Source of the DNA: a virus
Length of the DNA stretch: 43,537 nucleotides
IMG/VR virus record: IMGVR_UViG_3300030117_006642
Span: 1-43,537 of that record
Direction: 5' to 3' (one strand)
Positions 1 to 43,537 of the stretch are shown here, in pieces. Under the pieces are notes generated by a model, which saw only the letters and a program-made list of their open reading frames with translations, was not told the origin of the DNA and did no database searches. The position numbers and the translations under genes are program-made. Each line of letters begins with the position of its first letter. Position 1 is the first letter of the stretch.

Positions 1-1035
1 ATGGGTGACTCATCAAAATACTTAAATGATTTTTCTGATTACCTAAGTGACATAGATTCAGATGATTTTAACTATGAGAAGTACAATCATATAGCATCCA
101 ATAGCGAGCAAGATAGTTTTGATATCGCAGCCGCTCTACAAAAAGCTACAGAAATGAGAGTTAGGTACTTAATCAACATGTATCTTGAGCGAACAGGGAG
201 TCGCAACCTATGCCTATCGGGCGGGGTTGTGTTAAACTGTTTAATGGTCGGAAAAATGCACGAGTGGTTTGATGGGAAAGTTGACAACATTTTTGTTGAT
301 CCTATACCATACGACGCCGGGTTAGCACTTGGCTCTGCACGCTTTCTGTGGCATAAAGTTTTAGGACATCCTAGGATTAAATGGGAGGACAACTCAACAC
401 CTTATTTGGGCGAGAAGCACTCTCTTGATATGATAAATGAGGTATTGGACAATAATGCCGATAAAATAGAGTTTAGAACAGCGTCCGATTCTGAAGTTGT
501 AGATCTACTAATAGATAAAAAGATCGTTTCAGTTTTTGGCGGCAGATCTGAATCAGGCAGAAGAGCCCTTGGAAATCGCAGCATTCTTGCAGACCCCCGA
601 CATTCAGATACAAAAGATATAGTTAATGAGCGCGTAAAGCATCGCCAATGGTATAGACCGTTTGCTCCCTCAATTTTAAGGGAAGAGGTGAGCAATTGGT
701 TTGAAAGGGATATTAGTAGCCCATACATGTCGTTTGCGATCCCCTTTAGAGAGGATAAGAGAGAGTTAGTGCCGGCAGTTGTTCATTTTGACGGGACTGC
801 TAGATTACAAACTGTAACTGAAAACGACAACCCTTGGTACTACAAATTGATCAGCCTATTTAATGACAAAACGGGCGTTCCGATACTTCTTAACACTAGC
901 TTCAACGATCGTGAGCCCATTGTTGAATACCCTGAACACGCTTTGAATTGCTTTTTGGGAACCGAGATTGATTATCTATATTTTTATGAGAAAAATATTC
1001 TAGTTTGGAGAAAAGATGCTAAAGAAGACGGTTAA
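1..1035 (+). CDS. Carbamoyltransferase, NodU/CmcH family (partial, 5' end outside window)
   Basis: C-terminal part of an O-carbamoyltransferase that would transfer a carbamoyl group from carbamoyl phosphate to a sugar hydroxyl. Family motifs are visible: LCLSGGVVLNC (about residues 70-80), the C-terminal domain signature GRRALGNRSILADPR (about 186-200), RPFAPSIL (about 219-226), HFDGTARLQTV (about 264-274) and GVPILLNTSFN (about 294-304). Family members usually have about 570-600 residues; only 344 are present and the N-terminal domain with its metal-binding histidines is missing. The reading frame is open at base 1, so the ATG there is probably an internal Met and the gene continues upstream. 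The 3' end overlaps the next gene by 20 bases. In this setting it could decorate the fucosylated glycan, which is inference. The family call is firm; the sugar acceptor is unknown. Confidence 0.88.
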   Translation: MGDSSKYLNDFSDYLSDIDSDDFNYEKYNHIASNSEQDSFDIAAALQKATEMRVRYLINMYLERTGSRNLCLSGGVVLNCLMVGKMHEWFDGKVDNIFVDPIPYDAGLALGSARFLWHKVLGHPRIKWEDNSTPYLGEKHSLDMINEVLDNNADKIEFRTASDSEVVDLLIDKKIVSVFGGRSESGRRALGNRSILADPRHSDTKDIVNERVKHRQWYRPFAPSILREEVSNWFERDISSPYMSFAIPFREDKRELVPAVVHFDGTARLQTVTENDNPWYYKLISLFNDKTGVPILLNTSFNDREPIVEYPEHALNCFLGTEIDYLYFYEKNILVWRKDAKEDG

Positions 1036-2050
1036 CATAGTTGGCTCCCCAGGCTGGTATGATCAAGAAGAATATGAAGGCGGTATGCGTGGACTACCTC
1101 TTGTTGACTATGAGGTAACTTACGATAAAAAGTCTAACAATCGTTTGACAATCTTTGTTAACAAGAAGGGCATGGAGAAAGCCTCAGAAGTTGAGTCAGA
1201 TACAAAGGTTGCCCTAATATCCGATTGTAGATGGGTTATTCCAGAATACTATGAATATTTTGAAAAAAATCATGAAAAATTTGACCACATAATCACTTAT
1301 GACGATGTGATGATAAAAAACTTCCCCAATAAGGTCTGGATAACGCCAGCTGGCGGAAGCTTTATTTGGCCAAAACATAAGCAGAAGATTCATCCAAAAA
1401 CAAAAGCATGTTCTTATATCGCCTCAACAAAAGACTGGAACCCACTGCAGGTTTTTAGGAAAGGGCTGTTAGGCTATATTGGTAATACGTATGGCAAGTT
1501 TATTGACTTATATGGCACTGGACATAGACCCTTGAAGGACGTTGTGGGTAAAATAGATGGACTTGCTGATTATGCCTTTTCAATCGCTATAGAAAATGTT
1601 GAGTCAGACTATTATTTTTCTGAAAAATTAATAGATTGTTTCTTGGCTGGAACAATACCGGTTTACTTTGGCAATCGCAATTTGTCTAAATATTTTAACA
1701 TGGATGGGATAATTTGCTTAAGACCTGCGATTCATCTTGTTCCCTCTGACTTTAAACTACGTGGGATGAATGAACATGCAGCAGAAACTTGGAAGCGAGA
1801 GGTTTTTCCGACAATAGACCCGGCGAACTTAATTATACGCAACAAAGAAGACCATGGCGTTCAAAGAAGCGTTAGAGCGTTTCCCCCTGTTGATTATGCG
1901 TTAGATTCTAAAGCGTTTTTAAATGAGATAGTTTTAAAACTAAACAATGAAGAATATGCCAGGCGCTTTGAAGCCGTAAAGGAAAATTTTGAATTAGCTA
2001 AAAAGTATATTGATAGCATTAGCTATGCCATAAAGACACATTATGAGTAA
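1016..2050 (+). CDS. Glycosyltransferase family 10 (alpha-1,3/1,4-type fucosyltransferase)
   Basis: Predicted to transfer L-fucose from GDP-L-fucose to a glycan acceptor. The diagnostic GT10 donor-binding block lies at about residues 186-221: YAFSIAIENV, then SEKLIDCFLAGTIPVYFG. In the family the reading is a 'FS(I)A(F)EN...EK..D...AGT(I/V)PVY.G' pattern. The 344-residue length is usual for bacterial GT10 enzymes. No signal peptide or membrane helix is seen, so it should act in the cytoplasm. The start overlaps the carbamoyltransferase by 20 bases and is supported by GGAG at 1007-1010. The donor is made by two genes downstream (2907 and 4697). Linkage (alpha-1,3 is commonest in this family) and acceptor cannot be read from the sequence. 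Confidence 0.88.
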   Translation: MLKKTVNIVGSPGWYDQEEYEGGMRGLPLVDYEVTYDKKSNNRLTIFVNKKGMEKASEVESDTKVALISDCRWVIPEYYEYFEKNHEKFDHIITYDDVMIKNFPNKVWITPAGGSFIWPKHKQKIHPKTKACSYIASTKDWNPLQVFRKGLLGYIGNTYGKFIDLYGTGHRPLKDVVGKIDGLADYAFSIAIENVESDYYFSEKLIDCFLAGTIPVYFGNRNLSKYFNMDGIICLRPAIHLVPSDFKLRGMNEHAAETWKREVFPTIDPANLIIRNKEDHGVQRSVRAFPPVDYALDSKAFLNEIVLKLNNEEYARRFEAVKENFELAKKYIDSISYAIKTHYE

Positions 2051-2085
2051 GATCGGGTACTTTATTTTGCTTTGACCCTTGTTTG

Positions 2086-2115
2086 TTGAAAAATTTAGAT
2101 TTTTTAAGGTATAAT
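2086..2115 (+). promoter_or_regulatory. Sigma70-like promoter in the fucose cassette
   Basis: TTGAAA at 2086-2091 and a perfect TATAAT at 2110-2115 are separated by 18 bases in the 140-base gap between the GT10 gene and the DegT-like gene. This is the longest non-coding gap in the window. It would be read by host RNA polymerase and start a transcript at about 2122, with a leader of about 70 bases before the AAGGA ribosome site (2179-2183) and the ATG at 2191. That would separate the aminotransferase-GMD-GT11-synthase-epimerase genes from the two upstream genes. I see nothing else in 2051-2190: no hairpin terminator and no RNA gene. Confidence 0.6.
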
Positions 2116-2190
2116 AAGGATGTATTTTATGCTCCGCATTTTGGTGAAGTTTAAAGAATATCCAAAAACATAGATTTTAAAGGACAAGAG

Positions 2191-2907
2191 ATGACAGATA
2201 AGAAAGTAAATTATACATCTTGGCCACTTGGTAGGATCCCGTTAGAGTGGCACCGACCTGAGTTAGATCAGCTTCGCGAAGCCGGGTACGAATGGAGTGA
2301 TCCAAGAGATGCTGTTGATATTTTTGAGAAAAAGGTCGCGACGTTTTCTGGCGCTAAATATGGAATTGCCGTGGATTGTTGCTCCAATGGGTTGTTTTTA
2401 TGCCTAAAGTACCTGAAGGCTACAGGTAATATAACCATACCCTCTCAGACTTATGTTTCTGTGCCAATGCAGATAATTCATGCTGGGTGTGGTGTAATCT
2501 TTGAAGACCTACAGTGGTCTGGGATCTATCAACTTAAGCCCTATCCAATTTACGACGGAGCCACCAGATTTACGAAAAATATGTTTGTTGGTGATGACGC
2601 ACTTCAGGTAGTTTCTTTTCAAATTAAAAAGAGGTTGCCAATCGGTCGTGGCGGGATGATACTGACAAATAGCGAGGAAGCATATAACTGGCTAAAGAAA
2701 GCCTCATATGACGGTCGCGACCTGGAAAAGTATTACCCCGAGGATGATTTTGAAATACTAGGGTGGCATATGTATATGACCCCCGAAGATGCCGCTCGCG
2801 GCATTTTATTGATGGACCAGCTACCGGATGTAAATGAAGATTCTGGCGGCTCAGAAAATTATTCAATTTTGTCAGATAAAGAAATTTTTAAGAATAGGAG
2901 ACACTGA
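2191..2907 (+). CDS. Short DegT/DnrJ/EryC1-like sugar aminotransferase
   Basis: Resembles PLP-dependent sugar aminotransferases, which convert keto-sugar nucleotides to amino sugars. Visible parts are the cofactor-phosphate region KYGIAVDCCSNGLFL (about residues 54-68), an aspartate in YDGATRF (D122) at the place of the family's PLP-ring-binding Asp, and VVSFQIKKRLPIGRGG (140-155), in which K147 lines up with the Schiff-base lysine of the SFHxxK...GEGG motif. At 238 residues it is far shorter than the usual 370-400: the stretch between the cofactor strands is reduced and the C-terminal small domain is nearly absent. It starts after AAGGA at 2179-2183 and its TGA overlaps the ATG of GMD. A GDP-4-keto-6-deoxymannose (perosamine-type) substrate would fit the neighbour, but loss of aminotransferase activity is also possible. 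Confidence 0.7.
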   Translation: MTDKKVNYTSWPLGRIPLEWHRPELDQLREAGYEWSDPRDAVDIFEKKVATFSGAKYGIAVDCCSNGLFLCLKYLKATGNITIPSQTYVSVPMQIIHAGCGVIFEDLQWSGIYQLKPYPIYDGATRFTKNMFVGDDALQVVSFQIKKRLPIGRGGMILTNSEEAYNWLKKASYDGRDLEKYYPEDDFEILGWHMYMTPEDAARGILLMDQLPDVNEDSGGSENYSILSDKEIFKNRRH

Positions 2908-3875
2908 TGACAAAGAAGGCGTTAATTACAGGAATTGCAGGACAGGATGGGAGTTACTTAACTGAGTACCTATTGGGTCTTGGATATGAGGTTTACGGCG
3001 TTGTTCGTAGAAGTTCTGTCTCTGAGAACCAAGATAGCCGCTTACGACACCTAAGACATAGGATTAAGACTTATTACGGAGACTTGCTTGATGTCCCGTC
3101 TTTAACACGAATCATGATGGAGGTCATGCCTGACGAGATTTATAATCTTGGGGCAATGAGTCACGTTAGGGTTAGTTTTGATGTTCCATCATTTACAATT
3201 AAAACTAATGCACTAGGTGTTTTGAACCTTCTGGAGGTTTATCGCACAGTTTGTCCAAATGCTAAGTTTTATCAAGCCAGTTCTTCAGAGATGTTTGGAA
3301 ATTCAGTGGACGAAGACGGTGTTCAGCGACTTACCACACCAATGACTCCAGTTAGCCCATATGGCTGCGCCAAGGTCATGGGTTATAATTTGGTTCGCCA
3401 CTATAGGCATGCGTATGGACTGCACGCCTGTAACGGAGTTCTGTTTAATCATGAGTCTCCTCGGCGAGGATCAAATTTTGTAACAAATAAAGTGGTTAAG
3501 ACTGCTGTTGAGATTAAGAAGGGCATGCGAGATAAGCTAGAGCTTGGAAACATGGATTCATATCGCGACTGGGGGCACTCAAAAGATTATGTTAGGGCTA
3601 TGCACCAGATTATCAATCATGATGAACCAACCGAGTTTATTGTAGCCACCGGCAGAACTCACTCTGTGCGTGATCTCTGCGCGCATGTTTTTGGTTATCT
3701 CAACATGAATTATGAAGACTATGTTGTACAAAATCCCATCTACATGAGACCGGAGGAGCTTCGTTATCTTAAGGGAGACCCGTCAAAGGCACAACAAATT
3801 CTTAACTGGAAGCCAGAGTACACCTTTGAGAGCATGATGAACGAGATGGTAGATTATTGGATGGAAATATTGTAG
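2907..3875 (+). CDS. gmd: GDP-mannose 4,6-dehydratase
   Basis: Converts GDP-D-mannose to GDP-4-keto-6-deoxy-D-mannose, the first committed step to GDP-L-fucose. It is an extended short-chain dehydrogenase/reductase in the cytoplasm using NADP(H). The nucleotide-binding loop TGIAGQDG is at residues 8-15. The catalytic set is ASSSEMFG (124-131, with S126 and E128 in the Thr/Ser-Glu positions) plus Y152-x3-K156 in SPYGCAKV. The family-specific RDWGHSKDYVRAMH lies near residue 213. Length (322) is a little shorter than the common 345-370, with two extra residues between the Glu and the Tyr. The ATG overlaps the preceding stop (TGATG), which implies translational coupling. GDP-mannose itself must come from the host, since no ManB or ManC is in the window. 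Confidence 0.95.
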   Translation: MTKKALITGIAGQDGSYLTEYLLGLGYEVYGVVRRSSVSENQDSRLRHLRHRIKTYYGDLLDVPSLTRIMMEVMPDEIYNLGAMSHVRVSFDVPSFTIKTNALGVLNLLEVYRTVCPNAKFYQASSSEMFGNSVDEDGVQRLTTPMTPVSPYGCAKVMGYNLVRHYRHAYGLHACNGVLFNHESPRRGSNFVTNKVVKTAVEIKKGMRDKLELGNMDSYRDWGHSKDYVRAMHQIINHDEPTEFIVATGRTHSVRDLCAHVFGYLNMNYEDYVVQNPIYMRPEELRYLKGDPSKAQQILNWKPEYTFESMMNEMVDYWMEIL

Positions 3876-3879
3876 AAAC

Positions 3880-4695
3880 ATGATTACTTGTGATGTAATT
3901 GGCGCCGCCCCTGCAAACCCAGGTCTGGGAAATCAGCTTTTCACGATAGCTGCTACCGTTTCCTTGGCTCTAGACAATGATGCTGTTGCTGTCTTTCCAG
4001 ACTTGCTACATCCTCCTTATAGGTTTTATGGCGAGACAATTTTTCACAAGCTAAATCACGGGACTGACAAAGGATTTGTTAAATACTTATACCAAGAAGA
4101 GCCATATACTAGCACAATATTTAATAAGATCCCATATATTGATGGTTTATGCCTAAGAGGATATTTCCAGTCTTACAAATACTTTTATCACAATTTGAAA
4201 AAAATAAGAGAATTATTTGTTATGCCACAGGAAATTTTAGAGACAATAAATGAAAAATATAATAATGTTTTTTGCTTTGATGATTCAGTTTCTTTGCATG
4301 TTCGCCGTGGCGATTATGTAAAAATGTCTGACAAATACACTTCTTTGGGTGACACATATTACAATAAAGCATTATCCAAAATTGAAGATTATTCCAAAGT
4401 GATAGTATTTAGTGACGATATAGATTGGTGTCGTAAGGAGTTTCTTGTAAACCACCAAGACCGAAAACACTTTGAGTTTATTGACGGCGAGTTAGACGTA
4501 ACCGATCTTTACTTGATGTCTAAGATTAAAAATAACATCATAGCGAATTCCACGTTTTCTTGGTGGGGCGCGATGCTCAACAGCAATGAAGATAAACAAG
4601 TAATTGCTCCTTGGGAGTGGTTTGGACCAAGCAGAGTTAAAGATAACCGATCTGAGACGACAGACCTAATACCAGCAGAATGGAAAAGAATATAA
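3880..4695 (+). CDS. Glycosyltransferase family 11 (alpha-1,2-type fucosyltransferase)
   Basis: Second fucosyltransferase of the cassette, of a fold family different from the GT10 enzyme. GT11 signatures are in order: GLGNQLF near the N-terminus (residues 15-21), HVRRGDYV (H140 onward, the donor-binding HxRRGDY motif), VIVFSDDIDWC (about 184-194) and DLYLMSK followed by IIANSTFSWWGAML (220-233). Length 271 is typical. It lies between GMD and the GDP-fucose synthase with gaps of 4 and 1 bases, so it is co-expressed with the enzymes that make its donor. The ribosome site is weak (GGA near 3861), suggesting coupling. Family call firm; the acceptor sugar is unknown, though alpha-1,2 linkage to galactose is common in this family. 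Confidence 0.9.
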   Translation: MITCDVIGAAPANPGLGNQLFTIAATVSLALDNDAVAVFPDLLHPPYRFYGETIFHKLNHGTDKGFVKYLYQEEPYTSTIFNKIPYIDGLCLRGYFQSYKYFYHNLKKIRELFVMPQEILETINEKYNNVFCFDDSVSLHVRRGDYVKMSDKYTSLGDTYYNKALSKIEDYSKVIVFSDDIDWCRKEFLVNHQDRKHFEFIDGELDVTDLYLMSKIKNNIIANSTFSWWGAMLNSNEDKQVIAPWEWFGPSRVKDNRSETTDLIPAEWKRI

Positions 4696-4696
4696 A

Positions 4697-5614
4697 ATGA
4701 CAAAGATATTGGTCACTGGCGGCACCGGGATGGTTGGCACTGCCTTGCAGGAGGTTCTAAAAGACGCTATTTTTCTCTCTTCCAAAGATGCCAATCTAGT
4801 TCGCCAAGAGGAGGCGGAAAGAGTTTTTCAAGAGATAAGACCAGAAAAGGTTATTCACTTAGCTGCTCGCGTCGGCGGAGTAAAAGCCAATATGGATAAT
4901 TTAGGACTATTCTTTTATGAAAATTTAATGATAAACACAAATGTGTTAGAATGTTGTAGGAAGACCGGCGTTGAGAAGGTTCTGTCTCTGTTAAGCACAT
5001 GTGTCTATCCTGACATAGCTGAGTACCCCCTAAGAGAGAAGGTTATGCACTCTGGTCCTCCACATCCTACAAACTATGGCTACGCATATGCAAAGCGAAT
5101 GCTAGAGGTTCAAACAAGAACATATAGGGAGCAATACGGATGTAATTATACAACAGCTATACCTAACAATCTGTTTGGTGAGAATGACTACTTTGATCTA
5201 GAAAACTCTCACGTTATACCAGCAATGATTAGGAAGATCTATGAGGCACGGGAGAGTGATCAAAACGTTCAGCTGTGGGGCGATGGAAACGTATACAGAG
5301 AGTTTACTTACTCAAAAGATATGGCTAAAATATTAGAATTTTTACTAAAAGAATATGATAGCCCAGATCCAATAAACATTGGTAACACCAAAGAATATAA
5401 GATAAAAGATGTAGCAAATACCATTGCTGACATTTTACATTTTCAGAATGAAATAGTCTGGGATACGACAAAACCAAAGGGACAGATAAAGAAGCCATCC
5501 GATGGATCTAAACTGAGAGACATTGGGTGGAACAACTACACAGAATTTTCTGACGCACTAACGAGTACATGTGAGTGGTTTGAGTCAAACTACAATGAAA
5601 TAAGAGGAAAATAA
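4697..5614 (+). CDS. fcl: GDP-L-fucose synthase (epimerase/reductase)
   Basis: Converts GDP-4-keto-6-deoxymannose to GDP-L-fucose by 3,5-epimerisation and NADPH reduction. Motifs: TGGTGMVG (residues 7-14), HLAARVGGVKAN (about 55-66), the serine-containing LLSTCVYPD (about 98-106), Y129-x3-K133 in GYAYAKRM, and H172 in SHVIPAM, at the position of the family's general acid/base His. Length 305 is normal. From memory, blocks such as GYAYAKRM, GPPHPTNYGY and WDTTKPKGQ(I)KK look closer to the animal GFUS/TSTA3 type than to the E. coli WcaG type; this needs a tree. The stop overlaps the next ATG by one base. Confidence 0.93.
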   Translation: MTKILVTGGTGMVGTALQEVLKDAIFLSSKDANLVRQEEAERVFQEIRPEKVIHLAARVGGVKANMDNLGLFFYENLMINTNVLECCRKTGVEKVLSLLSTCVYPDIAEYPLREKVMHSGPPHPTNYGYAYAKRMLEVQTRTYREQYGCNYTTAIPNNLFGENDYFDLENSHVIPAMIRKIYEARESDQNVQLWGDGNVYREFTYSKDMAKILEFLLKEYDSPDPINIGNTKEYKIKDVANTIADILHFQNEIVWDTTKPKGQIKKPSDGSKLRDIGWNNYTEFSDALTSTCEWFESNYNEIRGK

Positions 5615-6474
5615 TGAAAAGAGTATTAGTCACAGGGGGTCTAGGATTTATTGGATCAAACTTAGTTGACATTTTAAAGGAAAATTATACTTGTGAGGTA
5701 ATCGTACTAGACAACCTGATATCAGACTCAAGTAGTCAAGAGTACATGAGGAATGATGTTGAGTATTGGATAGATGATATAAGAAATCTAAATAATGGCA
5801 AATATGACAGAGAGGTGGATACAATATTTCACCTAGCTGCACTAGCTAGAATTCAACCAAGTTTTGAAAAACCACTAGAGACAATTAATGTAGACTCCTA
5901 TGGCACAGCTGAGGTGTGTGAATATGCACGAAGAAACGGATCAAAGGTTGTTTATGCTGGCTCTAGTTCTTTTTATGGAGGACCCTATCTAAATCCTTAT
6001 GCATTTGCGAAATGGCAAGGCGAGGAGATGTGCCAGCTTTATTCAAAATGCTTTGGTGTGAATACAGCGATCGCCAGATTCTTTAATGTATACGGAGTAA
6101 GGCAGCCAGAGAGTGGACCATACGCTACAGTTGTTGGTATTTTTGAAAAACTATATAGAGAGGGGAAGCCCTTAACTATCACTGGCGATGGGGAGCAGAG
6201 AAGAGACTTTACCCACGTTAATGATATCTGTAATGGCTTGATACAAATTTCTAAGGGTGATTGGAGTGGGGAAATTTTTAATCTTGGAACGTCCACAAAC
6301 CACTCAATTAACGAATTGGCAGCGCTATTCGCAGGTAGTCAAACAGCATACATACCAGCAAGACCTGGCGAAGCAAGGAACACGTTAGCTGATATATCTG
6401 AGACTACAAAAAAGACAGACTGGAAGCCAAATTATAAATTAGAGGATTATATCCTCTCTACAACAAATAAATGA
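5614..6474 (+). CDS. Compact NAD-dependent sugar epimerase/dehydratase (GalE-like extended SDR)
   Basis: Extended short-chain dehydrogenase/reductase acting on a nucleotide sugar. Seen: TGGLGFIG (residues 7-14) for NAD binding, FHLAALARIQPS (about 71-82), the serine motif AGSSSFYGG, and Y129-x3-K133 in NPYAFAKWQ, followed by RFFNVYGVRQ and GDGEQRRDFTHVNDI, which are typical of UDP-sugar 4-epimerases. It has 286 residues against about 310-340 in the family; most of the loss is between the SSS motif and the catalytic Tyr, where about 15 residues are missing. The exact substrate cannot be set: UDP-glucose/UDP-galactose or UDP-GlcNAc type are all possible. It ends the tightly packed glycan cassette. 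Confidence 0.85.
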   Translation: MKRVLVTGGLGFIGSNLVDILKENYTCEVIVLDNLISDSSSQEYMRNDVEYWIDDIRNLNNGKYDREVDTIFHLAALARIQPSFEKPLETINVDSYGTAEVCEYARRNGSKVVYAGSSSFYGGPYLNPYAFAKWQGEEMCQLYSKCFGVNTAIARFFNVYGVRQPESGPYATVVGIFEKLYREGKPLTITGDGEQRRDFTHVNDICNGLIQISKGDWSGEIFNLGTSTNHSINELAALFAGSQTAYIPARPGEARNTLADISETTKKTDWKPNYKLEDYILSTTNK

Positions 6475-6487
6475 AAGGAAATTTAGT

Positions 6488-6643
6488 ATGACAAACGAGC
6501 AAGTTAGAAATCTACAGACTAGAATTGCAGACCTAGCAGATAAGGTGGCAGTCTTAGAGGGTCAATTTAGAGTAACCCAAAATAGACTAAAGCAAGACAT
6601 GAGCCGTCTAATCCAAATGGTTGAGAATAACAAGAATAGCTAG
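6488..6643 (+). CDS. 51-residue coiled-coil protein
   Basis: Small open frame of 51 codons with ATG at 6488 and TAG at 6641-6643. It has a good ribosome site, AAAGGAA at 6474-6480, seven bases upstream. The translation begins MTNEQVRNLQTRIADLADKV and continues as a charged helix with leucine/isoleucine/valine heptads (L9, I13, L16, V20, L23), ending in NNKNS, so a short parallel coiled coil is likely. It fills the gap between the glycan cassette and the late-sigma cluster. No function recognised. The ribosome site, heptads and fit between neighbours support it as a real gene. Confidence 0.65.
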   Translation: MTNEQVRNLQTRIADLADKVAVLEGQFRVTQNRLKQDMSRLIQMVENNKNS

Positions 6644-6661
6644 AAAGAGAGGAAAAGTAAA

Positions 6662-6883
6662 ATGGAATTAAAAAGTTTTAATTTGTCCGACCAGGCTTTG
6701 GGAGCAGTAATGATGGCTCTCCAGAAGTCTTTGATGGAGCAATCGGACATTGTTCCAGTTTTAAAAGATTTTGATTTTATTCCAACAGAGGACGGTCTTA
6801 TCGTAAAGAACCCGCCCCTGGTTAAGATGGAAGCAGAAGGAATGGCACTTTACGAACAGACTGACGATACTGAGAACGAATAA
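6662..6883 (+). CDS. 73-residue phage protein of unknown function
   Basis: I do not recognise a defined domain. The protein starts MELKSFNLSDQALGAVMM, has an amphipathic helix with ALQKSLMEQSDIVPVLKDF, a short beta-like GLIVKNPPLVKM stretch, and an acidic tail ending TDDTENE. There are no cysteines and no membrane helix. The start is supported by AGAGAGGAAAAG at 6645-6656. The stop TAA directly abuts the TTG start of the zinc-ribbon gene, so the two are probably co-translated. From memory, similar small proteins are found beside the late sigma gene in marine T4-like phages, but I cannot verify this here. Confidence 0.75.
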   Translation: MELKSFNLSDQALGAVMMALQKSLMEQSDIVPVLKDFDFIPTEDGLIVKNPPLVKMEAEGMALYEQTDDTENE

Positions 6884-7144
6884 TTGCCAACATATACTTA
6901 CAGATGCGAAAAGTGTGATTTAACATTTGAGGAGTTTCACTCTATGAGCGAGACGGTGGATTACTGTAAATCTTGTGATCCACCCTCTCCTGTCAAGAAA
7001 GTGTTATCAAAAAACTTTAATATCAAGCGTGGCAAAAAAACAGACAATAAAAAGCCGGGTAAGATTGTAAATGAGTATATACAAGAAGCCCAAAGAGAAC
7101 TAAAAGAGGAGAAAGATCGCCTCTCCAAGGAAGAGTACGTGTAA
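6884..7144 (+). CDS. FmdB-type zinc-ribbon protein (TTG start)
   Basis: An 86-residue protein starting with MPTYTYRCEKC, the hallmark N-terminus of FmdB-family zinc ribbons. The zinc ligands are C8-x2-C11 and C28-x2-C31. The rest is a basic segment (NIKRGKKTDNKKPGK) and a charged helix (EAQRELKEEKDRL). The start codon is TTG at 6884, immediately after the previous stop; it is chosen because the family conserves the MP(T)YxYRC start and there is no in-frame ATG before the first cysteine pair. A ribosome site is poor (GAG near 6872), which fits reinitiation. Role unknown: a DNA- or polymerase-binding regulator is plausible given the late sigma gene two genes downstream, but that is inference. 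Confidence 0.82.
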   Translation: MPTYTYRCEKCDLTFEEFHSMSETVDYCKSCDPPSPVKKVLSKNFNIKRGKKTDNKKPGKIVNEYIQEAQRELKEEKDRLSKEEYV

Positions 7145-7145
7145 A

Positions 7146-7448
7146 GTGACAACATTTATATCTATTTTTTTGTTAGTATCTGTTTTTATAAACGCTGTTT
7201 TGATATGGTATTGTCGCAAGTTGACAAGTCAATTTGTTTTTTTTAGTCAAAATATAGAAAATCTTGAAACAGCGCTCCAATCCTTTGATAAACATTTGCA
7301 GTCAATTTATGAACTTGAGATGTTTTATGGAGATGACACCTTGGAGGGGTTACTAGAGCATTCAAAACAATTGCTCGCCTCAGTAGTGGATTTTAATGAT
7401 AGTTTCTCTATAGAGGAAGAAGAGGAGGAAGAGGATGGCAACCCGTAA
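7146..7448 (+). CDS. Small membrane protein with acidic tail
   Basis: A 100-residue protein with one N-terminal hydrophobic helix (about residues 3-22, FISIFLLVSVFINAVLIW) followed by a helical, probably coiled-coil, cytoplasmic or periplasmic part and the motif MFYGDDTLEGLLEHSKQL. The C-terminus is a run of seven Glu and Asp. GTG start at 7146 with AAGGAAGAG at 7127-7135. The last 14 bases overlap the sigma factor gene, and the codons of the Glu run form that gene's ribosome site. Function not recognised; from memory a similar protein sits beside gp55 in T4-like marine phages. Confidence 0.78.
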   Translation: MTTFISIFLLVSVFINAVLIWYCRKLTSQFVFFSQNIENLETALQSFDKHLQSIYELEMFYGDDTLEGLLEHSKQLLASVVDFNDSFSIEEEEEEEDGNP

Positions 7449-8130
7449 GCGAAGAGCAAAAAAGAAAAATCATTATTTTACGGCAGATCACGAGAAAGCC
7501 ATCGTGCGATATGCAAATACCCGAGATATAAGGGAAAGAACAGAGCTTTATATACAGTATATTGAACCAGCTTTCAGCGAAATGGTGGATAAAGTTGTTT
7601 ATACTTATAAGTTCACCACATTGCCAAATATTGATTCGCTTAGGGATGAGTGTAAAGTGTATCTAACCACGATATTGGACAAGTACGATCCCAATCGTGG
7701 TTCAAAAGCCTTTTCATATTTCTCGGTGATTACAAAAAATTGGTTCATTCACAAGGTAAAGAAGACAACTGCTCGTTCCCGCAGGGAAACTGACTTTGAA
7801 GATATTACTGGAGAGGTGGAGCAGAAATATTTATCCTCGTATAACCCATATCATCACAAGCGAGAAGAAGCAGAATTTTGGAACTTCTTATGGTGCGAAA
7901 TAGCCACTTGGGACACTGGCAATTTAAAGGAGAATGAAAAGAAGGTCTATGAGGCTGTAAAGATACTGCTATCTAGCCCCGAGGATATTGAAATTTTCAA
8001 TAAAAAGGCTATTTATCTATATATTCGGGAAATCACGGGGCTCAACACAAAACAAGTTGTCAATAACTTAAACAAGATGCGAGTCAAATATCGTGTTTTC
8101 AAGGGTAAGTGGAACCGTGGAGACATTTAA
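7435..8130 (+). CDS. 55: Late-transcription sigma factor, gp55-like
   Basis: Predicted phage sigma factor that directs host RNA polymerase to late promoters. In T4, gp55 recognises TATAAATA-type elements and works with gp33 and the sliding clamp. The 231-residue protein has a basic N-terminus (ATRKRRAKKKNHY), an early helix region with YIEPAFSEMVDKVVYTYKF, and the sigma region-2-like core DKYDPNRGSKAFSYFSV followed by ITKNWFIHKVKK (about residues 82-110), with the aromatic and basic residues expected for promoter melting and DNA binding. T4 gp55 is 185 residues, so this form carries a longer C-terminal part. Start ATG 7435 follows AGGAGG at 7423-7428. No gp33 is recognised nearby. Confidence 0.82.
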   Translation: MATRKRRAKKKNHYFTADHEKAIVRYANTRDIRERTELYIQYIEPAFSEMVDKVVYTYKFTTLPNIDSLRDECKVYLTTILDKYDPNRGSKAFSYFSVITKNWFIHKVKKTTARSRRETDFEDITGEVEQKYLSSYNPYHHKREEAEFWNFLWCEIATWDTGNLKENEKKVYEAVKILLSSPEDIEIFNKKAIYLYIREITGLNTKQVVNNLNKMRVKYRVFKGKWNRGDI

Positions 8131-8420
8131 TGAAAGACTTGACGGCTTACTTAGAAGAAGCCATTGATAATATCCGACAAGATCGGGACGTGACCAAAGA
8201 GCTTCTTGCTGATGTCATGCAATATATGTCGCAAGATCAGCACAGCCATAAAGAAGTCGGTCAAACAGCTGCTAAGTATGTAGAAACCCTACAGAGGTCT
8301 AATGAGCAGCTTGTAAAAGTAAGTGCAATTATTCACAAGCGAGAGAGTTCTGCTAGTGATCAAGGTTTGACTGCCAAGGATAAAGACGACCTTTTTAACA
8401 TGATCAAGGAAAACGAGTAG
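8130..8420 (+). CDS. 96-residue helical phage protein
   Basis: Unrecognised, mostly helical, charged protein beginning MKDLTAYLEEAIDNI and ending DLFNMIKENE, with no cysteines and no membrane segment. I chose the ATG at 8130, which overlaps the sigma-factor stop (TAATG) and has GGAGA seven to ten bases upstream; a GTG seven codons earlier (8109) would give 103 residues but lies in the sigma gene without a better ribosome site. Its stop is one base before the ATG of the baseplate hub gene. It could be a late-transcription accessory or a baseplate chaperone; nothing in the sequence decides. Confidence 0.72.
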   Translation: MKDLTAYLEEAIDNIRQDRDVTKELLADVMQYMSQDQHSHKEVGQTAAKYVETLQRSNEQLVKVSAIIHKRESSASDQGLTAKDKDDLFNMIKENE

Positions 8421-8421
8421 G

Positions 8422-9753
8422 ATGCCCTCTGATTTTGATCTAGAGCTGAATCCATATTTTGATGATCGCTTCCAACAGAGAGTGGAGCGCTCAGTATATG
8501 ATAACCCAACAATAACTCTAGCTTATCTCAAAGAAGGGTCGCTTAAGAGTTATCGTCGTAACTTCCTGTCTCATACGAACACCTTTAAGGGGATTGTTCT
8601 AAAGGTGGAAGAAGGCTTTACAGGTGCCGCCACTGCCAGAGAGAGGACACCTGCCGAAGGAGACACTCCGAGGGAACTAGAGGTTAAAAACACTTTTCGT
8701 GTCCGGGTCAGAATCCCGGAAGTGCACGCACATATACCATTACCCTGTAGTGGAGACACAATTGATTATGCCGCGCTCCAGAGAGGTGTTGTTGAGATGC
8801 ATCCGCTTTTTGTCGCCAGGGGTATTCCAGGCGAGCCGCCAAGCGCAGGAGATATCGTAGAGGTAAGCTTTTATAGAGGACCCGAAGGCGGAAACCAGGT
8901 AGACGGAATATTCCACAGGGTTTATCAGAAGGGTCTAGGAGCCTCTGACGCTTCAGCCTGCGTTTGTGCGGACGTCCCCGGTTTCTCCGTCAGTAGGTAC
9001 AAATCTGGCGTTGCATACGGCGCTCCTCGTTCCAACTTAGCATCTCCGCGACGATCGTCCGACCCAGAGCTTGAGCGGCTGCTAATGCAGTGGAGAGATG
9101 AGGCTATACGTGTAGCACGCGCCAACAACATACCGGTCAATGGGTTTCTGGCGCTAATAACTCAAGAGAGCGCTTGGGATCCAGTAGCCGTAAGTCCGGT
9201 GGGGGCTGTGGGTCTTGTGCAGCTTATGCCGGCTACTGCCCGCCAGCTTGGACTAACTGTTGATTCATCAATAGATGAGAGGGAAGATCCATATAAATCA
9301 CTCGCAGCAGGTGCAAGATACATATCCCAGACTATACCTGGTGAGCTGGACTCGCCCGCCAGAAGAAAGTTGTCGGGTAGTGGAATTACCAGAACTAACC
9401 CAAATGGTGGTCGGGAATATTGGGACCGCGTTTTGTCTGCCTATAATGCTGGCTCCGGGACTGTGAATCGTGCAATAAACAATTCAGGAAACGGCGTGTT
9501 TGATTGGAGAGATAACCTCCCAAAAGACGAAACCAGGCACTACATTCACAACTTAACTCCTTATTTTGTTGGGGAGATGGGGTCAGTTGATACCCCAGAA
9601 ATCCCAATAAGTGATATGGGCACGACGACATACGGAACTGAACCATTGTCAACTCCTTTGCCAGCAAATACTACAGATCCCGAGCTTGAGGAATTTGTAA
9701 ACAACCTCGGGTTGAGCCCAGCTGGGCGATCTGAATTAATAATAGGTGATTAG
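8422..9753 (+). CDS. gp5-like baseplate hub with lytic transglycosylase domain
   Basis: Tail-tip protein likely to cut peptidoglycan during infection. The N-terminal half (about residues 50-175) has beta-rich OB-fold-like sequence (FRVRVRIPEVHAHIP, GDIVEVSFYRGP) as in gp5/VgrG-type hubs. The C-terminal half (about 218-375) is a GH23 soluble lytic transglycosylase: catalytic E249 in ITQESAWDP, then GAVGLVQLMPATA, DPYKSLAAGARYI, and AYNAGSG near residue 340. In T4 gp5 the corresponding lysozyme is a GH24 muramidase, so the catalytic domain has been replaced. An acidic/proline-rich tail of about 60 residues follows. The ATG is one base after the previous stop. No signal peptide is seen, as expected for a virion enzyme. 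Confidence 0.88.
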   Translation: MPSDFDLELNPYFDDRFQQRVERSVYDNPTITLAYLKEGSLKSYRRNFLSHTNTFKGIVLKVEEGFTGAATARERTPAEGDTPRELEVKNTFRVRVRIPEVHAHIPLPCSGDTIDYAALQRGVVEMHPLFVARGIPGEPPSAGDIVEVSFYRGPEGGNQVDGIFHRVYQKGLGASDASACVCADVPGFSVSRYKSGVAYGAPRSNLASPRRSSDPELERLLMQWRDEAIRVARANNIPVNGFLALITQESAWDPVAVSPVGAVGLVQLMPATARQLGLTVDSSIDEREDPYKSLAAGARYISQTIPGELDSPARRKLSGSGITRTNPNGGREYWDRVLSAYNAGSGTVNRAINNSGNGVFDWRDNLPKDETRHYIHNLTPYFVGEMGSVDTPEIPISDMGTTTYGTEPLSTPLPANTTDPELEEFVNNLGLSPAGRSELIIGD

Positions 9754-9781
9754 ACATTTTAAATGACTTGAGAATATATTT

Positions 9782-10735
9782 ATGACAAAAAGAAAAGCGA
9801 TCAACGTTAAACAATTTACTGGTGCTCAAAAGAGAAAAATACGCAGGATAACAAATGGGCAGCCCGCAGATTTTCCCGTGGTTGGTAGAAACAATGGACC
9901 GCTCGCGGAGCCGGTGCCAACATATGATTCCACCGAACCAGAAGTGGTTATAAAGAATCAAAATAATTCGTTTATAGTTTTGGGTCGCGACCGACCTGCA
10001 GACGTAACTTCCGGATATGGTGGAAAAGGAAACACCCAGTGCGGAGCAATTGATATAGTCGTTGGTAGAATGGCAGGCACCAAAAAGGGTCCTCAAGCGG
10101 ATAACGTTGTTTCGCCAAATTTCTTTACAGACGCTGCTAGGATTAATATTAGTCAAAAAACTGATATTGACACAAACTTTGGATTAGTCGGTGACATGCA
10201 ATCTATTGAAAGATCGGCGATCGGAATAAAAGCGGATGCTGTTCGCGTCATCGGTCGCGAGGGGGTTAAAATTGTAACGGGAAAGGCAAAGAATATTGAG
10301 GGAGCCGGTCCAGATGGTGAGAGAAATTCTCAATATGGTACAATTGAGAGTATAGCAGGAATAGAACTAATAGCCGGGAATGATGTAGAGGGTGATGAAT
10401 TACAGCCAATTGTAAAAGCATACGCTCTAGCAGATTGTCTATCATCTCTTGTTGACAGAATAGGCGAGCTTGCTGACACGGTCAACGAAATGGCCAAAAC
10501 TCAAACCCAGATGAATTTGGCACTCGCCACCCACACTCACCAGGCTGGTCCTGTCCCCACAACCCCCCCGGTGGATGCGTCAATTAAAATTGCAATTAAA
10601 GAATGTCAAAGAATAAACAATGTTCACTTAAACCTATACAAGCAAAAGATTAAGACTGAGGCTGGGTTTTCTATGACTTATTTGTCTCCTGTCGCTAAGA
10701 AATGGTTTGGAAGCCGTTGGAATAAAACCAATTAA
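9782..10735 (+). CDS. Putative baseplate spike or hub-associated virion protein (HxH motif)
   Basis: A 317-residue, glycine- and beta-rich protein. Blocks such as SFIVLGRDRP, GAIDIVVGR, SAIGIKADAVRVIGREG and IAGIELIAGN are short alternating strands typical of intertwined beta-helical spikes. Near the C-terminus a helix (LVDRIGELADTVNEMAKT) is followed by ATHTHQAGP with H251-T-H253, an HxH motif that binds iron at the tips of phage spike proteins such as those of P2 and Mu. The C-terminal SPVAKKW...SRWNKTN is basic. The position directly after the hub gene supports a spike role. From memory, a similar protein is conserved in T4-like cyanophages. Start ATG 9782 has only a weak ribosome site (GAG at 9770-9772). 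Spike role is inference; virion protein is likely. Confidence 0.68.
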   Translation: MTKRKAINVKQFTGAQKRKIRRITNGQPADFPVVGRNNGPLAEPVPTYDSTEPEVVIKNQNNSFIVLGRDRPADVTSGYGGKGNTQCGAIDIVVGRMAGTKKGPQADNVVSPNFFTDAARINISQKTDIDTNFGLVGDMQSIERSAIGIKADAVRVIGREGVKIVTGKAKNIEGAGPDGERNSQYGTIESIAGIELIAGNDVEGDELQPIVKAYALADCLSSLVDRIGELADTVNEMAKTQTQMNLALATHTHQAGPVPTTPPVDASIKIAIKECQRINNVHLNLYKQKIKTEAGFSMTYLSPVAKKWFGSRWNKTN

Positions 10736-10746
10736 GGATAAACAAG

Positions 10747-13700
10747 ATGCCCTTAGACGAAAGTGCTATTTATGAACTTCGCTCTGCGACAAGAGTGGTT
10801 GGAACTCCATCCTCCGGTCGCCGCCGGCGTTGGTGGAATGAAGTTTTAGCTCCCATTTATGCTAGTGGGCTTGTAAATCAAAATCTTGATCAATTAAGCA
10901 ATGTGGTAGAGAGACATTCTGGTGCCTCTGGTGCTGGTGACGTTTCATTATTTGAGGATGTTTGGTTTAATCCTGAAACAAGGGAGCCTGTACCAAATGA
11001 CATTTTGGATGCTTTTGCATTTGTTGTTGTTAATTTAATATTGGATAATGTACACAGCGGCAACGACGGCGTACGCTACTCTGCCGGTGGTTATGGCGTC
11101 CTGGCTGACGCGATGGGTCCTCCCGGTCGCGACCGGAATTCTTACTCTGAAGTGGACGAATGGCTAGCTAGTGGAGAATTAACTGACGAGCAAGTACAGG
11201 ACATAAGAAGAGGCTTATCACCAAATGATGCATTCGGCACAATTGATCGTGCTAGTGAAGTAGTAGGGGCACTTTTGCGCTCTGACTCTGACCGGACTGC
11301 GGCTGAGGAAGTTGGTGTCGCCGGATTTGCTGATGAGTATATCCCGCCACAAGGCTCGTATATTACGGGTGTAGACGCCCCGGTTTGTGCGGAGACCCAA
11401 GAAGAGCCGGAAGTGAATAGGACCGGGTGTATACCTGATGTGGACGCCCCTGTACCAGACTGGTCCACACAAGAGACTCCGTTTCTTAATCAAAAAAATT
11501 GCACATACTTTATTACAGTTAAGACAAATGTGGATTGCCCTGCTGCTGAGCAATTTCCGATAATTGTTAATCAATTTATGCCAGAAGCAGTATTTAAACT
11601 TTTAAACTTTCTAGGCAAAGAGTTAAGACCCTTCCCCGATACACAGGGTGTTAATGATAGAAATGAATATAACATAATAAGAAGGTATGTCCTAGACACA
11701 AAGTCCTATGAGTTTGAAAAGGCTCCAAACACCAAGATTAAGCTTCTTTATAAAATACCCTTTGGTTTAATTAAGGCTTTAGACCTCCCCCCCAAGGACC
11801 CCACGGCTGATGGACCCACTTCTGGCACTGGCGTGACACTTGAAGGCTCCGGCTTGGTTGACAAGTTAAACGCGCTCCAGCAGCGCCTATCCGCCCTTGC
11901 GATGAGCCAGGCAGAACTTTGGAATTCACAAGGCACCAAGATTCTAAAGGAGGGTACTTCGTGGGAAATTAATCTACGAAATGAAGCAAACGACATAGAT
12001 TCATTAAGATCGTCAATTGGCAAGATTCTTAACGCAAATAACATGAGACTTGCAGCGGACCCTCTGGAGACAACAGCCTCTAGCAATCTGGAAAAGGAGG
12101 ATGAGCTTCTGGTTGTAACTGAGTTGCAAATATTTTATGATGAAAATTACAATCTAACGTCGCTTCTTGCGAGAGAGAGGGGCGCCCCGTTTATAAGGGC
12201 AAACTTGTCATCATTGCTTGATACAGATGGTTTGCGTAATGCCACAAATATTTCTTATCTAGTAAATCTAGATGCAATTTCCCTAACCAGCAATTTGGGA
12301 GTTACGGAGTTTTTAGCGAGGTATCACTATCCTAGAGTCCAAGCACAAGTGTTCCCAAAAATAGACCTACCCCCCATTCCAGATAGCACGCAGGACAGCG
12401 TTCTTTTGCAGTCCATGATGAACGAATTGGTTGATGCGGCTGACTCTTTTGCAAAAAGGTTTGCAAATTATTCATGCATGACGGGCGACCAACTCAAGGA
12501 AAGGAACAAGCAACTTGGGGGCGCCTTCGCTGAGATGGAGGAGCTATTGTCCTTTGAAAACATAAGGTCTATTGCAGCGGATGACCCATTGATAAGCAAT
12601 CTAGCCACAACGATTGAAAATATAGTCTCATCTATGCCACCCCCAAACCCAACAAAGGAAGACAAGACAGTTGCAATAGTTTGGGAAAAAATCTTTAATA
12701 AGATGAGTGCCTGTGGGCTATTGAAGTTAATAATAAAGAGTGTTGAGTTCATAGTAAAAAATGATGTTTGTGGAATAAGCCCCGAAAAAGCGCTGATTGC
12801 TGCCATCGGAGGAGTTCTGAAGAATGAACTTCCAGAAGTGCTGGAGGGAGTATTTGAAGCGCTGCCCCCTGAGTTGAGGAATTCTGTTCGTGCGCGATAT
12901 ACATCACGAGTTAATGCATTTTTATCTGAAATGGGGTCAAATGAAGGCGCCACTTTCCCATGGGAATATGCGCGAGAACTGGGAACAGTAGCCGCCCGCG
13001 AAGAGAGTGGCAACAACTTGTATTCAGCGACAGGCACACCATATGTGCCGCAACAATCGTCAGAACTTTGGGACGACGACTCAACTCGTGCAGCTTTTGA
13101 TGCCGGTAGAGAGGGTATGCCCTATGACCGCACATCTAGTGCAGAAGAGGAGGCATATTGGGCAGGACAATCCCAAGCGCTTACAGAGGGTGCTGCCGGC
13201 GCTCCCGGTGTCCGTGAGGCATTTGAGGCAGGGCGAACAGGGGCAAACTTTCAGCCACAAAATGAGGAGCAAGCTAACGCTTATTGGGATGGGCAGATCC
13301 AGGGGCTTAATGATATAGAGCAGACAGCTTCTGAGTCAGAGATTCAGCAGCGTCCCGCTAGCGTAGTCGGCACTCAAAGCGATATTGCAAATTTTGCAAA
13401 TGGAATATTAGCAGATACTTTTAAATTGCTGATGGACGCTTTTGTTGAAGCTATGAAGGAAGAGTTGGGCTTGGAAGAACTCCTTGAGGCAACAAAAGAC
13501 ATACCAGCGATCGGCGTGTTGATTAGGTCGGTGCCACAAATAGGAAAGTGCGTAATAAACAACAATGTGTCAGTCACTGATAAGAAGGGCAACCCAATTT
13601 CATTAAGTGCACTACAAAACACTTTAGAGGCTGCTGCCGGGCAGTTAGATATTTGTAAGCTTACTGGTGGTAATAAACCACTAACGCTTCCAAACATAGA

Positions 13701-16700
13701 GCTAGCCTTGAAGAGTTTAAATATTGATTCAATTTGGTCCGCGTTTGTTAACGCCTTGGTTGACACGCTCAAACAATTACTTATCAGAGTTGTGATACAA
13801 GTCTTAATGGCAGTAATCAAAAAGGCAATACAAGCCCTATTGGGCGAACTATGTGGCACGCAACCTGACACCCCAGGCAGACTTGGGCAAACACAAGCGC
13901 CCTCCTCAGCCTCCCTTACAGCTGGGTTTTCTCCAAACGCGGATAATGTGCTTCTTGGATCGGATCCCACCCGAGGGGACTTGTATAGCGTATTTTCAGA
14001 GGCATATCCACCCAGTGATCCCAGTTGTGCCTATGAGCCTGGCAGAAGAGACGTTGTCACCGAGAGTGTGAATAGGTTGATGTCATCAATTTCTGGCGTA
14101 ACAGAGGAGGACCTATCACTCATCGGAGGCGCCTCAGCAACCACGTTTATCGCTAAGCTTAGTGAGCGTCTAAACAGATCACAGCTATTAGATCTATTAT
14201 CTGGCACAGCAACCGACAGTGTTATTCAAGTGGTCCTAGATGTGGTTAGCGAGACTTTTAGACCATACCAGTCCGTCTTGCGAGATGCATCAACAGTTAG
14301 AGATTTTTTCCTAACTCTTGGAACCTCTATCCCAAGGGGTTTCTTGGCTGATGCTAGGGAGATGCTAGACTCACTAGAGACAGATAATTTAACAATAGCC
14401 GAAAGCTTATGCGATGAACCGCCCTCAAGTGTGCTTGAGCAGGCTCTTAGGGATGAGTGTGGGGACGCCATTACTGAGGAGCAAATACAGCAACAGGTTG
14501 AACACTTTGAACAAAGGATACAATCAATAATTGAAGATCTGACGAAAAACATGGCTGACGGGTTTGACTCCACTATGGAGGATGTGGTTTCAAAAGCCCT
14601 AGAGGGGGCTATTCCCAAGACGGACCCCGGCACCGTTAAAATGGTTGAGCAGACCGTGGATGCTATGCTTGACCCCTTCTACATGTCTTACATTGACGAT
14701 CTCACAAGACCTCTTCAGCCAAACTTTGATGCGGGATTTTTAAACATGATACTATCAAATAAAGATGGAATCCCTCAAAAAGGACAACTTGAACAGTTAA
14801 AATTCTTCACAAACCTTCAGTCATTGGGGGGTGCCTTCACGGGTCTATTATCAGAGGACGCTGCCGCCACGAACCCTATTGATCCCCTCATGACTCTTTT
14901 TGGCGATATAGCCGCACGAGGCGCAAAGGAGCTTTTCCGGACACGCCTACCGGTAGGCATAGCCACTCCATTAAGGGTGTCGCTTGAAGAGGGATTGCAA
15001 GTTCGCATGAACAATAGCGTTATCACGTTGGAATTCTATTACGGTTCCGGCGCCACGCCAATTAAAACTTTTGAAATTCGGTATGACCTTTCAAGTGGTA
15101 AGTTTACATATTTGCCGTACATTAATGCTCTCGGAGCTATTCCAGTGCCGCGTGATGATGGGGTCATAGAGTTTACCTCAACTGCCACTAATGTTGCATT
15201 ACGAAGGGCAAACAATTTAATTTACTTTGGAAGCCCTAGCTTGGAAGATATAGTTCAGGCAAACACTGGTCAGAGCATTGAAGAAAGGCTTGAGTTATTT
15301 TACGCTCCTGATGGCTCGGGGCTAATGAACAATGATGTGGCACTAGACCTCGGAGGAGCCTTAATATTTAAGTACATGATGGAGGACGGCTCTATGGCTC
15401 CCCCAGGATCGGAGACGTCATATGTGGGACAATATATCCAAACAAGAGACCTCCTGGAATTTTTCAGAGTATCAGTTTTAAACAATTTTGCTAACTCCGT
15501 GTCTTCCAACACTAGATGTTTTGAGTATGGTGACTACAATTTTGATACCTTTACGGATGAAGATATTAACATAGTGGCTAAAACACCATCTCAATATTTA
15601 CTAGATCGTGGTTTTAACTTAGTATATCTAAATGATGGAAGAGTGTTTATGAAGCCCCCTGAAAAGAACGGCTGGCTTGGAATTAAGGACAGGCTGATAC
15701 CGCCGGCTTTTGAGTCGTTTTGCTGCCCACCGCAAAAGGAGCTTTTTGATATAGAGGGAATAAAGGACAGAACGCTAGAAAGCTTTGAAAACACAGTGGA
15801 CGATCCCCGCTTGCAGATGAACCCCAAGACTGTCAATGAGCCTCCGTATGCCAAGATTTTATCAAGAATGAACTTAGCCGCCATTGAGGGTGTGGTCATA
15901 ACGACAATAAGGACTTATGTGGTGGAGGCTATGCTAAAGGGCGCCGCCACATTTACAAAGTTTAAGACAGAATCTTTCGGAGACTTGATGGCTGACTACA
16001 TCGCTAACAAGATGCGGGAGGGACTGAGAAACCAGGGTCCTTTCCCTGGCGCCCCCACATGGCCACCAGGCTCGCCAATAGAGACTGACAAAATGTATGC
16101 GTACTGGTATGAGTTCTTAGAGCAGTGCGTGCAAGTATATTCTCGCCGAATTAAGGCTGGAACAACAGCTGTGACACCAGAGGTTGATCTCGCAATGCTA
16201 GATCTTCAAGTTGTTGTAGACTCCTATGAGCAGCCTCAAAGGGGCTCAATGAAGGAGATTAGAACAGCCATGGCTGTCAGGATAGCTACGGATCCCCTTC
16301 TAGCTCCCCTACAGCCCGCACTACCGTTTATAATTGCTTCCTTGAATTTAAAGAACTATAGAAGGTTTACAAGAGTGTCTGCCGTCAATGATAGCGAAGC
16401 TCCAGCGATGATTATTTTGAAAAATCTAATAAAAGATGAATTTTCAAAAATTTCGGACATCGTAGAAGAGGTGTTCGCCACCCCTTCAGGTGGTTGGATC
16501 GGAGATATTAATAGGCAGTATATTAATTCAACATACTCTGCAGATGGAAGGAGTATTTTTGATATATCATCTCGGGCAGAGGCGTCAGCGGGTCTACGTG
16601 GAGTAATTGCTCCTCGTATAGTTGCGTCCGGTGGTGGCTTTAGTTACGCGGTTGATGGATCATATGTCAACATATCAGACTTTACTAGTGATCAAGTTTT

Positions 16701-18282
16701 GTTGGAATCTTACGCAGTGGGAACCCTTACAGCAGAGGGACAATCCTTTTTCGGATCAGACGTCTTAAACAATGTGCCTATCGGAATTAGAGAACTTGCT
16801 GCGATAATGACTTCTAAAGCCCTTACCTCTGGCGAGGGTTTGCTTGGTCTTACAAGTTTCAGTTCAAATGATATATCACAATACTTCTCGTCCTTAAGAT
16901 ATGGCATCAGATTGGTTTATGTCCCGTCACCCACAACAACATCAAACGACGATGTTTCAAACCTGTTCTCTTGGATGACCCCCACGCTAACGTTCACGCA
17001 CATCGGCTTAGATGGTACAAGCGATGTAGAATCCCCGGGTAGGTTTGCAATACCCCTAGTCCGCTCTAGTGTTTGCGAAGAGCCGCTTGTCGGGACAGTT
17101 GGACAGTTTATATCTGCTGCGGAACAATACGCTGCTGTGCCAGAAAGCGCCAATATAGAACATAGCGGATACTTCAAGTGGTCACTCTTGGCTGATAAAA
17201 TGATAAATTCACAAGAGTATAATATAATGTTTGGATATACGATCCCGGTGGAAACGCTATTGTCACTTGTCGGGATATATAACTCAGAAGCATTCCTAAG
17301 TTCAATAGGAGATCCAGAGCACGACGCCTGGAATCCACTAGTGTCACTTTCGCTGCTTCATGCCGGCGCCGGTGTGGGACCTCCACCACCGGTTCCTCCA
17401 CCACCGGGGTTCCCGCTGTGGAATAAGAAAGTATTCCCGAAACTTAAGAGGGGGCTTAAAAAGATGTTTAATGAGCTTTATAACTCTAACGACTTCTTAT
17501 ATGAGGAGGAATCTCGTGGACGACGAGGTCGCGAGCGGGCTAATAGAGAAAGGCGAGCAATGGATATCAATGACTGGCTCAGTGGCTTGTCGCCGAATGT
17601 CAGGGACCTTATTATAGAAGATGATCCGATGAGAGGGGATTGCCGCCTAGGGGGCATATCGGATGACCCGGGGTCCACTCCTGGCTCCTCTAGTGGAGTT
17701 ACGCAGCCCTGGGTGACCTCGTTTGAAGGTACATCAGAGGAGGTAGAACATGACGACGTTGAAGATGGCACGGCAGATGGTAGCGCCGGATCAGAGTTGT
17801 CGGACGATGATTACAGTGGTCAACCCGCTGCGGAGGAAGCTGAAGCTGCAGAGAGAATAGAACTCGTAGAGCGAATGGGGGAGTATGCAAATGATGCATA
17901 TGCTCAAGAATTGCTAGGCGAAATCCTAGCAGGATTCGGATCCGGAGCGGGCTGGGCAGCCAACGGAGGAAAAGACTGGGAAAACCCCGCCGGCGCAGGG
18001 GGAGCTTGGGACCTTGATAACTTTAGCACAGAAGCTTTCACAGGTCTAGAAGTATCGCCGTTTCAGGTTGATTTAGCAGCTGACATCGCTGCCGCCGCCG
18101 GCGGTGTTGCCGACATGACAAATAAGGAATTTAACGATTTTATTGTTACAAACTTCTCACCTGAAGATAGAGCTGCAGCCCGCGACGTGATGGAGGGCTT
18201 GAGAGACATGCCTGCCGCAGATTTAAACGCCATGGGAGATTTCTTTTTACTTGACGTGGGGATGATTGGCATGTCTACATAA
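10747..18282 (+). CDS. Giant virion structural protein (2511 aa)
   Basis: One uninterrupted frame between the hub/spike genes and gp25, so a baseplate or tail structural component is most likely; no enzyme motif is recognised. Visible parts: a helical N-terminal region; alpha-helical blocks around residues 656-710 (CGLLKLIIKSVEF to EALPPEL); a 2 x 32-residue repeat at 781-854; a hydrophobic amphipathic stretch at about 995-1035 (LLIRVVIQVLMAVIKKAI) that could contact membrane; a long beta/alpha body; and a C-terminal end with a proline run (GPPPPVPPPPGFPLW, about 2210-2225) and an acidic, Gly/Ala-rich tail. From memory, marine T4-like phages have very large proteins of this type with the LPPE-type block. 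Start ATG 10747 follows AAGGA. No T4 counterpart of this size is known to me. Confidence 0.8.
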   Translation: MPLDESAIYELRSATRVVGTPSSGRRRRWWNEVLAPIYASGLVNQNLDQLSNVVERHSGASGAGDVSLFEDVWFNPETREPVPNDILDAFAFVVVNLILDNVHSGNDGVRYSAGGYGVLADAMGPPGRDRNSYSEVDEWLASGELTDEQVQDIRRGLSPNDAFGTIDRASEVVGALLRSDSDRTAAEEVGVAGFADEYIPPQGSYITGVDAPVCAETQEEPEVNRTGCIPDVDAPVPDWSTQETPFLNQKNCTYFITVKTNVDCPAAEQFPIIVNQFMPEAVFKLLNFLGKELRPFPDTQGVNDRNEYNIIRRYVLDTKSYEFEKAPNTKIKLLYKIPFGLIKALDLPPKDPTADGPTSGTGVTLEGSGLVDKLNALQQRLSALAMSQAELWNSQGTKILKEGTSWEINLRNEANDIDSLRSSIGKILNANNMRLAADPLETTASSNLEKEDELLVVTELQIFYDENYNLTSLLARERGAPFIRANLSSLLDTDGLRNATNISYLVNLDAISLTSNLGVTEFLARYHYPRVQAQVFPKIDLPPIPDSTQDSVLLQSMMNELVDAADSFAKRFANYSCMTGDQLKERNKQLGGAFAEMEELLSFENIRSIAADDPLISNLATTIENIVSSMPPPNPTKEDKTVAIVWEKIFNKMSACGLLKLIIKSVEFIVKNDVCGISPEKALIAAIGGVLKNELPEVLEGVFEALPPELRNSVRARYTSRVNAFLSEMGSNEGATFPWEYARELGTVAAREESGNNLYSATGTPYVPQQSSELWDDDSTRAAFDAGREGMPYDRTSSAEEEAYWAGQSQALTEGAAGAPGVREAFEAGRTGANFQPQNEEQANAYWDGQIQGLNDIEQTASESEIQQRPASVVGTQSDIANFANGILADTFKLLMDAFVEAMKEELGLEELLEATKDIPAIGVLIRSVPQIGKCVINNNVSVTDKKGNPISLSALQNTLEAAAGQLDICKLTGGNKPLTLPNIELALKSLNIDSIWSAFVNALVDTLKQLLIRVVIQVLMAVIKKAIQALLGELCGTQPDTPGRLGQTQAPSSASLTAGFSPNADNVLLGSDPTRGDLYSVFSEAYPPSDPSCAYEPGRRDVVTESVNRLMSSISGVTEEDLSLIGGASATTFIAKLSERLNRSQLLDLLSGTATDSVIQVVLDVVSETFRPYQSVLRDASTVRDFFLTLGTSIPRGFLADAREMLDSLETDNLTIAESLCDEPPSSVLEQALRDECGDAITEEQIQQQVEHFEQRIQSIIEDLTKNMADGFDSTMEDVVSKALEGAIPKTDPGTVKMVEQTVDAMLDPFYMSYIDDLTRPLQPNFDAGFLNMILSNKDGIPQKGQLEQLKFFTNLQSLGGAFTGLLSEDAAATNPIDPLMTLFGDIAARGAKELFRTRLPVGIATPLRVSLEEGLQVRMNNSVITLEFYYGSGATPIKTFEIRYDLSSGKFTYLPYINALGAIPVPRDDGVIEFTSTATNVALRRANNLIYFGSPSLEDIVQANTGQSIEERLELFYAPDGSGLMNNDVALDLGGALIFKYMMEDGSMAPPGSETSYVGQYIQTRDLLEFFRVSVLNNFANSVSSNTRCFEYGDYNFDTFTDEDINIVAKTPSQYLLDRGFNLVYLNDGRVFMKPPEKNGWLGIKDRLIPPAFESFCCPPQKELFDIEGIKDRTLESFENTVDDPRLQMNPKTVNEPPYAKILSRMNLAAIEGVVITTIRTYVVEAMLKGAATFTKFKTESFGDLMADYIANKMREGLRNQGPFPGAPTWPPGSPIETDKMYAYWYEFLEQCVQVYSRRIKAGTTAVTPEVDLAMLDLQVVVDSYEQPQRGSMKEIRTAMAVRIATDPLLAPLQPALPFIIASLNLKNYRRFTRVSAVNDSEAPAMIILKNLIKDEFSKISDIVEEVFATPSGGWIGDINRQYINSTYSADGRSIFDISSRAEASAGLRGVIAPRIVASGGGFSYAVDGSYVNISDFTSDQVLLESYAVGTLTAEGQSFFGSDVLNNVPIGIRELAAIMTSKALTSGEGLLGLTSFSSNDISQYFSSLRYGIRLVYVPSPTTTSNDDVSNLFSWMTPTLTFTHIGLDGTSDVESPGRFAIPLVRSSVCEEPLVGTVGQFISAAEQYAAVPESANIEHSGYFKWSLLADKMINSQEYNIMFGYTIPVETLLSLVGIYNSEAFLSSIGDPEHDAWNPLVSLSLLHAGAGVGPPPPVPPPPGFPLWNKKVFPKLKRGLKKMFNELYNSNDFLYEEESRGRRGRERANRERRAMDINDWLSGLSPNVRDLIIEDDPMRGDCRLGGISDDPGSTPGSSSGVTQPWVTSFEGTSEEVEHDDVEDGTADGSAGSELSDDDYSGQPAAEEAEAAERIELVERMGEYANDAYAQELLGEILAGFGSGAGWAANGGKDWENPAGAGGAWDLDNFSTEAFTGLEVSPFQVDLAADIAAAAGGVADMTNKEFNDFIVTNFSPEDRAAARDVMEGLRDMPAADLNAMGDFFLLDVGMIGMST
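13087..13308 (+). repeat. Two-copy 32-residue repeat within the 2511-aa protein
   Basis: Copy 1 spans residues 781-812 (13087-13182) and copy 2 residues 823-854 (13213-13308), an exact period of 42 residues (126 bases). The copies align without gaps, with 14 of 32 residues identical. The common pattern is R-x-A-F-x-A-G-R-x-G, twelve variable residues, then A-Y-W-x-G-Q-x-Q-x-L. The DNA is diverged, so the duplication is not recent. The spacing of Gly, aromatic and Trp-x-Gly residues recalls the ribosome modulation factor (RMF) family, a similarity judged by eye only. Confidence 0.8.
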
Positions 18283-18297
18283 TAAAGTTATAACGAT

Positions 18298-18305
18298 CTA
18301 TTTAC
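18298..18305 (+). promoter_or_regulatory. Candidate late promoter element (CTATTTAC) before gp25
   Basis: AT-rich octamer in the short gap between the 2511-residue gene and gp25, ending 20 bases before the ATG. Similar elements stand in two other true gaps (39912 and 42043). It is not the T4 consensus TATAAATA, but the window encodes a diverged gp55. No other signal in 18283-18325 apart from the ribosome site. Confidence 0.35.
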
Positions 18306-18325
18306 AATAGAAATAGGAGAAATAA

Positions 18326-18712
18326 ATGTCAGGCTTAGCTGTAAAACTTCCAATCACGAGAGACAACAGGGATGGCTTTAAATTATTAAAGACTTACGAA
18401 GATTTGGCGGTACAAAACCTAAAGATGTTAATATTGACATCCCCAGGCGAGAGGATGATGGATCCAGAGTTTGGCGCGGGAGCAAAAAATCTTTTGTTTG
18501 AGCAGATGACACTGACTACGTTTGACGATTTTGAGAGCAACTTATTGGACCAAGTAAATAGGTATATGCCATATTTGGTAATTCAAGACGTCTCGTTTGA
18601 TTCTGCCTTAACAAATCCCAACCTAGACGAAAACTATTTATCAATCACGGTAGCATTCTTTAATAAGGCTTTAAACACAAGGAATTTACTACGATTGCCA
18701 ATAAATATTTAA
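18326..18712 (+). CDS. 25: Baseplate wedge protein gp25-like
   Basis: A 128-residue protein of the gp25/GPW (lysozyme-related) baseplate family, which forms the inner baseplate and starts sheath assembly; T4 gp25 is 132 residues. The hallmark is SPGERMMDPEFGAG at residues 39-52, preceded by AVQNLKMLILT and followed by LLFEQMT. The C-terminal strand YLSITVAFFN and a short end with LRLPINI complete the fold. Strong ribosome site AGGAGA at 18315-18320. A 43-base gap upstream contains CTATTTAC at 18298-18305, a candidate late promoter. The gene lies directly before gp6, its structural partner in the wedge. Confidence 0.93.
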   Translation: MSGLAVKLPITRDNRDGFKLLKTYEDLAVQNLKMLILTSPGERMMDPEFGAGAKNLLFEQMTLTTFDDFESNLLDQVNRYMPYLVIQDVSFDSALTNPNLDENYLSITVAFFNKALNTRNLLRLPINI

Positions 18713-18752
18713 ATCGCGATGCTAACTAGTTATTAATAAACGAGGAAAATTT

Positions 18753-20558
18753 ATGTCCAACGGAAACCGAAACAGACCTCCAATCCGCTACACTAGTAGG
18801 GATTTTCAATCTATTAAGGAGGACTTGATAGATTATGCTAAGAGATATTATCCAGAAACATTTAGAGACTTTAGCGATGCGTCTTTTGGCTCCTTGATGA
18901 TAGACTCGGTTTCCTACATTGGTGACATTTTATCTTTTTATATTGATTACCAAGTAAACGAAATGTTTTTGGATACGGCGGTTGAATATCTTAATATTAT
19001 TCGCCAAGGTCGGCAAGTTGGGTATCAATTCGGAGGTGCCGCGACTGCAACCGGAGAATGTAGCTTCTATCTGCAAGTTCCCGCAAACACAATTGGATCA
19101 GGACCCGATACAGACTACATGCCAATATTAAAAAAAGGCACTAGCGTAGCTTCAACCGAGGGCGCCACTTTTCTATTAGATGAAGACATAGATTTCAGCG
19201 ATCCTAAGTATCCAAGAAGAGTGGGACCGACATCCGCCACAGGGGCGACACAATATTTTATAATAAATGCGACCGCAAAAGTCATATCTGGTCAATTGGG
19301 GACTGAGTTTGTGTCTGTTGGCGCCTTTGAAAGATTTAAAAAGGTACAGTTGTCCAACTTGGATATAGTAGAGATCTTATCTGTCTTTGACTCAGAAGGG
19401 CACCAGTATTACGAGGTGGATTATCTCTCTCAAAACGTTGTCTATCGCAGTGTGCTAAATAGGGACGCCTCAAGCGATCTAAATGACCCCGCTTCCATTA
19501 TAAAACCTTTTGTTGTTCCGCGCAGATTTGTGACAGAAAGGGCTAGCAGGATAACATCGTTGCAATTTGGTTATGGATCAGAGAGCGAAAGGAACGCTTC
19601 TTCTGTCGCCGATCCATCTAACGTAGCACTACAGAGGTACGCTCGCGACTACTCATCTGATACTTCTTTTGACCCCTCTAAGCTTCTAGATACGGATAAA
19701 TTTGGGGTTGCTCCGTCTAACACAACGCTGACCATATCTTTTAGAAAAAATTCAATTGGTAGGACAAACGCCCCCTCCAACACGGTTAATCAGATTGTAA
19801 ATTCGTCAATGGAGTTTAAAAACCCCTCTATTCTAAATTCAACAACTCGCGCTGCCGTTGAGAGTTCGCTAGAAGTCAGCAACGTGGATCCAATTGTTGG
19901 GAATGTTGCAAATCCGAGTGCCGATGAATTAAGGGCTAATATTGCAGGGAGTTTTGCTGCTCAAAACCGAGCAGTAACAGAGCAGGACTATAAGGCACTC
20001 GTGTATTCAATACCCCCACAATTTGGCGGTGTTAAGCGCTGTGCAATCTATAGGGACTCTGATTCCTTTAAGAGAAATCTTAATCTATATGTAATATCTG
20101 AAGACAATAGCGGAAATTTGGTCACAACCAATAATACAGTCAAAGAAAACTTAAAAACTTGGCTTGGACAGAGTAAAATGATTAACGACACAATTGATAT
20201 CTTAGATGCAAAGGTTGTTAACTTTGGAATTGACTTTGTAATCAGATCGGTGCTTGGTGCTCAAAAGTATGATGTTTTAAGGAGATGTGCACTTGCACTC
20301 GGTAATGCATATGATAGAAAAATGGAAATAGGCGAATCGCTATCTATTAATGATATATATCAAATACTAAACGGAATTAATGGTGTTGTGGACGTCATTC
20401 AGGTTAGAATTATAAACAAGTATGGGTCGGGATATTCCAACGTCTCCTACAGCATGGAGAACAACATGAACCAGGATGGCTCTCGTATAAATGTTCCTAA
20501 AAATGTAGTGCTTGAATTAAAATACCCTTCTAGTGATATTAGAGGAACAGTTAAATAA
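18753..20558 (+). CDS. 6: Baseplate wedge protein gp6-like (baseplate J family)
   Basis: Wedge protein that dimerises to form the inner ring of the baseplate. At 601 residues it is close to T4 gp6 (660). The N-terminus has RYTSRDFQSIKEDLIDYAK, then DFSDASFGSLMIDSVSYIGD and FYIDYQVNEMFLDTA (about 39-77), the typical start of marine gp6 proteins. Near residue 405 is AAQNRAVTEQDYKALV, the hallmark of baseplate J/gp6 C-terminal domains, followed by GGVKRCAIYRD. Ribosome site GAGG just upstream; the 40-base gap 18713-18752 holds two 10-base AT palindromes (18723-18732 and 18730-18739). The stop overlaps the next ATG by one base. Confidence 0.93.
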   Translation: MSNGNRNRPPIRYTSRDFQSIKEDLIDYAKRYYPETFRDFSDASFGSLMIDSVSYIGDILSFYIDYQVNEMFLDTAVEYLNIIRQGRQVGYQFGGAATATGECSFYLQVPANTIGSGPDTDYMPILKKGTSVASTEGATFLLDEDIDFSDPKYPRRVGPTSATGATQYFIINATAKVISGQLGTEFVSVGAFERFKKVQLSNLDIVEILSVFDSEGHQYYEVDYLSQNVVYRSVLNRDASSDLNDPASIIKPFVVPRRFVTERASRITSLQFGYGSESERNASSVADPSNVALQRYARDYSSDTSFDPSKLLDTDKFGVAPSNTTLTISFRKNSIGRTNAPSNTVNQIVNSSMEFKNPSILNSTTRAAVESSLEVSNVDPIVGNVANPSADELRANIAGSFAAQNRAVTEQDYKALVYSIPPQFGGVKRCAIYRDSDSFKRNLNLYVISEDNSGNLVTTNNTVKENLKTWLGQSKMINDTIDILDAKVVNFGIDFVIRSVLGAQKYDVLRRCALALGNAYDRKMEIGESLSINDIYQILNGINGVVDVIQVRIINKYGSGYSNVSYSMENNMNQDGSRINVPKNVVLELKYPSSDIRGTVK

Positions 20559-22201
20559 TGGCAATAAAAAGATACATAGCAAACGCTGATACCACCATTA
20601 CAAATGCATATCAATCTAATTTAAGGACACGCGCCACTGGGTCTAACATGGGTCGTGCCGACACCCTTGAAGTTTTCTCCATTTATGGTCAGGAAAGCAG
20701 TGGTTCTTCTGAGTTGTCTCGCATTTTGTTGAATTTTCCAATTAGCACAATCACCACCGACCGCGCCGCTGGCACAATCCCAGATTCTGGTAGTGTTAGT
20801 TTTTACCTAAGAATGTTTAATGCCGTAACTCCATATACGGTTCCCCGCAATTTCACCCTCGTAGCTGCAGCGGTTTCCGGCGCTAAAAACAACGACGATA
20901 GCACAACATACGACTTCAGCTGGCAAGAAGGAAATGGGGTGGATATGGAGGGCTATACTGATGTAACCCGCGATGGCGATGGTACAAACTGGTTTAATAT
21001 GGGATCCAGTAGTGTGGACGACAAAGTCATAAAATGGGGAAATCAAGGTAGTATCTCTGCCGGTGGCGCATACTTTACGGACGCCTCTTCCTCTTTTACA
21101 CAAACCTTTGACGACGGGACAGAAGACCTAGAGATAGACATCACAACGCTCGTAGAGCAATGGCTAAACAGCACGGGGAACGTCCTAGGGGTTAAGACCA
21201 ATTACGGCATTGGCGTCCATCTAACAGCCTCGCAGGAGGCTTTGGTATTGGCTTCCGCTGCCACAACAGCCTCCCCAGCAAATACTCAAGGGGCTAAGAG
21301 GTCATATTATACTAAGAAGTTTTTTGCTAGAAGTTCAGAGTTTTTCTTTAGACGCCCAATGATTGAGGCTCGTTGGGACTCTGCTACAAAAGATGATCGG
21401 GGAAATACGTTTTACAGTAGCTCTCTGGTGCCCTCTTACGATAATTTAAACACAATATATTTATACAATTTTGTCAGGGGGCAGCTAAGGGACATACCGC
21501 ATATTGGTGCCAGCGATTATCCAAACAACATTTACGTTAAACTTTACTCTGGCTCAGCTGACAACACCGGTCCATCTGACCAAAAATTGCAGCTAGTGGC
21601 AGATGGCACTCACGTTATAGCAGCCGAACCAACCGTTATTACCGGTGGGTATGTGTCTACGGGAATATACTCTGCGTCCTTTGCTATAACAGCCGCAGCG
21701 ACTCCTTTGGAATATATTTTTGATGTTTGGTACTCCGGTAGTGACACGCCAGCCAACCGAATAGAATACCGCACTGGCACAATAGAGCCGAAAACTTTGA
21801 CCCTCGGTGCTGACAATCCAACAACTCGCTACGTTAGTCAGATAACAAATCTAAAACCAGTTTACTCAACTGGCGAAACAGCCCGGTTTAGAGTATTTAC
21901 CAGACAAAAAGACTGGAGTCCGTCTATTTATACTAAGGCTGTTTCTAGTGTGCCCCCACTTAACATTGACAGTGGGTCTTTTGCGGTGATTCGCGTTGTG
22001 GATGGGGTACGAGCGGTAGAGTTTGGGACAGGAAGTGATTTGCATACTCAACTATCATTTGATGTGTCTGGCAATTACTTTGATCTAGATATGGGAACTC
22101 TTGAGCCTGGGTATGCTTATAAAATTAAGCTTGCCTACTACAACGGGTCCATAGGAGATTACCAAGAGCAGCCAGAGGAATTTAAGTTTAGAGTAGAGTA
22201 A
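20558..22201 (+). CDS. DNRLRE/CBM96-like baseplate or fibre protein
   Basis: A 547-residue, Ser/Thr/Gly-rich, beta-sandwich-type protein. The N-terminus (AIKRYIANADTTITNAY, TRATGSNMGRADTLEVF, SRILLNFPIS) and ITTLVEQWLNSTGN at about residue 190 match the DNRLRE/CBM96 pattern seen in surface adhesins. The second half (about residues 290-547) has repeated beta units, including VKLYSGS, YIFDVWYSG and FRVFTRQKDWSPS. It lies between gp6 and the giant LamG protein, and its ATG overlaps the gp6 stop. Structural protein with a probable carbohydrate-binding surface; whether it takes the place of gp7, gp8 or gp9 is not resolved. Confidence 0.7.
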   Translation: MAIKRYIANADTTITNAYQSNLRTRATGSNMGRADTLEVFSIYGQESSGSSELSRILLNFPISTITTDRAAGTIPDSGSVSFYLRMFNAVTPYTVPRNFTLVAAAVSGAKNNDDSTTYDFSWQEGNGVDMEGYTDVTRDGDGTNWFNMGSSSVDDKVIKWGNQGSISAGGAYFTDASSSFTQTFDDGTEDLEIDITTLVEQWLNSTGNVLGVKTNYGIGVHLTASQEALVLASAATTASPANTQGAKRSYYTKKFFARSSEFFFRRPMIEARWDSATKDDRGNTFYSSSLVPSYDNLNTIYLYNFVRGQLRDIPHIGASDYPNNIYVKLYSGSADNTGPSDQKLQLVADGTHVIAAEPTVITGGYVSTGIYSASFAITAAATPLEYIFDVWYSGSDTPANRIEYRTGTIEPKTLTLGADNPTTRYVSQITNLKPVYSTGETARFRVFTRQKDWSPSIYTKAVSSVPPLNIDSGSFAVIRVVDGVRAVEFGTGSDLHTQLSFDVSGNYFDLDMGTLEPGYAYKIKLAYYNGSIGDYQEQPEEFKFRVE

Positions 22202-22204
22202 TAT

Positions 22205-25200
22205 ATGGCTACAAAAGATCTTTACAATGGGGGTGCCCCATCCCAAGAAGCGGCGGATACGACTACCATATCGTCAGAGAGTCTAGACTCTTTAGGTGCT
22301 AACGGCGAGTCCGCTGGCAATGTGCAGGTACAACTTCAAGAAGCAAGAGTTTTCTTGCCGCCCATAGATTTTGAAACAGCATCAAACTTTGCTGTTTATG
22401 GATCCGCAGAGAAATACTACGAAGACTCAGTAGAGAGAATTTATACTCAGTATCCTTATGATGGCTCGGAAAAAGAGAAAACAGAATTCCTATTAAGCTC
22501 TTCTTATTTAGATAGATATGTCTTGGAGGAAAGATACCCACGCACGAATGGTTTTGTAAAATTTAGTCATGCTGGGTGGGGAACACGCACTGCCGTAGCT
22601 GGTGAATATGGAGCGACTGCCACATCCTCATATGAGTATATCTCTTTTAACGGCGGACCACACAGTACCTTAAACAGCACCGACCCAATTTCAGATGCAT
22701 ACAGTGGTAGTAGAAACCAGACAAACGTCTTTGACGTATCAACGTATCGTGGGTCAAACCTTGCTTTAAACCCTCCTAGCGGATCAACAGTTGAGTTCTG
22801 GTTAAAGAAAGAAGCCTTCGCCCCAGCAACCACAACCAAGAAGGAGGTTATATTTGACCTTTGGAATAGTTCAACGGGCACTTCTGCTCCCGGCACTGAG
22901 ACTTATGGTCGCTTAATGATTGAGCTAAGTGGTACTGCTACTGATGATGAAAGCCCATTTAGAATAACTTACCAATCCGGTACCTCCGGATTCAAAAATC
23001 ATGGAATAGGGGCTAATGTTACTACTGGAAATGTAGCTGATGACACCTGGAATCACTATGCTGTATCTTTTCTGTCCTCTAGTACAGATTTAGTAGCAAA
23101 GTTATATGTGAATGGTGTGCTAAATGACACACAAGTAACAGGTTCTACGGTTAGTGAAATAACTGGCAACATGGTTGCAAACATCGGCGCTCTAAGAACC
23201 TCACCCACAGGCTTAACTTTGCCTGAGATTGGATGGGGAAAGCTCTCTGCGTCTTTGGACGAATTTAGATACTGGAAAACCAGGAGAACCTCTGAAGAAA
23301 TCGGCAAAAACTGGTTTACTCAGGTTCGCGGTGGCACAAACTCAGATGATGCTAATACCGCCTTGGGTGTGTATTATAAGTTTAATGAAGGAATTTCTGG
23401 GGATAGTAGCATAGATTCTAGCGTACTAGACTATTCAGGGCGCATAACAAACGGTACGTGGACTGGCTATTCAACAAATGCGAGAGAGACGGGCTCAGCC
23501 ATGGTTCTGTCCAATGCTGCTGACAGAGAATTTAAAGACCCAATAATCTATCCTAGTCACCCAGAGGTTGAAACTGCGCTAATCAGCCTAAAGCAAAGTG
23601 GCAGTGTACACGATTATGAGAATAATTCTTCACTTTATCACTCTCTTCCTTCTTGGATAACAGAGGAAGACACAAGTGGAGACTTAAAGAACCTAGTTCA
23701 GATAGTGGCAAGTTATTTTGATAAGTTGCAAAATCAAATAAAAGTTTTGCCGGAACTAAGAAACCCGGCGTACTTGAGTTCAAGTTACAAACCAGCTCCG
23801 TTTGCCAACAAATTAATTTCAAATGCCGGCGTGACGTCTCCCGAAATTTTTATTGACACTTCAGTCCTTGATGAGATCTCTTCTCGCGACGAGAGCAGAG
23901 AATATGAATTAGATATCAATGATATAAGAAATAGAATTTATCAAAACATATATAACAACTTGGTGTACATTAATAAGGCGAAGGGGACTGAAAAAGCGTT
24001 TAGGAACCTAATACACTGCTATGGCATTGATGAGGATTTAATTAGACTAAATACGTATGGCAACAATGTAACTTATGAATTAAAAAACAATTTTAGATCT
24101 AGAGCTGTAGCCACTAACTTAGTTGACTTTAACGACCCAAAACGATTTAATGCCACAGTTTTTCAATACACAGCATCAGCTGTTGATAATAGTGTTGGGT
24201 TTATATCTGGAACTGCCGGCGGCGTTGACTTAGGAAGCGAGGACTACCTTGGGCTTACCTTGGAGGCTGAGGTTGTTTTTCCCAAAAAAGAAGGAGTTTG
24301 CGTAAGTGGCTCCGTTGAAACAACTTTTGTAAAGTCGTCATTGTTTGGAATGCACTCAGCAAACACCACTGATGTGGCTGACACTACGTGGCCAGCTGAT
24401 GATTTTGCAGATATAAGAATATCAGCTATCCGTGACACACTTGGCTCAAACGACGCAAAATTTCAATTAGAGTCGGGTGAAAGTGGCATCTCAACGATGA
24501 ATACGGTTCTGTATAAGGATGTCTATGATAATACAAAATGGAATTTAGCCCTCCGGGTTATACCTGAGAAATATCCGATCGGTGATTCTGTTGTTGGTAC
24601 GACGGAGAGTGGTTCAGCCTTCACTGATACACCATTTAAGATAGAGCTGTATGGCGTAAACATGGATCTTGATGTGGTGAGAAACGAGTTCTTCTTAAGT
24701 GGAACCTTGACCAACACAGTGGGCACAAATCTCATGCGAAGTGCGAAGCGTGTATTTGCCGGCGCACACTTAACAAATTTCACCGGATCAACAGTTAACC
24801 CTTCAGATGTACGCATCTCGTCGGTCAGGTATTGGGCTAATTACCTACCAAATGAGGTAATTCGCGCCCACGCCAGAGATACAGAGAACTACGGAACCCT
24901 AAACCCGTCTAGAAATGCGTTCTTGACACAAAACTCTCTAACGGGAACATATGTCCCAGAGATAGAAACTTTGGCGCTGCATTGGAATTTTGCTAATATT
25001 ACTGGCTCCGATTCATCTGGGAAGTTTACTGTTCTGGATTATTCTTCTGGGTCCTCTGAGCTGCAAAGCAGGTATGGTTGGTATGGCAATATAGTAAAAG
25101 CGCAGCACACCGGAGAGGGTAGGTTTTTCCCAACCAACAGCACCCAAGCCATAGATCGCGATTACATATATTCTGCTAAGCAATCTTTGCCTGAGATTGT

Positions 25201-28200
25201 TAATACTTCCGAGATGATCAATATCATGTCAGAAGATGATATAAATTTTGTAAAAACCTCTAGACCAGTCAGCTATTTTATGGCTATTGAAAAGAGCATG
25301 TACCAGGTAATATCTGACGATATGGTGAACATGTTTGCAACAATTAAAGATTTTAACAACTTAATTGGAGATCCGGTAAACCGCTATAGGCAAATTTACA
25401 AAGCTATGGAGAAAATAAGGTTTATCTACTTTGAAAACATTGAAGGCACTCCAGATTTAGACAAGTTTATCGGATTTTATAAGTGGATAGATTCCTCTCT
25501 ATCTTCTTTCTTGCAACAATTAGTGCCCGCTTCCGCCGACACATCTGGAAAGATATCTAATTTAATAGAGAATCACGTCCTAGAGCGCAATAAGTATTGG
25601 TCAAAGTATACAAATCTTAAGAGATCCTCACCGATAGAGGAGACCATTGTACCATCAGCTATCGGCGGCGGCGGTGACGGTTATCTGAAGCCTCGTAGTG
25701 CAACCGACCCTACATACAGCTACTCTAAAACAGCCTCGCGAGGCACAAGATCCGCGCTCCGCCCCTCTGGTCAAGGCGGTTCTGTATCCACAAGCGGACG
25801 AGGAGAAAAAGACCGAGTCGCTGGTCCTGGCGGAACAGCTTTCACGCCGGCAGGAACAAGTCGTCGTAAAGGATCTGTGGGTGGCGCCGGTGTGATGGAG
25901 CCCGGCGGAGGTTTTGCAAAATCCCCTGCCCGAACGAGGGGCATACTGGACCCCGTTCGCGGCTCTCGTCCGGTTTCTGAGTTAGAGAGTGAACATCAGG
26001 CTTACTGGCTAATGAGGGCACCTCGTGATGTGGGGACGCTAGCCTCTGGCGATGCAGGGGTTGATGCAGACCGTCAAGCTATTCTTAGAGTCTTGCAATC
26101 TGGCTATATGCGAGATAGGAACCGTCCATATGTCTTAAATCTAATACACGAAAAGACAATTCATGGTGGTACAAACTATTCAGAAAACAAAGACAGGCAC
26201 CTGATAATGAGGGCGACTGAACCATTTGGACCGCGCGCAGATTCTGGAACCCCTTTGAACGTACTGATGTTTGATGATGTTGATATCATATCTTTCCAAA
26301 ATGTCACGGATGTGGTAGATCCAAACGAAAAAAGAAACTTCTCCTTTAAAGCTAGCTTCAGAAGGGAAGATGAAACTGGTGTAAAGGGAGTCGGAAACAA
26401 TACATATACCTCAGTCGCGTCTGGAGAGTTAGCCGCGCCATTTAATTTGGCTAGCGGGAGTGTAGAGTCTGGATACAATTCTCTTGTTGAGACCAGATTT
26501 AAGAGCGGCAGTGTTATAACAAACCTTCACTCAGATACGTTTTTGACAAATAACGAGATTCCCATGCAGGGTCCATTCTCCCAACAGCACGTTGGCGGAC
26601 ATCAGTCAAGGAATGTCACAATTAACAGGTATGATGCTTCAAAATCCACTCCAAAAAATCTAGATGATTACACTACTAGACCGGAGGGTTGGAGGGCGCT
26701 TCTCGGCGATGCATATGATACCACAGATAACCAGATTCTTGGATTTGTGGGACCGGACTATCCACAGTTTTCTGCTGGCACCTACCCACAGTCGGAATAC
26801 AATAGGGCAGTTAGGTATAGAAATGTTGGTGCCAAGAGACCGGTCAATATTAGGAACATTAAACATACGACGTCATCTGTAAATCTAGGCAATTACTCTA
26901 AGGAATACGAGATAATTCAAGGCGGATCTAGGTCAACAAACAACAAGTATTTTGTGCAAAATGATGGCGTCACGCTTCCGGACTTATACACCAGCACAAC
27001 TTTATATAACTTCAATAGAAAGCAAATATCACTGCTATCTGGAACGCTGGGAAATATAGGCTGCCCGGGATACAGGATTGTAACACACGCTAGCCTAAAC
27101 GATCCTACGGAATTTTGCTTCTCAATGTGGGTATCTTGTTCAAACCCAGCCGCCCAGTCAACCACCAGATATTTGATCTCTATAGGTAGTGATGGTGCAT
27201 CTGGGGAGCGTTCCATGCACATTAACACATCCAACAAGATGGTGTTTAAGGTGGGATATACTACAACAGATGGAGTTTGGACCTCAGATTCAGCAGTGTG
27301 GAGCACGGCTGGGTGGCATCACTTTGCCCTAACTTATAAGGACGGCGATGGGGATGCAACCTTTTACATTAATGGTGACGAAGCCGGCGGATCTTTCTCG
27401 CCGTCACCAAACGGAACTTTTGAGACCCCTGGCTCAGATTCCACATTATTCAGCCGCCGCAATAATTCTACTGGTCTTATTGTAAACAACACTTCCTTCT
27501 ATTCCGGTTCAGTGGCTGAGGCTAGCTATTGGAATAAAAAGTTAACCACCGCAGAGGTAACAGAGATCTACAATCGCGGCGATGCACAGGACAACCCTGG
27601 ACCACAAGACTTGAACCAACACTCTGCCGCATCCAATCTGGTTTCTTGGTGGAGATTCGGAGATTTCTCTAACGATGTGGAGATGGACATGCATGACGCC
27701 AAGTCCTCCAATGACGCACTTGGTATTGCAACTGCTGCTTCAAACGGTATGGAATTAACCACCCTCACTGATGCTGACTTGCTGCTTGTAGCAGGCGGTA
27801 AATTCACAGAAATATTCCACATGCCAGCAACCACAAACATAGCTAGCGCTTTTGGAAGCGTGCCTCGTGGTGTAAACGGCGGTAATTACTTTGGGAATAA
27901 AAACTCAGCCCCTGGAACGTTAAGTAATCTATACAATCCAGACGCGCAAATTTCAGATCCCGACCGAGGCAAAAATTCAAGTTTTCTCGTAACCCGCTTT
28001 TCAGCCCCTGGTGGTGTAGACGTGGGATCCCCGGCTTACTTGGATAATATTGCCGGTGAAAAATCTGTATATAATGCACTTCCGTTCCGAAACCTACAGG
28101 TACGAGGCTCTGGTAGCGGAGAGGACAACACTATTGGCATTACCGATCATTTGGGGCAAAGAAGGGGCTTGCGAACACTAAGGTCTTTACATGCCGGGAA

Positions 28201-31200
28201 GTTTGGGCACGACTCTACGTATGGTAGTGTTCCCTCTGTGGGCTATGTCACTCAGCCAGCTTTTCAGAAGAATAATAGGAATACTCGCACTAGATATGAG
28301 TTTGTGGGAGAAAAGGGTTTCCATCAAGCTGCAGCTGTTGAGGAAAAAACAGTATTTGATAATGCTAATGTCACGCATGCTATTCCCAGATCAGACTTGC
28401 AATATTCATGGATTTCCTCCTCCTTCCAGTCAAAAGAGATATTTGGGCACGCCTTCGGAGACAGTTTTATATCCGACTCTTCAGGGGTGAAGCAGGCAAT
28501 AACTTTTATATCCTCAAGTTTTATAAGCGCTTCTTTCGCAAACATGGAGGGAATAAGAGTTGATTTTGTTAACCTTAATACTTTGGTAAATGACCCTATT
28601 GATATAACCAACAACATACTCAGTTCTTCTAATGTCAGCAGCTATCTAAATACCCAAATTGGCTCTCTGAACTCTACTGATTATTTGAATGCTTTGCTGC
28701 TACATAGAAATGGTCCTTACGGAGTAAACTCTTGGAAGCAAACAAGGGTTGGGGAGAGCCCCGTCGCAAGGTCCCTAAGACAGCGAAATATTATAAGTTT
28801 CGTAGAAAAGAATAATCTAGAATACCCTCCCGCTGATGTGGCTAGCGATCCAAAGCCTAAGTATGGTAGCACAATATCATTTACTGAGTCGCCCGTTAGC
28901 ATGAGGTTTAAACCTTTGACCCAAAACATTACAATAGATGAGCTTTTGCCGGATGGAAACATACAGGAAAACCAGGTCTCTGCGCAGACCAGTTATGGAA
29001 ATATTGTTGGGTCCTTTAATAACCAGGAGCTTGTAAATCGTTATAATATTTCTCAACAAAGGGAGACTCCATATGATGATATAAAGAGGCTATATCTAAA
29101 TGGAGGTGAGGCTGATCCCAACAGCCCCGTGAGGTCTTTTGGATCCTTAGTTTATGGCGAGTGCGTATACCCTGCAGGGATTAATGCTTTCTCAAGTAGC
29201 ATTAGAATAAGAAAGGATTATCAAAATAATTTTTGGAGAGATGCCAGGAGTGATAGAACCTTAACGAATGTTTCAAGCGTATCTCACGTTGTAATACCTA
29301 GCGAGAGTATGTGGCCACTTGATGCAAATGAGGACTTTTTAACAGATAATCAGTGGGAAGCAAACACATCTGTCGGCGGCGCCGGTGTCTTACAAAACCA
29401 GTATTCACAAGTACACATGGGGATAATTAGTAAGATTACAGCTTCGGCATACTATGCCAGACGCCACGATGTTGATTCAAAGGCATCTGTAAGCTATCCG
29501 TCAGGTCTTGAGATACCCTCTACCGGAACTATTAACCTGTTTACTAAATTCTTCACAGTGCCTCTAAACGGATTTCAACAGTTCCTTGGCGGTCAGGCAA
29601 AGTGGGATGCCCCGGGGCAAGCGGGGAAGAATCCTTGGTATAACAGTTACGATGATTATGCTGTAGAACTAAGAGCCCTAGGAAAATCCTATTCAATAGT
29701 TCCAGAGTTTAGAATAAGTGACCATATAGACTATTACGTGACTCAGAAGGGTGGTGACTTTTTAGCTGAGAATCCAACTCTTCTCATTATGACCGGCGGA
29801 CTTTCGGATAGAGACAGGAGCGATAAGCAGGATTTCTTTAAGACTTATACAAATTCTGATTTTCTAAAATACTTTAAGTTAATCAGAGAGGAACATGAAG
29901 ATATAGCACAACCTTCAGCGATCTCTCTAGAGTGTAGCGCCTTATTGAAATTTCTACCTTATGATGGATTTTATCCTGCAGAAAGAACTGTTCAAATGGC
30001 TAAGCAGTTTTCCGCATCTTACGGACCTCACGTCGCACTTAAGGGAGGCACAACAGAGACTTCAATCCCAAGTATTGGCTTTAGAGCGTTTATGGCTCCA
30101 TTTTATGCTCCCGGCATAATGTTCAATACTATAAAATCTGGCATCGCTGTTGATTATCCCATGTTCTCAGCCAGTATGGATAAAATATCTGCGTTCTCAA
30201 AAGCTACAGAGTTGGCTTCTAAATTTATCTCCGGGTCTGGAGACTCAGGGAGGTTCCACTACCGTATACCATTTGAGTCATTGGTAGAGCCGGAAAAATA
30301 CATCACAGACAAAGACATGGTTGACATGGAGGTGCACCTAAGCACCTCAATTAATGCAACTGCCTCCTGGGGCGGCGGCGGTGATGATCTTTATAAGATG
30401 ATGGCGCATAACTTCTTTGCAGAGGTCCCAGAGTTCTTCCTGCCAGATCAGCAGTTTGCAACACTAACATCAAAGCCTGAAAGCCGCTTTGAGTCTGTAA
30501 AAATTGGCGAACGATTTGTAGCCAGAGTAAAGATGTTTAAGAGCTTAGACAGACCTATGTTTAGGACAGGAAACTTGGGGTATAGAAATCCCTTTGTCCC
30601 CCTCAACGTGGGCACTGACGAAGCTGACATACATGAAACGTTCACTATGTATAGTAGACCAACCGCCTTTGGTCCTCCCTGCGCAGGAAATGCATATGAG
30701 TTTGATTACACTGCCTTAAACGGGATAAATACACCGTTTACGCCCCCATATTACAATGGTGAGTCATGGGCAGATATATTCTTCACGTCACCCAGGACCT
30801 CTACAACGGACAAACCTATAACGCTTCAAGAGATATTCTCCCCTGCAAATCTCTCAATATCTTATTCAAGAATAGGTAGTTTGTGGTCCACAACAAGCGA
30901 TAATGTTATGTTGTCATCTGGAAACATAGAGCATAACTCCATGCAGCTAGATGCATCTCTGAATCTGCTTGGCAAAGCCCAAGTCAAAAATCTTATATAC
31001 AATCCGGCTACAGGTCAGCCCACATCAGTTTCGGATTCGGAAGAAAACGTTTGGGTCATTCAGCCAAAATTTGAGACCCCCATGCTAAACTTTAGTGGGG
31101 CTGTGGTTACAAACCCAACCTATGGATCTGCTAGTGTAGCGCGTGGTATGTGGCATCAATATGGTGACCTACCAGATGATCCAAGTAAGGGAATATTCAT

Positions 31201-32038
31201 GCAGATAACAGATATTCCGGATAACTATATAGAAAAAGCTCTTGGGGGGACGCCAGCAGATACTGGATCTTTGGTGGACTTGGTTGGCTTCTCAACCGCT
31301 CCAAAGCGTCTTGGTGAAATTGCAGATACAAAACTAGTGAGAGAAGCCGTGGTTGCAATACCCTTTATTGAGGAAGCTGGCGAGCGTAACTTCTTCTCTC
31401 TATCTCGTAGGTCTATAGATCTGGCAGTCCGAGTTATAGATTTTGAAGAAACTCCGGATCCAAATGACGAATTCTCCCCCGGCGGAAGCATTATAGACAT
31501 GGTGCGATCCATGAAGCGATACGTGTTTCCCCCAACCATGGACTTTTTGCAAAACCCAGATCGTGTTGATCCGTTCGCAATGTACATATTTGAATTTGAG
31601 CATGCCTTTGACAAGCAGGACCTTGCAGATATGTGGCAAAATCTTCCTCCGAAGATAGCGTTCTCTTTGGATACGCTCTCTAACACGTATAATAGTGGTC
31701 TGGCACCACCCAGCAGGCAAATTCAAAAGAGAGTAAAGATATCTCATGAATTAATGAGTCAAGAACTTTTGACCTCTGAAACACCCAGTAGGATTCAGTG
31801 GATGGTGTTTAAGGTTAAGCAAAGGGCAAATAAGAATTACTTCTCTAAAGTTGTAAAAGATTCTGTTAACCAAGGTCAAGAGTTCCAGAGAAGTTTGACA
31901 GCGCGCATCGGAAGAGAAGACTCTGGAAAGTCTTTTGATCCACCCTATAGCTATAATTGGCCATATGATTTCTTTTCTCTTGTGGAACTAGTTAAGTTAG
32001 ACGCAGAGATGGAAATTTCTAAGAGAGATGAAGAGTAA
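22205..32038 (+). CDS. Giant LamG-domain tail/baseplate protein (3277 aa)
   Basis: The largest gene in the window. Three concanavalin/LamG-like modules are visible: A at about residues 190-410 (STVEFWLKKEA, WNHYAVSF, KLYVNGVLND), B at about 675-965 (weaker; SSVRYWANYLPNEV, LALHWNFA) and C at about 1610-1850 (FCFSMWVS, GWHHFALTYKDG, ATFYINGDE). Each ends with the same order: a 'YW' strand, a helix with a Glu, then a W/Y-x-F strand. A Gly/Arg/Ser-rich linker at 1150-1257 divides the protein. The rest is long beta-rich sequence without recognised enzyme motifs. Position after gp6 suggests a baseplate-attached host-binding protein, perhaps replacing several T4 periphery proteins; that is inference. 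Starts 3 bases after the previous stop. Confidence 0.82.
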   Translation: MATKDLYNGGAPSQEAADTTTISSESLDSLGANGESAGNVQVQLQEARVFLPPIDFETASNFAVYGSAEKYYEDSVERIYTQYPYDGSEKEKTEFLLSSSYLDRYVLEERYPRTNGFVKFSHAGWGTRTAVAGEYGATATSSYEYISFNGGPHSTLNSTDPISDAYSGSRNQTNVFDVSTYRGSNLALNPPSGSTVEFWLKKEAFAPATTTKKEVIFDLWNSSTGTSAPGTETYGRLMIELSGTATDDESPFRITYQSGTSGFKNHGIGANVTTGNVADDTWNHYAVSFLSSSTDLVAKLYVNGVLNDTQVTGSTVSEITGNMVANIGALRTSPTGLTLPEIGWGKLSASLDEFRYWKTRRTSEEIGKNWFTQVRGGTNSDDANTALGVYYKFNEGISGDSSIDSSVLDYSGRITNGTWTGYSTNARETGSAMVLSNAADREFKDPIIYPSHPEVETALISLKQSGSVHDYENNSSLYHSLPSWITEEDTSGDLKNLVQIVASYFDKLQNQIKVLPELRNPAYLSSSYKPAPFANKLISNAGVTSPEIFIDTSVLDEISSRDESREYELDINDIRNRIYQNIYNNLVYINKAKGTEKAFRNLIHCYGIDEDLIRLNTYGNNVTYELKNNFRSRAVATNLVDFNDPKRFNATVFQYTASAVDNSVGFISGTAGGVDLGSEDYLGLTLEAEVVFPKKEGVCVSGSVETTFVKSSLFGMHSANTTDVADTTWPADDFADIRISAIRDTLGSNDAKFQLESGESGISTMNTVLYKDVYDNTKWNLALRVIPEKYPIGDSVVGTTESGSAFTDTPFKIELYGVNMDLDVVRNEFFLSGTLTNTVGTNLMRSAKRVFAGAHLTNFTGSTVNPSDVRISSVRYWANYLPNEVIRAHARDTENYGTLNPSRNAFLTQNSLTGTYVPEIETLALHWNFANITGSDSSGKFTVLDYSSGSSELQSRYGWYGNIVKAQHTGEGRFFPTNSTQAIDRDYIYSAKQSLPEIVNTSEMINIMSEDDINFVKTSRPVSYFMAIEKSMYQVISDDMVNMFATIKDFNNLIGDPVNRYRQIYKAMEKIRFIYFENIEGTPDLDKFIGFYKWIDSSLSSFLQQLVPASADTSGKISNLIENHVLERNKYWSKYTNLKRSSPIEETIVPSAIGGGGDGYLKPRSATDPTYSYSKTASRGTRSALRPSGQGGSVSTSGRGEKDRVAGPGGTAFTPAGTSRRKGSVGGAGVMEPGGGFAKSPARTRGILDPVRGSRPVSELESEHQAYWLMRAPRDVGTLASGDAGVDADRQAILRVLQSGYMRDRNRPYVLNLIHEKTIHGGTNYSENKDRHLIMRATEPFGPRADSGTPLNVLMFDDVDIISFQNVTDVVDPNEKRNFSFKASFRREDETGVKGVGNNTYTSVASGELAAPFNLASGSVESGYNSLVETRFKSGSVITNLHSDTFLTNNEIPMQGPFSQQHVGGHQSRNVTINRYDASKSTPKNLDDYTTRPEGWRALLGDAYDTTDNQILGFVGPDYPQFSAGTYPQSEYNRAVRYRNVGAKRPVNIRNIKHTTSSVNLGNYSKEYEIIQGGSRSTNNKYFVQNDGVTLPDLYTSTTLYNFNRKQISLLSGTLGNIGCPGYRIVTHASLNDPTEFCFSMWVSCSNPAAQSTTRYLISIGSDGASGERSMHINTSNKMVFKVGYTTTDGVWTSDSAVWSTAGWHHFALTYKDGDGDATFYINGDEAGGSFSPSPNGTFETPGSDSTLFSRRNNSTGLIVNNTSFYSGSVAEASYWNKKLTTAEVTEIYNRGDAQDNPGPQDLNQHSAASNLVSWWRFGDFSNDVEMDMHDAKSSNDALGIATAASNGMELTTLTDADLLLVAGGKFTEIFHMPATTNIASAFGSVPRGVNGGNYFGNKNSAPGTLSNLYNPDAQISDPDRGKNSSFLVTRFSAPGGVDVGSPAYLDNIAGEKSVYNALPFRNLQVRGSGSGEDNTIGITDHLGQRRGLRTLRSLHAGKFGHDSTYGSVPSVGYVTQPAFQKNNRNTRTRYEFVGEKGFHQAAAVEEKTVFDNANVTHAIPRSDLQYSWISSSFQSKEIFGHAFGDSFISDSSGVKQAITFISSSFISASFANMEGIRVDFVNLNTLVNDPIDITNNILSSSNVSSYLNTQIGSLNSTDYLNALLLHRNGPYGVNSWKQTRVGESPVARSLRQRNIISFVEKNNLEYPPADVASDPKPKYGSTISFTESPVSMRFKPLTQNITIDELLPDGNIQENQVSAQTSYGNIVGSFNNQELVNRYNISQQRETPYDDIKRLYLNGGEADPNSPVRSFGSLVYGECVYPAGINAFSSSIRIRKDYQNNFWRDARSDRTLTNVSSVSHVVIPSESMWPLDANEDFLTDNQWEANTSVGGAGVLQNQYSQVHMGIISKITASAYYARRHDVDSKASVSYPSGLEIPSTGTINLFTKFFTVPLNGFQQFLGGQAKWDAPGQAGKNPWYNSYDDYAVELRALGKSYSIVPEFRISDHIDYYVTQKGGDFLAENPTLLIMTGGLSDRDRSDKQDFFKTYTNSDFLKYFKLIREEHEDIAQPSAISLECSALLKFLPYDGFYPAERTVQMAKQFSASYGPHVALKGGTTETSIPSIGFRAFMAPFYAPGIMFNTIKSGIAVDYPMFSASMDKISAFSKATELASKFISGSGDSGRFHYRIPFESLVEPEKYITDKDMVDMEVHLSTSINATASWGGGGDDLYKMMAHNFFAEVPEFFLPDQQFATLTSKPESRFESVKIGERFVARVKMFKSLDRPMFRTGNLGYRNPFVPLNVGTDEADIHETFTMYSRPTAFGPPCAGNAYEFDYTALNGINTPFTPPYYNGESWADIFFTSPRTSTTDKPITLQEIFSPANLSISYSRIGSLWSTTSDNVMLSSGNIEHNSMQLDASLNLLGKAQVKNLIYNPATGQPTSVSDSEENVWVIQPKFETPMLNFSGAVVTNPTYGSASVARGMWHQYGDLPDDPSKGIFMQITDIPDNYIEKALGGTPADTGSLVDLVGFSTAPKRLGEIADTKLVREAVVAIPFIEEAGERNFFSLSRRSIDLAVRVIDFEETPDPNDEFSPGGSIIDMVRSMKRYVFPPTMDFLQNPDRVDPFAMYIFEFEHAFDKQDLADMWQNLPPKIAFSLDTLSNTYNSGLAPPSRQIQKRVKISHELMSQELLTSETPSRIQWMVFKVKQRANKNYFSKVVKDSVNQGQEFQRSLTARIGREDSGKSFDPPYSYNWPYDFFSLVELVKLDAEMEISKRDEE
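25652..25975 (+). other. Disordered Gly/Arg/Ser linker inside the 3277-aa protein
   Basis: Residues 1150-1257 are poor in hydrophobics and rich in Gly, Arg, Ser and Pro (for example AIGGGGDGYLKP, SGQGGSVSTSGRGEK, GSVGGAGVMEPGGGF). It starts after a helical section and ends before a more ordered region starting at about SELESEHQAYW. It could be a flexible hinge or a processing site between an N-terminal part (with modules A and B) and a C-terminal part (with module C). Confidence 0.7.
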
Positions 32039-32040
32039 AT

Positions 32041-33048
32041 ATGAGGTTCTTTGACCCAAAAGAAGAGGTTCTAGATCTAGAAATTACTCCATATGGAGAA
32101 ACCCTCTTAAAGAATGGAATTTTTAAGCCCGTTTATTATGCATTTTTTGATGATGACATAATGTATGATGGTACAGCTGCCTCTGTAGAAGAATTGCAAA
32201 ACCAAATAGAAGAAAGAATACAAACTAACACTCCGAGACTTAAAACACAATATATCCATACGGGTTTGGAGACGAGCTTACAAAGCCAATTAGATAATAT
32301 ATTTGACGGAAGAACCCCTGATCCTGAAGAATTTGCAATCATTCAGCCCACAATTGAGAGAGATTTTACATTGGTTAGCCCAATTGGCTCAATGGAGATT
32401 GGTAGTGAGTTTTCTCCATCTTGGAGTTTAAGATGCCTTAAAGGGAAAATTCGCGAGGTAGAGAACCACCTTTCTAGCTCTGCCAACTCTGTAAAGAGGG
32501 TTCCACAGGTTGATATGGACAATACTTTTAAAGTAGCCGTTGAGAACATAAACGCAATTGATGATAGGAAGGCGTTTAACCGCGTGGCGATTAGCTCTCC
32601 TTACTCTGATGGCACGTTTTTGTACAAATCTATAGATCGTACTAATATGATCTTCAGCATTGATGAGCTTAATTCTTCTGCTGGCACAGAGTACGACGTA
32701 GAGGTATTTCTAGTTGAAACTGGCTCAGTTGTGGCTGACGGGACCGAAACTGAAACCCTTATTCCTCTAAAATTTCAAAAACAATATCAGCAGGTTGTAG
32801 ATGGGTTTTTGGTAGATGATCCAGAATTACAGATGTGGACTAGCTCAACGGATCCCACATATGTTGAGTATTATTTTCAGCTTAATGCGGATCATGAGAT
32901 TTCCGAAGAAGAGATCTGCCCCCTAATAAACGACGTTAGGTTTAGAGATGTCTTTGTTGAGAACAACCCCTTTGCCTGCGATGACGTCGCCCCAGCGTTA
33001 CCTCTGTTTGATGTATACTATACTGATGATGAATACGATTGCCCTTAG
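32041..33048 (+). CDS. Virion structural protein (335 aa), shared N-terminal module
   Basis: No known enzyme domain. The N-terminus (residues 9-43) contains DLEITPYGETLL, then GIFKPVYYAFFDDDIMYDG, a module that is also seen at the start of the protein at 39979. The middle is beta-rich (SPIGSMEIGSEFSPSW) and the C-terminus is acidic, ending DVYYTDDEYDCP. Its ATG is two bases after the giant LamG gene, so it is part of the same late unit. From memory, such proteins are conserved in marine T4-like phages as virion proteins without assigned role. Confidence 0.72.
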   Translation: MRFFDPKEEVLDLEITPYGETLLKNGIFKPVYYAFFDDDIMYDGTAASVEELQNQIEERIQTNTPRLKTQYIHTGLETSLQSQLDNIFDGRTPDPEEFAIIQPTIERDFTLVSPIGSMEIGSEFSPSWSLRCLKGKIREVENHLSSSANSVKRVPQVDMDNTFKVAVENINAIDDRKAFNRVAISSPYSDGTFLYKSIDRTNMIFSIDELNSSAGTEYDVEVFLVETGSVVADGTETETLIPLKFQKQYQQVVDGFLVDDPELQMWTSSTDPTYVEYYFQLNADHEISEEEICPLINDVRFRDVFVENNPFACDDVAPALPLFDVYYTDDEYDCP

Positions 33049-33062
33049 AATAGGACTTAGCT

Positions 33063-36000
33063 ATGTTGACAGTTAATCAGACGAGCATAAAAAGCTCCAC
33101 AGTACCAAATGTTTATGTTAAGACTATTGACATAAGAAATGCGGGGTCTTTGGACCTTAGAAGATCTACAACTACGGGAGACTCTAGGGCAATACGCAGC
33201 ACAAGAAGCTATCCCGGCGCTGACATAAGTTATAATCCACCTGTTACGTTTGGACGAGGAAGCACCACGGATGAGGGACTAGCTTCCACTTTAAAGATAA
33301 TCCTACAGGACACGTATTCAAGTGGGGCTCCTCAAGGTTGGCTTTCTCGCGCTAATAGGCAAGACAGAAGATTTTTAACCCTAAAAGTTATTCAAAGTAC
33401 AAACTCTAGACTAACAAGGGCTTTATCGCAAGGTAATTTTTTTGATACACCAAATGCGTCTATTCCTAGGGGGTTTGTCAATTTTGTGGATTATGAAATA
33501 AAAGAAGTTAGTCTAACCAGAGATCTAATGTCTCCAGAAAATTTGATAATAGAGGAGAATCCAAACTCAAACGTTGATATTGTAAGCTTAATAAAAGAGC
33601 TGACTTTTAGCGTGCCTCGGTCTACGCCATCTCATTTATCGTATTTTGTATACTGTGAGATTTCCGCAGACGATAATGGCGCTGCTCGCGTAAACACGCA
33701 TGGTCCAGTCATAAGAGAGACGGTAATTCAGCGGTCAAACGTTGTAAACCTATCTAGTGTTTTGTATGATTCTAGCGAGAGAATTTGGGCGGGACCCGCC
33801 CACAACCATCCACAATCGGGTTGGATGGAGGGTGCCTATCATACAGATCAGCCTCACGGATCACTAAGCAGAATAAGAGTTCCAAATTTTAAGGTGAAAG
33901 ATTCTAGAATTTTTAATTCAATCCTTGAGATGCCAACAGACTTAACAATACCTGCAGATCAAACTAGAGAGGATTATTTCTCAAACGCATACCTAACACG
34001 AGGTGAGGCAAATAACTCTTCACTCATGTTTAGTTTTGACCACCTAGCGTATATGATAAGCAACTCTAAGTTCGGAAAGTTGTTTTTAAATTCTAGCGAG
34101 ACGGTGGTCCAGCAATTGCTATTAAGATCAAAAATTACAGAATTATCAATAGTAAGAAGAAAGGTTAGAAGCGCTGTTAGGCAGAACACACTAGAGAGCA
34201 CAGCAGAAAGAGCAACTGAAATAGAGGGCGATGAGGAAGAAGTAGTCTTAGTTACTACCTCTGACTCTAACTACGTTTTGACTGGTGCTGCAAAGTACAA
34301 TGCCCCGGGTGCTTATTATAATCGCGCAGTTAACTTGTCTCTGTCAGAGACGCCTCCAGCCGGGTATAATAAGATGGGGCAAATACAAGAGTTGAATATT
34401 TCTACTAATAGGGGTCGCACATTTTCTGTGGTAGATACGGACATCGCTCAAAAGTCGGGCGGCAAATATCAATACTCAGTTAGACTCCAGGTTGATGACG
34501 GGGCTTTCTCTTATTTAAGGGATAAAAAATCCGAGCTTGCTCGTGCGCGTAGAAGTATAATGGACTATAAAGAGCGTTCGGAAAGAAATCAAAGTTTTAA
34601 TGCGAGAACGAGACAGTTTACCCAAAGATTTATAAATAGCGAGATTGACTCTTTCAATTACATAGTTTTGGGACCTCAAGAAATAGCAACACCGGCAAAC
34701 TCTATCAGCTCTCGCTCTAGCCGAAGAAGCATTCAGCCGTGGCTCGCGGCGATAGTAAAATATGTTGAGATTTTAGATTTGTTAGCAAACGTCACTAATG
34801 AAAGAAAAAATAGAATTGTCCGGTCCATATACTCTCACATCAACCCTATAAGTGGAACCCCGCAAGGAATACAGACATTTTTGACACTTATGGAGTCTCT
34901 AGATAATAAAATACAAACACTCTTAAGTCCAGTTAGGCTTGGGCACACAGAGGATAAAAGTTCATCTTCACAGGCAGCACCGCAAAGGTTTATCTCCTCA
35001 GAGAGTCATTTTTCAGATATTTTTGATGCAAATGTTACAAGGTCAACCGGATTTAATTACTTTAATACGCGACCGCCATCAGCTGATATATTATCAATAA
35101 GTGTTGAACACTTTCAACAAAGAATGGAGTCTGAGATTAGTAGATATTCCTCAAACTTATATGATCAAGATCAGTTACAAGAAGAGTTTGAATTTTTAAC
35201 CACGCCCATGGCTGCCGCCTTGGTCTCTAATACCACAAGATACTCATATATTGGTCCCTCCACGGTTGAAATTGGAAGTCGCATGGTTGATTTATTATCA
35301 GAAAGCAGAGACGACCTAGACTACACTGCTGTAAAGGGCACGCTACTTAGTATATTATCCGATGGGTCTAGTCGCTCCCTAACACTGCCGGTTAGAAAAG
35401 ATATGATCGCTATGCTTGGAGACTCAAACAAAGGGGCAACAAGACAAAGGCTGGACCGGCTGGACGCTGGTCTGCGCTCGCTAGCTGAAACAAATGGAAT
35501 TTTTATTGAAAGAGGATCCCGCAGCATAGTTAGAACATCAACAGAGATGACGACGACGCCTTCCGATGAAGCGGTGGCGTCACCTAACGGCTTCTCTAAA
35601 GCCCCTGCAAGAGAGCCTGAAAACACTGACAGACAAGTTAGCCGTCCCGCTGGAGCGCTCGCTGTGCTTGGTAGAATTACGGACAGAATATCACTGTCGC
35701 AGGGGTCAAATGGGACCACTCCCGTGGTATATTTTGACCTAACCAGGAATGATAATTTAATAAATGCAAACATTGTGGCAAATAACCAAACAACGGACAA
35801 CGCTCAGCGTGGAAACGAAATATCTAGCACCATTGACTTGTTGCCCCAACAAGTAAAGCTACTATTAAGAAATAGAGGTAGCTTCTACAACAACACTACT
35901 CTGTCAACAACTGCATCAGATTCTCAGACTGATGGGTTCATTTTTAATTTTGGAATGTTAAGGATCGTTGAGTATTTAAGCGGATATACAGGCGGTCTTA

Positions 36001-36560
36001 TAAAGTCACCTTCTTGGACAAGGCTGACACCTCAGATTATTTCTGGTCTTGGCAAACCAATTATGTGTAGGATTCGTTCGTACTTGGACGCTGATGTAAA
36101 TATAGGTATTTTTGAGACGTTTAATACTGTGCCAGTCTACAATGAATATTTTATTATAACCCCACGCCAGGCTGATATAATTAAAAGACCAACACTTGCA
36201 GCCCCCACAACTATTAACAATTCGCCAACTCAAGGGTACAATAAAGAAGAGTTCTTAAGAAGCGTAGAGAGGGATACCTTTGTTAATTTAATGGTGATGA
36301 TGTCTAGGCACAATATACTGGGTCAAAAATATCAATATTCTTGGACAGATACTCCACTTGCACCAACAGACCGAAGGGGTAAAACGGTTGGCATCCCAGG
36401 TGCCCCCCGTAGCTCTGCGCCGCCTGCCACCCAGAGGGCTCGCCCCGCACGCACTACAGGCGCCCCCACCCGAAGTGCCCCCAGTGGACCCACCGGCGCC
36501 CGCGCTGGCGCTAGAGCCACTACAACCGCCGGCGGTGGCGGCGGAGGAGGAGGTTATTAG
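33063..36560 (+). CDS. Large virion protein with histidine cluster and poly-Gly end (1165 aa)
   Basis: No enzyme domain recognised. The N-terminus is beta-rich (TVPNVYVKTIDIRNAGS). Near residues 240-265 there is a histidine cluster: GPAHNHPQSGWMEGAYHTD followed by QPHGSLSRIRVPNFKV; this block is, from memory, typical of a large tail protein in T4-like cyanophages. Residues about 490-700 are helical and charged. The final 60 residues are disordered, rich in Ala, Pro, Arg, Thr, and end with eight glycines and a Tyr. The codons of that end carry the ribosome site of the next gene. Tail or baseplate role is likely from context; specific role unknown. Confidence 0.75.
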   Translation: MLTVNQTSIKSSTVPNVYVKTIDIRNAGSLDLRRSTTTGDSRAIRSTRSYPGADISYNPPVTFGRGSTTDEGLASTLKIILQDTYSSGAPQGWLSRANRQDRRFLTLKVIQSTNSRLTRALSQGNFFDTPNASIPRGFVNFVDYEIKEVSLTRDLMSPENLIIEENPNSNVDIVSLIKELTFSVPRSTPSHLSYFVYCEISADDNGAARVNTHGPVIRETVIQRSNVVNLSSVLYDSSERIWAGPAHNHPQSGWMEGAYHTDQPHGSLSRIRVPNFKVKDSRIFNSILEMPTDLTIPADQTREDYFSNAYLTRGEANNSSLMFSFDHLAYMISNSKFGKLFLNSSETVVQQLLLRSKITELSIVRRKVRSAVRQNTLESTAERATEIEGDEEEVVLVTTSDSNYVLTGAAKYNAPGAYYNRAVNLSLSETPPAGYNKMGQIQELNISTNRGRTFSVVDTDIAQKSGGKYQYSVRLQVDDGAFSYLRDKKSELARARRSIMDYKERSERNQSFNARTRQFTQRFINSEIDSFNYIVLGPQEIATPANSISSRSSRRSIQPWLAAIVKYVEILDLLANVTNERKNRIVRSIYSHINPISGTPQGIQTFLTLMESLDNKIQTLLSPVRLGHTEDKSSSSQAAPQRFISSESHFSDIFDANVTRSTGFNYFNTRPPSADILSISVEHFQQRMESEISRYSSNLYDQDQLQEEFEFLTTPMAAALVSNTTRYSYIGPSTVEIGSRMVDLLSESRDDLDYTAVKGTLLSILSDGSSRSLTLPVRKDMIAMLGDSNKGATRQRLDRLDAGLRSLAETNGIFIERGSRSIVRTSTEMTTTPSDEAVASPNGFSKAPAREPENTDRQVSRPAGALAVLGRITDRISLSQGSNGTTPVVYFDLTRNDNLINANIVANNQTTDNAQRGNEISSTIDLLPQQVKLLLRNRGSFYNNTTLSTTASDSQTDGFIFNFGMLRIVEYLSGYTGGLIKSPSWTRLTPQIISGLGKPIMCRIRSYLDADVNIGIFETFNTVPVYNEYFIITPRQADIIKRPTLAAPTTINNSPTQGYNKEEFLRSVERDTFVNLMVMMSRHNILGQKYQYSWTDTPLAPTDRRGKTVGIPGAPRSSAPPATQRARPARTTGAPTRSAPSGPTGARAGARATTTAGGGGGGGGY

Positions 36561-36562
36561 TT

Positions 36563-39500
36563 ATGGCTGATTTACCAGGAAGCCCATTAGAGGATTTCAC
36601 GCTAGATAGGGAAGACGTTAATTTCCCTCAGAGCAACCTAGCAAAAAATAATTTTGTCACTGACGCAAGAAACATGGCAGATACTCCCGGGTCTTACATT
36701 GGAGACCCAATTCGCAGGGATTATAATTCTTTGTGGGAGAGGCGTCCTGGTAGTTCAGGTTGGCCACAAATATTTTGGGGTCGGAGCACGCTTGGTGGTG
36801 TCAACATGCCTAACTTTACGTTAGCGTCTTCCTCTCCGTCTCTTCTCCCCCCTTCATCTCAAAACCCATTTGGAGCGCTTGTTGAGAATATATCACTTGT
36901 TGGCAGGCACGAGCGCTTCTTAAACCATGATAGCTGGATTGACTATATCAATCAAGTAGAGTCTATTCGCGAACAGCAAGGCGGAAAGTATTTGGACCAT
37001 ACGATTGTCTATGGCACTCCGTTCACAGCCTTAGAAGCCTCACGATTAGACGGCAACTTGCCCCACGGCTCTCTTTTGGCTACTACAAGGTTTGACTATA
37101 GTTTTTATATGAAAAATTATGAAACCGTGGCTGCCTCTGCACCAGAGCAATTGCTCCCCGATTTATACACGTTTTATCTAGAAAAGGATAGGCAACTAAA
37201 TGACGAAACCGCTTTTAATAGTGTTTTAGCTGTTGTTGGGGAGGGGTCTTTGGTTGGTGTGGCGAACATAGCCGACGCTGGATCAGATTACGATACAAAC
37301 TATCTTTACAGTGACTTTATAACGCTAAACCGCTCCATCCCCCAAGTGTTTATGAACACATATAATTTCAGACCCACAGCAGCTGGTCCAGCATTTGTTA
37401 AGCTCGGCGAGCAAGATAGGGGAGAATATTACGATAAGTGGGCTAGAAAATATTCTGAGATATTGCTATCTCCGCTAACTACCGATGAGGAGGCAGCCGC
37501 CCGCGCTGGTGTTGTTGAGATTGGTAAAAAATATAGAAACGTTCTAATGACATTGCCGGCACTTAAGTACGCACAAACTAACATGAACTCTTTTAAAGAG
37601 TTGTTCCCGATGTTTACAGAAATCAATCTACCCTGCACTAGCCCTAACCAGATTAGCGACAAAATGACTGAGCAGCGTATAGCAAAAAATGTCATGCACA
37701 GCCTCTTGGCTGATTCTGTGCGTTTTTCACAGGGTGACGCAAACTATACGAGCACGGTGAACTTCATACAAGAGTATCGTCGCGTCGGCTCTGATGGGGC
37801 TCAGCACAGATTTTTGCTTGATGAAGAAGTCGCTGGTGCCACAAGGTCGGTATTTGATTTAGAGGCATGGTTAGACCAAACGTCAACGCAGATAAACAAT
37901 TTAACAGATATGTCGGGAGATTTTGCTAGTACCGAGGGTGCAGAGTTTGCACTCTTAAATAGAAAAATAAACTTAACAGGCGGTATATTTGACGAATTTC
38001 CATCTGTCTCAATGTTAGAGTCAGCCCTATCATCTTTAGAGTCCCGTATCACTGAGCTTTGCGCGGATAATTTAAGAAGCTATAGACAACTTCTTGGTGG
38101 CGCCACTGCTTACTCTGAAGATTTATTTTTTCAAATAATAAAATATCGCACCCTTCCCGGTGGCTTGGTGGATAGTGGACCAATGGAGACACGTCCTTCT
38201 AGAAACAGGGAATTTATTCAAAACTATTTTATTCCAAATGGCGATGAGGATACAGTTAATACAGTTTTTGAGCTAATTGATACTCAAAACCAATATGGTC
38301 AAGAATACGAATATGAAGTATTTACACACAGAATTGTAATTGGATCGGAAAGCAATATTTCTCCAATTTTGTGGTCCACCTCTCCTCCAGGGGGACCTGA
38401 GTCGCTAGACCTTGGACCCTTGTCTGACGAGGAGCAGGAATACTATGATAGATATGGAAGCCTTTTACCAGACAACCATAGGTACGACCCGGCGACAGAC
38501 ACCGTTTATGTCTTGGTAAACTACGAAGATATTGAGGCTATAGGTTATGAGCCAGACTATGATGATTTGCCCCCCGCCGGCGGATCCAGCAGTTCTACAG
38601 GGGTTTATGCGACCGGCGGCGGCACACCTTTTGACGACAGTAAAGACGACGATGATGGTCTGGCTGATTTCACTGGCGCTGCGGACGGACTTGACTCATA
38701 TTTTAATGAGCTTGGCACGGGCAGACGAGAATATTATAATAGGTACGGACACTACCTGCCCCCGGGTTATATCTACGATCCTGACGAGGACGAGGTCTTA
38801 GAGGTGGTTGAGGTTGCGTCCTCATCTGCCGCCGCTGGGGATTCACCGTTTGATGAGCCGGATGGACCTCCCGAGATTCCCGCATACACAGCAAACTTCA
38901 CAGTTACAACGAGACCCTCTGTAAAGATTATAAGACTTCCATTCTTGTCTTATCCAGTTGGAGATAGCTCTTTTAGCCGGGGAACTTTCTTGGATGACCC
39001 GCCTGTTCCTCCCGAGGTGGATGTTATTCCGTATAAGGGAATAAACAACAGGCTCCTTTTTAATTTAACCAGCGGCTTCGGCGAGAACTTCCTTGAGCCA
39101 GTATCTTTTAGTAACGAAGAGGAAGAGTACATCAACAGAATTAAGACTACGCGGTCAATTATAGATTTTAATCCAAATGAGAGTCGCATATTATACGAAA
39201 ATGATGATCTAACCAAAGAATTTGAGGTGCGAAGAATAGTCGGCAGAATGCCAAAAAGCTATGAAGATTTTAGAGATCTCGCGGAGGTTTTCAGGTCATC
39301 AACAGCAGTGGAGAGAGATTTTGGGTTTAGAGCGGCAACATCCACTTCTTTTATTGATACGATTGCGCCAAATGTGCCGTCTTACTATGTTTTTAGAAGT
39401 TTTGACATCCATGGTCATGCATCTTATCCAAGTGCAGTATATGAAGTAATTTTAAGAGACAATAGCGGAGCTGTATATCCAGAGATAAGCGTCATAGACT

Positions 39501-39898
39501 TGCCAAAGCTAGCAGAAAGAAGACCCACCTCTAGAGTTATGAGGAGATTCTTGCAAATCAAACCTCAAGTAACCCAGGTGGATTATAGACCAAGCCCAAT
39601 TGATCCCTCAACAGGAGAGTCGCCAGTATCAGCACCTTTGGGATCTGATTTGCCTATTGGGTCGGCAAGCGAAAAAATATGGGGCAAAAAATTTAAGATT
39701 AGGCTTACTTCTAAACAGACTGGTAGAAAAATAGACCTTAACTTAAACTTTGAAAAAGAGTATGATTCTGATAGGGTTGCTGAATACACCATAGGCGGCG
39801 TATCACCGGATACACTTGGGCTTACCCCAACGGCTGTTGTGGATGGCGGTCGCCCTCCGGGTTGGGTCGGACCTTGGCCACCGTCAGTGCCAACATAA
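36563..39898 (+). CDS. Large virion protein with FN3-like region and duplicated EYY-RYG motif (1111 aa)
   Basis: No enzyme domain recognised. A helical N-terminal half contains ERFLNHDSWIDYINQVE and regularly spaced helices up to about residue 530. A 28-residue motif occurs twice (625-652 and 722-749), flanked by acidic Gly/Ser linkers. The C-terminal part has an FN3-like strand pattern near residues 920-975 (DTIAPNVPSYYVFRSFD, then IHGHASYPSAVYEV), followed by KIWGKKFKIRLTSKQTG, which resembles C-terminal blocks of marine-phage tail proteins. The ATG follows AGGAGGAGG at 36545-36553. Context supports a tail/baseplate structural role. The 80-base gap after it (39899-39978) is AT-rich. Confidence 0.74.
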   Translation: MADLPGSPLEDFTLDREDVNFPQSNLAKNNFVTDARNMADTPGSYIGDPIRRDYNSLWERRPGSSGWPQIFWGRSTLGGVNMPNFTLASSSPSLLPPSSQNPFGALVENISLVGRHERFLNHDSWIDYINQVESIREQQGGKYLDHTIVYGTPFTALEASRLDGNLPHGSLLATTRFDYSFYMKNYETVAASAPEQLLPDLYTFYLEKDRQLNDETAFNSVLAVVGEGSLVGVANIADAGSDYDTNYLYSDFITLNRSIPQVFMNTYNFRPTAAGPAFVKLGEQDRGEYYDKWARKYSEILLSPLTTDEEAAARAGVVEIGKKYRNVLMTLPALKYAQTNMNSFKELFPMFTEINLPCTSPNQISDKMTEQRIAKNVMHSLLADSVRFSQGDANYTSTVNFIQEYRRVGSDGAQHRFLLDEEVAGATRSVFDLEAWLDQTSTQINNLTDMSGDFASTEGAEFALLNRKINLTGGIFDEFPSVSMLESALSSLESRITELCADNLRSYRQLLGGATAYSEDLFFQIIKYRTLPGGLVDSGPMETRPSRNREFIQNYFIPNGDEDTVNTVFELIDTQNQYGQEYEYEVFTHRIVIGSESNISPILWSTSPPGGPESLDLGPLSDEEQEYYDRYGSLLPDNHRYDPATDTVYVLVNYEDIEAIGYEPDYDDLPPAGGSSSSTGVYATGGGTPFDDSKDDDDGLADFTGAADGLDSYFNELGTGRREYYNRYGHYLPPGYIYDPDEDEVLEVVEVASSSAAAGDSPFDEPDGPPEIPAYTANFTVTTRPSVKIIRLPFLSYPVGDSSFSRGTFLDDPPVPPEVDVIPYKGINNRLLFNLTSGFGENFLEPVSFSNEEEEYINRIKTTRSIIDFNPNESRILYENDDLTKEFEVRRIVGRMPKSYEDFRDLAEVFRSSTAVERDFGFRAATSTSFIDTIAPNVPSYYVFRSFDIHGHASYPSAVYEVILRDNSGAVYPEISVIDLPKLAERRPTSRVMRRFLQIKPQVTQVDYRPSPIDPSTGESPVSAPLGSDLPIGSASEKIWGKKFKIRLTSKQTGRKIDLNLNFEKEYDSDRVAEYTIGGVSPDTLGLTPTAVVDGGRPPGWVGPWPPSVPT
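38435..38809 (+). repeat. Two-copy 28-residue motif in the 1111-aa protein
   Basis: Copies are at residues 625-652 (38435-38518) and 722-749 (38726-38809), a period of 97 residues. Aligned without gaps, 14 of 28 residues are identical, in the pattern E-Y-Y-x-R-Y-G-x-x-L-P-x4-Y-D-P-x2-D-x-V-x3-V. The intervening sequence is acidic and Gly/Ser-rich, so these look like small folded knots in a flexible region. I know no named domain with this pattern. Confidence 0.8.
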
Positions 39899-39912
39899 AT
39901 TAAATGAGAAAC

Positions 39913-39964
39913 TATTTAAATAAAAATGGGTAAAATTCATTAAAAAATCACTAATTATATTTAC
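39913..39964 (+). promoter_or_regulatory. AT-rich intergenic control region before the 316-aa gene
   Basis: The gap 39899-39978 contains a perfect 10-base palindrome TATTTAAATA (39913-39922), preceded by C so that CTATTTA is formed at 39912-39918, and a second TATTTAC at 39958-39964, 14 bases before the ATG at 39979. A GAGG ribosome site follows. These are candidate late promoter elements. No stable GC-rich terminator hairpin is visible. Confidence 0.4.
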
Positions 39965-39978
39965 GAAGAGGTAAAAAT

Positions 39979-40929
39979 ATGGGATTCTTGGACAATTCGG
40001 GCGACATCATTCTTGACGCCGTGCTTACAGATTTGGGTAGAGAGAGGATGTCAAGAGGAGACGGCAGCTTTAGAATTACAAAGTTTGCCCTCGGCGATGA
40101 TGAAATAGACTACTCTTTATACAGAAACGCAAATAGTTCACAGGGCGCCCACCCAAGTGGTAGTGCCTATTATGATATTCAAGTTTTGCAGACTCCGGTC
40201 TTGGAGGCATTCACAAACAATTCTAGCTTCCTAAAGAGCAAGTTAATATCAATTGGCAGAACAAACCTATTATACCTCCCCGTGCTAAGAATAGCTCAGG
40301 GCACAGAGGGTAGGGAAGACTTCTACAATGGCTCCTATTTGATCGCCGTTGATGAAAACACCCAGGGAAATGCGAGGACCACAACTAACGCAGTTAATAT
40401 GAACACAGCTGGAATATTCTACGGCGCTAGCGGCTTTGATAATGACTTAACTCCCATTACTGTTGATCAAGGTTTAGACACCACGGAAATTTCAAATGCA
40501 AATGCGCTAGATGCAACGCTCGTTGAAACGCAATATATGGTTGAGATTGATAACCGTTTTGGCGGTATAGCTAACGCTGCCGGCAGGAGGGCTAATGTCT
40601 CATTCATTGACGATGATAACATTGCTACGTATTATCTATCTTTGGGAACTGATACAGCTTTCTTTGAGGATATTAGCGACACATCTGTCCTGTCTCCGCT
40701 CTCTGGTCCTCGGGGGACAAGACTTATTTTTAAAATAGCTTCGTCGGTAGAGTTGGCAACCAGTGACTACTTATTTAATAGACTTGGTGGCACAGTAGAT
40801 CTGCCTGGTTTAGATGGTGGCACGATAAGTAACGTAAAATTCATAGACTCTACGGCTAGGGTCACTGGTGTCACTACTGGGTATCGTCTTGATATACCAA
40901 TTAGATTCATAAAATCACCCACATCATAA
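39979..40929 (+). CDS. Virion structural protein (316 aa), MGFLDNSGDIILDAVLTD type
   Basis: Starts with MGFLDNSGDIILDAVLTD, then LGRERMSRGDGSFRITKFAL and GDDEIDYSLY, which share a pattern with the N-terminus of the 335-residue protein at 32041. Further blocks are SGSAYYDIQVLQTPVLEAF and KLISIGRTNLLYLPVLRI. The rest is beta-rich. No enzyme motif. From memory, this protein type is widely conserved in T4-like marine phages beside tail genes and is annotated only as structural. A GAGG ribosome site and candidate late promoter elements lie just upstream, so it may start a new late transcript with the next two genes. Confidence 0.75.
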   Translation: MGFLDNSGDIILDAVLTDLGRERMSRGDGSFRITKFALGDDEIDYSLYRNANSSQGAHPSGSAYYDIQVLQTPVLEAFTNNSSFLKSKLISIGRTNLLYLPVLRIAQGTEGREDFYNGSYLIAVDENTQGNARTTTNAVNMNTAGIFYGASGFDNDLTPITVDQGLDTTEISNANALDATLVETQYMVEIDNRFGGIANAAGRRANVSFIDDDNIATYYLSLGTDTAFFEDISDTSVLSPLSGPRGTRLIFKIASSVELATSDYLFNRLGGTVDLPGLDGGTISNVKFIDSTARVTGVTTGYRLDIPIRFIKSPTS

Positions 40930-40941
40930 AAAGGATAGAAC

Positions 40942-42036
40942 ATGGCTAGCACTTTTAAAACTCTACAAGGCGACGATATTGTCTCAACTAGATCGCTGCT
41001 CCACGAGGCAATTCCGATCACAGGCACAATCGTTTCGGGCACATACAACTTTGAGGGAAGTGATGAAAATATCAAAAACTACTCACATGGTATGTTTCAG
41101 AGCGTATATGATTACCCCTACTTAAGTTCTTCTGCTAATTATATTTTTGATCTAACCATGGGTTACGCCGCGACGTCTGGTCTTTCAGGAACCACTGGTC
41201 GGAACATGCAGGACAAGAAGATAAATATTTACAATCAAATGTCTCAAGTCTTAATGGGGTTTGATTACACCGGATCAGTGCAGTTGTTTGATGAGGATGG
41301 TGATCTTTCTGCTGGCGGCACAAAGATGAAAGAATGTTTCTTCATGAATTTCTCAAGACTCCTCACGAAGGACGAAATTAAAAAGGGAACTTTTAATCTT
41401 GAGTTGGGTGTGAGTGGTAACCACGCTGCTGCCCTTTCAAGTGAGAGGGTCTTGCTAGCCGATACCGACGCTGCGACAGAGTTTAAAGTTAATTCCCCAG
41501 CAGGAGAATACGGAATCTTGTACGCAACAAATGCTTTGGGCACCGCTCTAAACATGGGAAACCCAAACAACTCAAAGGCAGTAAAAGCCGGTTTGTTGTA
41601 CTATCAAGCCGGAATCGCGGTCATTACGGGATCCGTGTTTAAGGCGTTATTGTCCGGCACGGGCATTGTGATGGATATGAATGGTAATAGTGAGAATGTT
41701 AATTCGCTGTTCACTGGGTCATCAATCTCTGGGTCATGCACTGATTTTAGACATAGAATGTTCAACCTATCATTCAACAACACAACGGAGTTAAATTCTA
41801 CTGTTTATTTCTGTCGTGCAAATAATAAGGACTTTAATTACTCCTCAAACCCAACTTATTTGACCGCTAGTAAGATTCGCGTAAAGGAAGGCGTAACGGA
41901 TCCCCCGGTTAGCTACATTACAACCGTTGGATTATACAGCCCAGATAATGAATTGTTGGCAACGGCAAAGCTTTCTGAGCCGCTTAAAAAGGACCCAACT
42001 ACAGAATTGAACATTAGAGTGCGTCTAGATTACTAA
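40942..42036 (+). CDS. Virion structural protein (364 aa), paralogue of the next gene
   Basis: Starts MASTFKTLQGDDIVSTRSLL, followed by PITGTIVSGTYNFEG and FQSVYDYPYLSSSANYIFD. The C-terminal part carries ITGSV..., NYSSNPTYL, ITTVGLYSPDNELLATAKL and ends IRVRLDY. The last 80 residues match those of the following protein in order and spacing, so the two are diverged duplicates at least at their C-terminus. AAGGA precedes the ATG. Function not recognised; structural role follows from context and from memory of similar proteins in marine phages. Confidence 0.75.
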   Translation: MASTFKTLQGDDIVSTRSLLHEAIPITGTIVSGTYNFEGSDENIKNYSHGMFQSVYDYPYLSSSANYIFDLTMGYAATSGLSGTTGRNMQDKKINIYNQMSQVLMGFDYTGSVQLFDEDGDLSAGGTKMKECFFMNFSRLLTKDEIKKGTFNLELGVSGNHAAALSSERVLLADTDAATEFKVNSPAGEYGILYATNALGTALNMGNPNNSKAVKAGLLYYQAGIAVITGSVFKALLSGTGIVMDMNGNSENVNSLFTGSSISGSCTDFRHRMFNLSFNNTTELNSTVYFCRANNKDFNYSSNPTYLTASKIRVKEGVTDPPVSYITTVGLYSPDNELLATAKLSEPLKKDPTTELNIRVRLDY

Positions 42037-42058
42037 CATAAACTATTTACTTATGTTA
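42034..42058 (+). repeat. Perfect 8-bp inverted repeat abutting the 42058 start codon
   Basis: TAACATAA (42034-42041) and TTATGTTA (42051-42058) are exact reverse complements with a 9-base loop ACTATTTAC. The last stem base is the A of the next gene's ATG. No ribosome site is visible between the stop at 42036 and the ATG. It could be an RNA hairpin controlling initiation or a protein-binding site; the loop holds the CTATTTAC element seen before gp25. Confidence 0.7.
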
Positions 42059-43251
42059 TGCCATATTATAAGTTTGATGAGAGTGATATATTCTATAACA
42101 GAATAAAAACTCGCCCTAAAAAGCAATTCTTCATATACGACTCCACCATCTTCCTAGATAACCAATCTCAGATTACTGGTGCGTTTACTAGTAGAGTTCC
42201 ATGGCAGGAGACTGGATTTGTTAGTATTAATGAAATTAATGTTGACAGAGCCCCCGACCAACTTGTATACCCGTTTGTTGTTAAGAATGGAAGTCTGGTA
42301 ACTTTTAGATCAATAAGCACAGCGAGTTTTGATCTAGATTACGGCTATGGGGACACAATTACAGGCAGTTACCCAATGTCTGCTAGTGTGTCTAGAGAAC
42401 TATTTTTAGAGACCTCCACCACGAGAGACACTGGTTCAAATAAGATATTAGCACTAAAAAACACCCTAAATTATTATACCCCCGTTAGCAGGCATTATGA
42501 ATATTCTTCCTCCTTGCAGGATAAAGCTTTTCAAGCCATAAATTTAATAAATGTGCCGTCTATTTTTTATGGATCATCTATAGACAAGGGTAGCATAGAC
42601 TTAAGATTTTATCTAACCGGCACCCTGATAGGAAGATTAAGGGATGAAAATAAAAACGGAGAGCTAATACAAGTCGGACCCTATGGCAGCACAGGCTCAG
42701 GAAGTGTTGCCGGCGTTGTCCTATACAACGAGGGGGTTATGTTGCTAACCGGCAGCTGGTCGCTTGAGGATAATGGGCTTGATTATACAAACACAAACAC
42801 GGCAACAAAGTCTTCATGGCTATACTACGCTGTGGGCGCCCAGGACGGCATACCTGCTGAAACCAACACAGCGCTCTCCAGGCTGTCTGCGAGCTATTCG
42901 CTAGAATTTAACGGAACAAACTACGTTCCGGTCATGACAATGTTGGCACATGCCCCCCGAGGTCAATTAAATTATTCAAGTAATCCAACTTTTTTGGATT
43001 TATCGGCAGGAAATGCTAGAGTTTTTCATAGTAGCTCCATGTCTTACGCAGAAAACTCTGCACAAAAAGTTAAAAATACGGTATCATCATCTTATACGTT
43101 CCCAACTGGAACCTATAAACCACAAACTTTTATTTCAAAAGTAGGTGTGTACGATGAGAACAAAAATCTTATCGCCATAGCGAAGGTCGCGACTCCTGTG
43201 AAAAAAACAGAAGAGCGAGATTTTACTTTTAAACTTAAACTGGATTTTTAA
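42058..43251 (+). CDS. Virion structural protein (397 aa), paralogue of the previous gene
   Basis: Starts MPYYKFDESDIFYNRIKTRP, then KKQFFIYDSTIFLDNQSQ and a beta-rich body (GSVAGVVLYNEGVMLLTGSW). The C-terminal end mirrors the 40942 protein: NYSSNPTFL, then after an insertion of about 20 residues FISKVGVYDENKNLIAIAKV and KLKLDF. No enzyme domain. There is no ribosome site before the ATG at 42058 and no alternative in-frame start near it; the N-terminus reads like a natural one, so the start is kept. The stop overlaps the next ATG by one base (TAATG). Probable tail or fibre-attachment protein by context only. Confidence 0.75.
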   Translation: MPYYKFDESDIFYNRIKTRPKKQFFIYDSTIFLDNQSQITGAFTSRVPWQETGFVSINEINVDRAPDQLVYPFVVKNGSLVTFRSISTASFDLDYGYGDTITGSYPMSASVSRELFLETSTTRDTGSNKILALKNTLNYYTPVSRHYEYSSSLQDKAFQAINLINVPSIFYGSSIDKGSIDLRFYLTGTLIGRLRDENKNGELIQVGPYGSTGSGSVAGVVLYNEGVMLLTGSWSLEDNGLDYTNTNTATKSSWLYYAVGAQDGIPAETNTALSRLSASYSLEFNGTNYVPVMTMLAHAPRGQLNYSSNPTFLDLSAGNARVFHSSSMSYAENSAQKVKNTVSSSYTFPTGTYKPQTFISKVGVYDENKNLIAIAKVATPVKKTEERDFTFKLKLDF

Positions 43252-43537
43252 TGATTTTAGGATTAGACGTCAGCACCAGCATCACTGGTGCGACGGTTGT
43301 TGACAAAGACGGAAAAGTCGTCTATACTACTGCTTGGGATACAAGAAACAAGAAGCACTTCCCAACACTCATCTCAAAGGCAACGTGGATTGAAGAGCGC
43401 TTAATTGAGATTGGTAAGAAGTATAAGGTTAAAGAGATTTATATTGAGCAGTCTCTGCAATCTTTCAGATCGGGCTTCTCATCAGCAAAAACACTCTCAA
43501 CATTGTCCCGATATAATGGTATAATATCATGGATATG
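43251..43537 (+). CDS. RuvC-like Holliday junction resolvase (partial, 3' end outside window)
   Basis: The first 95 codons of a RNase H-fold nuclease. MILGLDVSTSITG carries the first catalytic acid D6, and KEIYIEQSLQSF carries E66; E. coli RuvC has its first two catalytic acids at 7 and 66, so the spacing fits well. FRSGFSSAKTLSTLSRYNG follows, where RuvC-family proteins have a helix after the second acid. The C-terminal acids lie beyond the window edge and cannot be checked. ATG 43251 overlaps the previous stop. Likely role: resolving branched DNA before packaging, doing what T4 does with endonuclease VII; that function is inferred. Confidence 0.82.
   Translation, partial: MILGLDVSTSITGATVVDKDGKVVYTTAWDTRNKKHFPTLISKATWIEERLIEIGKKYKVKEIYIEQSLQSFRSGFSSAKTLSTLSRYNGIISWI

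Follow-up and report, generated by a model that had tools for sequence, protein, structure and literature searches.

Surface-glycan genes are known from the hypervariable regions of T4-like pelagimyophage and cyanomyophage genomes (PMC7029224), and several cyanophages carry fucose systems. The cultured T4-like Synechococcus phage S-SRM01 (NC_070963) encodes GDP-mannose 4,6-dehydratase (GMD), GDP-L-fucose synthase (FCL), a GT10 and two GT11 glycosyltransferases and a NodZ/FUT8-like enzyme within ~11 kb of its sugar cluster at ~193-205 kb, which is larger than this set and also contains SIS, NDP-sugar synthase and GT2 genes. Similarly, cyanophage S-SCSM1 holds GMD, GDP-L-fucose synthase and three fucosyltransferases in a cell-wall gene set; these transferases are a protein O-FucT, an alpha-1,2-FucT and NodZ, not a GT10, and a GDP-mannose-3,5-epimerase is present too (PMC9602691). 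GMD and FCL also occur in Synechococcus phages DSL-LC02 and DSL-LC03 and in Prochlorococcus phage P-SSM2 (PMC10611076), where the two genes are adjacent or nearby, followed in DSL-LC03 by an alpha-1,2-fucosyltransferase.

The locus analysed here shares the fucose genes of these systems, although its proteins are only 31-41 % identical to those of S-SRM01 and its sugar island borders the late-sigma block, whereas the variable regions of pelagimyophages and cyanomyophages lie with tail-fibre genes. A preliminary description of this DNA regarded a two-transferase fucose cassette as unusual in a T4-like genome; this view has to be given up, as S-SRM01 and S-SCSM1 hold equal or larger sets. A phage fucose cassette is thus already known from T4-like phages, and the less expected element is a short protein of the DegT/sugar aminotransferase superfamily, hereafter mini-DegT, encoded beside GMD. 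This pair is the new element of the locus; the preliminary description listed the mini-DegT gene as aminotransferase-like but did not dwell on it. No mini-DegT match was found across the 30-kb stretch of S-SRM01 that was covered, and DSL-LC02, DSL-LC03 and P-SSM2 were absent among the phages matched by GT10 or mini-DegT searches.

The window, i.e. the whole stretch of DNA that was analysed, is an IMG/VR record of 43,537 bases classed as a possible fragment. Seven sugar genes on the plus strand fill its positions 1-6474, and the open reading frames together with Pfam and PDB matches agree with the positions and single strand first proposed for them. The genes are separated by gaps of a few bases or overlap, except for ~140 nt between the GT10 gene and the DegT-like gene. 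The features are as follows:

1..1035, plus strand: C-terminal part (344 aa) of a carbamoyltransferase (NodU/phage Nol-like) whose gene is cut by the left contig end (PF16861, phrog_1601)
1016..2050, plus strand: GT10 (alpha-1,3-fucosyltransferase-type) glycosyltransferase, 344 aa (PF00852, family profile, AF2 fold)
2191..2907, plus strand: mini-DegT, DegT/sugar aminotransferase superfamily, 238 aa (PF01041, 92-member alignment, AF2)
2907..3875, plus strand: GMD, 322 aa (PF16363, best PDB match 1n7g)
3880..4695, plus strand: GT11 (alpha-1,2-fucosyltransferase-type) glycosyltransferase, 271 aa (PF01531, phrog_2644, translation motifs)
4697..5614, plus strand: FCL (epimerase/reductase), 305 aa (NF047922, best PDB match 4e5y)
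5614..6474, plus strand: extended-SDR nucleotide-sugar epimerase/dehydratase, 286 aa (PF01370)
6488..7448, plus strand: four small ORFs of 51, 73, 86 and 100 aa, right border of the sugar island (conservation in sigma loci)
7435..8130, plus strand: late-sigma-like protein, gp55-like by a weak match (phrog_234, E 3.1e-4)
18326..20558, plus strand: gp25-like and gp6-like baseplate wedge genes of the phage backbone (phrog_261/43, phrog_219/10646)

To the right of the small ORFs the order is late-sigma-like gene, transglycosylase-domain protein and baseplate genes, so that the sugar block does belong to the late sigma and baseplate neighbourhood, however, not directly upstream of it as had been stated, the four small ORFs intervening. 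Likewise, the carbamoyltransferase, aminotransferase-like protein and epimerase reported as neighbours are all present, but the first is cut at the left end and the second is a short form. The carbamoyltransferase matches Carbam_trans_C (PF16861) with 213 bits and phrog_1601 with 311 bits over 226-526 of 528 positions, and aligns with PF02543 only over 257-345 of 346; its relatives at related loci are mostly 517-586 aa long compared with the 344 aa left here by the contig end. The last gene of the block matches Pfam Epimerase (PF01370) with 148 bits, and its best PDB matches are a mixture of 4-epimerases and UDP-glucuronate decarboxylases.

GMD aligns with the entire Pfam model GDP_Man_Dehyd (PF16363, 372 bits, 1-332 of 332), and its 11 best matches among PDB sequences are GMDs (5uzh by code name only), led by 1n7g at 6.9e-91. 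FCL scores 188 bits against Pfam Epimerase, and its 18 best PDB matches are all GDP-fucose synthases/epimerase-reductases, with 4e5y the best at 6.5e-84. Since the SSE and YxxxK motifs of GMD are intact in the alignment with 1n7g, as are the STC, YxxxK and HV motifs of FCL in that with 4e5y, neither enzyme shows the loss of catalytic residues that could have told against the route from GDP-mannose to GDP-L-fucose suggested earlier. With both enzymes present and their active-site motifs intact, GMD should convert GDP-mannose and FCL should give GDP-L-fucose. The best NCBIfam models are gmd (TIGR01472) for GMD, with 361.6 bits over 1-340 of 342 and an equivalog cut-off of 415, and the GDP-L-fucose synthase model NF047922 for FCL, with 270.9 bits and a cut-off of 500. 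Both scores lie under their cut-offs, a point against the explanation that we favour; in S-SRM01, the FCL homologue is also under the NF047922 cut-off (473.6 bits) and the GMD is over its equivalog cut-off (540.8 bits).

Both glycosyltransferases are interleaved with the pathway genes, as had been noted. Pfam support for GT10 would be weak alone, since 24.4 bits against PF00852, the C-terminal domain of the family, barely exceed the cut-off of 23.9. A profile of its 20-member family gave five PDB matches, all of them fucosyltransferases (best 9.6e-15), and its AF2 model (pLDDT 78) retrieved alpha-1,3-fucosyltransferases of the GT10 type at Foldseek ranks 1-10. The donor-site motif EN..EK is present as IEN..SEK, with E193, N194 and K204 invariant, and GT10 used alone as a seed in the viral search recruited zero relatives. 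For GT11, family membership comes from PF01531 (85.4 bits, over the cut-off) and phrog_2644 (175 bits); its translation carries HVRRGDY, of the HxRRGDY type, and NSTFSWWGA, and the comparison with PDB sequences gave chance matches only. The assignment to fucosyltransferase families is supported by profile and fold for GT10 and by sequence for GT11, with the reservation that family membership does not prove a fucose donor.

The phage backbone can be called T4-like in a loose sense, the late-sigma-like protein having only 21.9 bits to phrog_234 (60-88 % identity to IMG/VR relatives) and the baseplate wedge protein being 33 % identical to that of Flavobacterium phage vB_FspM_immuto and 30 % to that of Microcystis phage Mel-JY01. 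A megablast search of window positions 1-12000 against phages returned zero matches. Immuto is a backbone relative, with a sigma-like protein at 30 %, and like the window it has a mini-DegT (214 aa) and a related epimerase in its sugar cluster; it differs in encoding a full-length DegT (gp177) as well, and in that ~24 kb separate this cluster from the baseplate genes. The 49-kb stretch of immuto that was covered gave no match to GMD, FCL or a fucosyltransferase.

Loci recruited with the sigma protein, and hence independently of the sugar genes, give a picture of how the block varies. Among the 63 sigma loci whose upstream sequence reaches 5.5 kb or more, the 73-, 86- and 100-aa border ORFs (o73, zf86 and o100) occur in 63, 62 and 63, respectively. 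On the left side, by comparison, an SDR-like sugar gene lies upstream in 47 of 59 distinct sigma loci, true GMD in 15, GMD with FCL in 14 and mini-DegT in 8, and the full combination of GMD, FCL, GT10 and GT11 in none (0/59). At some of the other loci FCL is paired with another type of GMD, 46-50 % identical. In this lineage, sigma is thus preceded by a variable sugar island, the right border of which stays constant while its left side changes. Sugar modules are exchanged at this site, as they are in the hypervariable regions of other T4-like marine phages (PMC7029224).

These comparisons also bear on the idea that misassembly attached a bacterial sequence as the left end, which might be entertained given that such sugar gene families are common in bacteria, as the control genomes show. 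In five independent contigs from IMG/VR, related blocks are followed by the sigma neighbourhood seen in the window: one (L089) has mini-DegT (72 %), GMD (79 %) and FCL (57 %) followed by the 73-, 86- and 100-aa ORFs and sigma, and four (L010, L011, L013 and L017) have GT11, GT10, mini-DegT and GMD followed by the same small ORFs or right border. In addition, GC3 of the cassette (0.32-0.42) matches that of the other window genes (0.36-0.45). Synteny and GC3 together exclude misassembly, to which we attach practically no probability.

The mini-DegT of the window matches Pfam DegT (PF01041) with 57.8 bits, and the same Pfam family was matched by all 45 mini-DegTs scanned. Its AlphaFold (AF2) model has a pLDDT of 92.9, and the best PDB fold is 3dr7, a GDP-perosamine synthase. 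The substrate of GDP-perosamine synthase is the product of GMD. The two proteins (Per/RfbE; 3dr7, 3bn1) share the Lys, Asp, Ser and Gly-Gly core of the superfamily, however, the synthase has ~370 aa with a C-terminal domain, whereas mini-DegT has 238 aa, is 18 % identical and has an altered NxRM motif. All of the 50 PDB fold matches listed for mini-DegT are at least 358 residues long. When aligned with 25 full-length DegTs, drawn mostly from the same loci as the mini-DegTs, it is without ~30 residues after position 109 and without the C-terminal small domain, and both alignment and fold comparison find this domain missing across the mini-DegT family. The NxRM motif towards the end of the large domain is HxYM in the window protein and most members; full-length DegTs have N in 20/25 and R in 17/25, and the short forms have H or N, and Y.

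Loss of about 30 large-domain residues and of the entire small domain could be taken as the sign of a full-length aminotransferase in decay, but the short form is shared by 54 distinct viral members of about 195-265 aa and by cellular ones. Their alignment has 21 invariant columns, among them K147 (the PLP lysine), D122 and S142, and a conserved C-terminal tail. Lys147, Asp122 and Ser142 are kept in 92/92 aligned mini-DegTs, and the fold is predicted confidently. Such family-wide conservation, among members down to ~32 % identity, led us to reject decay as a highly improbable explanation. A literature search covering subscription journals only to a small extent, and thus weak evidence of novelty, returned no relevant description of a short phage DegT.

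The C-terminal domain of Spr1654 supplies contacts to PLP and substrate (PMC5936713), and its absence is therefore a real objection to reading mini-DegT as an aminotransferase. Mini-DegT is a putative aminotransferase in view of both the missing domain and the replacement of N-x-R-M by H-x-Y-M, and the absence of the small domain is also the reason for keeping mini-DegT out of the canonical DegT/GDP-perosamine synthase class.

The genomic association with GMD is close. In the window, the mini-DegT stop overlaps the GMD start codon, and among 91 loci with both genes the gap from mini-DegT to GMD is -20 to +25 nt in 71, mini-DegT being usually directly upstream. At viral loci recruited with GMD, mini-DegT occurs in 76/80 and an FCL-like match in 10/80; the loci were recruited by similarity to the window, and shared descent inflates the raw counts. 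Of the four GMD loci that lack mini-DegT, two (L019 and L020) have a full-length DegT of the Lys type preceding GMD. A viral scan seeded with mini-DegT itself found the same GMD pairing in most of 18 loci, and in bacterial and archaeal genomes GMD lies directly downstream in about a third of 36 mini-DegT loci, the rest standing apart. In a quickly built tree of 93 mini-DegTs, with supports from SH-aLRT only, dereplication left 45 viral and 10 cellular members adjacent to GMD. They belong to two supported clades, of which the one with the window protein has 13 rows (97 %) and the other 52 rows (100 %).

Given the frequencies of mini-DegT and FCL at GMD-recruited loci, the adjacency of mini-DegT and GMD and the fold match to an enzyme acting on the GMD product, this product probably feeds two branches, one to fucose and the other to a further deoxysugar that may be an amino sugar. 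The fucose cassette, described earlier as self-sufficient, does contain GMD, FCL, GT10 and GT11; GDP-mannose, however, comes from elsewhere, presumably supplied by the host, and mini-DegT suggests a second outlet. We tentatively suggest, at somewhat less than even confidence, that the half-sized PLP enzyme and GMD form a conserved module whose product is a GDP-linked 6-deoxysugar, aminated or altered in some other way, and that phages insert this module, either alone or together with a fucose branch, into an exchangeable island beside late genes. Such a module would cover many aquatic viruses and a few bacteria.

A different weighting of the same data is that the GMD of this lineage mainly serves the mini-DegT branch, leading to a perosamine-like or other deoxysugar, and that FCL and the fucosyltransferases joined a pre-existing mini-DegT/GMD pair. 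The excess of mini-DegT over FCL beside this GMD type (76 vs 10 of 80) speaks for it, as does the pairing of FCL with a different GMD at other sigma loci. However, the GMD clade of the window is over-represented since recruitment used the window's own GMD, and FCL may sit elsewhere in those genomes since the loci cover at most about 21 kb. We hold this order of events to be possible but doubtful.

On the reading that we moderately favour, the locus is a glycan-modification cassette that occupies a variable sugar island in a lineage of uncultured tailed phages, with a GDP-fucose branch and a mini-DegT branch and the host surface as target. GMD would turn GDP-mannose into GDP-4-keto-6-deoxymannose, which FCL would convert to GDP-L-fucose, and GT10 and GT11 are predicted from their families to use this donor. 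Mini-DegT may divert part of the 4-keto intermediate, the most likely reaction being a PLP-dependent amination like that which yields GDP-perosamine, and the carbamoyltransferase and epimerase may add further decorations. The least certain step is the last, in which a glycan of the host surface, and not the virion, would receive the products during infection, so that receptors are changed.

The preliminary description had offered a block to superinfection through host-surface remodelling, or glycosylation of virion proteins, as possible purposes. For this last step we lean, only by analogy, towards the host surface, a target that has been argued for the pelagimyophage hypervariable regions (PMC7029224). 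Decoration of capsid or tail fibres instead is suggested by the location of the cassette, which shares its strand with the late sigma and structural genes and lies shortly before them, and by the very large proteins encoded among the late genes at 10747-18282 and 22205-32038. Gene position alone gives no timing, however, and the late promoter signal is not clearly over chance, the T4-type sequence TATAAATA with one mismatch being found 80 times against 67.9 expected (sd 8.4), so that we judge the virion an unlikely target.

The fucose cassette extends a known trend, the making of nucleotide sugars by phages, to a lineage distant from the cyanophages. An active mini-DegT would represent a sugar aminotransferase of minimal size, and its activity would mean that these viruses often route the GMD intermediate to something else than fucose. 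As a naturally varying set, the exchangeable islands lend themselves to the question of which host glycans are rewritten by phages.

The sugar island lying upstream of the late-sigma-like gene was found to contain both GDP-mannose 4,6-dehydratase (GMD) and GDP-L-fucose synthase in 14 of 59 distinct loci, with different SDR enzymes being present there in other loci. The island itself is variable, and the small ORFs of 73, 86 and 100 aa that follow it are conserved together with sigma (window 6488-8130; loci L223-L302). Two other compared loci carry long ORFs with matches to the fucosyltransferase-type family GT11:

L010:2851-4389, ORF of ~512 aa with an internal GT11 match
L011:3400-4935, ORF of ~512 aa with an internal GT11 match

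Being about twice the usual length, these may possibly represent fused glycosyltransferases.

Two giant ORFs lie among the structural genes, and searches of Pfam and PHROG with the first gave no match:

window 10747-18282, ORF of 2511 aa
window 22205-32038, ORF of 3277 aa

In related phages (L231, L232, L257, L261, L297, L300 and others), the PLP Lys of full-length DegT proteins is replaced by His, as is the case for 10 of the 25 compared; ColD-type GDP-keto-sugar dehydratases likewise carry His where this Lys would stand. One further protein deserves mention:

L096:12149-13309, full-length DegT protein of 387 aa

Its motifs resemble those of the short DegT-superfamily protein, mini-DegT (SFQAVKTMPIGDGGM; Tyr at the Arg position), and on this sequence resemblance it is a possible full-length relative of that family.

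Mini-DegT genes also occur, separate from GMD, in genome contigs of Bacteroidota MAGs (L195, L197, L198, L208). In an Opitutia MAG (L206:4172-6591), mini-DegT immediately follows a full-length carbamoyltransferase, an association resembling the window, where both families also occur.
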